From Cafeteria roenbergensis (Eukaryota > Sar > Bigyra > Bicosoecida > Cafeteriaceae), in the NCBI GenBank assembly GCA_008330645.1, contig VLTN01000029.1:124001-188000 (forward strand): a stretch of DNA of 64,000 nucleotides. The letters run 5' to 3'. Under the pieces are notes generated by a model, which was not told the origin of the DNA, made no database searches, and saw only the letters and a program-made list of their open reading frames with translations. How positions within the stretch are numbered: position 1 is the stretch's first letter; every line of letters begins with the position of its first letter. A program made the position numbers and the translations under genes. This document shows positions 1 through 64,000 of the stretch, one piece after another.

Positions 1-3000
1 GCCCCGGTGACGAGGCGTCTCCGCGAGGCAGTCCGACGCAGTCCTCCTCCGCCGAGAGCGCCAGCCGCACCGGCAGCCAGCGCGCTGCCTCGAGCGACAG
101 CGGCCTCCCGTCGTTGAACCTGGACTCGTCGTCGGCTGTCGGGATGGCGGCCGTGCTCGCCAGAGCGCCCCGCGCTCTGAAGCGGCCACCGCGCCAGCCG
201 GACAAGTCGGCGCTCCGGCGGGCGTCCGTTGCCACCATGGCGGCGATGCGGGCCGGGCAGCGACGCAGACAGCTCATGCTCATTCGCGTGCGCAACTCCC
301 TCTCGACCCAGCGCGAGGCGGACGGGCAGGAGGCGGGCCAGAGCGGCGCCGCGCCCGCTGGAGCGGGCCAGCGCGGACCTCTGCGCGCCGGAGCCGACGC
401 CGCGGCGAGCGACGCGGACGCCTGGATCGCTGCGGCGCCGAGGCAGCGGAGCTCCCGCAACAGCTCGCCGCCGTCGCTTGCTGGGGCGAAGCCGACTTTT
501 GGCGGGTCCGGCGCCTTTGCGGTGGAGGACGAGTCGAGATCGCGCGCTGTGGCCGCGGCCTTGACGACGCTTCCAGAGGCCCCGGCTGGGGACGAGCCCA
601 TCGGCCACACGGACGGCCTGGACTGCGAAGAGGAGGCGGCGGACGCCGCGCTCGAGGCCGCAGCGGCAAGCCTCACGGGCTCTGCCTCGGGCAGCTCCCC
701 CGGATCGGGCACCGGGCCGGCTGGCGCTCGGCCGCTTCCGGACGCGGCTGCTGCCGAGGGGGACTCGCTGCCTGACGGCGACCGCGGCGCCGGCGCCGGC
801 GAAAGCGGGAGCGGGAGCGGGAGCGGGAGCGGGAGCGGGAGCGAGGCCGCGGAGGGAGAGGCGGCCGTGACGGGACACCTCGCTGCGCTGGCAGTGTCTC
901 GCGATGGAGCGGACGGCCTTGCGGCAGACACGACGGGAGCTGCGGGCCTGGCCGCAAGGCTGCGAGAGGCGGCCGGCGTGGCCAGCTCTGGCGCCAGGCC
1001 GGCAGCCCCAGCAAGCTCGCCAGCAGACGCACTCGCGCTCGACCCCCGCGCCGCGGCGGGAGGGTCTGAAGCTGCAGACGGCGCTGCAGAGGACGGCGCC
1101 GGCACGCCGGAAGCGGCCGAGGAGAACCCCCCGCTGACCAGCGAGGCCGAGGCCTGGGCCATCATGTCCCGCGCCGAGCTGGCTGCCGGCAGGCCCGCCG
1201 CTGCCTTGCGCCACGTCGGTGGCATGCCCGCAGCGGGCGTGCCGCTGAACGGCGGGGCGTGCACCGTGGCCGCTGCGGCCGTGGTGGCGTGCGGCGCCGG
1301 GGCAGACGCGCGGCGGGTCCAGGCGGCCCTTGCAAGCATTGCAAGCGCCGGGGGCGCCTCGCCCTGGCGCTCGCTTGACCTGACCACGGACGCGGCGAGC
1401 ATCGCTGTGCTTGCGGCTGCGGCGGCCGAAGCAGGCCGGCCCGACGTCGTGCAGGCTCTCTGCGCAGCTGCAGTGGACGCCTGGGCAGCTTGCGACCGGC
1501 CGGCGCCGCTTGGAGGCGCCCTGGCCGGCCCGCTCGCGGACTCGCTTGCCACGTCGCTGGCGGTCGCTGCAGCCACCGCGGGCCTAGCCGACCGGTCAGC
1601 GTCTGGGCCAGAGAGCGGCAGCGCTGGACACGCTCTGCAAGGCGCAGCTGGCCCGCTGGGGGCCCCGGCGCCGGCCTCGTACGGCGACTGGAACGAGTCT
1701 TGGGCCAGCGACGCTGCAGGCACCTTGCAGGCGGTGCTCGGGGCGGCTGGCTCCGGAGCCTCCGCAGCGAGCGCGGCAGCAGCGGCTGTGTTTGCCGCGG
1801 CCTGCGGTGAGGCGGAGCTCGGGCGAAGCGTCGTTGGGTGGCTGGCCCGGCTCGGCGCACCCACGGCCGGCGTGGGCATGAGAGGCATCGAGGTGCCCCA
1901 CGCGGTGGCGTTCGCCGCGACAGGCACCGCCCAGTTCGGGCTGCTTGCCGGCCTTGGTCCGGCTCCGGTCTCCTCGCCGCGCGCCCCGTCGCTGGATCGC
2001 GATGCGGCGCTGCGCGCCATGCAGCTCTGCCAGGCGGACTGGGAAACGGCGGCGACGGTTGCAATGGCAGGCTCCGTGGGCCGTGGCGTAGGCGCCGTCG
2101 CGGAGGCGGTGGCGAGAGCGGCAGCTGGATGGGCGTCCGCCGACGGGCGCGCAGACGGCCCGCTTGCCGGGATTCCCCCCGAGGCACCAAACGACCGCAC
2201 GCTTCGGCAGCGAGCGGCCGCATTTGGAGACGCATGCGCTGCGGCTCGGGCCGGCGCGCTTGCGCTGATGCACGGCGGTGCTGTGCCACAGCGGGCCATG
2301 CGTGCGGGCCGGGCCGACTCCGTGTCCGGCAGCGCTGCTGCGCCTGTGCCGCGCTCCGAAGCCCCTCAGCCATCGGCGGCACGCTCCCCTGCCTCCGGCC
2401 GGCGGGAGAGCAGCGCGCTGTCGCTCGGGAAGGTCGTGTCGCAGCTTCGACCCGATGCGCAGCCCGCCTTGGCGGCTGAGGCGCCCGAAGCCGCGGCCCC
2501 GCTGCTTCCCCAGTCCGCCGAATGGCTTGCCATTGCGTGCTGCGCCGGCGCAAGCGACGCTGACCGCGCTGCCGAGCTCCTGGCTGGCCCCGGCTGGCGG
2601 GACGCGGCGGCGGACTTTGCCCACGGCGTGGCGGACGCAGCCGGCCAAGCCGTGGCAAGCGCAGAGGGCCCAGGCAGCGCCGCGCGCTTCCGGCTCGTCC
2701 TCGGGCTGTTCGCCGCGGTGGACCGGCCTGCCGCCGCAAGCGCGCTCCTGGGCACTCACGGGGACGCCGACGAGGCCGCGTCGACCGACCCCGGCCCTCT
2801 CGCGCGGCTCGGTGCCGGGGTCGCGAGCGAAGAGGCGGCGGCTGACGTGGAGGAGACGGGAAGGTGCAGCCGGGCGTGGGATGCAGACGCCAGGGCGGCG
2901 CTGGCTACGCTGAGCGGGCTGGCCGATGTCGTGTGGCCCTGGCCCGCCGGCCCGGTCGCTGCGCGCCGGATCACGCCCACCACCGTCCTCGTCGCGCTCC

Positions 3001-6000
3001 GCTGCTGCGTGGGCAGGCTCGCCAGCGCCGCGTCCAGGGGAAGCGAGCCGGCTGCGGTTTCGCACGTTTTGCGAGCTGCGGTCGCGGTGGTTCTCGCTGC
3101 GTGCCGTCGTCGGGTCCTGCTGGGAGACGCTGCCCGCGCGTCGCTTGTGGAGCTCTTGGCAGCCGCCGACGACCCCGGCGCTGACGGAGGAACCGGGGCA
3201 TCTGCGCTCCGCGGGTGGTCTCTGGCGCTGCTGGCGTCGGCGCGCTGCATGGCGGGGGCGCCCTCCGCCGGCTCGCCGCACGCCAGCGATGGGACAGCGC
3301 TCGCAGGGTTCAGCGCGAAGCCGCTCTTCTTGACCGCTCTTGCGCGCGGCGCTGCAGCCGCAGCGCGGCGGCTGGCGAGAGCGCACCCGGACGGCGTGAC
3401 GCGCCGGCATCGCGCGCCAGTCACGTCCCAGTCGCAGGCGCGGCACTGGCTGGGCGTCGTTTGCATGGCCGGCCGCGCTGCCCGCTGCGACGTCACGGAG
3501 TCTCTGGCGCGGGCGCTCTGGGACCTGGCTACGCTGTCGGAGCCGCGCGAGCCCGAGAGCGCGCTCGCTAGGGCGGCGGGGCGACATGTAGCCAGCGCGT
3601 GCCGCGACGGGCTAGGCACCCGCGCTCCCGCTGCGGGTGAGCCTGGGCGCCGAATCGCGTCACTGGGCCACCATCCTGGCCATGCCGGCGAGCCCGCACG
3701 CCTCGCAGCGGATGCGCCGCTGCCTCCGTGGGAGCTGGATGGCAGCTCGCAACGCGCCTGCTCGCTCGTGCTGCTCCGGGCGCGTGCCCTGGCCCTGGCA
3801 GCCAGGGTGGTGGCCCTGCGCGCCCGCGGTCTGGGAGCCGTGGCAGCCATTGCTGAGGCGTCGGCTGGAGCTAGCGCAGTCGCCACATGTGTGCAGGCGG
3901 CCGGTGGCGCGGGCCTGACTGCGCTGCTCGTGTCGGAGGGTGCCGGCATCGCCGCAGCCGCAGCTGGTGCTGGCGCCGCGGCCGGCACGGCTGCCGGGAG
4001 GTCGGCGGGGCAGGCAGCGCTCGACGCAGCCGTCAGAGCCCTGGATGGCATTGCTGCCGGTCGGACGCGCCCGGCGTGGGCGGCCAGCTCGACCAGCGAC
4101 CATGGCGCGGCCCCTGCCTTCCGAGCCGGCGGCGACGCGATGCCGCTCCAATCCCCGCGCGACGACGACGCTGCTGGAACCGCCGCAAGCAGTCGCACGC
4201 CGGCGGAGCCGCGTCGCGCGGCGGAGCCGCGTCGCGCGGCGGCAACGGCAGGCAGCTCGCAACGCGATGCGAGCCTTGGCGCAGCTTCCGCTGGCTCCAG
4301 ACCTGCGCGGGGGGAGCAGCTCCCGGCCGGCCCACCACCTGCCGCTGCAGATGCTGCCGTGCCGCGGAGTCCCTCTCCGAGGCAGGCCGGGCAGCCGTCC
4401 GCGACCATCGGGCCCTCCCAGCGGACTCGGGCTGGTCTGGGCTCGCCGCCAGCGCCCCTGCCCTCAGCAGCGTCGCCAGCCGGCGTGCCGGCCATCCACC
4501 CGCGGCAGCGGCCGGTGGACACCCGCGACGTCACGGCTTCCTTCGTGACGTTCGACAGAGCCGCACTGGCGGGGGTGCCGCCAGTGCCCACAACGAGCCC
4601 CGAGACCGCGAGCGCTGCTGCTTGGGCTGAGCCGCGCGCTGGCGGATCGGGGACGGGCCTTGAGCCCTGGCAAGACGGGCCGTTTGCTCGCCGTCTGCGC
4701 CGGCGGTTCGGCCTCGACTTGGACGGGGCGCTGCAGCCAAGCCATTCGCCCAGTTGCGACGGAACCGCTGGCAGCGGAGGCGGCGGTGCGCTGGCGTCGC
4801 CGGCGGCCGCCTCGTCGGCGGTCGTGCCGCGTCGCCAGGAGACTGCCGGCGAAGCCAGCGCCGGAAACGGCCTGCATCGCGGCCGGCTCGACGCAGCCCT
4901 TGCACCTGAACCAGGCTCCCTTGGCAAGCGGGGGCCAAGGCAGTCCACGCTCGTGCCCGCGGGCTTCGGGCAGCTCACAGGGGCCATGGCCGCGGCGGCG
5001 CTTCTGGCCGGCCCGAGCGACGCTCTCGCCTCTCAGGCGGACCATGACGAGCCGGACACGGACCCCTCGCCCAGCCGCGCGGTCGAGTCGCGCACTGCGC
5101 GGGACGCGCGCCACGCCGCAAACGCGCTTCTCTTCGCTCGCGTCGGCGGGGGGCGCCCGCGCTCGCCCCTGGGCCCGGCCCCGCTGTCCCCGGGTGGCAG
5201 GCCCGACGCGCAGGCGCCGGAGAGCGTGCCCAGCCCCAGCGTGTCGCCCCTGCCGCGGCGGCCGACGCTCGCGGGCGGGCGCTCCCCAAGCAGCTCACCG
5301 GCGCGCCGCTCGCCTTCGCCCCCCGAGGCACCTGTAGAGCGGCTGCGGCTCGCGCCCTTGGTGGACTGGACCAGGCTTCTGCCCGGCGCTGCTGACGGCC
5401 GGCCGGGCAGCGACACGGCCCCGCGTGGCAGCGCCGTCGGGCGCTGCCTGGCTGATTCGGACCCTGCGCTGACGAGGGCGATCGCATCAGCGGGGCGCCT
5501 CGCTGCAGAGTTCACGGCACAGCCCAGCAGGGCGCTCAGCGCAGCCTCTGCACCCGGAGCCGCAGCTCTTGCGGGACGCTCGCGAGTGCTGTGGGTCGCG
5601 GACGAGTGCGCAAGCCGGACGATGGCTCGCAGCGACTGCGCGTCTCCGGCTCACGCAATGCACGCAGTGCTCGACCGGCTGCGCGCCGAGCTGTCGGAGC
5701 TGGAATCCGACCTTGTGGCAGCGACGAGCAATGCAATGGTGCAGCGCGGGCTTGTGGAGCAGCTGCGCGCCGTCGCCAATGACCGCAGTCTCACGCTGCG
5801 GGTGGCGAGCGGGTGGCCCGGGGGCAAGGGCGGTGCGGTGTTCGACCCCAACGCCTCGGGCCTTCCCGGCTCCTGGTTCAGTGCCGGTGGCCATCCGACG
5901 CGCGCAGGCGGCCGAGAAGCTGGCTCGCCCGCTCGCATGGCACGAGGGGGCCGCGGGTCTGAGCGGACCCTTGTGGAGGCCATGGCCGGCACGCTTGCCT

Positions 6001-7286
6001 GGCTGAGGCCAGAGACAGCCAAGCTGCGCACTTCGGTGGCTGCGTCTCACTCCGCACTGCACCTTGTGGCCGCCTTCGACTCGGAAAGCCGGCGTCTGGA
6101 CAAGCTGGAGGCGCAGCTGTCGCGGGCTGCCGTGGAGGCCAACCACGCGGCAGACTCCATCAGGCTTGGGGAGCCGTGGCCGAGTGCTGGCTCGCCGGGC
6201 CCTTGGACCCACACCTCGTCCCGCCGGCGTCTCCTCATTGCTGCACCGCACACGCGTGCCCCGGTCACGGACGCATTGGCAGGGCTGCAGGCCCTGGCTG
6301 CTGAGACGGCCAGAATCTCAGAGGCCGCCCGCACCATTGCCCGTGCCCGGGCCGAGACCGCGGCCCTTGCAACCGGCCGCGTTCACTCGGCCCAGGCAGC
6401 CGCAACGCTTGTAGCGTGGGTGAAGGCTGGTCGTAGCGCGGCCGTGCAGGGTTGGACCCATTCGCTTCGCACGGCCGCGGCGGCTGCAGAAGCCCTTGCG
6501 TCCGAGGCTACGAGCCTGGACCGGCAACTGGCGGACGCGCGCCTGGCGGTTGACACGGCAAGCCGCGGGGTGACTGCAACCGCATCGCGGTCGCGAGCTA
6601 CAGTGGCCGAGGCCGAATCCCGAGCTGCCAGCGCGCGGCTCGTCGTGAAGGCTGCTGCCACAGCGGCTGAGCGCAGGCGGACGGCTCGGGAACGCGGGAG
6701 CCTTCTCAGCCCCGACGAGGAGGCTCAGGCCCGTTCGACCGGAACGAAACAAGCCGAATCGGAAGGCCAAGCCGCAGCCGCGTCGGAGAGGAAACAGGCT
6801 GCACGTCGCGTCGCTGCGGTGCGTGACGAGCTGCTGCGGGACCGCGAAGCTGCAGCAGCCTTGCTTGCGCGACGCTGGAGCAGAAAGCTGGACGATACGA
6901 GGGCGCTCGCAGAGTCCGAGCAGCGAGGCCGTCGTGCAAGGCTCACGGCGCTGCGAAGGCAGCTGGATGCTGCGGAGGCCCTCCAGCGCTCGGCGGCTGC
7001 CGCGCTTGAGGAAGCGCGACGTGGCCGCATCTCGGACTTGCCTGCCGCAGCCCTGCCGGTGCGCCCAGGCGGGGACGCACCGCGAAGGTGGGCACGCGTG
7101 GCAGCTGGCCTGCAGGCCCATTTGCAGGGCGATGGCGCTGGGGCGCCAATGGGGGCTGCGGTGCTTCTCGCTGACGGAGGCCCCATCGACGTGGCGACCC
7201 GCTTTGCCGCGCGGGAGCGTGACTTGCCGGAACTGGATGATGCCATGTCCGGCATGATTGACAGGTGGGAATCGTCGGAGCGCTGA
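1..7286 (+). CDS. Very large Ala-rich protein with C-terminal coiled coil (5' partial)
   Basis: The frame is open from base 3 of the window to the TGA at 7284-7286, at least 2,427 codons, so the gene or exon probably begins to the left. An internal ATG at 237 lies in GCCACCATGG, a textbook Kozak context, and could be the true start; ATG 144 is weaker. Visible parts from residue ~1 at base 114: a disordered Ser/Gly/Ala N-terminus with an (SG)n run near residue 235; Ala-rich helical stretches at ~340-600 and ~820-960, with one segment (W..M....G....AL..V..M...GV) vaguely like a pentatricopeptide repeat; a long Pro/Arg/Ser-rich disordered middle; and a charged coiled coil from ~1880 to 2320, rich in EA, ER and QA heptads. 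No catalytic motif is seen. I do not recognise the family. A scaffold or cytoskeletal role would be a guess. Confidence 0.8.
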   Translation, partial: PGDEASPRGSPTQSSSAESASRTGSQRAASSDSGLPSLNLDSSSAVGMAAVLARAPRALKRPPRQPDKSALRRASVATMAAMRAGQRRRQLMLIRVRNSLSTQREADGQEAGQSGAAPAGAGQRGPLRAGADAAASDADAWIAAAPRQRSSRNSSPPSLAGAKPTFGGSGAFAVEDESRSRAVAAALTTLPEAPAGDEPIGHTDGLDCEEEAADAALEAAAASLTGSASGSSPGSGTGPAGARPLPDAAAAEGDSLPDGDRGAGAGESGSGSGSGSGSGSEAAEGEAAVTGHLAALAVSRDGADGLAADTTGAAGLAARLREAAGVASSGARPAAPASSPADALALDPRAAAGGSEAADGAAEDGAGTPEAAEENPPLTSEAEAWAIMSRAELAAGRPAAALRHVGGMPAAGVPLNGGACTVAAAAVVACGAGADARRVQAALASIASAGGASPWRSLDLTTDAASIAVLAAAAAEAGRPDVVQALCAAAVDAWAACDRPAPLGGALAGPLADSLATSLAVAAATAGLADRSASGPESGSAGHALQGAAGPLGAPAPASYGDWNESWASDAAGTLQAVLGAAGSGASAASAAAAAVFAAACGEAELGRSVVGWLARLGAPTAGVGMRGIEVPHAVAFAATGTAQFGLLAGLGPAPVSSPRAPSLDRDAALRAMQLCQADWETAATVAMAGSVGRGVGAVAEAVARAAAGWASADGRADGPLAGIPPEAPNDRTLRQRAAAFGDACAAARAGALALMHGGAVPQRAMRAGRADSVSGSAAAPVPRSEAPQPSAARSPASGRRESSALSLGKVVSQLRPDAQPALAAEAPEAAAPLLPQSAEWLAIACCAGASDADRAAELLAGPGWRDAAADFAHGVADAAGQAVASAEGPGSAARFRLVLGLFAAVDRPAAASALLGTHGDADEAASTDPGPLARLGAGVASEEAAADVEETGRCSRAWDADARAALATLSGLADVVWPWPAGPVAARRITPTTVLVALRCCVGRLASAASRGSEPAAVSHVLRAAVAVVLAACRRRVLLGDAARASLVELLAAADDPGADGGTGASALRGWSLALLASARCMAGAPSAGSPHASDGTALAGFSAKPLFLTALARGAAAAARRLARAHPDGVTRRHRAPVTSQSQARHWLGVVCMAGRAARCDVTESLARALWDLATLSEPREPESALARAAGRHVASACRDGLGTRAPAAGEPGRRIASLGHHPGHAGEPARLAADAPLPPWELDGSSQRACSLVLLRARALALAARVVALRARGLGAVAAIAEASAGASAVATCVQAAGGAGLTALLVSEGAGIAAAAAGAGAAAGTAAGRSAGQAALDAAVRALDGIAAGRTRPAWAASSTSDHGAAPAFRAGGDAMPLQSPRDDDAAGTAASSRTPAEPRRAAEPRRAAATAGSSQRDASLGAASAGSRPARGEQLPAGPPPAAADAAVPRSPSPRQAGQPSATIGPSQRTRAGLGSPPAPLPSAASPAGVPAIHPRQRPVDTRDVTASFVTFDRAALAGVPPVPTTSPETASAAAWAEPRAGGSGTGLEPWQDGPFARRLRRRFGLDLDGALQPSHSPSCDGTAGSGGGGALASPAAASSAVVPRRQETAGEASAGNGLHRGRLDAALAPEPGSLGKRGPRQSTLVPAGFGQLTGAMAAAALLAGPSDALASQADHDEPDTDPSPSRAVESRTARDARHAANALLFARVGGGRPRSPLGPAPLSPGGRPDAQAPESVPSPSVSPLPRRPTLAGGRSPSSSPARRSPSPPEAPVERLRLAPLVDWTRLLPGAADGRPGSDTAPRGSAVGRCLADSDPALTRAIASAGRLAAEFTAQPSRALSAASAPGAAALAGRSRVLWVADECASRTMARSDCASPAHAMHAVLDRLRAELSELESDLVAATSNAMVQRGLVEQLRAVANDRSLTLRVASGWPGGKGGAVFDPNASGLPGSWFSAGGHPTRAGGREAGSPARMARGGRGSERTLVEAMAGTLAWLRPETAKLRTSVAASHSALHLVAAFDSESRRLDKLEAQLSRAAVEANHAADSIRLGEPWPSAGSPGPWTHTSSRRRLLIAAPHTRAPVTDALAGLQALAAETARISEAARTIARARAETAALATGRVHSAQAAATLVAWVKAGRSAAVQGWTHSLRTAAAAAEALASEATSLDRQLADARLAVDTASRGVTATASRSRATVAEAESRAASARLVVKAAATAAERRRTARERGSLLSPDEEAQARSTGTKQAESEGQAAAASERKQAARRVAAVRDELLRDREAAAALLARRWSRKLDDTRALAESEQRGRRARLTALRRQLDAAEALQRSAAAALEEARRGRISDLPAAALPVRPGGDAPRRWARVAAGLQAHLQGDGAGAPMGAAVLLADGGPIDVATRFAARERDLPELDDAMSGMIDRWESSER
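804..845 (+). repeat. GGGAGC hexanucleotide microsatellite
   Basis: About seven tandem copies of the hexamer GGGAGC lie inside the first coding region and encode alternating Ser-Gly. The length is a multiple of three per unit, so copy changes would keep the frame. Confidence 0.9.
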
Positions 7287-7932
7287 AGGCTGCTCAGGCC
7301 AGTGTCTTGCGTGGATTGTCGCGATGCCTCACAATAGTGCGCTAGGGTAGACCGCCCGCGCACCCCGCGTCACCTGAACCCGCGCTGTGGTGGAACTTTC
7401 GGACGTGGCGCCTGGACTGGCGTCACTCGGCTCACTCACTCGAGCGACGGCAAGAGGGGTATGGCGTTTTTCAAGCATCGGCGTGGCGTCGCCGAGCCGC
7501 AAAAGCGGTCATGGCAAGGTGCACCAGCTTCGGCAGCAGCCAGCGCCGCCAGCATCGTCGCTATTCCCGCTCAGCAGAAAGCTGCAGGCCGGGGCAGGAA
7601 CGTGGAGTGCCGAGACGAACGCCGCGCGGTGTGGGCGCGCGCCTGGGCTCGCAACAGCTTGATGTCAGCCTCGGCGCCCAGCCTCCCCGACACGCTCTCG
7701 AGATCACCTCGCACCGCACCCGTCTGGTAGCGGTGTCATGCATGCGCAGCTTCCTTTGGGGCCTGCAGGCCTGCTGGGCCAGATCGCGAGGCGGCGAGCG
7801 ACGATGCCAGCAGCTTCATGGCAAGCTAGCTCTGTCGGCTCAAAATCTGCCAGCTCAAGATCTGCCCGACAGGGCGGGGGCAGCCGGGCCACACACAGCT
7901 CCGGCGCGACTGCACTCTCGCGCACAGGACCC
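7287..7932. other. Intergenic stretch, no gene seen
   Basis: About 650 bp between the end of the first gene and a small secreted ORF. It probably contains the 3' UTR of the former. Short frames here lack a credible start or composition. I see no RNA gene or repeat. Confidence 0.5.
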
Positions 7933-8226
7933 ATGATCCGACTGGCCGTGTGGCTGGTGGTCGCCCTTGCGGTGCTCGGACCAGGACAAGCGACCCCAAG
8001 CATCCGGGGTTGCCTCGAAGGCAAGCTGTGCTGCGAGGATCGTGGAGTCACTGGCGCTCAGCCAGCCGCACTCGCGCCTGGTGAGCCTCGCCGGCGTTGC
8101 GCCGGAGAAGCGCGCGCCGACGCAACACCACTTCGCACGGGGTGCTTTGGGTACTGCTGTCGGCGAAAGCCCCAGCGGCCGTGCTTGGCCGGAACGCGCC
8201 AGACCGGGCGCGTTGAGTCCACGTGA
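7933..8226 (+). CDS. Possible small secreted Cys-rich protein, or first exon of one
   Basis: ATG at 7933 opens a 97-residue frame beginning MIRLAVWLVVALAVLGPGQA, a good signal peptide with a hydrophobic core and A-x-A-like cleavage context. The rest has eight cysteines, including two CC pairs (LCCED, GYCC), and is basic near the end. A strong GTGAGC donor at 8081 lies inside the frame, so the real product may be spliced from an exon ending at 8080 to something downstream. None of the acceptors I tried before 8552 keeps the phase needed for the following ORF. The family is unknown; toxin-like, receptor or wall roles cannot be told apart. It could also be a chance ORF. Confidence 0.3.
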   Translation: MIRLAVWLVVALAVLGPGQATPSIRGCLEGKLCCEDRGVTGAQPAALAPGEPRRRCAGEARADATPLRTGCFGYCCRRKPQRPCLAGTRQTGRVEST

Positions 8227-8447
8227 CCAGGCGACTCGACCGTCGCTCCACGGGGTCTTGGCACGCGGCCAACTGATGCTCGCAGGCTGCTCTGGACCAG
8301 GTGGCGGCCGCCTGGTGGAACCAACACGCTCGCATGGACAAGGCCAGGGCGTTCTCGCGCCTATGAAGGCAGCGGCAGAGGCGGAGCACAAAAAACGTTC
8401 AAGCTTGTCGGTCGTTGGGGGCGCCCGCTTCAGAGCAGACCAGGGCC

Positions 8448-8533
8448 AGCCCCCACCACCCCCCCCACCCCCACCCCACCCTCAGGCTTGGCCCCAGCAT
8501 CTATATCCCCCCCCTGCTGCTCCTGCGCCTCAG
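8448..8533 (+). other. Pyrimidine-rich tract with candidate splice acceptors
   Basis: A C-rich, purine-poor stretch in the 325-bp gap between two small ORFs ends in CTCAG and CGCCTCAG, a strong-looking 3' splice site at 8533. It suggests that the ORF beginning at 8552 may be a downstream exon. I see nothing else in 8227-8551. Confidence 0.35.
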
Positions 8534-8551
8534 GTCAGATTCGAGACGTCA

Positions 8552-9301
8552 ATGGTGCGCGCTGGCGAGGCTCATACAACTCTTTTCCATCAGGGAGTCA
8601 CTGAAGAACTCTGGACTGCAGAACGGTCGGCAGAAGCGAAGCGGGCAGTTTCCGAATTTCTGGGGGAGCCAACGACCGAAGAGGACAGGGAGCCGGCGCT
8701 CAGGCGGCAGCGTGACCCTGATGATTTGGATGTCTTTAGCAGGCTCATCCGGCAGCCAATAACCATCCCAAACGCCTGGATCCAGGTGGAAAAATATGTA
8801 AATGACAGGCTCACGCACACCATGTATCTGGCACCCTTTGCAGTGAGCTACAAGGATGTTGCGGAGCTTCTGCCTCTCGTCATTGAGAGGGCGGCCCGCG
8901 GCTCAAGAATTGAGGTGCTATCTGGAACCCACGGCATGCGAGGGGGGAGGTGTGCCCTAGACAACCGACCAGGCCTGGTAGAACGAGGATTCGCCAAGGA
9001 AGATAGAAAATCCGTGAATAAAATCCGGCACGCGGCGATCGCAAGAGGCATCCGCTTGCTGGCCCTGTCATCTGCAGACAGAAGGGCATTCGTTGACATG
9101 AGGCTGCGGTTAGCCACCCACACCGTGGCAGCATTCTGCTTCTCGTCGGAGGCAGTTTTCAAGCTCTTTGGCAGTGAGCCAAATGCCATCAGTGCACTGC
9201 TCGGGACAGACAACCTTCCGCTCCCCCACGACTTTCCTCCGGAGTTGAGGGCTCTTTGGAGAATCTTCCTAGTGCAGGGGAAGTCAAGCTTCGAAGTCTA
9301 G
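8552..9301 (+). CDS. Orphan protein of ~249 residues, lower GC than surroundings
   Basis: Frame from ATG 8552 to TAG 9301; the frame is also open upstream to 7967, so the start is uncertain. Composition differs from its neighbours: balanced residues, AAT/AAA/ATT codons and little Ala/Gly low complexity. That supports real coding, perhaps of separate origin. Visible points are an acidic-basic N-terminal helix region, a YLAPFAVSYKDVAELLPL stretch, a conserved-looking SGTHG motif followed by GFAKEDRKSV, then Arg-rich helices and a hydrophobic C-terminal part (HTVAAFCFSSEAVFKLF). I cannot name a family. The SGTHG/ED arrangement recalls small enzyme-like domains of bacterial multidomain proteins, but this is weak. 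It may be an exon of a gene that starts with the signal peptide at 7933. Confidence 0.4.
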   Translation: MVRAGEAHTTLFHQGVTEELWTAERSAEAKRAVSEFLGEPTTEEDREPALRRQRDPDDLDVFSRLIRQPITIPNAWIQVEKYVNDRLTHTMYLAPFAVSYKDVAELLPLVIERAARGSRIEVLSGTHGMRGGRCALDNRPGLVERGFAKEDRKSVNKIRHAAIARGIRLLALSSADRRAFVDMRLRLATHTVAAFCFSSEAVFKLFGSEPNAISALLGTDNLPLPHDFPPELRALWRIFLVQGKSSFEV

Positions 9302-9781
9302 CTCTCTCGAGTACGACCGCGGCGCAAGTTTTCACGTGCCCACCCCAAACAGCTCGTGGCGCTGCGGAGGCTTCCGCGCGCACGATTCCATTTGCCGACG
9401 AGGCGAAATGCGCGGGCTGCCTCGTTTGCGCCTGTGAAAGAGGGTGCGAGAAGGCTCGAGGCTAAGCTTGCGACATTCGCCCGACTGGCAAGGCAGGCGC
9501 GAGTGATGCGCGGGGTGCGCTCGACGGCCTATCGCCCGGCCTGAATCAGCGAAGCCCCCGGGGGCCGAGGTCGTGAGTTTGCGCCCATTCGAGCCACGAG
9601 TGGGGGCCATCTCGTTTGGCGCTCCTCATCCCGTGGCGACATGGCCAGCGCAAGCCACTCGTGCGTTGGAGCAAATGCTCTGCAAACCGGAATCAGACTC
9701 GCACTCTCTCACACACGCAGGCGCGCATCTCTCACTGCAATACCAGCCAATCTAGAGCCACTGGGCGCGACCCGTCGCGCA
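9302..9781. other. Intergenic region between convergent genes
   Basis: About 480 bp between the orphan ORF and the stop of the giant minus-strand gene. It should hold both 3' UTRs. No credible gene, repeat or structured RNA is seen. Confidence 0.5.
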
Positions 9782-12700
9782 TCACCCCATGCGGCCGAAT
9801 TCAGCGTCGCCGCCGCTGCCCGCTGTGGAGCGGAACGACCCCGCCGGGCGATACATCGACATGTCCGCCCTGCTCATGTTGCCGGGGCCCATGCTGCGCT
9901 GCGGCGTCATCGGGGCGCCGTAGCGGGGGGTGGCACCGGGGGCGCCTCGGAAGCTTGCGCCTGCCGGCGAATTCGGGAACGAGCGCGCCGCCAACGCAGC
10001 CTGGCGCAGAGAGACGCGGCCCCGGGGGGCGGCGGGCGGGCTCGCGAAGCGGCCCGATCCTGGCTGCGCCGTGGCAGCGGCAGCAGCAGCGGCGCGCCCG
10101 TGCGGGAAGGCGCTGCTGCTGGCTAGCGACTGCGCCCCGCCCGGGGAGGGCTGCCGAATGCCGCTAGGCGAGCGCTGGAGCCCGTCGGCCCGGGGCGCGG
10201 AAACGGCTCTGCTCGCCTGCAGCCCGGACGCCGACGATGGCACGCGGTGGAAGCTCCGCGCCGACGTCGGCGGAGCCCCGTAGGCAGCGGCGGACGCGGC
10301 GCCAGCGCCGGCAAAGCCCGCGGCGCCCGACTCCGGCGACATGCCCGGGCGCGGCGGCGGCGGCCCGTAGAGGCTTTGGTCGTGGCCGGAGAGGCTTCCC
10401 GCTGGGCTGCCCGCCGACGCACCGTGCTGCGGCGAGCTGGCGCCGGCACCTCCGCCGCCCCTGATGCTGCCGCAGCGGCCTGTGAGCGCCGCCACGAGGC
10501 CCACCACCAGCAGCAGCAGCAGGATGCAGGCCAATACCGCCGCCGCCACGAAGAGACCGAACGGCACGGCCTCCTCGCCGGCACTGGGGTCGGCCACCGT
10601 CTGGGTGGTGCTGGTGCTGCGCTCAATGACGGGCCGCGACGGCAGGTCCGTCGACGTCACGCTCACGCCCTGCGCCGCCACCGCCGAGTCGCTGTTGATG
10701 CCGGAGCGGATCGTGCCGTCAGCCATTGCCGCCTCCACGGCGGACACCACGCTTTGCGCCGAAACGCTGCCGCTGGGCGGAACGGCCACCTGGACCTCCG
10801 CGCGAGAGGCCTGCAGGCGGCGGCCAGGCGCCGATACGAGGACGCGGGCAGCGGCCGCCACCCCGTCGAGCGAAACCGCGCTGACGTCAACTCCAGCCGC
10901 CGTGGCGATCTGGCGCCGCAGCGCCGCCTGGAGCGCCGCGGAACTGAGATCCGACGCCGACGCGCCCTGCAGCCGGACGGAGAAGCTGACGACTGTGGAG
11001 GTGACGGTGGACGTGCTTCCCACCACGGGCGCCGCCGGACACGACGACGCCGACGGAGCGGGGGTGGGGGTGGCGGATGCGGCGGGCGAAACCGCCGCGG
11101 CGGGGGTGCCCGAGGCCGTTGGCGAAGGGGACGCGCCCGCCGCGCGAGTGGAGGAGGCGCTGACGGTGGGGGAGGCGGTGGGCGGCGGCGGCAGCGAAGT
11201 GCCCGACGCGGACGGCGTGCCGCTGGGCGAGGATCCCGCCGAGGAGGACGGGGTGGGCGTCTGTGTCGGCGGTGCCGTGGGGCTGGCGGAGGCGCCGAGG
11301 CTGGGCGTGGCCGTCGACGAGGGCGTGACGGAGGCCGTGGTGGAGGGCGTCGGCGTGCTGCTGAACGAGGGGCACACCAGCGCCGCGGCCGACCGCACGT
11401 GGACCGCCATCGTGCTCGAGGCGGTGCGGCAGCCGTCGCTCACCGTCACGCGCAGCAGGTACGATCCGAGCGCGTCGGGCTGCAGGCTCGCCGACGTCGC
11501 CAGCCGGAAGGACCCGCTGGCAGAGCCGGGCACCGCCTCCGCAGTGTGAACAGTCTCTGCCACAGCGGCGCCGGCGCCAAGGCCGCTGCCGGGAGGCGCG
11601 CTCTCGACCGTCCAGCTGGCGACCAGCGCCCCGGCCAGGGTCCCGTCGCCGCTGCCGGTGGAGGCAGTGGCGGCCACGGCCACGCTGGCCGGCAGGCTGC
11701 CCCCGACCGGCACCTCCACCTCCACCGTGGCGCCGGCACTCACTGCGGCCAGGCCGTCGTCGGAGCACGCCACCTCAACCGCCGCAAACGCCTGCGCCGA
11801 GCTGCACCCATCGCTCACCGTGACGCGCATGCCGTACGTGCCGATGCCGTCCGGGACGAAGGCGACCTGCGATCCGGCCGGGGAGCCGGTGGCCGTGTAG
11901 TCGCTCGCGGTGAGAGACGTCGTCGCCGGCGTGGTCTGGAGCGACGCGGCGTCGGACACGGAGCTGCTCACTGCGGCGCCCGGCCTGCGCACCGACGACG
12001 ACGTCGCCTGCCACGTGTAGGTGAGGCTTCCAGCGGGCGAGTCGACGTCGCTGCTGGCAGAGCCGGCGTCAAGGCTGACGCTGGCGCGCTGCACGCCCGA
12101 GAGAACAGGCGGAGGGCTGAGGAAGGCACGCACGATGGGGGCCCCGGCAACGGCCGCGACAGGGCCCTCCCCGCACGCTGCCTCGACCACGACGGAGTCG
12201 GTGAGCGTCGGCCCGGCCCCGCCCGCGGTGGCGGCGTTGCCTTGCCCGGACACCGAGACGCGGAGCACGTACCGCCCCGGCACGTCGGGCCGGAAGAGCG
12301 GCGCGAGCACCCCCGACGAGGGCGTGAGCAGGGCGGCCGCCGACGCGGACGACCCGGCGGGGGCGGCCAGCACGCTCCACGCGACGGACAGCCCGGCGAC
12401 GGGCGCGGCGGCCTCGGCAGAGGGCACCAGCCGGCCCAGGCGATCGACGAAGCGGACGTCGGAGAGTCGGACGGAGGCGCTTGCGGCTGCGTTGCCCACG
12501 GTGGCCACGCTGTAGGTGCCGCCCGCGAAGAGGGCTGGGGCGTCGGGCGCCACCACGATGGAGGAGCTGGCCTCAGCCACCGCGCACCCGTCGGACACGG
12601 TTGCCGTCGCTGTGTAGATGCCGGCGACGTCGAGCGTGATGGCAGAGCTGGAGGACGGAGCGCCGGTGCCGAAGCCGCCGCCGAGGCTCTGGCCCACGGC

Positions 12701-15700
12701 CAGGCCCGACGCCGCAGGCACGGCCGTCAGCTGCCAGCTGACCACGAGCGTGTCGCCGCCAGCCCAGCCGCTCGGCTGGGAGGGAGGGGAGCGGCTCAGC
12801 TGGAAGCGAACGGACACCCCCGACGACGTCAGCATGGCGCCGGGCACGCCGGCCGCCCCGGCAGGCCCCGGGCCCTGGCTGACAGAGCCGTCGGCGCCGC
12901 TCACTGTGGACGGGGCCGCCGTCATCCACACCGCAGCCACCGACGCCAGGGCCGACCCGCCCTTCCAGGCGGGCGCGCCGCCGAGCGCCGTGCCGTCAGC
13001 CGCGTCGGCGGGGCACCCCACTCGCACGACAACGTCGGCCCAGTCCGACGAGCAGCCGTCGCTCACCGTGACGCGCAGCCTGTAGTCGCCCAGGCCGTCG
13101 GGCTGGAAGCGGGCCATGGCCGCGCCGCCGACCTCGCCGGCGTCGGCCGTGCCCAGGACGGTGGCGGGGCCTCCGGCCGTGGCGGGGGGTGCGAGCAGCG
13201 TCACTGCGGCGTTGGTGAGGGCCGTGGCGGCGGGCGCGCGGAGCGACGCTGCATCGCTCAGCACCTTGAGCGGCAGCGGGCCGGGCGACCGCACGTCCAC
13301 GGGGGCGCCCCCGGGAGTGCCGTCGGCGCCCAGCAGCTCCCAGCGGTAGGTCAGCCCCGAGGACGACGTCGCCGTGGACGCCGATGCGTCCACCGACACC
13401 ACGTCGCCCAGCGAAGCGCTCACCACTGCGTTGGCAAAGCGCGCGTTGGGCTGCCCGGAACACGCCACCAGAACGTCGGCCGTCGCCGACACCGGGTCGC
13501 ACCCCGCGAACGCGTCCACACGAAGCGAGTAGGTGCCCGCCAGCGACGGCGCAAGCACCGGGGCCAGAGTGTCCGCCTTCATCAGCACGGGCCCCAGCGT
13601 GCCTGCCAGCGCGCTGTTGGGGGCCGTGAGGGCCCCCGTCGGCGCCCCCTGCAGCGACCACCTGATGCCTGTCAGAGTGGCAGGGGACAGCGGCAGCCCG
13701 GCCTCTCCCATGGCCGTCACCGCGGCCGACGACTTGACGTCGGCGGGCAGAGCCGAGCCGCTCCCCGGCACGCGCAGCGTCACCCTGCCGAGGGTGACGT
13801 TGCGGTTAGGAGAGCCAATGTAGGGGCCGCCAGCGTCCACCACGGGCGGCACGGGCAACACGCTCCAGCGGAAGGACACAGCGTCCAGGAGAGGGGCGAG
13901 GGCGGCCGCCGCCTGGGGCTCCAAGGCGGCCCCAGGGTCCACGCCGGCGGCCGACGCCGCGTTGACGCGGTCGAGAAGCGAGGCGTTGCCCTGTCCCGCG
14001 AGGCCAGACTGCCACGGCGCCGCCTCCGCCTGCAAAAAGGCCTCAAAGTCAAAGGCGCCGCGCAGGTTCACCCAGGACCCCGGAATGTGCGGCGAAACCG
14101 CGCCCCGGCCGAGGGCGGCGGCTGCTGCCACGGGGCTGCGCCTCGGGGCGGGGCAGAGGACGTTGACCACGACGGACGCCGCGACGCGCGAGCAGCCGTC
14201 GGTGGCGACGAACTCCGCCAAGTAGCTGCCGGGAACGAACACGCGCAGCCAGGCGCCGCCGGCGGCCGACGTGGCGTTCACCAGCTCAAAGGGCGAGGCT
14301 GACGCGCCGCCGCCGGCGGAGGCGTGGCGCCCCGCGCCCGACCCGGCCGTGACCGATGCCACAGACCACCGCCACGCCAGCACGCTGTCGTCGGGGTCGG
14401 ACACGGCCACCGCCGGCAGCTGCACCGCCACGCCGCCTTGCCTGTGCAGCCGGGAGACGGAGGAGCTGCCGTTGGGCAGAGCCACAACGGGGGGAAGCGA
14501 GCACACGGCGTCGACCTCCACGGACGCGGCAGTGGCCGCCGCCGGGCCGGCGCCCGGCGCCGCAGCGGCGCACCCGTCTGTGGCGCTGACCGTCACGCGG
14601 AACACGCCCACGGCGTCGGGCACCACCACCGCGTTGGCGGTCATTGCCCCGCCGACGGACGTGCGAACCGACGCGCCCGGCCGGCTGGCGATCGACCAGC
14701 GGAAGGCCAGCGGCGGCGAGCCGGCAGCGCGCGTTCCGACGGCGTGCGACGCGTTGAGCGCGACGCCCGACACGCGCGCGGCCTCGGCCGCGATGGCCAC
14801 CAGCCGTGCCGTCGCAGCGTCGGCGACCTCCGCAGCCGAAGGCTCGTCGCCCGGCGCCGCTGCCACTCCCAGCGGGGCTGTGAGCGGGGCCAGCTCCGCG
14901 GCCGACACTGCGCTGCCCAGCGCGACGGCGTCGGCCGACGCCTGCGACGCGCCCGGGCGCAGCCGGAACAGCTGGAACGCGTCGGCAGAGCCCGCCACGT
15001 CGACGCCGCGCGCAGGTGCCAGCGAGCCGTTGCCACTGCCCAGCCGCGCCGCGGCGTCGCCCGCCAAGGCGGCAGCCAGCAGACCGCTGAGCCGGTGCGT
15101 GATGCGCAAGGCGGGGGGCCCCGCCGACGTCGCCCCGGAGGCGACGGTCGCGGAGACAGTGGCCGTCTGATTGACGCTGCCCGGCGCCGCGGTCGCGGCA
15201 GTCACCACCAGGGCCGGAGCGGCGCTGCAGGCGACGACCACGTCGACTGTGGTGGATGACGACGAGCAGCCGTCGCTGACGTCGAGCGCGAGCGTGTAGG
15301 TCCCCGGCGCGTCCGGCAGCAGCGTCGCGTTGACGCCGGTGACGGCCCCTGCGCCGGTCGCGGCAGAGCCGATCTCGCCCGACGCGCCACCGCTCGCGGC
15401 AGCAGCGCCGAGCGAGCTTTGCCCCCACGGCCAGGCTGCCGCCCCGGCGGCCGGCCCCACCGCGCCCACGTCAGCAGACGGCACCACGAGCCAAGCGGCG
15501 GCTCGCGTGACCGCCGCAAGATCCGGAACTGCGCCCCCGCTCGACGCCGCCGCCGCCTGAAGCATTGCCCGGACCAGCGGCAGCCGGAGCCTGGCGGCAG
15601 CGGCCGCCGGCCCGGGTACCAGCGCGGCCGCCCGCGACCCGGCCGGCACGGTAACGAGGCGCCAGCGTGCCGCCAGCGGGGCGGCCGGCGCGGTCCATCG

Positions 15701-18700
15701 GCCGGCCGTAGCCTGCACATCGGTAGAGCCACTGCGGAAGTCGCTCACGCTGTCGCTGTCGGTGGATGCCATCGCCGTCACAAGCACGGGGCTAAAGCCA
15801 GCGACGACCGGCGTCGAGTCGGCTCTGCCGGGAGCATAGGGCTCTGCCGCCGCGACGAGCCGGGCAGCTGCCGCCCATGCGGATGCGGGCAGCTCCAGCG
15901 GCGCTGCCGCTGCCGCTGCCGCCACCCCCGCTGCGGCGGCGGCCTCCTTGTCGGCCGTCACGTTGGGCTGCGCGGTTTCGCCGCCGGCGAGGGCCGCGGA
16001 CGCCAGCAGCGGGTTCGCGATGGCGTTCCCAAAGGCGGCCTGGCCTGCCGACGGCAGGACCTGCGACGCAACTGCAACCGGCGCAGGGCCGCATCCCGCC
16101 GTGATTGTGACGACGTCGGAGGACACGGGACAGGCGGGGCCCGCGGCAGAGCCACGGGGGGCCGAGAGGTCGGCGGCAGGGCTGTTGGAGGCGAACACGC
16201 GAAGCGTGTAGGCCCCGGGAACCGTGGGGCGGAAGTGGGGTCTGGCCGAGGAGGCGTTGGAGAGCGCTACGGCCGCGCCGGCGGGCACGGCGTCGATGCG
16301 CCACTGCACGAACACGGGCTCCCTGGGGGAGCCGGAGGCGTCCTGTGCCGTCCAGTCCGGGTCGGCGGTGCCCGAGGCGTCGAGGAACACTCGGGTGTCC
16401 GTTGCGCGGCGGCCGTCGGCCGACCAGGCGAGCGCTGGCCCGCCTGCGTCGATGCGCGTGACGCTGCGGTCGGCGCCTGCCGAGGCAACGGGGGGCTGCG
16501 TGCAGGTGGCGTCGACCACGGCGAGGGCGGAGCGCACGGAACAGCCGTCGTGGACCGTGATCCGGATGACGTAGCGCCCGAACTGGTCAGGAGAGAAGGC
16601 GACGACCGACTCGGCACTGAGGGCGTTGGCTGCCGCGTAGGCCGCGGCGCTGCCGTTGCCGGCGCGGAGCAGAGCCAGCTGCTCCGGCGTTCCGCTGAGG
16701 CCCGCAGGGCCGAACGTGCCGGTCACCGACGCCGGCGAGGCGGCTGCCAGAAGCCCCACTGACGTGGCGTTGGGGTGCGACAGCCCCGACTGCCCCTGCA
16801 GCCGGGACCGGGCCGGGGCGGACACGACGTCCCACACGAACCGGAGCGGCCGCGGGGGTTCGGCCTCCTCGCCGGGCGTCAGCGGCCCTGCCGCAGCTGC
16901 AGCCGAGGCCGCAGCCTCCGGCCGGAGGCGGTCCCACGAGCCGCTGGCGTTGATGACCACCGCTGGCAGCCGCGGCGGGCCCGTCGCCCCGCTGCCCGTG
17001 ATGGGCGATGCCGCCAGATGCACGAGGACGTCGACCCCCGCTGCCTGCAGCGCTGCCGCCGGGCCCGTCAGAGCGGTGGAGCCGTTGTTGTGAGCGGCCA
17101 GCGCCGCAGCAATGGCAGCGGCGTCCGTCGCCACGGCAACGCCGACGCGGTCGGCCGCAGTCACTCCCCACCCTGTCGCCCCGAGCGACGGCGACACGCG
17201 AAGGGCGCTCGCGTCAAGCGCCACCAGCGGCTCTGCCGCGCACTCGACGGACACCACAACGTCGCCCGCCGCCACGTTGCAGCCGTCAGTCGCAGCCCAG
17301 CGCAGGGTGTACTCGCCCAGCCCCTGCGGCGCGAACCACGGCGCGGTTTCGCCGCCTCCCACGAGCGCGGGAAGGCTGCCCGGACCGCCCTGCGGCCCAG
17401 CCGCCGCGGCCACCGCAGCCGCCTCCGGCCCCAGCAAGCACTGCCCGACAGCGCCGGCGCCGCCGTCGAGCCCCGCGGAAAGAGCCGGTGCGAACAGCCC
17501 CTCGGCGAAGCCCGGCGCCGAGGCCGCGTCCAAGGCAGCGCGGGGGCACTTGCGATCGACCAAGACCCACCCGAGGAAGGACCAGCTGGCTCGCTGCAGA
17601 GCCACCGTTGATGCGTTGGACAGCACAGCCGCCTCCGCGTCGGCCGCGACGGCCGCGTCAGCTGACCTGGCCGCCGTCGAGGCGTTGGCGGCAGCGGCCT
17701 GCGACGCCAGCGTCGCCGTCGCGGCCTGGAACGCGGCCGCGGAGGCGCCCCTCCCACCGGCCAGAGCCAGCGCCTCCGCCGTTGGGTCGGCAGAGCCACC
17801 TCCGCAAAGGCCGTCGATCGACAGCGCGGGCAGAGCCGCCACGCCGGCCGGGGCCACGCGAGGCATGGCTGTGGACAGAGCGGCGGCGTCGGCCGCGTCG
17901 GCGGCGTCGCCCGCTGTCAGCGACGCGTTCGCCGCCAAGGCGACCGCCACGGCGTCCGCGCGAAGCGTGAGCTGGGCAGAGCACCCTCTGAGCGCCACAG
18001 CCGCGGCGGCAGCCGCGTCCGCGCTCGACCGCAGCGACGCCCCGAGCGTGGCAGGCACTGACGCAAACGCAACGGACACGTTCCGCCGGGACAGCGGCGG
18101 CAGCGGCAGCTCAAGACCCCACGCACCGCCAGCCCGCAGCGACGCCGGCAGAGCCTCCCGCTCTGCCGCGGTGTCCAAGGCTCGCTTGAACAGGCGCACG
18201 CTTGCGCCGACGGCGGCGGCGGCACCCGACGACGTGCCGTTGGTCTGGGTCTGCGCGCCGCTGAGAGACGCCTGCACGCGCGACAGGACGTCGGCGGGCA
18301 GAGCCGCAGCAGCATCGGACTTGACGAACCGCGCTTCAGAGCCTGCAACGAGGAGCGAAGTGGCGTTGAACTCGGCAGAGCCGGTGCCGTACGACACGCG
18401 GAGCGAGGCGCTTTCCGCGGAGCCGGCGGCAGGAAGCACCTCCGGCAGGGGGCCCGGCGCCCGGCACTCGGCCGTGACGGTGACGTTGGCAGCCAGCCTC
18501 GTGCAGCCGTCCGTCGCCGACACCGCGACGACGGTGGTGCCGAGGCGGGTGGGCGTGAGCGTGGTCGCCAGCGACACGGAGCCGGCTCCCGACGCGCTCC
18601 CGGCACCGGCAAGCAGAGCCGACAGCAGAGGCTCCGGGCCGTCGGCTCTGGCAGAGCTGTTGATCCTCCCAAGCGCAACGTGCTCAGGCGCCGTGTCGGC

Positions 18701-21700
18701 CAGGTCGCGCGCAGCGTGGGACACGGGGGTGGCCGTCACTGTGACGACGTCGGCGTTGGCGTCCGCGGCCACCACCTCAAAGGGCACCGCCGTGAAAGCA
18801 GCCACGGCGTCGGATCCCGACGCGTTGATGAGAGACGTCGACGCATCCGGCAGAGCCAGAACCGGCCGATCGTTGCACCGAGCCCGCAGAGCGACCGACG
18901 AGGAGTTGGCCCGGCAGCCGTCCGACACGCGCAGGCGGAGGGTCCAGTCGCCCACTCCGGGCAGAGTCACGGCGGTCGAGCCCTCGGCCGGCGCCGCGAT
19001 CACGGCAGAGCCGTTGGCGATCGCGGGAGCGTCCAGGCTTGCAGCGCACATCGGAACCGGGCCGGAGGACGTCGGCGCGGTTTCGTTGCACGGGACCGTG
19101 GCTTGCGCGAAGAGGCCTGCCTGCCCGGCAGAGCTGGTCGGCTGCACCGACCAGGCGTAGCTGAGCGACGCATCCGCCGGAGCGACGCCCACGGCAATGG
19201 GCGCGAAACCGGGCTCTGCCGCTCCCGCCGACGCGTTCCACAGCGTTGCGGCAGAGGAAGCGTCTCCCGGCAGCAGCTGCACGCGGGGCGGCGCGGCGCA
19301 GCTCACGTTGACCTCAACGGCGTGCGTGAGAGCCAGGCAGCCGTCCGACGAAACCGCCGACAGAACGACTGTTCCGGCGTGGCGCACCCGCAGCTGGGGC
19401 GACGTCACGTTGACGCTGCCCCCGGGGGCGGCCGCGTCTGGGCCGCTCGCGACGCTAGCAGAGGCCAGCGGGTCGGTGATGGCGGCGGCCGAGTGGGCCA
19501 GCGCCTGCTGTTCCCACTCCGCGCCGTCTGACCCGATCAGGATGCCGCCCGGACCCGCGGTGAGCGACTCCGCAGCAGGGCGAGGGATGAATCTCACAAC
19601 GGTCCAGTTGATGCTCAGCGGACCCGCACGCGATGCCGCAGTGGAAAGGGCCTCGGCCAGGGGCCCCAGAGGGGCCCCCGCGACGGACCCTGCAGCGCCC
19701 GCCGACCCCGCCGCCGCCGTGCCGAAACCCAGCGACGACGCGGCCGCGACCGCAGCGGCGAGCTCCCCACGGGCGTCCAGCGCGGAGAGAGTCACGTTCG
19801 CCACGCCAGACCAATGGCCGGACGCCGCGCCCGCAGCACCGGCGGAACGAACCACCGACGCGTTGGCGCCACGCGGCGCGACCGCCACCACCGGTGGCAG
19901 CGGCGAGCACGACGATCCCACCAGCAGCGCCGCCTCCGACGCGGAGCACCCGTCCGACACCCTGGCCGCAGCCGCAACGATGCCCAATCCCCCCGGGGCC
20001 ACGACGGCTGCAGTGCCGTTCACAATGGTCACTTCCCCGGCAGAGCTGCCAGACCCGAACACCAGCCCGCCCAAACCGGCAGAGCCAGCCCGAAGCGCGA
20101 TTCTCGAAGCATTGGCCGACAGCACCACGCCGCTGACGTTGCTGCTGCCGCTGGCAGAGCCCGTGGGCAGGCGGAGGGCCGGCGACAGAGCCGGCGACGC
20201 CAGAGTGAGGGCGGCACCGGCTCTCAGGGGCCACGATACGAACGTCGAGCCGTACTGCTCTGCCAGCCGGAGGGACGCCTGGGCGGCGCCCAGGGCTGAG
20301 CGGGAGGTCCAGTTGGCCGCGCCGGCGTGGGCGGCCTCGACAGCGGCCAGGGCCGCGCGCGCGGGAAGCAGCGGGTCGGGTTCGCCGGCGAACCAGCTGC
20401 CGTTGCTGCCGCCGGCACCGCGGACCCCAAAGGCGACGCCGCCGCCGTCGGCGAACGACGACAGTCCGCTCAGAGCCGCCGTGGACGGGGGTTTGACCTG
20501 CGCAGCCGAGACCACGGCCGAGCCCGCCAGAACGGCGCCTGTCACATCGGAGCGCCAAACGACGCCGCCGGCCGTGCCGCCGACGCTGCCCGACGTGGCG
20601 TTCAGGAACACTGGAACGATCGACCCGGTCACACCGTCGTACGCCGTCATGACAGCCGGACGCACGCCTGACGCCCAGCTGACTGGCCCAAGACCGCCCT
20701 CCTGCGGGGATGCAAGCCACACGCGGCCGGCCGCAGCAGCGGCCCTGCCGGCAGCTGCGTCGCCGCTGCCGCCGCTGCCGCCGCTGCCGTCCAAAACGGC
20801 CGACCCTGCCAGCGCAGCGGCGGCCGCGGCTGACTCGCCGTCCGACGCGATCGACGACGCAAGCGCAACCGACGACGCCACGAAACCGCTGAAGCCGGCG
20901 GCAGCGCTGGCGTTGCCAGCGAGCACTCCCGCCGCAGCGGCCGCGCCGCCGCCTCCAACGGACGCTGCTGCGACTGCCCCGGGCTCCTCGCCGCAGGCCG
21001 CCACCACAACGATGCGCTCCGTCGTGGAGCGACACCCGTCGCTCACCACCACGGTCACTGTGATGCTGCCGCCGCGCGGGGCCACGAGCAGCCGCTGAGA
21101 GACGCGGACCGCGCCGCCAAAGCCGCCCCCGCCCCCGAGGGCCGCGACCGCCTCCGGCAAGTCCGTTGCGTTGGCAGCCCCCTCGGACGTCGACACCGCG
21201 GCGCCGGTGCCGGGCGTGCGAATGGTCGCCAGCGCCGGTGAAAGCGCGACGGCCTCGCCGGACGATGTGACCGCCGACCACGACACCGGGAAGAGCCCGC
21301 CCCCGGGCCCGTCAGCGGCCGACGTTGCGGCAACGGCCTGGAGCACCACCCCCTCGAAGGCCTCAGCGGAGGGCTGCCACGCGGCGGTGGCGTTGGCCAC
21401 GGCGTCCAGCGTGCCTGCGGCCACTGCACGCAGCAGGACGGACGGCGCCGCGGGACACGCGGTCAGGACGTCGACCGTGCGGCCGGCGACGGAGCAGCCG
21501 TCGCTCACGGCCACCCGCACGCCGCGCCGGGCCAGCGTGCGCGGGAACAGCGTTGCGTTGGACGGGGCGGCAACCCCGCCTGCGACCGACAGCGAAACCG
21601 CCCCGGGCGACGTCGGCGACGCCAAGAGCGACGCGTTCACGCCGGCAGAGGTGTTTCCGCCCGGGACAATCACCGCCCCATCGGCGTCGGTCGCGACGGC

Positions 21701-24700
21701 GTCACCCTCCAGAGACCAGGTCGACGTCAGCGTGTCGTTGTCACTGTCCGACAGCGCGGCAACGAGCGGGACGGCGCCGAAACCGCTCGCAACGCCCTTC
21801 CAGAGAGCAACCACAGGGCTTGCCGGCAGAGCCACGCTCGGAGCCGCGTTGCAGACGGCGGACACGTTGACAAAGGCCCTCGTGAAGGAGCACCCGTCCG
21901 ACACCTCCGCCTCCAGCACGTACTCCCCCAGGACGCGCGGGAGCAGCGTCAGCGATCGACCAACGACGTCCCCGGCCGGCGTCGCCACGTCGGACGCCGC
22001 GCCGCCCAGCGGCGACGTGGCCGGTGCCGCTGCAAAGAGCGATGCGAACTCTGCCGGCAGCGTCTGGCCGGTACCGGCAGAGCCGATCCGGGCGCTGACG
22101 TTCGCGAGCGACGTGACCGACCCCATCAGCAGGCCCGGCTCCAGTGACTCCGCTCCTGCCGGAATCCACGCCGACGTCCCGTTCGCAACAGTCACGGGCG
22201 AGAACGCGGCCAGCCGCCAGCGGACCACGAGCGAGCCGGCCGTGGCGTCCGCGTCAGCGGACCATCCGGCTTCCACGACGACGGGCGCGAAACCGCGCGC
22301 TTGCAGCGGGGTCGCTCCTTCGTACGGCGAAGGGTACGGTCCGCCGCCCTGCCCTGCAGAGCCGATGGCCTCCGCGAAGGCAGTGCCGTTGGCAAGCAGA
22401 GCCGTGACGTTGGGCCGGCCGCTACCCCAGGCAACCGCCACCCTGGACGCTTGCGAGAAGTTTCCGCGAATTCCGCTGTCCGCAATGACGGCGGCGCGGG
22501 CGGCAGCCACCGGGGGCGCGCTACAAACGGCCGCCACGATCGCGGACGTGGTGTTGCGAAGGCAGCCGTCCGACACGGTCACGTCGACCAGCCACCTGCC
22601 GAGCCGCTCTGGCGCGGCCTCCACCACGCCCGAAGTGGGAGGCAGAGCCGCAGAGCCGTTCGCGGGAGAGGACGCCGCGCTGGCGTCGGCAAGCCTGAGC
22701 ATGGCTCTGCCGGCAGCGGCGGCGGCCGCCGGATCTGCGGCGATGGCGCCTGCAACGGACCGCTCGAACGAGACGGTGCCCGGCGAGCCGTCCCAGCGGG
22801 GTGCTAGGGCGGCTTCGAAGGCTGCTCCGGCGGCCGGGTCGTCGGCGCTGTTGTTTCCGGGGGCAGCCCCGGCGGCCGCGCCCGCAGCGGCCGTAGAAAA
22901 GGCTGCGACGGGCGCGAAGGCGGACACGTTCCACGCGAAGGTCAGCGGCCCGCCGTTGGCGCTGGTCGAGCGCGAGAGCGCGTCGAGCTGCACCGAGGAG
23001 AAGTTTCCGGGGGCCGACGACGACGCGAACACGGATGCGTTCAGGGGGGCAGCGCCGGGCGCGCCGGCAGTGCCGGGGAGCGGGGACGTCGGCGGCGAGG
23101 TGGTTGCTCCGCCCGCCCCGACTTGTCCGGCGGCAGCGCCGCGGAAGCTGGCCTCGGGCGGTGCGCCGCACACTGCCCGGACTGAGACGTTTTGTTGCAC
23201 AACGGTGCAGCCGTCCGAGGCGGACAGCGTGACGGTCCAGGACCCGAGGCGGGTGGGGGCGAGGGCGACGTCGGCGCCGCCCGACAGGACCATGATGGCG
23301 GCAGGATCGGGGCCAAGCACTGACGGGTCAGTGATGGGCAGCGGGGAGGCTGGGGCCACATGGCCCGGAGCCACGAAGCTTGCGCCGTACGTGAGCGCGT
23401 CCCCGTCGGCGTCGGAGGCCAGACCGGAGGCGTTGACGGCGCGGAAGGCGGTGCCGTTCCAGCGTGACACCAGCACGGGGACGTCGCCCGGGGCAGAGCC
23501 CTCCAGCTCTGACTGGACGGTGACGCGGGGGGGAGCGTTGCAGGTCGCGTTGACCACGACCTCGTCGCTCGACACGACGCAAGCCCCCGGCACGGAGAAC
23601 CGGAACCGGTACGTGCCCAGGCTGCCGGGCACGAAGGAGGGGGCGCGCAGGTTCTGCGACGCCGGCAGGTCGGCCGCGTTGGTGACGTTGCCCAGCACGG
23701 CGGCCGCGTAGGAGAAGCGGGCCCCCGACAGGTCCCCCGGCACGGGGAAGCTCATCTCCGGCGAAACCGCGGCTCCGAGGGTGTCCTCCTGCTCCACGGT
23801 CCACTGCCCCAGCGCCTCCTCGCCTGGCTGGATGACGGTGGCCGTGGCGCGGCCGAACGATCCGCCGGCGGCGAGCGAGGGGCGCGACCAAGTCACGACG
23901 ATGTCGCTCCCGACGTCAACGGGGGTGCCGGCGTTGTCGGGACAGCGGGCGGTGATGTTGACGGACGCCGTTGCTGCCGTGCAGCCGTCGGTCACGCGCA
24001 GCGTTGCGGTGTAGGTTCCCAGGCGCGTCGGCGTGAAGGAGGGGTCGAGCGACTGCAGCGGGCCCGCCGGCATGCCGAGCGCGGAGGCGTTGCGGGCGGT
24101 GGCGCGGACACAGAGCAGGTGGGCGGGCTGGGAGCAGGTTCTGGTGGACAGGGCGTTGTAGCGCCGGGTGCCCGACGCGAAGGGGTTGCCCACCACGTGG
24201 GAGAGGGAGGCGGAGGACGACGTCCAATCCCCGCAGAGGCTGCTTCCGCCCAGGACGGCTCCGGCGGGCGTGCACCCGCTGATGAGAGGGTTGGTCCCCG
24301 GCAGGCGCGCCCCGAACTCGTCGTAGGCGAGGTCGCGAAGCCAGTTGTCCGACGTCCACTTGCTCTGGCACTCCGTCTCCGCCGGCCCGCAGGCCACCTT
24401 GGCGCTGTGGCCTAGCGCCGACGCGTCGCGGTACCCGCCGTGCAGCCCGAGGGACGTGTACACCGGCCCCGTGACGGCCACGCGGCCGTACCCCGAGGCG
24501 CCGCTGGTGCAGAGCACGGCCACGAAGTCGTCCGGCATGGCGTGCCCTGCCAGGCGCGCGTGGCGGCGGCACTTGTCGTCGGCGCCGGCGGTTCCGCCCA
24601 GGTTGCCGTCGTACCCGGTGCTGGTGACGAACACGTGGTGGAACCCCGCAGCCGCCTCCGCCCCCGTGAGCGTGGCCTCGGGCTCTGCGGCGCCCGTCAC

Positions 24701-27700
24701 CGAGCTCACGAAGCCGCGCGCCTCGGCGGCGGGCAGCGGCTCGTGCTGGACCGACCACTCGAACCGGAACGTGGGCGCGTCCGCCTCCAGCTCGGCCGCG
24801 CTGCCTTGGACGGAGGGGTGCGTCCCGTTGCTGCCCACGAGCGCCACGGGGGCGAACACTCCGGTGTCGGCTGAGGCGACCACGACTGCGCTCGCGACCC
24901 TCGCCGCCGCGCTGGGCCGGTCGTTGCACCGGAGGGCAACGGTGACGTTGGCGCTCGACGCCACGCACGGCTCTGCCACTGTGAACCGGAGATCGTAGTC
25001 CCCAGCGAGAGACGCCCCCAGGCTGGCCGCGTCGAAGGGCCGCAGGGCGTCGTAAGCGGGCATGCCCACCACCAGCGAGGCGGCGGCGGCGTGGCCCAGT
25101 GCCGGGGCGGACGGGCCGGCGGGCTGCGTCAGCAGGGCGGCTCCGGCCGCGGCGCCGGACGGCACGCTGTCGACAGACCAGGTCCACGTCTGGTTGGGGT
25201 GAAGGTACTGGGAGCCGCCGGTGAGAGACGCCTGCATCGCGCACTGGCCTGGCGCCGAGGCCGAGGCGTTGACGGCGCAAGCGGCCGCCTCCAGGTCTTC
25301 CCCGCCCACGCCCGACAGGCCCGTTGCCGCGGCCTGCGCGTCGAACGCGGCCCGCGAGGTGCCGAACCGGCTCCCCGGCCGGGCGTTCCACACGAGGGAC
25401 ACGGGCGAGGCGGCCGCCGTGGCGAAGGGCGACGTGGGGCACAGGGCCTCCACGACGACGGCGGTGGTGTCGCTCGCGCAGCCGTCAGATACTGCCAGCT
25501 GCACGGTGTACAGCACCGAGGCGGCGCCGCCCCCCGTGTCCGCTGCGGCGGTAATTTGCTGCGCGGGCGGCGTGAACAGCACGGCCTCGCCCCTCCCGAA
25601 GCCCGCCAGCGGAGTTGTGTAGTCGGGCCCGCCCCCCGCCCCAAACGTCTTCGCGAAGCCGGCGGCGGGGCTTGACACGCCCGTGAGCGTCCACTGATAA
25701 GAGCTGATGTCCGAGAGACCGTCCGGGTCGTGCGAGTAGGTGCCATCCAGGGCAACGGACGGGAAAGAGCCGTTGCCCAGACCGCTCGCCGTGGCGTTGA
25801 ACCGAACTGTCTGTCTGTGACCGTTCACGCCCGCCCGCGGAGCTCCGTTGCAGCTGACTGTGACTGTGACGACGTCCGACGAGGAGGAGCACCAGTCGGA
25901 CACCGTCAGCCGCAGGCTGTACTGTCCGTTGACGTCGGGCGTGAAGCTGGCGGTGCTTGCAAAGGCGCGCGCTCCAAAAGGCTCTGCCGGCGCGAGGGCG
26001 GCGAGCGACGACCCCGCCGGGGCCGCGAGCAGCTCCCAGCTGTAGCGGAGGCGGGAGGCGTCCTCAGGGTCTGGGTCGGTTGAGGCGGAGCCGTCCACAG
26101 CGACCGGCACGAAGGCGTTGCGGGGGCCCCGCAGCACCCGCTGGTGGCCCCCCGCGTTTGCCACGGGCGGCGCGTTGCAACGGACACTGACCACCATCGG
26201 CACGGCCCGCGAGGAGCAGTTGTCCGCCGCGCGCAGCGACACGGCGTAGTCGCCCACCGAGTCGACCACGAGCCGCGCGCCGGACAGCAGACGCCGGCCC
26301 GACACGGCCGCGACGGACCTCGCCCCGGCTTTGCAGGCGTCGCTCATGACAGAGCCCGCGCAGGGGGCCTCCCCCCAGGACCCGACCTCGCCAGCCGCGG
26401 CGGCGCTGCCCGCTCGGGGCACCGTCAGCAGCGACCACTCCACGCTCACCCCCGCGCCGGCGCTGGCGCCAGCGCCGTCGTCGGCGAGGGTTCCGTTGAG
26501 AAGCGCCGAGGGCGGCTCTGCCGGGGCGTTCACGACCAGGTCGGCCGGGCCCACGGCTGTGCGCGCCGCTGCAGAAGCGGCCTCGCGGAGGCGCGTCGCG
26601 TTGGCAAAGTGGGCCAGGGCAGAGCCAACGCGTAGCACCACCACGGGCGCCTGCTCCACCGCCCCGGCGCCACCGGAAGCCGAAGGAACAGTGGTGAAAC
26701 CGCCGAGGAGCTCTGCCGAAGGAGCGACGCGGGGAATCGGCGGGGAGGCGCAGGAGGCGGTAACCGTGACGTCATCGGTGGCGACGGCACAGCCGTCCGA
26801 GACGGTGACTCGCAGGCGATAGACCCCCTCCACGTCCGGCACCAGCGCCGCGGACGAGCCATACACCACCGGGCGCCCCGCCACGGCGCGTGGGAGCGCA
26901 AAACGGCCGCGAGACCGCCGGTGCGGCGGTGCGCCGTCCACTGCCGAGGCGAGCAGGGCGGCCGGCAGCGCCGAGCCCACGGGCGCGTCCACCAGCTCCC
27001 AGAAGAACGAGCTGCCGTTGGACGCGAGTTCCGGGAACGCCGTCCCGTTTGCTCGCAGCAGCACTGCCGAGAAGGCCGATCCTGCCACTGCCTCTGCCAG
27101 CGACCGGTTGGGGCCGGCAGAGCTGCTCGACCAGGCGGCCAGCAGGGCGGTAGAACCCGCCTCTGCCGCGCCAAGTTCGCCCAGGTCCACCGGTGCAGAG
27201 CCGGCTCTGCCGGCAGACACGACGTTGCGGTCGGGGCCGGCGTCCGCAGCGACGCCCGCCGGGCAAGCCGTGACCACGGTGCCTGCAACGGTGCGGGATC
27301 CGCAGCCGTCGGACACCGTGGCCTCGACCGAAAAGGACCCCGCTGTGTCCGGCAGCAGCAGCGCCAGCGGCGACTGACGCGCCTCGCGGTCGGACCTGGC
27401 CACCACGGCTGCGAGCGCTGCGCGGCCCTGCTCCGAGAGGTCGCGGCCGTTCGGGCTGCGAAGGCCGCTGCCGAGCGAAAGGCTGGCCGCCGAAACCGCA
27501 GATGACACATCCGCGGCCGACACGTCCGGCCTCAGAGGGACGATGGCAGAGCCTGCCGCCGACGTCGGAAGGGCAGAGCCAGTAGGCGCATCGGATACCT
27601 TCCATGAGATGTCGGCGAGCGCGGATGCCGCCAGCGGCGCCGCGGCGCGGGGCGCGGCCGCCGCCGATGCGTTGAGGAGGACGGGGAGGAAGCCCCCCGC

Positions 27701-28760
27701 CATCGCTGCGCAGAGAAGCGGCGCGGCGCACATCGGACGCAATGCACGCGCGTGGCTGATGGGGGGCTGTGGCGCCTGGGGCGCAGCGGAGGCAGCGTGA
27801 CCGGCTGCAACGGCGGCGGCAGCGCGGCAGTGGCGCGCAGAGACTCACCGTCAAATGGGGCGGCAACCTGGCCTGCCGGGTTGGCCGGCCAGCCGAGCAG
27901 GAGCGGAGTGCTGGTCTCCGGGGGACAGCGGACGTCGAGCGTCAGCGAGTCGCGAAACACGCTGCAGCCGTCGTCCGCCGTCAGCTCAACGCGATAGGTG
28001 CCTGGGCGCGACGGCAGAAACGACGCAAACAGCCCGGCCTCGCCGCCGCCGCTGGCGGCGCCAGAGGTGGCCAGGGCGCTGTCGCCCGTCAGGAGGCTCG
28101 GCGAGGTGCACACGCCCAGGGAGCCACCACCAGCGGCGCCGCCGGCCGGTCCGGGCGCGATGGGGGCTGCGCGGGCGCAGGGCGGGGGAAGCGGTGAGGG
28201 GGGTTGAGGGGGCGGCAGCGAATGGCAACAGCTTCAGGTGAATCACGACAGCGCCGGCAGCGACCGCTTGCGCTGCAAGCCGCAAGGGGCTGTCGCTTAG
28301 AAAGGGCGCGAGTGCGCGCTGGGGGAAGTGGGGGGGAAGGGGCAGTGCCGGCACGACACGCGAAGGGCTTCGCCCTCCTTTGTCTGGCCACAGCCGCTCG
28401 CTCACCTTGCAGGAAGATAGGCCAGGCGCGCTCGTCGGAGGAGTTGGCTAGCAGGCCAGAGGTGGCGTTGCGGATGCCGGCAATGGCGCGAAGGACGCGG
28501 CGCCCGGCCTCCGGAACGACGAAGGGCGACGAAAAGACGGTCAGGGGCAAAGTGCCGTCAGTGCTGTACAGGATAGTGGCGCCGGGAGAGGTGCTGGAGA
28601 GGGAAAACTGGGTACTGCCCGCAGTGTGGACTGCTCCCGCTGGTGAAAGCGTGGGCGCGGCCACGCCTGCGGCCAGGGCCAGCTGGGCGGGAGCCGCAGC
28701 AAACAGCGAGACCGCAACCCAGGCCGCGCAGGCAACCCGGCCGTGGCCCGGGGCAGTCAT
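9782..28760 (-). CDS. Giant PKD-repeat transmembrane adhesin (three exons)
   Basis: Exons on the minus strand: 28760-28406, 28166-27849 and 27705-9782. Introns (239 and 143 bp) are GT-AG, both phase 1, and the joined length (18,597 nt) is an exact multiple of three, giving ~6,198 residues. Order of parts: signal peptide; chitobiase C-terminal-like domain; about 30 PKD-like beta-sandwich repeats, most ending in SDGC with a second Cys ~13 residues later; a lectin-like insert; a Ser/Thr/Pro stalk; a SEA-like domain; one membrane helix (AAAVLACILLLLLVVGLVAA); and a ~230-residue Ser/Gly/Pro tail. N-glycosylation sequons (NAS, NGS, NVT) are abundant. The protein is probably a long cell-surface fibre for attachment, prey capture or mating. 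PKD repeats are known extracellular spacers and adhesion modules; the specific role is inference. The last exon, ~17.9 kb, has no intron. The 9-mer GGCTCTGCC is strongly enriched. Confidence 0.9.
10479..10562 (-). other. Transmembrane helix of the giant adhesin
   Basis: An uninterrupted hydrophobic run (VAAAVLACILLLLLVVGLVAAL) is followed by TGRCGS, a short basic stop-transfer signal. About 230 residues of low-complexity cytoplasmic tail follow, rich in Ser, Gly and Pro with scattered Arg. Confidence 0.9.
10640..11020 (-). other. SEA-like membrane-proximal domain
   Basis: A globular segment begins VVSFSVRLQGASASDLSS, has a GVDVSAVSLDGV strand, then APGRRLQASRAEVQVAVP and a final VSVTSTDLPSRPV. 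The strand-helix-strand pattern with an RR.L motif resembles membrane-proximal domains of protist and algal surface proteins. The SEA-like label is structural analogy only. Confidence 0.45.
11030..11375 (-). other. Ser/Thr/Pro mucin-like stalk of the giant adhesin
   Basis: About 110 residues made almost only of Ser, Thr, Pro, Ala and Gly (repeating TPSSTATPS and SASPTAPPT style) lie between the last PKD-like unit and the membrane-proximal domain. This composition is typical of O-glycosylated, extended stalks. Confidence 0.85.
24100..24648 (-). other. Lectin-like (DUF1554-type) domain inside the PKD array
   Basis: About 183 residues interrupt one PKD-like unit. They start HHVFVTSTGYDGNLGG, continue AGADDKCRRHARLAG, and end CSQPAHLLCVRA. 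The FVTs..YdGnlGG.aGAD..C pattern matches the DUF1554 family (C-type-lectin/endostatin-like fold) known from secreted Leptospira and algal proteins. Six cysteines and the tail LLCV fit a disulphide-held lectin fold. This is the only clear ligand-binding domain in the giant protein and sits about a fifth of the way from its N-terminus. Family assignment is by eye. Confidence 0.7.
28406..28760 (-). other. Exon 1 of the giant adhesin: signal peptide and chitobiase-C-like domain
   Basis: The exon starts at ATG 28760 (MTAPGHGR) with a hydrophobic core VACAAWVAVSLFAAAPAQLA, chosen over upstream open frame because it gives a clean signal peptide. It continues into PGATILYSTDGTLPLTVFSS, which fits the CHB_HEX_C family pattern (pGa.IyYTtDGs.Pt) found in chitobiases and many secreted proteins. 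It ends at donor CAAG|GTGAGC (28405). Splicing to the acceptor at 28166 keeps the frame (FLQ-A-PIAPGP). Confidence 0.75.
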
Positions 28761-29109
28761 GGCGAGGCGCTTGAAGGCGGAATCGAGGGGCAGCTTGCGG
28801 CTCTGAGCAACGGCCGCTCGCTGCGAGCGAGGCCTTGCGCCGCCGCTTGGACGGACGCCCGGAGCCGACGGAGCGACAGGCTTCGGGAAACGGTCTCCCG
28901 TGCACGGCACTGGCACTCTGGCGGGGCGCCTGGCTGCGTGCCTCGGGCGATTGGTGAATTGCGCGGCAGCCGAACAATCACGCGGCGCGGCGCCACTGCA
29001 GCGAATATTTGCCGTTCGCAGCAATATTGCGGCTGCTCGCTCTGCAAGCAACGACTCAGACCACGGCGCACCCTCAGCAGCTCAAGCGCGGCTCGTTTCC
29101 CCGGCAGCC
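28761..29109. promoter_or_regulatory. Bidirectional promoter between adhesin and ankyrin genes
   Basis: This 349-bp gap lies between two divergent ATGs (28760 minus, 29110 plus), so it must serve both genes unless starts are wrong. In otherwise GC-rich DNA it contains two AATATT boxes (29004-29009 and 29023-29028) 19 bp apart, plus a CCAAT-like ATTGG near 28950 and its inverse ACAATC near 28975. Which element acts on which gene cannot be told. Confidence 0.4.
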
Positions 29110-32100
29110 ATGGCCAACCTCACCCCAGATGCGCTCGCAGACGCCATTGCGGCCGGCCAGTTCGACAAGGTGCTGGCAGCAGTCGACGGCGGGCTCAGCA
29201 AGGACAGCTGCCTGGTGCGTTTGCCGAATGGCCGCTGTGGGGCAGGCTCTTGGGGCACCCCGCAGGCGGATTGGCCAGGGGTCAAGAATTGGCGTTTGCA
29301 TGCCGGAGCATGCGACGCAGGTGCGCGGGGGCACGCTCGGAGCGAACAGGCAGCCGCGCAGGTCGGGAGCGGCTTGACAACTGTGTATTGTTTTCGCTGT
29401 GATGTCTTGCCTGCAGAGCGGGCGCCCACTGCTTATTGAGGCAGCAGCTGCCGGAGGAACCGCCCTCGTGGAAGGGCTGCTGAACCGTGGCGCGGACGTG
29501 GCGACAGAGGCGCCAGTGAGCGCCAACAGCTGAGAGGTTGTTGACGGCTGCGTTGGAGAATACTCTGGGCGCCTGCGAAGCACCCTGGACTTGGCACTTG
29601 GGCATGTTTTCGCCATGGCATTGCTTTCTGCCATGCGTTCAGGTTGTGCTAGGCGTTGAGGCGGCCATGATGGCGACTGGCGTGGCTGTGCGTGATCGTT
29701 GCTGGGTGATGCGACTGCAGAAGGGCTGGACGGCGGTCATGGCGGCTGCACAGCACGGCCACGAGTCGACGGCGGCGCTGCTGCTGGATCGCGGCGCCGA
29801 CGTGGAGGCACGAAGCAAGGTGAGCGGCGCTGTTGATCCGTGTCCTCGTTGGCGAAGCGGCGGCGCGTTGTCCGCCACGGGCGGGGTGTGCTCGCATGGT
29901 TGGCGGTGGACGGGTGCGGGCAGTGGTCGGCCGGCAGCGTTGGTGGGGCGCTGCGGCTTGCGCGCAGTGTGCGAGGCGGCGTGTCCTCCGCGGGTGTGGG
30001 GTGGCGGTCGCGGAGGGGGTCATGGCGGCGGCACGGGGTGTCGTGGGGTCTGGTGGTGTGTCGGTCAGGGCCAGGGTCGGTGGCGGGTGCGGTTGCGCGT
30101 GGCCGGGGCCGGGCGCTGGGTGTGCAGGGCGTGGTGCGGCGTGCGAATGTGCGTTGCTGGCCGTCTGGCGGGGGCGAGGGTCACAGCAGTGGCCGATGGG
30201 CGGTGTGTGGGGTGCAGCTGCGGGGGCGATGGCTGGCGGCCGTGACGAGCTCTGGGGGGGTGTGGGCGCATGCGTGTTGTGTTTGATGGGTTGGGCATTG
30301 TGCTTGATGGCGGGGGTGGCTGTCTGTGGCACGGGTCGGTGTGTGGGTGGAGGGCATGCGGTGGTGTGGCGGCCGTGATGGCGACTGGCGTGGCTGCGCG
30401 TGGTCGTTGCTGGGTGATGCGACCGCAGAATGGCTGGACGGCGGTCATGCTGGCTGCAGAAAACGGCCACGAGTCGACGGCGGGGCTGCTGCTGGATCGC
30501 GGCGCCGACGTGGAGGCACGAAACAAGGTGAGCGGTGGTGTTGATCCGTAGCAGCGGAGGCGGAGCGGCGTCGCGGCGTCCGCCACGGGGTGGGTTGTGC
30601 GCGTACGGTTGGCGGTGGACGGGTGCGGGCAGTGATGGGCCGGCAGCATTGGTGGGGCGCCCTGCGGCTTGCGCGCAGTGTGCGAGGCGGCGTGTCCGCA
30701 TCGGGTGTGGGGTGGCGGTCGCGGAGGGGGTCATGGCGGCGGCACGGGGTGTCGTGGGGTCTGGTGGTGTGTCGGTCAGGGTCAGGGTCGGTGGGTGGCG
30801 CGGTTGTCGGGCCGGGGCCGGGCGCTGGGTGTGCAGGGCGTGCGCGGCGTGTGTGCGAATGTGCGTTGCTGGCCGTCTGGCGGGGGCGACGGTCGCAGCA
30901 GTGGCCGATGGCGGTGTGTGGGGTGCAGCTGCGGGGGCGATGGCTGGCGACCGTGACGAGCTCCGGGGGAGGAGGGGGGGGTGGGCGCATGCGTGTTGTG
31001 TTTGATGGGTTGGGCATTGTGCTTGATGGCCGGGGCGTGGGTGTGGCACGGGTCGGTGTGTGGGTGGAGGGCATGCGGTGGTGTGGCGGCCGTGATGGCG
31101 ACTGGCGTGGCTGCGCGTGGTCGTTGCTGGGTGATGCGACTGCAGAATGGCTGGACGGCGGTCATGCTGGCTGCACAGAACGGCCACGAGTCGACGGCGG
31201 GGCTGCTGCTGGATCGCGGCGCCGACGTGGAGGCACGAAACAAGGTGAGCGGTGGTGTTGATCCGTGGCAGCGGAGACGGAGCGGCGTCGCTGTGTCCGC
31301 CACGGGCGGGGTATGCGCGTGTGGTTGCCGGTGGACGGTTGCGGGCAGTGCTGGGCCGGCAGCGTTGGTGGGGCGCTGCGGCTTGCGCGCAGTGTGCGAG
31401 GCGGCGTGTCCGCAGCGGGTGTGGGGTGGCGGTCGCGGAGGGGGTCATGGCGGCGGCACGGGGTGTCGTGGGGTCTGGTGGTGTGTCGGTCAGGGCCAGG
31501 GTCGGTGGGTGGTGCGGTTGTCAGGCCGGGGCCGGGCGCTGGGTGTGCAGGGCGTGGTGCGGTGTGCGAATGTGCGTTGCTGGCCGTCTGGCGGGGGCGA
31601 CGGTCGCAGCAGTGGCCGATGGCGGTGTGTGGGGTGCAGCTGCGGGGGCGATGGCTGGCGGCCGTGACGAGCTCCGGGGGAGGGGGGTGGGTGGGCGCAT
31701 GCGTGTTGTGTTTGATGGGTTGGGCATTGTGCTTGATGGTTGGGGCGTGGGTGTGGCACGGGTCGGTGTGTGGGTGGAGGGCATGCGGTGGTGTGGCGGC
31801 CGTGATGGCGACTGGCGTGGCTGCGCGTGGTCGTTGCTGGGTGATGCGACTGCAGAATGGCTGGACGGCGGTCATGCTGGCTGCACGGCACGGCCACGAG
31901 TCGACGGCGGGGCTGCTGCTGGATCGCGGCGCCGACGTGGAGGCACGGGACAAGGTGAGCGGTGGTGTTGATCCGTGGCAGCGGAGGCGGAGCGGCGTCG
32001 CGGCGTCGCGGCGTCCGCCACGGGGTGGGGTTGTGCGCGTACGGTTGGTGGTGAACGGGTGCGGGCAGTGATCGGCCGGCGGCATTGGTGGGGCGCGGCG

Positions 32101-35100
32101 GCTTGCGCGCAGTGTGCGAGGCGGCGTGTCCTCCGCGGGTGTGGGGGTGGCGGTCGCGGAGGGGGTCATGGCGGCGGCACGGGGTGTCGTGGGGTCTGGT
32201 GGTGTGTCGGTCAGGGCCAGGGTCGGTGGGTGGTGCGGTTGTCGGGCCGGCAGCGGAGGTGGGTGTGCAGGGCGTGGTGCGGTGTGCGAATGTGCGTTGC
32301 TGGCCGTCTGGCGGGGGCGACGGTCGCAGCAGTGGCCGATGGCGGTGTGTGGGGTGCAGCTGCGGGGGCGATGGCTGGCGGCCGTGACGAGCTCTGGGGG
32401 AGGGGGGGGGGTGGGCGCATGCGTGTTGTGTTTGATGGGTTGGGCATTGTGCTTGATGGCCGGGGCGTGGGTGTGGCACGGGTCGGTGTGTGGGTGGAGG
32501 GCATGCGGTGGTGTGGCGGCCGTGATGGCGACTGGCGTGGCTGCGCGTGGTCGTTGCTGGGTGATGCGACCGCAGGATGGCTGGACGGCGGTCATGCTGG
32601 CTGCACGGCACGGCCACGAGTCGACGGCGGGGCTGCTGCTGGATCGCGGCGCCGACGTGGAGGCACGAAGCAAGGTGAGCGGTGGTGTTGATCCGTGTCC
32701 GCGGAGGCGGAGCGGCGTCGCGGCGTCCGCCACGGGGTGGGATGTGCGCGTACGGTTGGCGGTGAACGGGTGCGGGCAGTGATGGGCCGGCGGCATTGGG
32801 TGGGGCCCGGCGGCTTGCACGCAGTGTGCGAGGCGGCGTGTCCTCCGCGGGTGTGGGGTGGCGGTCGCGGAGGGGGTCATGGCGGCGGCACGGGGTGTCG
32901 TGGGGTCTGGTGGTGTGTCGGTCAGGGCCAGGATCGGTGGGTGGTGCGGTTGTCAGGCCGGGGCCGGGCGCTGGGTGTGCAGGGCGTGGTGCGGTGTGCG
33001 AATGTGCGTTGCTGGCCGTCTGGCGGAGGCGACGGTCACAGCAGTGGCCGATGGCGGTGTGTGGGGTGCAGCTGCGGGGGCGATGGCTGGCGGCCGTGAC
33101 GAGCTCCGGGGGAGGGGGGGGGGTGGGCGCATGCGTGTTGTGTTTGATGGGTTGGGCATTGTGCTTGATGGCCGGGGCATGGGTGTGGCACGGGTCGGTG
33201 TGTGGGTGGAGGGCATGCGGTGGTGTGGCGGCCGTGATGGCGACTGGCGTGGCTGTGCGTGGTCGTTGCTGGGTGATGCGACCGCAGGATGGCTGGACGG
33301 CGGTCATGGCGGCTGCATTCAACGGCCACGAGTCGACGGCGGGGCTGCTGCTGGATCGCGGCGCCGACGTGGAGGCACGAAGCAAGGTGAGCGGCGTTGT
33401 TGATCCGTGTCCGCGGAGGCGGAGCGGCGTCGCGGCGTCCGCCACGGGTGGGTTGTGTGCGTACGGTTGGTGGTGAACGGGTGCGTGCAGTGATGGGCCG
33501 GCGGCATTGGTGGGGCCCGGCGGCTTGCACGCAGTGTGCGAGGCGGCGTGTCCTCCGCGGGTGTGGGGTGGCGGTCGCGGAGGGGGTCATGGCGGCGGCA
33601 CGGGGTGTCGTGGGGTCTGGTGGTGTGTCGGTCAGGGCCAGGGTCGGTGGGTGGTGCGGTTGTCAGGCCGGGGCCGGGCGCTGGGTGTGCAGGGCGTGGT
33701 GCGGTGTGCGAATGTGCGTTGCTGGCCGTCTGGCGGGGGCGAGGGTCACAGCAGTGGCCGATGGCGGTGTGTGGGGTGCAGCTGCGGGGGCGATGGCTGG
33801 CGGCCGTGACGAGCTCCAGGAGGGGTGGGCGCATGCGTGTTGTGTTTGTTGGGTTGGGCATTGTGCTTGATGGCCGGGGCGTTGGTGTGGCACGGGTCGG
33901 TGTGTGGGTGGAGGGCATGCGGTGGTGTGGCGGCCGTGATGGCGACTGGCGTGGCTGCGCGTGGTCGTTGCTGGGTGATGCGACTGCAGGATGGCTGGAC
34001 GGCGGTCATGGCGGCTGCACAGAACGGCCACGAGTCGACGGCGGGGCTGCTGCTGGATCGCGGCGCCGACGTGGAGGCACGGGACAAGGTGAGCGGCGTT
34101 GTTGATCTGTGTCAGCGGAGGCGGAGGCGGAGCGGCGTCGCGGCGTCCGCCACGGGGTGGGTTGTGCGCGTACGGTTGGTGGTGAACGGGTGCGGGCAGT
34201 GATGGGCCGGCGGCATTGGTGGGGCCCGGCGGCTTGCACGCAGTGTGCGAGGCGGCGTGTCCGCAGCGGGTGTGGGGTGGCGGTCGCGGAGGGGGTCATG
34301 GCGGCGGCACGGGGTGTCGTGGGGTCTGGTGGTGTGTCGGTCAGGGCCAGGGTCGGTGGGTGGTGCGGTTGTCGGGCCGGGGCCGGGCGCTGGGTGTGCA
34401 GGGCGTGGTGCGGTGTGCGAATGTGCGTTGCTGGCCGTCTGGCGGGGGCGAGGGTCGCAGCAGTGGCCGATGGCGGTGTGTGGGGTGCAGCTGCGGGGGC
34501 GATGGCTGGCGGCCGTGACGAGCTCTGGGGGAGGGGGGGGGGTGGGCGCATGCGTGTTGTGTTTGATGGGTTGGGCATTGTGCTTGATGGCCGGGGCGTT
34601 GGTGTGGCACGGGGCGGTGTGTGGGTGGAGGGCATGCGGTGGTGTGGCGGCCGTGATGGCGACTGGCGTGGCTGCGCGTGGTCGTTGCTGGGTGATGCGA
34701 CTGCAGGATGGCTGGACGGCGGTCATGATGGCTGCACAGAACGGCCACGAGTCGACGGCGGGGCTGCTGCTGGATCGCGGCGCCGACGTGGAGGCACGGG
34801 ACAAGGTGAGCGGTGGTGTTGATCCGTGTCCGCGGAGGCGGAGCGGCGTCGCGGCGTCCGCCACGGGGTGGGTTGTGCGCGTACGGTTGGTGGTGAACGG
34901 GTGCGGGCAGTGATGGGCCGGCGGCATTGGTGGGGCCCGGCGGCTTGCACGCAGTGTGCGAGGCGGCGTGTCCTCCGCGGGTGTGGGGTGGCGGTCGCGG
35001 AGGGGGTCATGGCGGCGGCACGGGGTGTCGTGGGGTCTGGTGGTGTGTCGGTCAGGGCCAGGGTCGGTGGGTGGTGCGGTTGTCAGGCCGGCCGGGCGCT

Positions 35101-38100
35101 GGGTGTGCAGGGCGTGGTGCGGTGTGCGAATGTGCGTTGCTGGCCGTCTGGCGGGGGCGAGGGTCGCAGCAGTGGCCGATGGCAGTGTGTGGGGTGCAGC
35201 TGCGGGGGCGATGGCTGGCGGCCGTGACGAGCTCCGGGGGAGGGGGGGGGTGGGCGCATGCGTGTTGTGTTTGATGGGTTGGGCATTGTGCTTGATGGCC
35301 GGGGCGTGGGTGTGGCACGGGTCGGTGTGTGGGTGGAGGGCATGCGGTGGTGTGGCGGCCGTGATGGCGACTGGCGTGGCTGCGCGTGGTCGTTGCTGGG
35401 TGATGCGACCGCAGGATGGCTGGACGGCGGTCATGATGGCTGCACAGAACGGCCACGAGTCGACGGCGGGGCTGCTGCTGGATCGCGGCGCCGACGTGGA
35501 GGCACGGGACAAGGTGAGCGGTGGTGTTGATCCGTGGCAGCGGAGGCGGAGCGGCGTCGCGGCGTCCGCCACGGGGTGGGTTGTGCGCGTACGGTTGGTG
35601 GTGAACGGGTGCGGGCAGTGATGGGCCGGCGGCATTGGTGGGGCCCGGCGGCTTGCACGCAGTGTGCGAGGCGGCGTGTCCTCCGCGGGTGTGGGGTGGC
35701 GGTCGCGGAGGGGGTCATGGCGGCGGCACGGGGTGTCGTGGGGTCTGGTGGTGTGTCGGTCAGGGCCAGGGTCGGTGGGTGGTGCGGTTGTCGGGCCGGC
35801 AGCGGAGGTGGGTGTGCAGGGCGTGGTGCGGTGTGCGAATGTGCGTTGCTGGCCGTCTGGCGGGGGCGACGGTCACAGCAGTGGCCGATGGCAGTGTGTG
35901 GGGTGCAGCTGCGGGGGCGATGGCTGGCGGCCGTGACGAGCTCTGGGGGAGGGGGGGGGGTGGGCGCATGCGTGTTGTGTTTGTTGGGTTGGGCATTGTG
36001 CTGGATGGCCGGGGCGTGGGTGTGGCACGGGTCGGTGTGTGGGTGGAGGGCATGCGGTGGTGTGGCGGCCGTGATGGCGACTGGCGTGGCTGTGCGTGGT
36101 CGTTGCTGGGTGATGCGACCGCAGGATGGCTGGACGGCGGTCATGCTGGCTGCACGGCACGGCCACGAGTCGACGGCGGGGCTGCTGCTGGATCGCGGCG
36201 CCGACGTGGAGGCACGGGACAAGGTGAGCGGTGGTGTTGATCCGTGGCAGCGGAGGCGGAGCGGCGTCGCGGCGTCCGCCACGGGGTGGGTTGTGCGCGT
36301 ACGGTTGGTGGTGAACGGGTGCGGGCAGTGATGGGCCGGCGGCATTGGTGGGGCCCGGCGGCTTGCACGCAGTGTGCGAGGCGGCGTGTCCTCCGCGGGT
36401 GTGGGGTGGCGGTCGCGGAGGGGGTCATGGCAGCGGCACGGGGTGTCGTGGGGTCTGGTGGTGTGTCGGTCAGGGCCAGGGTCGGTGGGTGGTGCGGTTG
36501 TCAGGCCGGGGCCGGGCGCTGGGTGTGCAGGGCGTGGTGCGGTGTGCGAATGTGCGTTGCTGGCCGTCTGGCGGAGGCGACGGTCACAGCAGTGGCCGAT
36601 GGCAGTGTGTGGGGTGCAGCTGCGGGGGCGATGGCTGGCGGCCGTGACGAGCTCTGGGGGAGGGGGGGGGTGGGCGCATGCGTGTTGTGTTTGATGGGTT
36701 GGGCATTGTGCTTGATGGCCGGGGCGTGGGTGTGGCACGGGGTGGTGTGTGGGTGGAGGGCATGCGGTGGTGTGGCGGCCGTGATGGCGACTGGCGTGGC
36801 TGTGCGTGGTCGTTGCTGGGTGATGCGACTGCAGAAGGGCTGGACGGCGGTCGGGCTGGCTGCACTGAACGGCCACGAGTCGACGGCGGGGCTGCTGCTG
36901 GATCGCGGCGCCGACGTGGAGGCACGGGACAAGGTGAGCGGTGGTGTTGATCCGTGGCAGCGGAGGCGGAGCGGCGTCGCGGCGTCGCGGCGTCCGCCAC
37001 GGGGTGGGTTGTGCGCGTACGGTTGGTGGTGAACGGGTGCGGGCAGTGATGGGCCGGCGGCATTGGTGGGGCCCGGCGGCTTGCACGCAGTGTGCGAGGC
37101 GGCGTGTCCTCCGCGGGTGTGGGGTGGCGGTCGCGGAGGGGGTCATGGCGGCGGCACGGGGTGTCGTGGGGTCTGGTGGTGTGTCGGTCAGGGCCAGGGT
37201 CGGTGGGTGGTGCGGTTGTCAGGCCGGGGCCGGGCGCTGGGTGTGCAGGGCGTGGTGCGGTGTGCGAATGTGCGTTGCTGGCCGTCTGGCGGGGGCGAGG
37301 GTCACAGCAGTGGCCGATGGCAGTGTGTGGGGTGCAGCTGCGGGGGCGATGGCTGGCGGCCGTGACGAGCTCCAGGAGGGGTGGGCGCATGCGTGTTGTG
37401 TTTGATGGGTTGGGCATTGTGCTTGATGGCCGGGGCGTGGGTGTGGCACGGGTCGGTGTGTGGGTGGAGGGCATGCGGTGGTGTGGCGGCCGTGGTGGCG
37501 ACTGGCGTGGCTGCGCGTGGTCGTTGCTGGGTGATGCGACTGCAGGATGGCTGGACGGCGGTCATGCTGGCTGCACAGAACGGCCACGAGTCGACGGCGG
37601 GGCTGCTGCTGGATCGCGGCGCCGACGTGGAGGCACGGGACAAGGTGAGCGGTGGTGTTGATCCGTGGCAGCGGAGGCGGAGCGGCGTCGCGGCGTCGCG
37701 GCGTCCGCCACGGGGTGGGTTGTGCGCGTACGGTTGGTGGTGAACGGGTGCGTGCAGTGATGGGCCGGCGGCATTGGTGGGGCCCGGCGGCTTGCACGCA
37801 GTGTGCGAGGCGGCGTGTCCGCAGCGGGTGTGGGGTGGCGGTCGCGGAGGGGGCATGGCGGCGGCACGGGGTGTCGTGGGGTCTGGTGGTGTGTCGGTCA
37901 GGGCCAGGGTCGGTGGGTGGTGCGGTTGTCAGGCCGGGGCCGGGGCGCTGGTGTGCAGGGCGTGGTGCGGTGTGCGAATGTGCGTTGCTGGCCGTCTGGC
38001 GGTCGGGGCGAGGGTCGCAGCAGTGGCCGATGGCAGTGTGTGGGGTGCAGCTGCGGGGGCGATGGCTGGCGTCCGTGACGAGCTCCGGGGGAGGGGGGGG

Positions 38101-39301
38101 GTGGGCGCATGCGTGTTGTGTTTGATGGGTTGGGCATTGTGCTTGATGGCCGGGGCGTGGGTGTGGCACGGGTCGGTGTGTGGGTGGAGGGCATGCGGTG
38201 GTGTGGCGGCCGTGGCGGCGACTGGCGTGGCTGCGCGTGGTCGTTGCTGGGTGATGCGACTGCAGGATGGCTGGACGGCGGTCATGCTGGCTGCACAGAA
38301 CGGCCACGAGTCGACGGCGGGGCTGCTGCTGGATCGCGGCGCCGACGTCGAGGCAAGGACTTCGGTGCGTCTTTGGTGTGCTTTGCAGAGCCTCACGTCC
38401 TCGCGCAAATCGGTCGTGGCACTGCCCTGCATGGCCTTCTCCCTTCTGCCTGAGCTAACCACCTGCTAGAGCGCCTCGCGTCGACGTTCGCTCGTTCGGT
38501 GGCCTTGGGGCCCCTTGGCTGTTCTCCTGCCCTCAGGCGCCATTCCAGTCACTCTTGCTTTCTTGTTTGCGCCATAAGCCACCGCCTGGTTCTTGCGCGT
38601 GTCCTTCCGAGCTGCCGTGGTTTGCAGTCAGGCGCCACGGCACTGCTGATTGCGCTGAGGAAGTGCCGTCTCGGTGCTGCTGGTGTGCTCCTGAAGGCAG
38701 GTGCCGATATTGGAGCCTGCGATAAGGTGAGGAGGGTCGCACTTGGGAGCTGTCACGCCTCTGACCATCCGCTGTGCCCGAGACTCGCACTTCTTGGCAA
38801 GCGTGGGATGTCGCGCCGCATTTCGTTCGTGGGCACCGTTGCCTCTCAACAAGAGCGCGCATCGTAGACCGGACCGCATGAGCACAGGATGGCCGGAACG
38901 CATTGCTGACGGCTGCTTCCGCGGGCATGGAATCCATGGTGCGGGAGCTGTTGGATCGGGGCGCGGACGTGGAGGTGACCAATGTCGTAAGTTGCGCTTG
39001 GGTTCGGTTCGGGCTGCTCCACGTGCCTTGCAGGCGAACAAGTTCTGGGCAGCGGCATTTTCGTGCCCCGCACGTCCAGCGCTGCTGCTGCTTCCCTCGA
39101 AGCGCTCGGCTTGGCGCTGAACAATGCACTGCTTACTTGCACAAAGCCCTGTTTGTTTGCTCGCAGGCCGGCGAAACTGCGCTTTCCGTTGCCGCCAACG
39201 CCTCAGTGACGAGGGCGCTTGAGCAAGCTGACTGCCTCCAGCGTTGGCATCGGCGCGCAAACCTGGCTTTGTGGCGCCGAGCCCGTTCGGAAACCGGTTG
39301 A
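29110..39301 (+). CDS. Ankyrin-repeat protein, 18 exons, one 33-residue repeat per exon
   Basis: Predicted exons: 29110-29214; 29417-29515; thirteen 99-bp exons starting at 29721, 30429, 31146, 31856, 32576, 33288, 33990, 34707, 35415, 36125, 36835, 37546 and 38266; then 38628-38726, 38888-38986 and 39167-39301. All junctions are GT-AG and phase 0, giving ~607 residues. Exon 1 (MANLTPDALADAIAAGQFDK) is an N-cap and exon 18 a half-repeat C-cap ending RRARSETG. Array repeats follow [DNK]GWTAVM.AA..GHESTA then GLLLDRGADVEAR. This is a canonical ankyrin solenoid, a family that binds other proteins. No signal peptide, membrane segment or catalytic domain is present, so a cytoplasmic binding or recognition protein is likely. 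The partner is unknown. Outer exons 2 and 16-18 are diverged singles; the middle thirteen form a tandem array. The stop lies only ~11 bp before an R1 repeat. Confidence 0.88.
29721..38364 (+). repeat. Tandem array of thirteen ~710-bp exon-plus-intron units
   Basis: Exon starts are spaced 708, 717, 710, 720, 712, 702, 717, 708, 710, 710, 711 and 720 bp. Each unit is a 99-bp ankyrin exon plus a 603-621-bp intron, and the introns are nearly identical to each other. The last ~60 bp of the intron before exon 3 already match the unit, marking the left border; the right border falls within exon 15, whose final codons diverge. Introns carry mosaic block variants (for example cagcggaggtgg at ~32250 and ~35800; gcggaggcgac at ~33024 and ~36574; ctccaggagg at ~33815 and ~37371; ccgcagcggg at ~34260 and ~37820). 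All four pairs are five units apart. A G-run of variable length follows GAGCTC. Long minus-strand frames across the array are side effects of repetition. Confidence 0.93.
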
Positions 39302-39311
39302 GTTCATATTT

Positions 39312-39552
39312 TGGAAATGATCGAAATCTAGGGCTGCTGTTCAACTTGGTTGGCATCGAAACGCTACCGCTAAACCTTGCGAGCGCATGTGGCTCTGCTT
39401 TCTACGGCAGAGCTGCACCTCGCCGATCGTCAATCGTTTTGCGCCCTCCGAGAAGCGAGCGCACCCGGTGGTCTAGCCCACGTGGGCTTCCCGGGCGACC
39501 CCCCGTACCGTCTCGCGCGCGCGCCCCGTGTGTCGTGTGCGTGAACTCGTTT
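39312..39552 (-). repeat. Dispersed repeat R1, copy a (partial)
   Basis: This starts TGGAAATGATCGAAATCT about 11 bp after the ankyrin stop. Bases 39312-39510 match 46372-46570 with a single substitution, and 39312-39552 match 40874-40629 inverted at lower identity. No coding capacity. The family is unnamed; it may be a mobile-element end or a non-autonomous element. Confidence 0.85.
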
Positions 39553-39563
39553 GAACTCGTGTG

Positions 39564-39827
39564 ATGGCCTCTTCCACGCGTCGTTCGGCGGCCGCCGCGG
39601 CGGCCGCGGCAGCTGCCGTGTCAGCTGCCGTGGCTCCGGCGTCCCCGCCCGACCTGGTCGAGCCGCAGGACTTCCGGTTGGCAGACCTGGCGGCCGGCTC
39701 GTCCGACACCAGCTGGCTCGACTTCGCGAACGAGCTGGCGGGGCCCGATGGCCTTGTCTTGTCGGCGTTCCGCGGAGCGGCTCGGTGTCTTCCTGCCGAA
39801 CAAACGAAGGTTGAGTCGGAGACGTAG
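39564..39827 (+). CDS. Short ORF of 87 residues within the repeat-rich island
   Basis: ATG 39564 (MASSTRRSAAAAAA) to TAG 39827. After an Ala run the product reads DLVEPQDFRLADLAAGSSDT and TSWLDFANELAGPDGLVLSAF, which looks like real protein rather than shadow. It begins right after R1 copy a and may be a remnant or first exon of a gene carried by the repeat. I recognise no family. Confidence 0.3.
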   Translation: MASSTRRSAAAAAAAAAAVSAAVAPASPPDLVEPQDFRLADLAAGSSDTSWLDFANELAGPDGLVLSAFRGAARCLPAEQTKVESET

Positions 39828-39912
39828 ATTCTGCCCCGACAAGGCAGATGAGCCATCTGGTATCTGCTGACCTGAGTGGGCGTTGAGAGGCCGCTTGTTG
39901 GTGGAGGACTGG

Positions 39913-40140
39913 TGTTGACCTAAATGGCTAAAGTTCGGCGCGGCGGGGACCGCACGGGGTCGCCCGAGGGACGGGAGGGAGGGGTCAAACGATCGAATCG
40001 AGCACACGCACACCACTCGGGGCGCGCGCGTACGGCGGGTACGGGTGCGGTGCGGCCGGTGAGCCCACGCGGGCTCGAACCGGTGTGCCCGCCCAAAGGG
40101 CGAGCTTGCGAGCGGGTCGGGATGACCCGCGCCTGCCGTG
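39913..40140 (+). repeat. Dispersed repeat R1, copy b (left part, diverged)
   Basis: TGTTGACCTAAATGGCTAAAG and the following G-rich block (CGCCCGAGGGACGGGAGGG, then GGTCAAACGA) align with the start of copy c at 40561. The rest is more diverged and lacks the right-hand part. It contains GGCTCGAACCGG, which in reverse resembles a Pol III B box. Confidence 0.65.
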
Positions 40141-40560
40141 GGGCAGAGCGGGCCCGGTGTTGTTGCCACATCTGAAGGCGGCCTCTCAACTCGAGGGGAC
40201 AGCAGCACAAGATTTACATCACAAACAGTCACGACACTCTCTTGGGCTGCGCGGATTCCCCACAGCGTGCTGGGGGTGCCCCCGGCGTGACCCAGAGGGT
40301 CCCGAGCTCTCGTCTACCCGCCTGCGTCGGCGGCCAAGTCAAGCAGCTCTCCGGCAAGGCGCGCAGCGTGCACCTCGCTTTGCCCGCCGTGCCATGCGAA
40401 CGCTCGCACAGCACTCCAGGGCCCGTTGCGGTCGGCTTTGAGGTCGTGTCAGAGCAGAGCCGAATTCGTGGCCCACCCGAGCCATGGACGAGGCCCCCCT
40501 CAGAATTTTCTTCGATGCTATCTTGCTTCTGGTTGGCAGAGTGGAGGCGAGGATCGCCGA
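40141..40560. other. Gap between R1 copies, no gene seen
   Basis: About 420 bp of non-repeated sequence between copies b and c. Frames here are short and antisense to one another. I see no RNA gene or promoter I can support. Confidence 0.5.
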
Positions 40561-40874
40561 TGCTGACCTAGTGGCTAAAGATTCGGCTCGGCGGGGACCG
40601 CCAGGGTCGCCCGAGGGACGGGAGGGTGGGTCAAACGAGTTCACGCACACACCACACGGGGCGCGCGCGCGAGACGGTACGGGGGGGTCGCCCGGGAAGC
40701 CCACGTGGGCTAGACCACCGGGTGCGCTCGCTTCTCGGAGGGCGCAAAACGATTGACGATCGGCGAGGTGTAGCTCTGCCGCGGAGGGCAGAGCCACATG
40801 CGCTCGCAAGGTTTTGCGGTGGCGTTTCGATGCCAACCAAGTTGTACAGCAGCCCTAGATTTCGATCACTTCCA
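40561..40874 (+). repeat. Dispersed repeat R1, copy c (longest, ~314 bp)
   Basis: This copy contains both the left block shared with copy b and the right block shared, inverted, with copies a and d, so it defines the element. The right end reads GATTTCGATCACTTCCA. It has several differences from the a/d pair, so it is an older or different subfamily member. Confidence 0.75.
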
Positions 40875-40932
40875 AACCGGAAGTCCATCGAGGTCAGCAC
40901 GCTCGTGGCCTGCTCATCTAGTGCCACGTGGC

Positions 40933-43683
40933 TCACTCGCCTTCGGCCAGCGCTGCTGGCATGGGAGGCTCGGTATTGCCTGTGAAGGGGTTCCACCACT
41001 GGCCCGACGCTGCTGGCCTGCAGGAGGGCTTTGGAATACTCCCATCCCGGGGCTCCAATAGCCCGTCGGGGGAAGCACTCAAGGTCTTGCCGGCAGAACC
41101 TTTCCTGCCGGTGCACCGTTGCCGTGCGGGCCTCTCGATGTCAGCCGTCGTGAGCACTCCGGCGTTGTCATTGCTGGGCTGAGCTTCCCGATGGTTCGAC
41201 TCGGAGGCCTTGTTTTGAATTGCATCTGCTTTCCTGAGCACAGTCTGAGGCTCAGAGAGTGACGGGGCGCTTCGAAACGACATCCCTTCCGAAGCTGCTG
41301 CTCCGTGGGAGAAAGTTGGGCGAGGTGGCGTTGCTTGCCGAGGGTAGCACTGACTCATTCGCAGAATCGTAGCATCGGCCTCATCAAATGCGTCCAGAGC
41401 GCTCAACAGCAATTCAGCGTCTTGACTACGCCGGCCACCGCTGCTGGAGGAGCTGGAACCACGTCGCATTGCTGACCAAGCCGTAAAGCACAGAGCAGAC
41501 CCCAAGCTTTCGGCGGAAGCTTCGAGGCTTTCCGTGTTGGGGCTCCAAGTGTTGCGCGCGAACAGCTGGTACCGGGCAGCGTCGGCTGCCTTGTTCAGTC
41601 GTGACGCGCTGCTGATGGAGAGCATCAATGCAAGCGTTGAGGGGTCCACCGCCAAATCCAGCAAAGTTTCAGAGGGTACGATTGGGCTCGCTTCCGAGGA
41701 GGTTCTGGTCGCTGTTTTGAGCTCATTGCGAACTCTCCGCACAATTGTGCTCACACCAGGAGCTTTCGACCATGCGGTGGCACTGAGTTTGCAGTCGCGC
41801 AGAAAGCCGATGCAGACGGCCTCTCGCAGAAAACTTGCAGTATTACTTTCAGTACAACTTGCATCACGGTGAGTCAGAGCACTTGGTGCCTGTTCGTCCA
41901 TGACTTGATAACAAAGGCAGCACGATGTGGATGTCACGGCCCCGTAGCCGCCACAGGCGCAAGCAGCGTCTTCATCTTCGTCTTCGTCTCCGTCTACGAC
42001 TACGCTGCCTTCACCGTATTCGGCTCCGGCTGCGGCAGCGGCTGCGGGTCCGCCTGCGCGTCCTGCCTTGTCAACGTTGCCGTCATCGTGTTCAGCAGCG
42101 GCAGCGTCAGCGGCTCTGCTTCCAAGATCCAATGTGGACCCTTCTTGGGTGCTGGTGTCAGCGTCCTCCGAGGTTCCAGACGAATCCATGCGCTTCGACC
42201 TTTTGGCACCTTTGTTGTCCAGCTCGTTTCTGCTCCCGGCAGGTCCAGAATCTGGCCTAGCATCGTCCGCGTCTGAATCCGCCCTGCGCCGCTTCACACC
42301 CCGTGTCGCAATTCGTTCTTTCGCACTGGCCGTTGTTCTCTTCAAAACTATCTCGAGCGCTGCCTTCAGCTTGTCATTTTCCACACTCGGCCAAGCGACA
42401 GGCACCGCGTCTGGAGGCGTCTTGAGCAAATCCTCGGCCTTGGTTGACACATCTTTGCATGCCCTCGGCACGCTCTTCAGGAACTCGACCACTTCGGGTG
42501 CTGCTCCATATTCTCCCCGTGCGATCTTGGCAACCCTCTGGGCAGCCAGCACGATTGGAGACCGCGAAATAGAGAATTCTTTCGGCTTAGTCTCGCGCTC
42601 CAGCGCCATAGCCGCCATCAGAGCCGCCCTGGCAGAGTCGAGAGCCATCGACGCGACGTGAACAGCAGTCGCAGCTGTTTCCGGATTGGGGGCAGCCGCT
42701 ACGAGGTTGACTGCACGGGCGGCCAGAGAGGCTGCGACGACGGACGCGCTTGCTGCCTGCCGGGCCATCGAGAGCCGATTCACAGGCTGCGCTTTGCCTT
42801 GGCAGGCTCTGGGGAATTGCCACTTGCCGTCCGCGCCTGGGAGTTGTTCTGCCAGGGTGCACCTCGCATCGTGTCGTCGGCGGTTCAAGGGGCAGCAGTT
42901 CCAGACCTGCGCATGTTCGCCCAGCTTAGGAGCATCTCCCTCCAGGCCGTCCAGCGATGAGTTGAGCGACGTCCACGCCACCGACTCTGGGCGAAGCAGC
43001 GCCATCGAAGGCACGATGTTCTCGCGCAAGGACACGGGGTAGTTGTACACTTGGACGAGTCCGGCCCGGATGCCTTTCTGCCCCGAGGCTATCTGCCGAA
43101 TGTGCTCGAGCCCCTCGAATGCAGTTTTTGCCGCTTCGCGGAGAGAGAAGCTCGGAAGCTTGGCTTTATGTTCCGGGACCCTCACCGACGAAGCCAGGTC
43201 CAAGAACTTTTTCGCAAAGTTGCTCTTGGCAATGTCCTGCATCAAAAATGGTGCAGCTTCTGGCCGGACGAAGCTGCTCGGCCTTGAGTCACCATCACCA
43301 AGTGGCAGGAGCAGCTCATTTTGCCCGCTTTGCTTGACGGGGGAATTTCCCCAGGTGACAACGGGGGCCCAGGAGTGGTTTGTTGCCTTGTGCAGACCAC
43401 GGGCCTCATCAGTGAGCCAGTCCCGCAGCTTGGTCTCAAAGAATTTGATCTTGCTGCTTCCCTTGCCCGTGGCGTTGAGAGGTACGACGCCGTGAACCAC
43501 AAGGTCTGCCACCTCGCAGCCGGTCGACAGTTCAGTGTCCTTTGCGTAGTCGAGCGCTCTTCGCAGCGCCGCCTCAAAGTACTGCAGCGGGTCGACCTTC
43601 ATGTCGGGTCTGCAAGGCTTGTGTGTGGCCAACTCGACCTTACCTGCCTTGAGCAGAGGAATTCGCATTGTCGCGTCGGCCAT
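40933..43683 (-). CDS. Orphan nuclear-looking protein of ~916 residues, lower GC
   Basis: The frame runs to TGA at 40933-40935. I prefer ATG 43683 (MADATMRIPLLKAGK), where the sequence becomes well-ordered; the frame stays open to 44055 with a possible membrane-like stretch (TITVALVVLALCVS). The N-terminal ~320 residues look globular (FFETKLRDWLTDEARGLHK, EAAPFLMQDIAKSNFAKKFL). An Ala-rich helical part follows, then two basic clusters (GVKRRRADSD, GAKRSKRMD) that look like nuclear signals, a Glu/Asp run, and a Cys patch (CACGGYG, SCCLCYQ) that may bind zinc. The C-terminus is Ser-rich and ends PAALAEGE. GC content and codon use are visibly lower than in all long neighbours, and R1 repeats lie on both sides. 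This suggests acquired or mobile-element cargo. I saw no polymerase, integrase or capsid motif. Confidence 0.7.
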   Translation of the reverse strand: MADATMRIPLLKAGKVELATHKPCRPDMKVDPLQYFEAALRRALDYAKDTELSTGCEVADLVVHGVVPLNATGKGSSKIKFFETKLRDWLTDEARGLHKATNHSWAPVVTWGNSPVKQSGQNELLLPLGDGDSRPSSFVRPEAAPFLMQDIAKSNFAKKFLDLASSVRVPEHKAKLPSFSLREAAKTAFEGLEHIRQIASGQKGIRAGLVQVYNYPVSLRENIVPSMALLRPESVAWTSLNSSLDGLEGDAPKLGEHAQVWNCCPLNRRRHDARCTLAEQLPGADGKWQFPRACQGKAQPVNRLSMARQAASASVVAASLAARAVNLVAAAPNPETAATAVHVASMALDSARAALMAAMALERETKPKEFSISRSPIVLAAQRVAKIARGEYGAAPEVVEFLKSVPRACKDVSTKAEDLLKTPPDAVPVAWPSVENDKLKAALEIVLKRTTASAKERIATRGVKRRRADSDADDARPDSGPAGSRNELDNKGAKRSKRMDSSGTSEDADTSTQEGSTLDLGSRAADAAAAEHDDGNVDKAGRAGGPAAAAAAGAEYGEGSVVVDGDEDEDEDAACACGGYGAVTSTSCCLCYQVMDEQAPSALTHRDASCTESNTASFLREAVCIGFLRDCKLSATAWSKAPGVSTIVRRVRNELKTATRTSSEASPIVPSETLLDLAVDPSTLALMLSISSASRLNKAADAARYQLFARNTWSPNTESLEASAESLGSALCFTAWSAMRRGSSSSSSGGRRSQDAELLLSALDAFDEADATILRMSQCYPRQATPPRPTFSHGAAASEGMSFRSAPSLSEPQTVLRKADAIQNKASESNHREAQPSNDNAGVLTTADIERPARQRCTGRKGSAGKTLSASPDGLLEPRDGSIPKPSCRPAASGQWWNPFTGNTEPPMPAALAEGE

Positions 43684-44553
43684 CTGGCAACGAATGAGCC
43701 GAGCGGACCAAATGTACAGGGCGCCGATTGTGCAGTCCGCTGCGAAAGCCGGCGCCTGCGAAGACCGAGTTTGGCACGCGGGCAACAAGGACATGGCGAG
43801 TGAGAACTCCACTTGGGGGCCGCGGGGGAGCAGACGGGTCCCGCTGCCTGGCCCGGGCCGCCGGAGCAGGCGCGCGGCGTCGCTCGTGGGCGCGCGCTCC
43901 GCGTTGTTTGGCGCTGCGCCAGCCGGCGAGCTGAAAGGCGGTCGGAGCAAGAGCCGGCTTACGCAGAGCGCCAAAACGACCAATGCCACAGTAATGGTCC
44001 GCATGCTGCCGGCCAGTCGGGCCTGGCTGGCTGGTACGCTGCGGGCGCAGAGCAAAGCGCTCGGCGGATCGAGCCGTGTTGCACGCCACCCTCTCGTTGC
44101 TCACAGGGGCCGCCCCTCGGCCCGGCTCTCGGTCACGGGGGCAGGAGCAGCGGGAGAGCGACCCCGAGGCCTCGTCCGCGCGCCGTGGGGGGGCGCGCTG
44201 CGGGCCGACGGGGCCCATGCAAGCGGGCCGCTCGAGCGCGCCACGAACCACGCCGCATCTGCGCAGCTCGGGCTCCTCAGCCCTCGCGCCCAGGGACTGC
44301 CCCGCAACGAGGCACTCGCAGAGGCTTGCACTCACGGTTCGAAGCAGCGAGTGCGCGGCCACGTGGCCCCGGGGCGCGGATGTGCGGCGCTGCGCGGCAG
44401 TTTTTCCCCGGACCGATGATCCGCAGCATGTGCAGAGGCCATCGAGCGCGCCTTTCAAACTCTGGCTGGCAGAGCAGAGAGCAGCCAGCAACCACAAGGA
44501 GGCGCGCACGCATCAAGACCGCCCAACCTGGCCGACGAGGCCGAGCATGCACC
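43684..44553. other. Upstream region of the orphan gene, no supported gene
   Basis: GC content rises again here. The open frame of the orphan gene continues to 44055, so 43684-44055 may be coding or 5' UTR. Other frames are overlapping shadows in several phases, none with a convincing start. Confidence 0.4.
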
Positions 44554-45525
44554 TCACAGACACACGCTGGGCACGCCCTGCTCGCGGCCCGCCGCACCTC
44601 TTGCGCCTGCTGCGCCCGAAGCAGCCTGTTCCCGCAGCCGCATCGCCTCCCCGCGCCAGTAGTCGATCGCGGCAGCCTGCCGCCGCTCTGCCTTGTCGCG
44701 GCCAGCGCTCGCGGCGGACTGTCGCTCCACTGCACGGGCCGCGTCCCTCGCCGCAGCCACGGCGCCTCTCAGCCCTGCTTTGAGCGCCGCTGCCTCGCTC
44801 CCCTCCCGTGTCGGCGCGATGCCACCACGGCCAGTGTCCCCACCAAGGGCAGCTGCAGCCCTCTCTGGTCCCTCGCCAGGCTCGTTGGAACCGACCGCTC
44901 CGGCAGCTTGTCCGGACCGATGCTCTGCCGCCTCCACAGCCACTCGCAGCGCTGCCACAGTGGCCAGCAGGGACGCTGCAGCAGCCACCAGCCCATCGAC
45001 AGCGGCGGCCGCGATAGAGGCTCCCGCGCCGCCAGCGCCGCATGCAGCAGCGCCACTGCCGCAACCAACTCCCGCGCCAGCCTCGTCAGGCGGCTGCTGC
45101 GACGCCCTTGCACCGGGTGGCGTGCGCTCGGGATCCACACGTCCTTGCCCCCCAGCGAGCGAGCTTCCTGAGCCAGCCGGCCTGTGCGCCGAGGAGCGTG
45201 GCACCCGCCCGCCAGCCCCGGCCGAATGCCCCGGAGATGTCACCGGGGGCGATCGGCGGGGCGGCAGGGCTGATTTGGCCGGCGAGCAGGCCGCGGCCGG
45301 CGTGGCGGAAGATGCCACACCCTGTGACTGGGCTCGGCGAGGCACCGCCGACGGCTCCGGCGCGGACCGCTGCGAGACGGCAGGCCGACCCCCACGGCCG
45401 GGCACACCCTGGCTGGCCAAGCCCGGGCTGTTATGTGCCCCGAGGCCGGGCTCTGCGGGCGCTGCGCTTTCGTGAGCCGGACGCCGGGCACCTGTACGCG
45501 GCTGCCTGTCAAGTTCCCCAGGCAC
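44554..45525 (-). CDS. Ala-rich ORF with C-terminal coiled coil, probably a downstream exon
   Basis: A 323-codon frame ends at 44554 (REQGVPSVCL). It has no ATG near its beginning; the first Met is close to the end, so it must be an exon or spurious. The first ~170 residues are Pro/Ser/Gly-rich and disordered. The rest has helical Ala-rich and charged coil (AALKAGLRGAVAAARDAARA, RRQAAAIDYWRGEAMRLREQ), the same style as other proteins in this genome. It lies immediately downstream of, and on the same strand as, the pantothenate synthetase fragment, so it could be a C-terminal extension of that gene. No function can be given. Confidence 0.35.
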   Translation of the reverse strand: MPGELDRQPRTGARRPAHESAAPAEPGLGAHNSPGLASQGVPGRGGRPAVSQRSAPEPSAVPRRAQSQGVASSATPAAACSPAKSALPPRRSPPVTSPGHSAGAGGRVPRSSAHRPAGSGSSLAGGQGRVDPERTPPGARASQQPPDEAGAGVGCGSGAAACGAGGAGASIAAAAVDGLVAAAASLLATVAALRVAVEAAEHRSGQAAGAVGSNEPGEGPERAAAALGGDTGRGGIAPTREGSEAAALKAGLRGAVAAARDAARAVERQSAASAGRDKAERRQAAAIDYWRGEAMRLREQAASGAAGARGAAGREQGVPSVCL

Positions 45526-45528
45526 GCC

Positions 45529-45997
45529 TCACCGACCGAGCGTGTTGACTGCGCTCGTCTCGTCCATCGACGGCTGGTCCGGGACGAAGACCATGTTGTC
45601 GATCAGGCGCGTGCGGCCGCGATGGCACCAGCACTGCGCCGCCTTCCGCGTGGCTCTCGCCGGATGACACGGCAGGCCGACCCGTCGCAGCGCAGGCCAC
45701 GTCAAGATACTGGACCGGCCCGAAGCGGCCTTGGCCGCGATCAGAGAGGGCGTCTGCTGCAATGGTGCGGAGTTCTTCCACGCCCCAGGGCAGCCCGCGA
45801 CCCACGATGCGCTTCACCTCACGCAAGGCCGCGTACATGGCCGGAGCCGCCTCGCGCTCCTCCACGGACAGATACGCGTTCCGGGAGCTCATCGCCAGCC
45901 CGTCCTGCTCCCTCATCGTCGGGTTGAGCTGCACGTACACGCCAAGGTTGAGGTCGCGCGCCAGCTGCCGCACCACAATGCACTGGTAGGCGTTCTT
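45529..45997 (-). CDS. panC: Pantothenate synthetase, C-terminal half (gene appears truncated)
   Basis: After an acceptor (CTCGCTGGCCAG|AAGAACGCC) the product reads KNAYQC...VRQLARDLNL, then PTMREQDGLAMSSRNAYLS. This is the diagnostic core of pantothenate synthetase, which joins pantoate and beta-alanine using ATP (conserved PTxREpDGLAxSSRN). The C-terminal signature GRTRLIDNM is also present, but one base out of frame from the YLDVA segment. A 67-bp GT-AG intron would restore frame but remove expected residues, so a host-gene frameshift or assembly indel is equally likely. The family is ~280-310 residues; only about 150 are here. The N-terminal half with the PTMGALHxGH ATP-binding motif is not found between 45998 and the next gene, where repeat R1d sits. 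The gene is therefore probably cut and non-functional, or a recent duplicate. Confidence 0.7.
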
Positions 45998-46371
45998 CTG
46001 GCCAGCGAGAACCGCGGGCAGCGTGCCGCTCTGCCAAGCTGCCGCGGGCCCTGCTGTGTTGTTGGGTTGGGTGGCGGATGCCTCCGCCTTGCGAGACTGC
46101 CCCCGGGGGCATTGGGTGCGGCCGGCGTCAGGACGGACCGATGCCGCTGTTGGGTCCCGGCGCGTGCAAGCTGCTCGTGCGCGGTCCGAAAGTGAAGCCT
46201 GTGCGGGACTGCCGCAAGCGCCTGAGGGGCGACGACGAGGCGGCGGGGGCGCCGAGTGTCAGCAGTTCTTCGCGACGGCACAGGGTGGACTGAGGAAAAC
46301 GCTTGGGTGACTTTGCAGCACCGGCAAAATTGTGAACTTGCAGGGCGCTGCGACGCAATCTTCGTGCCTCG
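45998..46371. other. Gap upstream of the panC fragment
   Basis: About 370 bp between the panC exon and R1 copy d. I searched the minus-strand frames for the missing N-terminal half of the enzyme and saw nothing like it. No other feature is supported. Confidence 0.5.
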
Positions 46372-46570
46372 TGGAAATGATCGAAATCTAGGGCTGCTGT
46401 TCAACTTGGTTGGCATCGAAACGCTACCGCTAAACCTTGCGAGCGCATGTGGCTCTGCTTTCTACGGCAGAGCTGCACCTCGCCAATCGTCAATCGTTTT
46501 GCGCCCTCCGAGAAGCGAGCGCACCCGGTGGTCTAGCCCACGTGGGCTTCCCGGGCGACCCCCCGTACCG
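46372..46570 (-). repeat. Dispersed repeat R1, copy d
   Basis: 199 bp identical to 39312-39510 except for one substitution (CCGATCG against CCAATCG) and in the same orientation. Its right end is 33 bp beyond the stop of the neighbouring minus-strand ORF. Bases flanking the two copies are not the same, so no target-site duplication is evident. Confidence 0.9.
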
Positions 46571-46602
46571 GCAGCCCGCAGTGCATGCACGCAATCCAAC
46601 GC

Positions 46603-48246
46603 TCAGCGAATCGGAAGCCCGGCTGCCTGCCTCTGAAGCAGGATTGTCGTGGTCTCGCGCATCCACTTCCGCCACGGCTTTCGTATCTTCGTCGTCATCC
46701 TCGCTTCGACGCGAGACCGGATTTCGCCGAATGTCGGCAGTTGGTCGTCGGGGATGTCGGGGGGAATCTTCGCGCCTTCGTCCCAAATCATCTGCTGGAT
46801 GAGCCGCGCGGTCGGCCTGTCCAGGGAGTCCGGGAGCGGTACGCTGTCGACCGACGGCATGTCTGCATCGTCCTCGAACTCTTCTGCGTCCGCTTGGTCA
46901 TCTCCGGCCAGCCCTGCCGCTTCGCCCGTGCCGGACCCATTTGCCTCACCCGATGCGGCACGCTCGCGCCCGCTGCGACTGTCGTGGGGCGCCTCCGCGT
47001 CCCCGCCTCTCATGTGCCCTGCGCGGCCCCGCGCCGCTGGCGGCGCCTCCGCTTCGTCGTCCTCCGGGGCAGCAGCGGTCGCCCACGACGACTGCTGCTC
47101 TGTGCCGCTGGTCCTGGCCGTGGTGGCAGCGGCTCTGCCGGCGGGACGGTCGCCGCCTTGTCTGGAGCGCAGCCCCGACGAGGCGGGGGCGTCCGACCCT
47201 GGGGGTCCGGGGCGGGAATCGGCGCTGCCCGACGACCGCTGGGCGGGGCTTGCCGAGCGGCTAGGCGGCGCGCCCGGGCCGGTGAGGGCGCGGGCGGGGC
47301 TACGTGCCGGCGGAACGGTCAAGTCTCCGCGGTGCAGCGTGGCTGCGCTGGCGCCCGTGGCAGTTTGGCCGGACAGCGACGCCTGGCCGTGCCCGCTGTC
47401 CACAGAGGCCTGTCTCGACGACGTGGCGTCGTGGGCCGACCCCCGCCTGACCCCGCCAGACCCGCTCTGTCCGCCGGCCGCACCGGCCGCGGCAGACAGC
47501 TTGGCCGGCCACACGACCCGCGGCCGCATCAGGCTCATAGCCTCCCTGGCCGCTCCGTCCAGCCGCCAGGCGGCGGCCAGCTCTGCAGCTCTGCCGGGAT
47601 CACAGGCGCTCAGCTGCGCGAGGTCGTCGGCCAGCTGGTCCCTCGCGGCTTGCGTGGCGAGGACGACGTCGACGGCGGGGTCGCCGGACAGGGGCCCGCT
47701 TTCGCCTGCCGCTGCCACGGTCAGGCACTGGTGGCCGTTGAGCGACGCCGCCTGCTCTGCCGCTGCCTTTGCCGCGGCCCTGCCCCCAAAGCAGCCTGTG
47801 GCCTTGGGGCCGGGGGGCCTCCGGGGGGGCCCCGGCCACGCCGCGAGGCCCCTGGCCTCCACGGCGCCGCTGCCCAGCCCCAGGAAAAGCGTCAGCTGAT
47901 CGGGCCCGGTGTGCCGGGCGTGCGCAATGTCCGCCCGAATCGCGTCCGCCAGGGTTGAGTCCGTTGCAGCCCTGGCCTCGATGGGGACAAACCCCGGAGG
48001 GTCCAGCTGCGCGCCGCCCTGACGGCCCTTGGAGGCGCCCGCCAGCCCAGAGCCGCCCCCGCCGAACGCGCCGCTGCCGCTGCCGCTGCCAGCTCTGCCC
48101 GCCGCCGCCGCGGCGGGCGTGTTTCGCCGGCGCCAGACTAGCCACCGTCCGTCGGGCGCGAGGCCGAGCCATGCGTCCTCAAAGGGCACCGCGTCCGTGG
48201 GGCCTTGGCGCCCACAGCGTAGCCTCGCAACAGCCGCATAGCCCAC
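46603..48246 (-). CDS. Ser/Gly-rich ORF, probably 3' exon of the LRR/coiled-coil gene
   Basis: A 547-codon frame overlapping the end of the LRR ORF in another phase. It contains VPFEDAWLGLAPDGRWLVWR, a disordered Ser/Gly/Ala/Arg middle with an acidic patch (ADAEEFEDDADMPSVDS), and an ordered C-terminus (DRPTARLIQQMIWDEGAK, SRVEARMTTKIRKPWRKWMR). The ordered ends argue that it is coding. A donor GCC|GTGAGG (exon end 48327) and an acceptor TTTGAG|GAC (exon start 48177) would remove 149 bp and join it to the LRR protein in frame, giving ~1,596 residues. The GAG acceptor is unusual. A one-base indel in the overlap is the alternative. Confidence 0.5.
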   Translation of the reverse strand: MGYAAVARLRCGRQGPTDAVPFEDAWLGLAPDGRWLVWRRRNTPAAAAAGRAGSGSGSGAFGGGGSGLAGASKGRQGGAQLDPPGFVPIEARAATDSTLADAIRADIAHARHTGPDQLTLFLGLGSGAVEARGLAAWPGPPRRPPGPKATGCFGGRAAAKAAAEQAASLNGHQCLTVAAAGESGPLSGDPAVDVVLATQAARDQLADDLAQLSACDPGRAAELAAAWRLDGAAREAMSLMRPRVVWPAKLSAAAGAAGGQSGSGGVRRGSAHDATSSRQASVDSGHGQASLSGQTATGASAATLHRGDLTVPPARSPARALTGPGAPPSRSASPAQRSSGSADSRPGPPGSDAPASSGLRSRQGGDRPAGRAAATTARTSGTEQQSSWATAAAPEDDEAEAPPAARGRAGHMRGGDAEAPHDSRSGRERAASGEANGSGTGEAAGLAGDDQADAEEFEDDADMPSVDSVPLPDSLDRPTARLIQQMIWDEGAKIPPDIPDDQLPTFGEIRSRVEARMTTKIRKPWRKWMRETTTILLQRQAAGLPIR

Positions 48247-51200
48247 GGCGACCCCGCCAGCAGCGCCGCAGCCGCGTCGAGCGGCGACGGTTGCGACGCG
48301 TCCATTGAAGGCGGAAGCGGCCTCACGGCTTGCGGCGCGGTCAGGCTCAGCCGCCTGCTCGACGCAGCGGCAGCGGCAGCGGCGCGGGCGCGGGCGGCCT
48401 CTGCCTCCGCCTCCGCCTCCGCCTCCGCCTCCGCGCGGCGCCTGGATGCCTCGGCCGCCGCCGCCGCCTCTGCCGCGGCTCTGCCGTCAACTCCGGCCTT
48501 GGCAGGGTCCTTCCGTCCCAGCACGGCGTCGATCCGCTCGGCCACGTCAAGCAGAGCCGCGGCCTGTGCCCGGGCCAATCGAGCCGCCTCCGCCGCCTCC
48601 TCCATCACCCTCGGGTCCGCCGCCTCGCGAAGCGCCCTTGCAAGCCTTGCTGCGCTCTCGGCCTCGGCCAGCGCCCGCCGCTCCGCCGTCTCAGCGGCAG
48701 AGCCCTCCTGAACGAGTGAGGCCGCCTCACGCCGCAGCCGCCCCGCCTCGGCCAGGACCCTCGAGAGTTCGCCTCCGTCCCTTCCCGCCGCCTCCTCCAG
48801 CCGCGCGGCCTCGCGCTGGGCGCTGGCGCACTCCCGCTCAGCCCGCCGCCTCGCCGCCTCGGCCTCGTCCCGCTGACGTCGCGCCCTGCCCTCCTCCGCC
48901 TGCGCCTCCGCCAGCTCCGCCTCCGCCTCCTCCTTGGCCTTGAGCGCCGCCGCGGCCTCCTCCTTGGCCCGCCGCAGCGCCCCCTGCAGCTCCGCGCGGC
49001 GGCCCTCCGCCGCGGTGCGGAGTCTCTCGGCCTCCGCAAGCTCCGCACGGGCCCGTCGCGCCCTGCCCTCGGCGTGGGCCCGCGCCCCGGCAGAGCCGTC
49101 CCCAGAGCCCAGCACGACGTCGACCCTGGCCTCCGCCTCCCGCGCCTCCGCGCGGGCCGACTCGGCCTCCTCCGCGGCGCGAGACGCCGCCTCCTCCGCC
49201 GCTGCGGCAGCCGCTCTGGCCTCCTCCGCTGCCTCGCGGGTGCGCCGGGTGGCCTCGTCCTCCGCCGCCGCCTCCTCGCGAAGCGCTCGCTCGCGCTCAG
49301 CTGCCCGGTCCCGCGCCCGCGCCGATGCGCGAAGCGTCGCCTCCGCCTCCTCCGCCCGCGCCAGCGCCGCCGACCGCGCCGCCTCCGCCTCCGCCCGCGC
49401 CCTGGCGGCAGCCCGCCGGGCCGCCTTGGCCTCCTCCAGCGTCTTTGCAGCCGCCGCAACGCGGTCCCACGCCGCCCCGCCGTCGCTGCCGTTCTGGCCG
49501 CCGTCGTCGTCGCCGTCGCCGCCACCGCCGCCGCCGTCGCCGTCCGGCCCGCCACCGCCGCTACCGTCGCCGTCCGGCCCGCCCACTGCCCGCCGCCCAG
49601 CCCTCGCGGCCGCGTCGTCAGCGCGCAGCGTCAGTGCCTCCGCCTCCGCCAGCCGCGCCGCCGCTGCCTCTCTCTCAGCTGCCGCGGCCGCCCGCTCGCG
49701 CGCCGCTGCCGCCTCGCGTCTCTCAGCCTCCCTCGCCGCGCGACGCGCCTGCGATCGACGAAACGCTGTTCGCAGCGCCGCCGCAACGGCCTCCTCCTCC
49801 GCCGCCTCCGCGCCACACCCTTCCACGCGCAGCCACTCAATCGCACAGCCGTCCGCCTCCAGCAGCGCCACCGCCGCCCGCATCGCACGCCGCCCGCACG
49901 CCGGGTTGTCACCAATGTCCAGTGCCGCAAGGCCGCGAAACCGCTCGCATGCCTTCAGCAACGCCTCTGCATCGGTGTCACTCAGGCCGCACCCTGCCAC
50001 CGACAGCGCCATCAGACTGCAGCCGCCGCCAGCGACGCCGCCGCCGCCGCTGGTGACGCTACCGTCGTCCTCGTCGTAGTGGCGATGACTGTGGCGGAGG
50101 TGCTGACTATCGTCTGCCTGCCCCAGCTCCTGAAGCGATGAGCACAGCTCTGCCCACGCGGTCGCGGACGGGGCGCCCGCTCGCCACCCCAGCCTTGCTC
50201 CAGCGGTTTCGCGTGTCGACGCGTCGCTCCCCTCCCCAGCCCGAGCAGCTGCACCAATATCAACAGTTGCAGTTGCAGTTACAGTTGCAGTTGCAGTTGC
50301 CGGTCCGCCCGCTGCCTGCATGGAGAGATCCACCGCCTGAATGCCAAGGCCGGCCGGCGCTGCAAGCAGCCTGGCAACAGCGACGACCCCTTCCGTTCCT
50401 GCGGCGTTGCACGCCAGGTCGAGCCGCTGGATGCGGGGGTGCCTCCGCAGGGCCCCGGCAACCGCCGCCACGCCCCTGCCTCGGAGCCCGCACCCGCGAA
50501 CACGCAGCTCTGCCAGCGAGGCGTTTCCGGCCAGGGCCCCAGCCAGGGCCTCCGCGCCCCGGGCCCCGAGGGGGTTTTCGCTGAGATCCAGTTGCTCGAG
50601 CCAAGGGGCCCCCGAAGGCTCCAGCAGGGCCCGGAGCGCTCCCACGCCGTCGTCACGAAGAAAGTTCCCGGAAAGGTCCAGCGTTCGGAGGGCACAGGCG
50701 CCCGCAGCCGGAAGCGGTGCCAGCGCGGCCACGTGGCCGGCGCCTGCGCGCGGCGCGGCCCCTGCGCCAGTGAGCGCCGCTGCCAGCCTGGCCGCGCCGG
50801 CGCTTCCAAGGCGGTTCCCGCCGAGCCGCAGGGTGCGGAGGCCCGACGCGCGCGCCGCCCGGCCCAGGGCGGTCACGGCGGCCGTGCCCATGTGGTTGTG
50901 GCGCGCGTCCACGTGCCCGATGCGCGGGTCGGCCGCGCAGGCCGCCGCCAGCTCCAGCGCGCCGCGGTCCCACAGGTCGCACGCGCGCACGTCCAGGGCG
51001 CGCAGCTCGTCCTCTGCGTGACGGTCGGCGTCGCCGTCGACTGCTCGCGCCGCCGCGACGGTGTCGTGATCGAGGACGCACCTGCCGCCGCCGAAGCAGG
51101 ACAACTGCCCGGCGTCTCGGCTCGGAAACGCTCGGCTGGCGCGCTCCGCAACCAGGGCGGCGGCGCGCGAGTCGTACCCCGCGCCCTGGGGCGCAGCACT

Positions 51201-51542
51201 GTCCTCGATCCGGGCCAGGGATGGCTGCGGGTCCCAGTGCAGCCTGGGGGCGCGACTGCCAAGGGCGGCCTCGTCCTCGCCAGCGACTCGCCAGCGGTCA
51301 CTGGCGACGCTTGCCCCGCCTGCGCCGGGGCTGTCGACCGCGGTGGGGGCTCCCCAGCTGTGGTCTGCCGCCCAGCGCCTGCCCGCAGCGGGGGGCGGGC
51401 CCTGCCTGCGCGGGTAGGCGAGCCCCAGGGACGAGTTGCCGCCAAACGGTGCGGAAGCCCCAGCGCCGCCGTGCCGCGAGCCAGCGCCCCCCCAGGCCGC
51501 CCTCGACGCCGAGGCGTCTAAGCTAAGCACCGACGACTCCAT
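48138..51542 (-). CDS. Leucine-rich-repeat protein with long coiled coil
   Basis: ATG 51542 (MESSVLSLDASASRAAWGG) is the first true ATG; 1,134 codons run to TAG 48138. The first ~170 residues are disordered. Then come ribonuclease-inhibitor/NLRC-type LRRs (LRTLRLGGNRLGSAGAARL, LRTLDLSGNFLRDDGVGAL, LEQLDLSENPLGARGAEAL, IQRLDLACNAAGTEGVVAV). A Ser/Asp-rich break with a (TA)n run follows, then one more LRR pair (LAALDIGDNPACGRRAM). From about residue 600 to 1,070 a highly charged Ala/Glu/Arg coiled coil follows, interrupted by Gly/Asp loops. No nucleotide-binding (NACHT/NB-ARC) domain is visible, so this is not a classical NLR. LRRs bind proteins and the coil implies a dimeric scaffold; a cytoskeletal or flagellar role is possible but unproven. 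The 3' end is uncertain (see the ORF at 46603). Confidence 0.8.
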   Translation of the reverse strand: MESSVLSLDASASRAAWGGAGSRHGGAGASAPFGGNSSLGLAYPRRQGPPPAAGRRWAADHSWGAPTAVDSPGAGGASVASDRWRVAGEDEAALGSRAPRLHWDPQPSLARIEDSAAPQGAGYDSRAAALVAERASRAFPSRDAGQLSCFGGGRCVLDHDTVAAARAVDGDADRHAEDELRALDVRACDLWDRGALELAAACAADPRIGHVDARHNHMGTAAVTALGRAARASGLRTLRLGGNRLGSAGAARLAAALTGAGAAPRAGAGHVAALAPLPAAGACALRTLDLSGNFLRDDGVGALRALLEPSGAPWLEQLDLSENPLGARGAEALAGALAGNASLAELRVRGCGLRGRGVAAVAGALRRHPRIQRLDLACNAAGTEGVVAVARLLAAPAGLGIQAVDLSMQAAGGPATATATVTATATVDIGAAARAGEGSDASTRETAGARLGWRAGAPSATAWAELCSSLQELGQADDSQHLRHSHRHYDEDDGSVTSGGGGVAGGGCSLMALSVAGCGLSDTDAEALLKACERFRGLAALDIGDNPACGRRAMRAAVALLEADGCAIEWLRVEGCGAEAAEEEAVAAALRTAFRRSQARRAAREAERREAAAARERAAAAAEREAAAARLAEAEALTLRADDAAARAGRRAVGGPDGDGSGGGGPDGDGGGGGGDGDDDGGQNGSDGGAAWDRVAAAAKTLEEAKAARRAAARARAEAEAARSAALARAEEAEATLRASARARDRAAERERALREEAAAEDEATRRTREAAEEARAAAAAAEEAASRAAEEAESARAEAREAEARVDVVLGSGDGSAGARAHAEGRARRARAELAEAERLRTAAEGRRAELQGALRRAKEEAAAALKAKEEAEAELAEAQAEEGRARRQRDEAEAARRRAERECASAQREAARLEEAAGRDGGELSRVLAEAGRLRREAASLVQEGSAAETAERRALAEAESAARLARALREAADPRVMEEAAEAARLARAQAAALLDVAERIDAVLGRKDPAKAGVDGRAAAEAAAAAEASRRRAEAEAEAEAEAEAARARAAAAAAASSRRLSLTAPQAVRPLPPSMDASQPSPLDAAAALLAGSPWAMRLLRGYAVGAKAPRTRCPLRTHGSASRPTDGG
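48401..48437 (-). repeat. CCTCCG hexanucleotide repeat in the coiled coil
   Basis: Six tandem GCCTCC hexamers (plus strand) encode alternating Glu-Ala on the minus strand. Unit length keeps the frame. Confidence 0.85.
50262..50300 (-). repeat. CAGTTG hexanucleotide repeat in the LRR protein
   Basis: Tandem near-perfect CAGTTG hexamers (plus strand) encode a Thr-Ala-type run on the minus strand, inside the loop that splits the LRR block. Confidence 0.85.
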
Positions 51543-51979
51543 CTGGGCGCGCAAGGCGCAGCGCTGCAGGTCGCTGCGAGCGGTGGCACGCACGGACAGT
51601 CGCGCAGGGCCAACTGCGCAATTGCCGTGGTGGACTTGCCCAGCACGGAAACTGCAGTCGCCCGAATTCGGAAGCTGGACTAGGCCTGGCGGCGCCTCAA
51701 ATCAGGCGCCCAGTTGGGTGGGACTCACGAAGCGGCGCTGGCTCTGCACCAGAATCGACCCTCGACGACGCGGAAGTTGCCTTGCGCTGGGCGGCTGCGA
51801 CTGCACCGGCGGCAACCGGGACTGGGGCGAGGGGTTCCGCCCCGGCAAGCCGGCGCCGCGGCCGCGTCGCACGGCGGGACGCGCAGTCTCAGCCCGCGCC
51901 GCACAGGCCTCAAGGCGCGGCCACCCCTTCGTGGTTCGCCGCTGCCACACTAGCCGGCTAGCCGCTCGCCACCCTGCGC
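51543..51979. promoter_or_regulatory. Bidirectional promoter region with hairpin
   Basis: This 437-bp gap separates divergent genes (ATG 51542 minus, ATG 51980 plus). It holds a perfect inverted repeat GGCGCCT-CAAATC-AGGCGCC at 51691-51710 and a GCGCAATTGC palindromic patch near 51619. Any regulatory role is inferred from position only. Confidence 0.35.
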
Positions 51980-54122
51980 ATGGCTGCGGGCAGGGGACTC
52001 AACACTTCGCAGGACCGCCTTCTTGGTGCCTCTGGGCGCGGCGAGTCTTCCGGCCGCGTGGGGCCCGACCTGGCTGCGGCTGGGCGGTCGCACACATCGA
52101 GCATCTCGAGCGGGGCCCTTGCTCGCGGCTCCGCTCTCAAGGACGTGCCGGCCTGGTCGCCCGGCATAACCGGACTGTTTCCCAGCCCGCACACGGCTGC
52201 GCTTGGCCCCGCGGGGCGCCCTGACGCCCCCACCGGCCTCGTCGCCCTGACGCACATCGGCAGAGCCTCGCGCGACATGGCGGACGGCGACTACGGCCAT
52301 CTCGATGCCGGGCCCGCCTCCGGGGCCGCGCCAGTGTCGTACGCGCAGGTGGCTCGCCGCGGCGCGCTCAGCCGCCCGGACCAGCGTCACGACGGGGACG
52401 GTGGCGGCGGTGGCGGCGGTGGCGGCAGTGACGAAGCCGGCGACGAGCGCGATGGCGCGGCCGCCACGTTCGCTGGGGCGAGCGGCCGCGGCCACACAGC
52501 CGCCAGCGCTGGGCCGTGGGGCCGGCCAGCCGCCTCTGCCGGTGGCGACGATGCCGCCGCGGCTCGGACAGGCCCCCGCCGCCCTGTCGTCGGCGGCGGC
52601 ACTGGCGGCATCAGCAGCAGCTACGCTGCCCCGCCAGCAGCCCGCCTGGCCGCCGCGCCAGCTGTGCGCCTCGGAGCCGGCACCTCCACCTCCACCTCCA
52701 CCTCCTCCGCTGTGCCCATCGCCGGCACCGCCACCGGCCGCCATCGCCAGCCGGCAGAGCGGCCCCCAACTGCAACCGTCTCGCGCTCCCTAGCAGGCAG
52801 TGCGGGCTTTGCGACCAACGCTCACCGAACCAGCAGACTTGCGGCCACGCAGGCCGCGGCTGGGGCTGGCAGAGCCGCGTTTGCTCACGGCACGGGAGAC
52901 CTCGCAGGGGCACCGGGCTCTGCCGGAAGGAGCTCCACTTCGCACTTCGTTCCGCCGCCAGAAAGCGAAGCGGAATCGTTCACGTCGGCTGGTCGGAGCC
53001 TAAACCGCTTCCGGATCACGCGGCGTCAGCGGCAGGCGGCGCAGCGCTCGACCGACGGCCGGGCCGCGGCCGGCAGTCGCATGCCAGTCACCGCGACATC
53101 ACTTGCGTTCCTCGCCGAGTCGTCGGCGTCGTCGCACTCTCCCCACGCTCGGGCCGACCCTTCCATCGGCACGTCGCTCCTCGCCGCGTCGCTCAGACTG
53201 GACGGCGTGGGTGGCCCGTCGCCGTCGTCGGGCGGCGCCGCCTCTTCTGGCCCCCGTCGCAACGGCTCTGCCACTTTCATTGCCCAGGCATCGCCCCGGG
53301 GAACGGCCACCATGCCTGCCGCGGCGTTTGCCAGCGGTTTCGCGGCGGACGCTGGCGCGCCCGCCGCCGCAGCAGCAGGCGGCGCCGCAGTGTGGGCAGC
53401 CGCCAGCGCAGCGAGCGCCAGCGCAGCGAGCGCCAGCGGGGCTGCTCATGGTGGTGGCGGCGGCGCCGGAGGGGGAGGGGGAATCGTTTTGGCCGCGCCG
53501 CCTCGGGCCCATCCGCCCCGGCCAGGCCAATCACGGCTCCATCACCTCCGTGTCCCGTCGTCGCGGGACACGTCCGCTGGCTTCGCGGCGCCACCGGGGT
53601 CCCACCCGGCGCGCCCCGCTGCTCAGCGCGTTGCGTGCGGGAGCTGCCGCCGCGCGGCCTGCTGCGACCGGTGCGGAGCTGTGGCGTCGACGCAGTGCCG
53701 CCGGTGGGCGGGGCCGCTGCTGCTGGCGGCACTGGTCACCCTAGCCGCGAGCGCAGAGTGGGTGGCCACGTCGCTGCTCTGGCACTTGCTCACACAGCCG
53801 CGAGTCATCGCGTCTGGGAGCGCTCTGCCGCTGATGTTGGTCCTGATCCCGCTCACGGCTCTGCTGTCTCTGTGCAGCTCTGCCGTGGACTCCAGATGCT
53901 GCCGCTGCTGCCACGCGCTTGCGTCGGCGCGCGGCGCCGAGCTGCCGCCGTGGGCCGCGCCCGCCGCTTGCTGTGTCCCCGCCGACAGACTGGAGGCCGT
54001 GGCCTCGGCCAGGCGCGGGGGGCACCTCAGCACCGCGGCCGCCACCGCCGCCCTGCGTCTCGCTGGCGGCACGGCCGTGTGCTGTGGCTGTATCCGTTGC
54101 GACGATGGCAGCGGCGGCGGCA

Positions 54123-54153
<31 letters not shown>

Positions 54154-55372
54154 GAGTCGGCGGCACGGCGCCCGCGCAATTACGGCTGGGGGCGGTCTCT
54201 GCGGCCGCTGCTGCTGCTGCTGTGGCCACGGCTCCGGCTGCGCCGTCTGCGAGTCAGCCGACGCCCGCAGGCGGCGGGCGGAGGCCGCGGCTGAGCGACT
54301 CGCGGCGCAGGGGCGGGCTGCGGCGCCACTGCGCGCCCAGTCCCAGCGCCGTCGCCGGCGGCGCAGGGAGCGCGCGCGGGGCGTGGCGCAGGCCTGCGGC
54401 CTTCGTTGCGGCCTCCCGGCCGCGCCGGTGTGGCTGGCGTGCACCGCGGGCGGGCTGGAGGCAGTGGGCACTGGCACCCTTCTCGCAGCCGCCGCAGCAG
54501 TGCACATGACGGCGCTGCCGGCGCTAGGCGCGGCCGCGCTCGCCTGCACGCGGTGCATGGGGGCGGCGCTGCGGGGGCGGCCTCCCGTCCCGGCGCGGCC
54601 GCAGGGTCACGGGCCAGCGGCACAAGCAGCCGCCGCAGCCGCGGCCGCGCGCGCGGCCCGCGGCGAGGCCGACGCGGGTGCGCTCTCCGGGGGCCGTCCC
54701 ATGTCGTTTGGCCGGCTGTGCGGCGCGTTCCTGGCGCTGCTGGGCGGCATCTTGGCCCTCGTCCCCGCTGCGCTGTCAGGCTCCGTCGGGCCGGCCGTGG
54801 CTGGCGCCGCCGCCGTGCTGCTGCTCGCGAGCGCCGCGGCGGTGAGGGAGGCTGCTCTGGGCCGGAACATGGCGACGGCTGGGTCGTGCGGCGATGGCAT
54901 CCCCGCCGCCAAAGCGGACGACGCCGACGCCGCAGCCAAGGCGGGCGGCGGGCGGCCGGCGGCCGGATCGGACAGCGTCGCTCGCCCGCCCGCTGGCACC
55001 GCCGACAAGCCCGCCATCGGGCCCAAGCAGCCGCCCGAGCCGCTGGCGGCGTGGCAGGCCCACGGAGCGGTGGCCGTGGGGAGGCTGTGCCTCGGCGTGT
55101 GCGCCCTGCCCGTGACCGCCGCGGCGACGGAGGGGGACAACAGCCCTGCCGTGGCCGTGGTGGCTGTGGTCACCGCGATGGTGCGGGGCATGGCTTGCAT
55201 GGCCGGGGTGACGCTGGGCGGCGGGCCGGAGGACGGCGGGCCGGAGGACGGCGGCTGGCTGCTGGGCGAGCAGATGGGCCAGTACTCCGTGGCCGGCTCT
55301 GCTGCCAACGCCTCTGCTGCTGGGCTGGGAGGCGCGCTTCTCGGGGCGGGCTGGAGCCGAGGGCGCCGGTGA
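51980..55372 (+). CDS. Polytopic Cys-rich membrane protein with long disordered N-terminus
   Basis: ATG 51980 (MAAGRGLNTSQDRLLGASG) opens 1,130 codons to TGA 55372. Residues 1-540 are disordered, with Gly and Ser/Thr runs. A Cys cluster (CGSCRRAACCDRCGA) precedes two hydrophobic segments (LLLAALVTLAASAEWVATSL and LPLMLVLIPLTALLSLCSSA). Further Cys-rich loops (CRCC, CCGCIRC, GRCCCCCGHG) and later pairs follow (VWLACTAGGLEAVGTGTLLA; GAFLALLGGILALVPAALSG; AVLLLASAAA; VAVVAVVTAMVRGMACMAG). The helix spacing loosely recalls drug/metabolite-transporter superfamily members, but no family motif is clear. The cysteines could form zinc sites or be palmitoylated. The frame ends at a strong donor GCCG|GTGAGC (55368/55369), and another frame continues with membrane helices, so the stop is probably not the true C-terminus. 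Confidence 0.7.
52394..52431 (+). repeat. GGCGGT-type repeat encoding poly-Gly
   Basis: Tandem GGC GGT codons give nine or ten consecutive glycines in the disordered N-terminus. A similar GGC run recurs near 54110-54155. Confidence 0.8.
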
Positions 55373-56337
55373 GCTGCCACCCCGTGGGCTGGGTGGCCAC
55401 CGGGGCGCTGGTGCTTGGGGTGGTTGGTGGCGGCGTGCTTGCGGCCCAGACGGCCGACGCGCTTGCGTTGGCCAGAGCGCAGGAGCGGCGCGCAGAGCGG
55501 CGCGGGAGACACCGGGCTGCCATGCAGGCGCTGTCAGACCGGGCCGCCCAGGCACGGAGCAGCGGCGGCGGCGGCGGCGGCGACGGCGCGCGGCGCGGCG
55601 GGCACGGAGCGGCGAGAGGCCGCCGGGCCATGCTGCCGAGCCCCCAGGCGGTCGTGCAGCCAGGCGCAGCAGCGCTTGCGCGGCAGCGGCGAGGCCTGCT
55701 CGGCCGCATGCCCCCCTCCCCGCAATCAGCCTCTGTGCTGTCGGACTCGCCGTTCTCGCCAGTGTCTTCCTCTGCCGCCAGCGTGGCGGACTCGGCCGGC
55801 GGGTCGCGGGCGGCTGAACGGGGCGCTGCGCACAGCTGCTGGCGCAGTTGCGAACCAAGCTGCTGCCAGTCTGGCAAGGACGAGCAGCGAATGTCGGCAT
55901 CGATGCAACTGGAGCGAGAAGCCGTGCTGGCGGCAAGGGCGTGGGCGAGCCTGCCTTCCATCTCGGCGGCCGTGGGCGCCGTCGTTTCGGCGGTCGCAAT
56001 TGCGGTCGCGCTCAACCTCGCCACCGGCGCGGCGTGGGCGTGGGGCCCTGAGTCGGCGCAGCGGCCCGGCGCCGTGCCGGGGGTGCCCTGGTTCATGCTG
56101 GCCTCGACGGCGGCCTTTCCGCCGGCAGCGGTGGCTGCCACGGCGCTGGCCTGCGCCGGCCTGCTGCTGCTCTTGCAGCCGGCGGACGCCTCGGCAGTGC
56201 CCACGGCGCCGCACGACGAGCAGTCCGTGCTGGGCCTGCCGCCAGGGCCGCAGGCAGCAGCAGGGCTCGACTCGGAGTGGCTGACGCCCGCGCCGGGCCC
56301 CGCCCCCGAGCTTGCCAGCGTCGCGAGCGAGCTGTGA
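55373..56337 (+). CDS. Continuation of the membrane protein in another frame
   Basis: A frame open from 54406 to TGA 56337 carries membrane-like segments after 55373: HPVGWVATGALVLGVVGGG; then a charged linker (ALARAQERRAERRGRHRAAM), a Ser-rich loop, AAVGAVVSAVAIAVALNLAT, and VAATALACAGLLLLLQPADA, with an acidic tail ending LASVASEL. It is best read as the C-terminal part of the gene starting at 51980. One in-frame splice option removes 55369-55475 (107 bp, acceptor TTGGCCAG), giving ~1,416 residues but losing one helix. An assembly indel is the alternative. Confidence 0.5.
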
Positions 56338-56707
56338 AGCCGGCATGCGCCGAAGCAGCGCAACAGCAATCGGTCGCGAAAGCCTTGCCGAGGCGCCCCA
56401 CCGCGGCGCCGCGCGTTTGCCCGAGCGCACGCAGTGCCGCACGCAACCAGCGAAAACAAAAAACAATACAAAGAGCCGCGCCCCGCGCTGCTCCGTCGCC
56501 CTCGCGGCACGGGGCCCGGGCAGCAGCCGGCTGCACGCACCGCGGCGAAAGCAAGCCGTTTCTGGGTGGCGTGCGGCTCTGCCGGCAGGTTTTGGGTGGT
56601 CCGACGAGGGCGCGCCTGCGCGACGGAGCAGCGCTCACTTGCGCCAAGCGCGCCCAAGTGGACAAGGGCCGCGACGCAGGGGCCCTCTGTTCGCTCTCCC
56701 GGGCACG
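56338..56707. other. Intergenic / promoter region before the armadillo gene
   Basis: About 370 bp between the membrane-protein stop and the ATG at 56708. An A-rich patch (GCGAAAACAAAAAACAATACAAAG, split here as GCGAAAAC and AAAAAACAATACAAAG, ~56446-56472) stands out from GC-rich surroundings and may be a promoter element or polyadenylation region. No gene is seen. Confidence 0.4.
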
Positions 56708-59700
56708 ATGGCGTCCGCTCACCTCTCTGCCACGGGAAGCAAGCCCGCTGCCGCGTGAGCGCCCGACCGTTGCAGTCGGCTGCTGCAGCATCGGCGCCGC
56801 GCGCGCGCCCGCCGGCGAGACAGCCGGCAGCCCCCTGGCCCACCGCCCCTGGGCGCCAAGGCCGCATCTGCGCCCCATCCGCCCCCCACGGGGCGCGCGC
56901 CGCAGGTGGGGGGCGCCGCGGGCAGCCCGCCGGCTGAACGGCAGCCATTGCACTGGCAGGCCGCCGCACGCCTGTGCTGCGACGCCGGGGAGCGTGGCCT
57001 GCATGCCTGGCCCGGCCCACGTGCCATCACTGCTTTTCGTACGCGCCCGGAGCTGTCCCTCGCCCCCCACCCCCGCGCAGTCCGGCGGCGGCGGCCAGAC
57101 AGCCTCACCAGAGCCCCGAGGAGCTCATGAACCAGGTGCGCAGCGACGTTCCTGCCCGCGCTCTCCCACCGGAGCGCCTCCAAGCCGCTGCTCCCGAGGC
57201 GAGCTGCAAGGCGTTCAGACGCTCTCCGGTTTGAGCGCCCTGCGCAACGGCTGGACCGCTGCAGCGCACCCGCGGGCAGGGCAACGCTGCGTCTGCTGCT
57301 CCCAGCGCGCCCCGCTCCCCGCAACCGCCTCCCTGCCGTCGCCGCAGCTGGTTCTTGAAATGGCAGAACGGGACTTGTTCAACAGCCTGCGGCCCCACCT
57401 GCGCCGCGAAAAGGTGATGCCAGACTCGATGAGCACTGGCCCGATTCGCAGGGACTTTCTCAAGGTGAGCAGAAGACGCCGCAGCCGCCGTCCCCGTCAA
57501 GGCGCGGCCCGTCGCATCGGGCGGCGACCGCCGCGAAGCTCCTTGACGGGCAACGCCTGCCAGCCACCGTGCCCAGCCCCGGTCGATGCAAAGCAAGCGT
57601 TCGCGAGTTGCAAGCGCTGTCCAGCAGCCCACCCCCCTCCCCCCCCCCCCACTCACACACCCCTCTTCCCCCGCTGGATGCCCGGCCGACGCTACGCGCG
57701 CGCAGGCCCTGGCCCGCAAGTGGAACCTGCACAAGGAGCCCGGGTTCTGGAGCAAGCACCGCGACATGCTGCGGCTGGCGATGGTGCTCGCAGAGCACGG
57801 CGCCGCGCGCGATTTGATGCGCAAGGAGTCACAGGCGCGCACCGCGGTGGCGACCTCCGTCATCGCTGCGGGGAACGCCAGCCCCGAGAGCCGCGCTGCG
57901 GCCGGCATGTCGGCCTCCGCAGCCGTGTCGGGACTGACGGCGGGCCCCTCTGGGGCCGGGCAGGGCTTGCCGGCGACAGCGACGTCCGCTTCAAGCCTCG
58001 GCGTCAGGTTCGCCCCCTCGACAAGCACCCCCACGGCGGGCGGCATGCCCGCCTCGCGGCCGCTCGCCCCTTCTGACAAGGCTGCCGGCATCAGGGCGCT
58101 TCGACGGGCGCTGCGCCCGTACACGGGCGAGGGGTTCGCCGGCCAGTCCGACAACAGCGACAGCCTTCTGTACCTAAGCCGGCAGCAGCCCAAGTCGTCC
58201 GCCCGGGACTACGCCACCGGCCGTCGGCAGGACGAGTCGGAGCCGGAGGAGGTGCGGGCGCGAGCTCGCCGCCTTCAAGCGTTCATCGCCTCGTTCGAGG
58301 GTGATGGCGCGCTGATGGACGAACAGGCGCGCGCAGCCGCGGCAGAGGACGGCGACGCGGCGGCGCAGCGGGGCTCTGCCGCGTCCAACCCGTTCGGCGG
58401 CAGGACCGAGTCACGCTCGGTGTCACCGTCCAGTCGCGCGGGCATCAGCCGGGCATCGGCGCGCGAGGAGGCCGCGAGTGCGGCGCTGCGGCTGATCGAA
58501 GGCCGCTCTGAGACGGCGGCGGGGGGAGGCGGCTCCGCGCCGGGGGGGCGGTCTCGCCGGCAGCCCCGGCTGGACGGCACGCTGGAGGACCTCGCCGGGC
58601 AGGGCTCTGCGCGGTTTCGCGCCAGCCGGAACGCGAACTCGCCCACTGTGGACTCGGAGCTGGAGTCTGAGGCGCAGCTGCTGCGCGGCTACGAGAGCGC
58701 CTTGGTCGATCGCGCGGGGCCGGCAGAGCTGGCGGGGGCGTCGATCGCAACGCTCGACGAGCCCGGCCGCGACGGCGGCGACGGCGCGGCCGCGGACGAC
58801 GTGCACAGCGTGGCGCGCGGGGCGGGGGTCGGCGCGGCGCCGCCGCCCGGTGCGGCCGCGGGGGGCCCGCTCGCCCCTGTGCCCCGGCTGGAGGAGGAGG
58901 CGGGGGCTGCCGCCCGCGGGGCCACCGTGGTGTCGGGTCTCTCGGGGGGCCTGACCCTGGCCGCGACGCAAGTCTCCGGCATGCTGGGGGCCTCGGCGGG
59001 CCACCGCGGGGGGCCCGCGCTTCGCAGGCAGTGCGCCGTGGCGCTGCGCGACCTCAGCCGGCGGCCGGAGGCCAGGCCCTATGTGCTGGCCGAGGGGGCG
59101 CAGCGGGCTCTGCTTTCGGCTCTGCAGGAGGCCGAGGACGACGAGACGCGTCTCGACTGCCTGGCAGCCCTGTGCAACCTAACGGCCGTGGCGGCGTCGG
59201 GGGCGGGGCTGCAATCCCACTTCCAGGCGGAGGAGGAGGCTGCAAGGTCTGGCGCGACCGCGCCTGACGCGGGCGGCTCTGCCGCGGGGGCTGCCGCCGC
59301 CGACGAGGACGAGGACGGCGGGGCCGGCGCCGGCGAGGCGCCCGACGCGGTTCCGGAGCCCGTGCTGGAGCCGGGGGTGGTTGGCACACTTGCGGATTTT
59401 GCGCGGACCATGGGGGCTGGCACGGCCGTGGATCCTGCCGACATGGAGCTGCGCTGCATGCTGGTGACGGCCCTGCTCAACATATCCGCCACCCGACCCT
59501 TCCAGGCGCGCGCCGTCGCCGAGGGGGCGGTTCCGGCGCTGATGGCTCTCATGGTGCCGGTCACTCGGCAGCGGGCGAGGCGGGGTAACGCCGTGTCGCT
59601 CTCCGCTGCCGCTGCCGCCATGGCTGCCGCGGAGGCGGACGACCCTGCTGAGGCGCAGCGCGGCTCTGCCACGGGGAAGGGTTCTCCCGCCTCGAACGGG

Positions 59701-62700
59701 TCCAGAGTCTCCCCTGTTGGGGACGTCGACGCCGACGTCGACGTCGGGCAGGCGGAGGGCGTGGGCGCGGGCGCGGCGGATCCGGCAGCGCGCGGCGCCG
59801 CTGACGTCAGTGGAGCGCCCGTCGGCGACAAGTACGCAGGGCAGGCGGTGCGCGCGCCGGCGACGTCAGCGTCGCCGCGCCCTCCGCCGCCGCGGCACCC
59901 GTCGGCAGCGCGGTCCGGCCTTGTGGAGGGGGACGACTCCGACGCCAAGGAGGACGACGAAGTGGCCTTCGCGGCTGCAGTGGGCACGGGCAGAGCCGGT
60001 GGCCTGGCGGGCGACGACGATGACGCAGACGACTACGGAGACGACGAATTCACGGCTGACGACGTCGGGAAGGCAGGCAGCCCCGGCACAGCGGCTGCGG
60101 CGGCGGCGGCGGCGGTCGGGGAGGAGCAGGACGAGGAGGAGGAGGAGGAAGAGGCTTCCGCTGGCGACATTGCCCTCGCCCTGGCGTCAGCTGACGCCTA
60201 TTGCATCGCCTGCGCGGTGCGCGGGCTCTGCAACCTGAGCGGCTCTGCCAGGGGCGCCGAGGCGCTCATGGCGTCGGGCGTGGTGCCAGCCCTGTGCGGC
60301 GTGTGGGACATGCTGACGGAGGGTCTGCGCGGGGCGGCGGCGGCCCACATCGTGTACAACCTCACCCGCACCCGGTCCACGTCTCGGAAGCTCGCGGAGG
60401 AGGGCGGCGTATTGATTCTCCGCGACGTCATCGTCGGCATCGCTGCCAGGAGCGCAGCGAGGGACGCGCCGCCGGCCGAGCGACGTGACGGCTCCGCGGG
60501 AAGCGGCGAGGACGACGACCCCGCTCCAGGCTCCAGCGGCGACTGCGCTGAGCGCCTGACGGAGGAGGAGTCCTTCGCGCTTCGTCGATCGTCGCTGGCG
60601 CTCTGCCGTCTGGTTCGTGACGAGCACGCCGCCACGGTCGCGCTGCGCTGCAGAGCCGTCCTGGCGCTCAGCGCGGCGTCCATGCTGACGCTGGATGCAG
60701 AGCCGCGGCTTCCGCCCACTTCGTTCAGGATGCAGCGCCGCTCTGCGGAGCTGGCGTTGGCAGCCACCGTGGCTAGCAGCAGCAGCAGCAGCGTCGGGGG
60801 CGTGGGCGGGGACATCGGAGGTGCCGAGGCATCTCTGCCTGGGGCTGCCGGCGTCGCTGCCGGCGCCGCAGCGGCGGCGGCTGCCACGAGCGCTGGAAGC
60901 GCCTTCGGCTCTGCCGTGGGGCTGTCCGCGCCTGGCCCTGACGAGGGGGCGGGAGCAAGCCGCGCCCGCGCCGCATCCGCCGCGGCCGTGACGGCGGCCG
61001 TGCCGGCGCTGTCAGCTGACCCCGAGAAGGCATTCTGCACTGCCGATGGGGTGGGCGTCGCGCACAGCGGGCCCGGCGCCGGGGCCGGCGGGGCGGGGGG
61101 CGGCAGCGTGCTGTCCGCTGCCCACGTTCGGCGCAGGCTCGCTGGCGCGCTGTGCCGGCTGTCGTGGCGGGCGGACCGATCCGCAGCCGCCACCAGCTGC
61201 GTTGGCTCCGCCCTCGCCAGCCTGGTGCTTTGCGGCGACGGCGCCGCCCGTAAGATCGCCCTAACAGCGGCGGCAAACTTCATGCGACACCCTGCGGCCG
61301 CCGCTTGCGTGATCCAGGACGGGCTGCTGGCGGTGCTTGTGGCGGTGACCATGCCTCCCGAGAGCGGCAAGCGGGGCCTCTTCGCGGCTCTGCAGGAGCG
61401 GGCCCCCAGGGTCGCTGCCCGCGTGACGGAGGCCCGCACAGCAAGCACGTGGGACGACGAGTCGTATCTTGCGCACCTGGCCGTCTATAACGCCTCCTGT
61501 CACCACGCCATTCGCCGGACACTGCTGAAGAAGCTGCGCGGCACCGACGTTCTGGACGCATGCAGGGCCGTGGAGGCCGGCAACGCACTTCGCGCCGTGG
61601 TGGCGCTCGCGGCGGCGCACGCGTCGGGCGGCGCACTCCCCACGGAAGCCGGTGACTTCCTGCTGATTCGCGACCTGAACGACGACGACCACGACGCCGA
61701 TTTTGTGGACCGCACGGGAGGCGGCGGCGGCGCTGCCGTGGGCGCCGCGGCCACGGGCGGCCGCGATGATGGCATCGAAGTGGCAGAGCCATACACGCCC
61801 TTTTCCGACCGCGGCTCTGCCGTGCGGGCCGGCGGGTCGGGCTTTGCGGCGTCCAAGGGCAGCAGCCCTGCGACCGGTGGCGACGCCACCGCGGGGGCCA
61901 CGCCGGGCGCGTCGGCAGCGAGTGAAGCAGACGAGGCGCTGCCGTCGCTGTCGCTGCCTGTGTTGGTGTCGCTTGTGGCGGCGGTGGAGCGCGGAGCCGC
62001 AATGGTGCGGCGATCGCGCCTGCCGGCGTCGACTCCCGACCTGGACTCGGACATCGGCCACCTCATCGACGCGACGGCGGCCGACTCCGCGTCGGTGGAC
62101 GACGCCGTGGGGGACCTCAACGGGGACCAGCCGTCGCCTCGGCGGCATGAGCCGCTCCCGCCGCGGAGGTCCCCCGACCGCGGCGGTGCAGCTCCGCGGG
62201 CGTCTCTTGACAGCTTTGCGTCTCTCGGCAGCGAGCAGCGCAGCCCCCAGCGCGCTGCGATGCACACTCCCGCGATCCTGTCAGACGGCTACGAGGCCCC
62301 CCCCGGGGCCCCCCTGTCGCACCTGTGCCTGCTGTCGTTCTCCCTGGCAACGGTCCGCAACCTCAGCGCGGAGCACGGGTACCAGGCGAGGCTTTTGGCG
62401 GCTGGCTGCCTGCCCAGGGTGCTGGAGGTGTTGCAGCCGCACCTGCGCCCGGGGCAGGACGCCGCCACGCTTGCCGCCGCCGCCGCAACCACCGCGGCGA
62501 CTGCGGGGCCCGCGGCCAGGGCCCGTGCCCGCCGAGGGCAGGCGGGGCCCTCTGCCGCCGAGGAGCGGGCCCGCTGGGACTGCCCCTACCCGCTCCACTG
62601 CGTGGCCGACGCCATCCACGCCCTCGCGAACCTCGCTCACGACCCGAGCTGCAGAGTCGAAATCGCAAAGGGCGGCTCGCTGGCGGCGCTTGTGCCCGTG

Positions 62701-64000
62701 GCGGAGGACGCGCCCAACAGCGTGCTGGCCGTGGCCCTGGTCCGAGCGCAGAAGGAGGCCGTGGCGGCGTACAGGGCCCGCGCCGACGCCGAGCGGCGGG
62801 CGCGAGAGGCCACGGAGCACGCTGCCCGGCTGGTGGCGGAGTACGACGCCGGTGCAATGACCCGGGAGGAGCGGGAGGAGGTCAGGCGGCTGGCCGGCGG
62901 GGACGCCGGACGGGCCGGGTCGGCAGCCTCGTCCAGCGACGACGCCGCGGGGCTGGGCGGCGACGCTGGCGCCGGCGGCGGCGCGGGCGGCGGCGCGGGC
63001 GGCGGGCCGCTCCGTCGCAAGGCTTCGCGCCCGGCCATGGGATTCGCCGTTGTGCGGGGCCCCCCTCGCCAGCCTCCGTCGTACAGCGGCTTCGCGCATG
63101 ACGGTGGCGCTGCCGCTGGCTCTGCCGCTGGCTCTGCTGCTGCTGCTGCGTCCGGCGCGGGGGCGGGGGCGGGGGCGGATCAGGCCTCGCCCGCGGCCTC
63201 CAGCTACTCGTCGGTGTCCCACGGCGGCGGCAGGCGGGCGGGGAGCAGTTCCAGGCGTGACTCGGGACGGTCCGTCCACGGAGATGGACGGACGTCCTCG
63301 CTGCCGGCCGCCCGGTCGCGCGCCAACCTGGGGCGCGTGGGGTCGCGCGCCAAGTCTGCGCCCGTCGTCGACCAGACTGACGTGATCGACGCGGCCACGG
63401 AGCTGCGGGTGCGCGCGCTGGTGGCGACGGCGTTTGAGGCGCGCACCCAGTGCGCGCTGGCTCTCTCCACCATCGTGTGCGCGGAGGACGGGGTGCGGCT
63501 TGCTGGAAGCGACGCCACGGACGCTGCCGCCGCCGACGAGTTCCTGGGCATGGGGGTGCTGGATGCGCTCAACGCCCTTTGCAAGTTCGGGAGCGACGGC
63601 GACGCCATCCGGGGCCAGGTGGTCGGGGCCATGCGCTCCCTCTCCCGCTTCGAGGGCGTCGCCGCGTCCATGCTGCACCGGCGGAACCTCCTGGATACGC
63701 TGGTTCGGATGCTGAGTTCCAGCGTCGACTCGGCGCGCCGTGAGGCCGTTGCCGTCATCTGCAACCTGAGCCAAGTCTCGGGTCTCGAGATGCGTCTCGT
63801 GGAGGCCGACGTGGTGCCCGCCCTCATGGTGGCGGCCCTGCTGCGAACCCACGACCCCATCACCCAGGCCCGCTGCATCCAGTCGCTCCACAACCTGCTG
63901 GCGTCGTCGGAGGCGCGGGTCAGCGTGCTGGGCGAAGGCGTCATCTGGGCGCTGCAGCGGCTGGCGCTCAGCACGGACCGTACCACCCAGCGCTGCTGCG
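56708..64000 (+). CDS. Large armadillo-repeat protein, four exons, open at right edge
   Basis: Predicted exons: 56708-56754 (MASAHLSATGSKPAAA), 57081-57135 (RQPHQSPEELMNQ), 57348-57464 (LVLEMAERDLFNSLRPHLRR) and 57706 to beyond 64000. Introns are 326, 212 and 241 bp, GT-AG, with phases 2, 0 and 0, and the frame is consistent throughout. The last exon has no stop for 6,295 bases. Armadillo-type helices appear at ~59010-59190 (RLDCLAALCNLTAVAASG), 59440-59560 (LRCMLVTALLNISA), 60190-60430 (IACAVRGLCNLSGSARGAEA), 62320-62440, 62600-62720 (ADAIHALANLAHDPSCRVEI) and a dense cluster from 63420 on (ARREAVAVICNLSQVSG). Low-complexity acidic and Ser/Gly loops separate them. Armadillo solenoids bind peptides and organise cytoskeletal or signalling complexes. 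No kinase, F-box or U-box is visible so far. The N-terminal helical region with RREKVMPDSMSTGPIRRDFL is not recognised. Confidence 0.85.

Follow-up and report, generated by a model that had tools for sequence, protein, structure and literature searches.

Why should the exons of a tandem array differ more from one another than the introns between them? The question is raised by a run of ankyrin exons in a 64,000-nucleotide stretch of Cafeteria roenbergensis DNA (the window), whose array is called C29 here.

Positions 29110-39301 of the window fit the model of one intact gene with 18 exons and a 607-aa protein, and the 17 introns of this predicted gene are all GT-AG and all in phase 0. Exon 1 (29110..29214, + strand; ATG, GT donor, phase 0) comprises the start codon and a 35-aa non-repeat N-terminal cap, and its protein is 100% identical to that of paralogues on C22 (two copies) and C133. 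Exon 2 (29417..29515, +; 99 bp, AG/GT, phase 0) encodes a divergent ankyrin-like cap repeat. The thirteen tandem 99-bp exons of the original prediction are borne out with coordinates of exactly 29721..38364 (+), each cassette being preceded by CAG and followed by GT. They start at 29721, 30429, 31146, 31856, 32576, 33288, 33990, 34707, 35415, 36125, 36835, 37546 and 38266, with a spacing of 702-720 bp from start to start. The 12 GT-AG cassette introns (603-621 bp, +; 29820..38265, a span that includes the intervening cassettes) contain one to five in-frame stops each and are G- and T-rich, with a GC skew of +0.42 to +0.46 (+0.22, +0.23, -0.12, +0.01 and -0.02 in the five non-cassette introns of the gene). 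Since intron lengths modulo 3 are 0, 1 and 2 among units, coding on the opposite strand through the array is unlikely. Exons 16 (38628..38726, +) and 17 (38888..38986, +) encode divergent ankyrin-like repeats and each has a similar exon in C22, C85 and C133, while exon 18 (39167..39301, +), with the C-terminal cap and the stop, has similar exons in C22, C85, C14, C38 (two), C111, C133 and C146.

The predicted protein matches Pfam Ank (PF00023) in 13 stretches (384.9 bits, cut-off 21.1; E = 4.5e-120), and ankyrin-type families are its only Pfam matches. A chain of four cassettes matches 440 distinct solved sequences, largely ankyrins and DARPins among the 60 listed, and a protein-database search gave E <= 0.001 for 6486 of 8000 scored candidates (identity 27-55% among the best 120 of the 6486, none of these a match at the level of species). 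No obvious signal peptide was found by eye in the 607-aa protein, which is predicted from its sequence to be an intracellular, ankyrin-only solenoid.

Among the 12 complete C29 units (66 pairs; cassette 13, with a different intron, was left out of unit counts), pi is 0.056 for the exon and 0.039 for the intron, and the exon value is the higher one in 49 of the 66 unit pairs. The proposal that exons diverge while introns stay nearly identical therefore holds on average, but 83 of 514 intron windows of 99 columns match or exceed the exon value, and the first intron quarter (0.062-0.067) is equal to or above it. The introns of C29 are homogenised rather than constant. The pair originally singled out as exons 8 and 13 fits cassettes 6 and 11, two upstream exons having probably been counted, and its reported contrast is confirmed: 11 of 99 exon bases differ, ten of them in amino-acid-changing codons and one silent, against 12 + 10 differences in the flanking introns (22/1214 sites; Fisher p = 1.2e-5). 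This is the extreme pair: the 12 closest-intron pairs have anywhere between 0 and 11 differences in their exons.

Within the cassettes, variation falls as predicted on codons 1 (D/N/K), 7 (M/G), 8 (L/A/M; CTG/GCG/ATG), 11 (CAG/CGG/GAA/TTC/CTG), 12 (N/H), 19 (A/G) and 32 (D/S/N/T), and additionally on codon 33 in the last exon alone. One of the two silent differences first listed, R31 CGG/CGA, is found as described (with AGG in the last exon), but the other, placed at V27, really concerns V28, where GTC occurs in the last cassette only. A diversity-generating retroelement would confine its changes to template-adenine sites, a pattern from which the alternatives at codons 8 and 11 depart. Among the 13 window exons, 30 of 171 variable-site pairs fail the four-gamete test (codons 1, 8, 11, 12, 31 and 32); hence recombination or recurrent change shuffles the sites.

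A designed ankyrin library described in PMC3308923 randomises repeat positions 2, 3, 5, 10, 13 and 14, which are codons 33, 1, 3, 8, 11 and 12 of the unit. In C29, pi is 0.200 at these six positions, 0.024 at the other codons and 0.039 in the intron, so that diversity relative to the intron is 5.2x at binding-surface codons and 0.6x at the remaining ones; an alternative set of DARPin contact positions gave 4.5x, in the same direction as the published set. Placements with the same spacing on the intron reach the contact value in 0 of 513 cases for C29 and match it in 2 of 517 for C22a. Of the codons originally proposed to contact ligands (1, 11, 12 and 32), the first three are designed positions but codon 32 (position 1) is not, while codon 8 (position 10), not named as a contact then, is a designed binding position.

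The contact/intron ratio is 3.7, 3.8, 3.8 and 6.4 in C22a, C85, C14 and C51, the introns of C51 being unrelated. Moreover, contact codons exceed other exon codons in 10 of 10 further array scans (permutation p from 0/20000 to 0.016), a set in which C51 is repeated, C5 and C90 are near-copies and units outside 240-365 bp were dropped. The codon-permutation p is 0.068 for C14 and 0.25 for C38b. An excess over the intron is absent in C38b (0.104 vs 0.186) and small in C38a (0.345 vs 0.221). Contact codons beat the neutral reference over a homogeneous framework in C29 and most arrays; C38b fails and is clearly outside the pattern.

Could such a pattern arise neutrally, with contact codons unconstrained, the framework constrained, conversion homogenising everything and the exon appearing variable through recent intron homogenisation? 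We regard this as unlikely, although several observations speak for it. The piN/piS ratio of C29 is 2.2 with a bootstrap that includes 1 (not significant), and of 17 array scans, 11 give a ratio below 1 (C85, C38a, C61, C60, C63, C36, C78, C135, C17, C5 and C90). Some of the intron varies as much as the exon does, and silent exon sites lie above introns in several arrays, for instance C85, C36 and C17; the exon/intron contrast is therefore partly a matter of intron homogenisation, beyond amino-acid replacement. However, simulations of neutral concerted evolution at matched intron diversity (one simple model with 12 units and conversion tracts of 60, 200 and 600 bp) reach a ratio of 5.2 in 1 of 450 runs and 3.7 in 3 of 450, while five arrays sit at 3.7-6.4. 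The diversifying selection that was first suggested is partly supported, by the binding-surface excess and these simulations, but dN/dS is no proof of it.

Further arrays of this kind are present in the genome, and in 12 of 15 arrays the exons are more diverse than the introns. The more homogenised the introns of an array, the higher its exon/intron ratio tends to be (Spearman -0.74, p = 0.0018, 15 arrays, without C90 and without C38a units <600 bp). In C29, C22a, C85 and C14, introns differ by 3-6% within arrays and 12-28% between them, yet nonsynonymous diversity within arrays (0.061-0.073) comes near to that between them (0.079-0.104); the ~202-bp C14 intervals were dropped before counting, and C38a units <600 bp were left out of the between-array comparison. 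Low differentiation is not specific for contact codons in every pair, the C22a-C85 Fst being 0.24 at contact and 0.18 at other codons.

These comparisons also bear on exon-limited exchange, by which short contact-codon tracts would be copied between cassettes, or exons swapped between arrays, with the homogenised introns serving as homology in an ectopic or programmed process. An 18-bp haplotype of codons 9-14, AAQNGH, is common to C29, C22a, C85 and C14, and AAQHGH to C29 and C22a, in spite of the intron differences between these arrays; the silent exon divergence of C29 and C22a is 0.041 and their intron divergence 0.125. In C36, units 3 and 5 carry a linked silent/replacement tract like that of unit 1, yet units 2-4 differ at only 1-2 of 244 intron sites and at 9-13 of 99 exon sites. 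On their sense strand the introns of the arrays are rich in G, which could favour R-loops. However, the shared haplotypes may be ancestral or recurrent, and C5 and C90, near-identical copies that differ by one lost cassette, show no excess of exon change (2/1089 vs 3/1649). Exchange of this sort is therefore not the explanation we would expect to hold, though it deserves some weight.

Two apparent differences in cassette number were rejected. C5 and C90 do not represent 15 versus 11 cassettes: there is one internal loss only within the aligned sequence, and the match of C90 to C5 ends past cassette 12, where a copy of a palindrome-ended, multi-copy element starts. Similarly, the haplotype-like contig C111, in which one cassette differs by one base from window cassette 5, is not a clean two-cassette allele. 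The multi-copy element occupies C111 upstream of 14106 and ends inside the array at C111:14106, so its cassette count is only known to be at least two. A scan of ten ORFs beside sister arrays for an effector domain gave one BTB ORF, ~2 kb upstream of the C36 array; it has no similar ORF in 27 other stretches and hence was treated as a separate gene.

Combinatorial alternative splicing, in which interchangeable phase-0 exons would yield isoforms with subsets of cassettes as in Dscam and brown-algal ROCO genes, seems doubtful to us. The uniform phase of all 17 introns is in line with it, and alternative splicing is reported for brown-algal LRR exon arrays (PMC11378527). However, the 12 intron bases upstream of the 13 window cassettes differ at a single position, and the donor has the same 8 bases in 12 of 13, so there is no hint here of regulated cassette choice. 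An assembly artefact or decayed satellite, with unit differences as errors and no gene at all, is very improbable: tandem arrays are difficult to assemble, intron G-run lengths vary and one C85 cassette has lost its GT donor, but frame and both splice sites are kept in 13 of 13 window cassettes, start and stop are present, the C111 cassette is only one base away, the codon alphabet is largely common to paralogous arrays, and multi-base codon replacements are atypical of read errors.

Taken together, we consider it rather probable that concerted evolution homogenises the introns and the repeat framework while selection keeps the binding codons different, in what would be a germline family of binding proteins. 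Because the gene model has one repeat per phase-0 exon, cassettes could be gained, lost, exchanged or skipped with the frame intact. Unequal crossing-over and gene conversion would homogenise each array internally, as suggested by intron divergence that is low within arrays and high between them, and selection would keep or favour differing residues on the binding face, since the diversity excess lies there. Variation at expected contact residues, repeated in more arrays, makes the family resemble a set of recognition proteins that is evolving; by analogy, the arrays may jointly form a germline repertoire of ankyrin proteins that bind partners or non-self molecules. A bolder version, which we hold only tentatively and think improbable, is a genome-wide germline library of ankyrin receptors for DARPin-like intracellular recognition, with homogenised, G-rich introns as recombination platforms and contact-codon tracts exchanged from cassette to cassette and from array to array. 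If true, it would comprise well over 100 phase-0 ankyrin cassettes across many arrays, and splicing and the mobile element that lands in arrays would possibly mix them further.

Since the arrays stand at differing stages of homogenisation and near-identical locus copies exist, the interplay of conversion and selection in modular genes is directly measurable here. For brown algae, arrays of LRR and TPR repeat exons with diversification on the binding face have been suggested to serve as immune repertoires (PMC11378527), and LRR exon arrays are described in a ciliate (PMC6564038); the window gene adds the ankyrin fold, in a different kind of protist. The host is tentatively read as a probable non-photosynthetic stramenopile, and light-harvesting PF00504 has no match in its genome. 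Among the best 120 matches to its HSP90, those with names come mostly from oomycetes and other stramenopiles (about 69-73%), a plant (66%) and a fly (64%) also rank high, and three proteins from the ena and lgn sources match at 98-100%.

The likeness to Ectocarpus repeat-exon genes drawn in the original prediction is apt. As described in PMC11378527 (where Zambounis 2012 and Teng 2023 are cited on such genes), brown-algal ROCO LRR arrays and NB-TPR genes share tandem one-repeat exons, uniform phase and binding-face diversity with the window, and exon shuffling is proposed for Ectocarpus and Saccharina. However, their LRR exons are 72 bp and phase 2, whereas those of the window are ankyrin exons of 99 bp in phase 0, and they possess a ROC-COR core, or NB with TPR, where the window protein has ankyrin-type families only. 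The Tetrahymena LRR arrays of PMC6564038 also have tandem uniform exons, and their introns are characteristic in length; exons of different genes are proposed to undergo ectopic exchange or conversion, and a mobile element is tied to the arrays. These are 90-bp phase-2 LRR exons in thousands of genes of a ciliate, unlike the 99-bp phase-0 ankyrin exons of the window, and the word 'ankyrin' is absent from the main text of that paper.

The comparison with PRDM9 concerns shared evolutionary logic and not homology. PRDM9 carries its diversity at contact codons, but its zinc fingers lie in one exon, bind DNA and have a fold unlike ankyrin. Near-identical tandem repeats with binding-tied diversity are common to both, with a mean dN/dS of 2.7 in PRDM9 (PMC5120217). 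DARPin libraries are man-made and randomise positions 2 and 5 as well (PMC3308923), which are fixed in the window array except for codon 33 of the last exon. They nevertheless combine a fixed framework with variable positions 3, 10, 13 and 14, equivalent to codons 1, 8, 11 and 12 (PMC3308923), and the division into framework and paratope in the window array is the one protein engineers chose for ankyrin libraries.

The thirteen tandem 99-bp ankyrin exons (cassettes) of the original prediction lie at 29721-38364 on the plus strand and fit an intact model of 18 exons (predicted gene 29110-39301, plus strand), with two exons upstream of the cassettes and three downstream. This model runs from ATG to stop and encodes a predicted protein of 607 aa, in which the Pfam matches are to ankyrin-type families alone; all 17 introns are GT-AG and in phase 0, and the anatomy of the gene is established from the sequence. 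An in-frame stop is present in each of the 12 array introns, hence intron retention would shorten the protein, which may function in recognition or as an adaptor.

Several codons of the cassettes are variable when the last exon is left out, namely 1, 7, 8, 11, 12, 19, 31 (silent) and 32. Repeat positions were numbered as unit codon + 2, anchored on the motifs G4-x-T6 and A11-A12-x-x-G15-H16, which are also carried by the consensus of a designed ankyrin library as described in PMC3308923. According to the same description, the library randomises six repeat positions (here contact codons 33, 1, 3, 8, 11 and 12), chosen for side chains that are oriented towards the binding surface (PMC3308923). 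Four of these six vary in our array (codons 1, 8, 11 and 12, i.e. positions 3, 10, 13 and 14), while in contrast to the library position 5 is an invariant W and position 2 differs in the last exon only. Of the codons proposed as ligand contacts, 1, 11 and 12 fall on designed binding positions (3, 13 and 14), and codon 32 corresponds to position 1, outside this set. Diversity (pi) is concentrated on the binding-face codons: it reaches 0.200 at the six designed positions, against 0.024 at the remaining 27 codons and 0.039 in the introns. Permutation of the codons gives p = 0.0022, and moving a mask of this codon spacing along the intron never yielded 0.200 in 513 placements.

The mean excess of exon over intron diversity is modest (0.056 and 0.039 over the 12 complete units; piN = 0.066, piS = 0.030, with a bootstrap of piN/piS that spans 1). 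The expectation that exons diverge while flanking introns stay nearly identical therefore holds for these means, and also for the divergent pair highlighted with it (cassettes 6 and 11; 11/99 exon sites versus 22/1214 flanking intron sites), but 83 of 514 intron windows of 99 columns vary as much as the exon or more. The introns are homogenised, for which unequal crossing-over and gene conversion would be responsible, while selection would maintain the diversity of the contact codons. That these codons are simply neutral is disfavoured by simulations under one simple model of conversion, duplication and loss, in which framework codons were frozen and contact codons evolved neutrally. With intron diversity matched to that of the array, the contact/intron ratio of 5.2 arose in 1 of 450 runs, and an earlier set with higher intron diversity peaked at 3.37 in 180 runs.

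Such arrays form a family in this genome (C-numbers denote contigs of the assembly, C29 being that of the window; a and b are separate arrays on one contig). Related introns are found in arrays on C22 (12 cassettes, and a second gene with at least 3), C85 (9), C14 (14) and C38 (9 and 7) and in fragments on C111, C133 and C146, while C51, C61, C60, C5/C90, C63, C36, C78, C135 and C17 carry arrays of 99-bp phase-0 ankyrin exons whose introns are of other kinds, mostly ~165-255 bp long. The same scan detected no further array in the remainder of the window. Among the papers listed in searches of the open-access literature, none described ankyrin exon arrays of this kind in its title or abstract opening. 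On the sense strand, G and T are enriched in the array introns of C29, C22, C85, C14, C38, C51, C61, C60 and C5 (GC skew +0.19 to +0.45), a bias that the last three introns of the window gene do not share. Cassette 4 of C85 (~89469-89567) has lost its GT donor (AG...TG), which suggests that it is skipped or decaying.

The contact-codon/intron ratio is 3.7-6.4 in C29, C22a, C85, C14 and C51, 1.6 in C38a, 0.6 in C38b and 1.5-9.4 over ten further scans (these repeat C51 with two extra units and include the near-copies C5 and C90). Whole-exon diversity exceeds that of introns in 12/15 arrays, and this excess grows as intron diversity falls (Spearman -0.74, p = 0.0018, 15 arrays). Among 709 unit pairs, which are not independent, the exon exceeds the intron in 152 and the opposite holds in 44 (Fisher p < 0.01). 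Units 2-4 of C36 are the clearest case (1-2/244 intron versus 9-13/99 exon sites), their exon differences being silent in part and many near codons 9-14. Of 17 array scans, 11 give a piN/piS below 1, so that in many arrays the exons predate the introns even at silent sites; either selection acted against conversion through exons, or exons were imported. Introns of C29, C22a, C85 and C14 differ by 12-28% between arrays and only 3-6% within, whereas nonsynonymous diversity is 0.079-0.104 between and 0.061-0.073 within. The low differentiation of contact codons (Fst 0.12-0.33; other codons 0.15-0.59) and the codon 9-14 haplotypes identical across several arrays imply that the same residues were kept, re-evolved or exchanged as introns diverged.

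The assembly comprises 36.3 Mb in 167 contigs, and G+C in the window is ~62-78% (2-kb bins). No match to a light-harvesting protein was found in the assembly, and the named matches of its HSP90 are mostly oomycetes and other stramenopiles (~69-73%, best 120 listed), with three unnamed proteins at 98-100% identity; the organism is tentatively regarded as probably a non-photosynthetic stramenopile. An open frame on the minus strand (9785-27844) extends over 6020 codons, matches PKD-like (K319L-like) domains and is possibly a giant intronless gene adjoining the array, and ORFs at 48141-51701 (minus) and 57547-63999 (plus) match leucine-rich repeats and, below the cut-off, ARMC5-like armadillo repeats. 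The stretch 39310-46600 is built of repeats and lower in GC, with an inverted repeat of ~245 bp (arms ~39310-39554 and 40631-40876) and a direct copy at 46372-46570; pieces of its repeats also adjoin arrays on C85, C14, C38 and C146.

The arrays on C5 and C90 are near-identical copies (2/1089 exon and 3/1649 intron differences over 11 cassettes and 9 introns), and C90 is without one internal cassette of C5. One cassette was lost, showing that cassettes come and go without surplus exon point change. C111 aligns to 46570-63136 of the window at 98.4% and so resembles the other haplotype; it retains at least two cassettes and a gene 3' end 86.6% identical to the window, but the divergent downstream exons 16 and 17 were not found on it, and it is either an allele that has diverged strongly or a chimaera of the assembly. 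A multi-copy element (C111:1-14106) ends at 14106 inside a cassette intron with a ~132-bp palindrome (near 13975-14106), and a copy of this end stops at C90:4492, precisely where the C90 array ceases to match C5. The repeated stretch of C111 recurs on other contigs, mostly at 94-99% identity. An ORF in it (positions 1372-2730, minus strand, of the C111 segment L025) matches Peptidase_S74, a family associated with phage tail proteins. On C146, a 1.75-kb repeat (4192-5942), also present on several other contigs, directly adjoins the array fragment starting at 5945, as if inserted into the array. Of 23 element copies, recognised by their last 500 bp (390 or more bases at 90% identity), two lie inside ankyrin exon arrays (C111 and C90), and at least four more, among the matches listed, have ankyrin or gene-family sequence no more than 300 bp away (C31:12433, C34:8088, C48:286802 and C86:7993). 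Judging from the flanks of these 6 of 23 copies, the palindrome-ended element may prefer ankyrin arrays, comparable to Tetrahymena, where a retroelement is described as tied to LRR exon arrays (PMC6564038).
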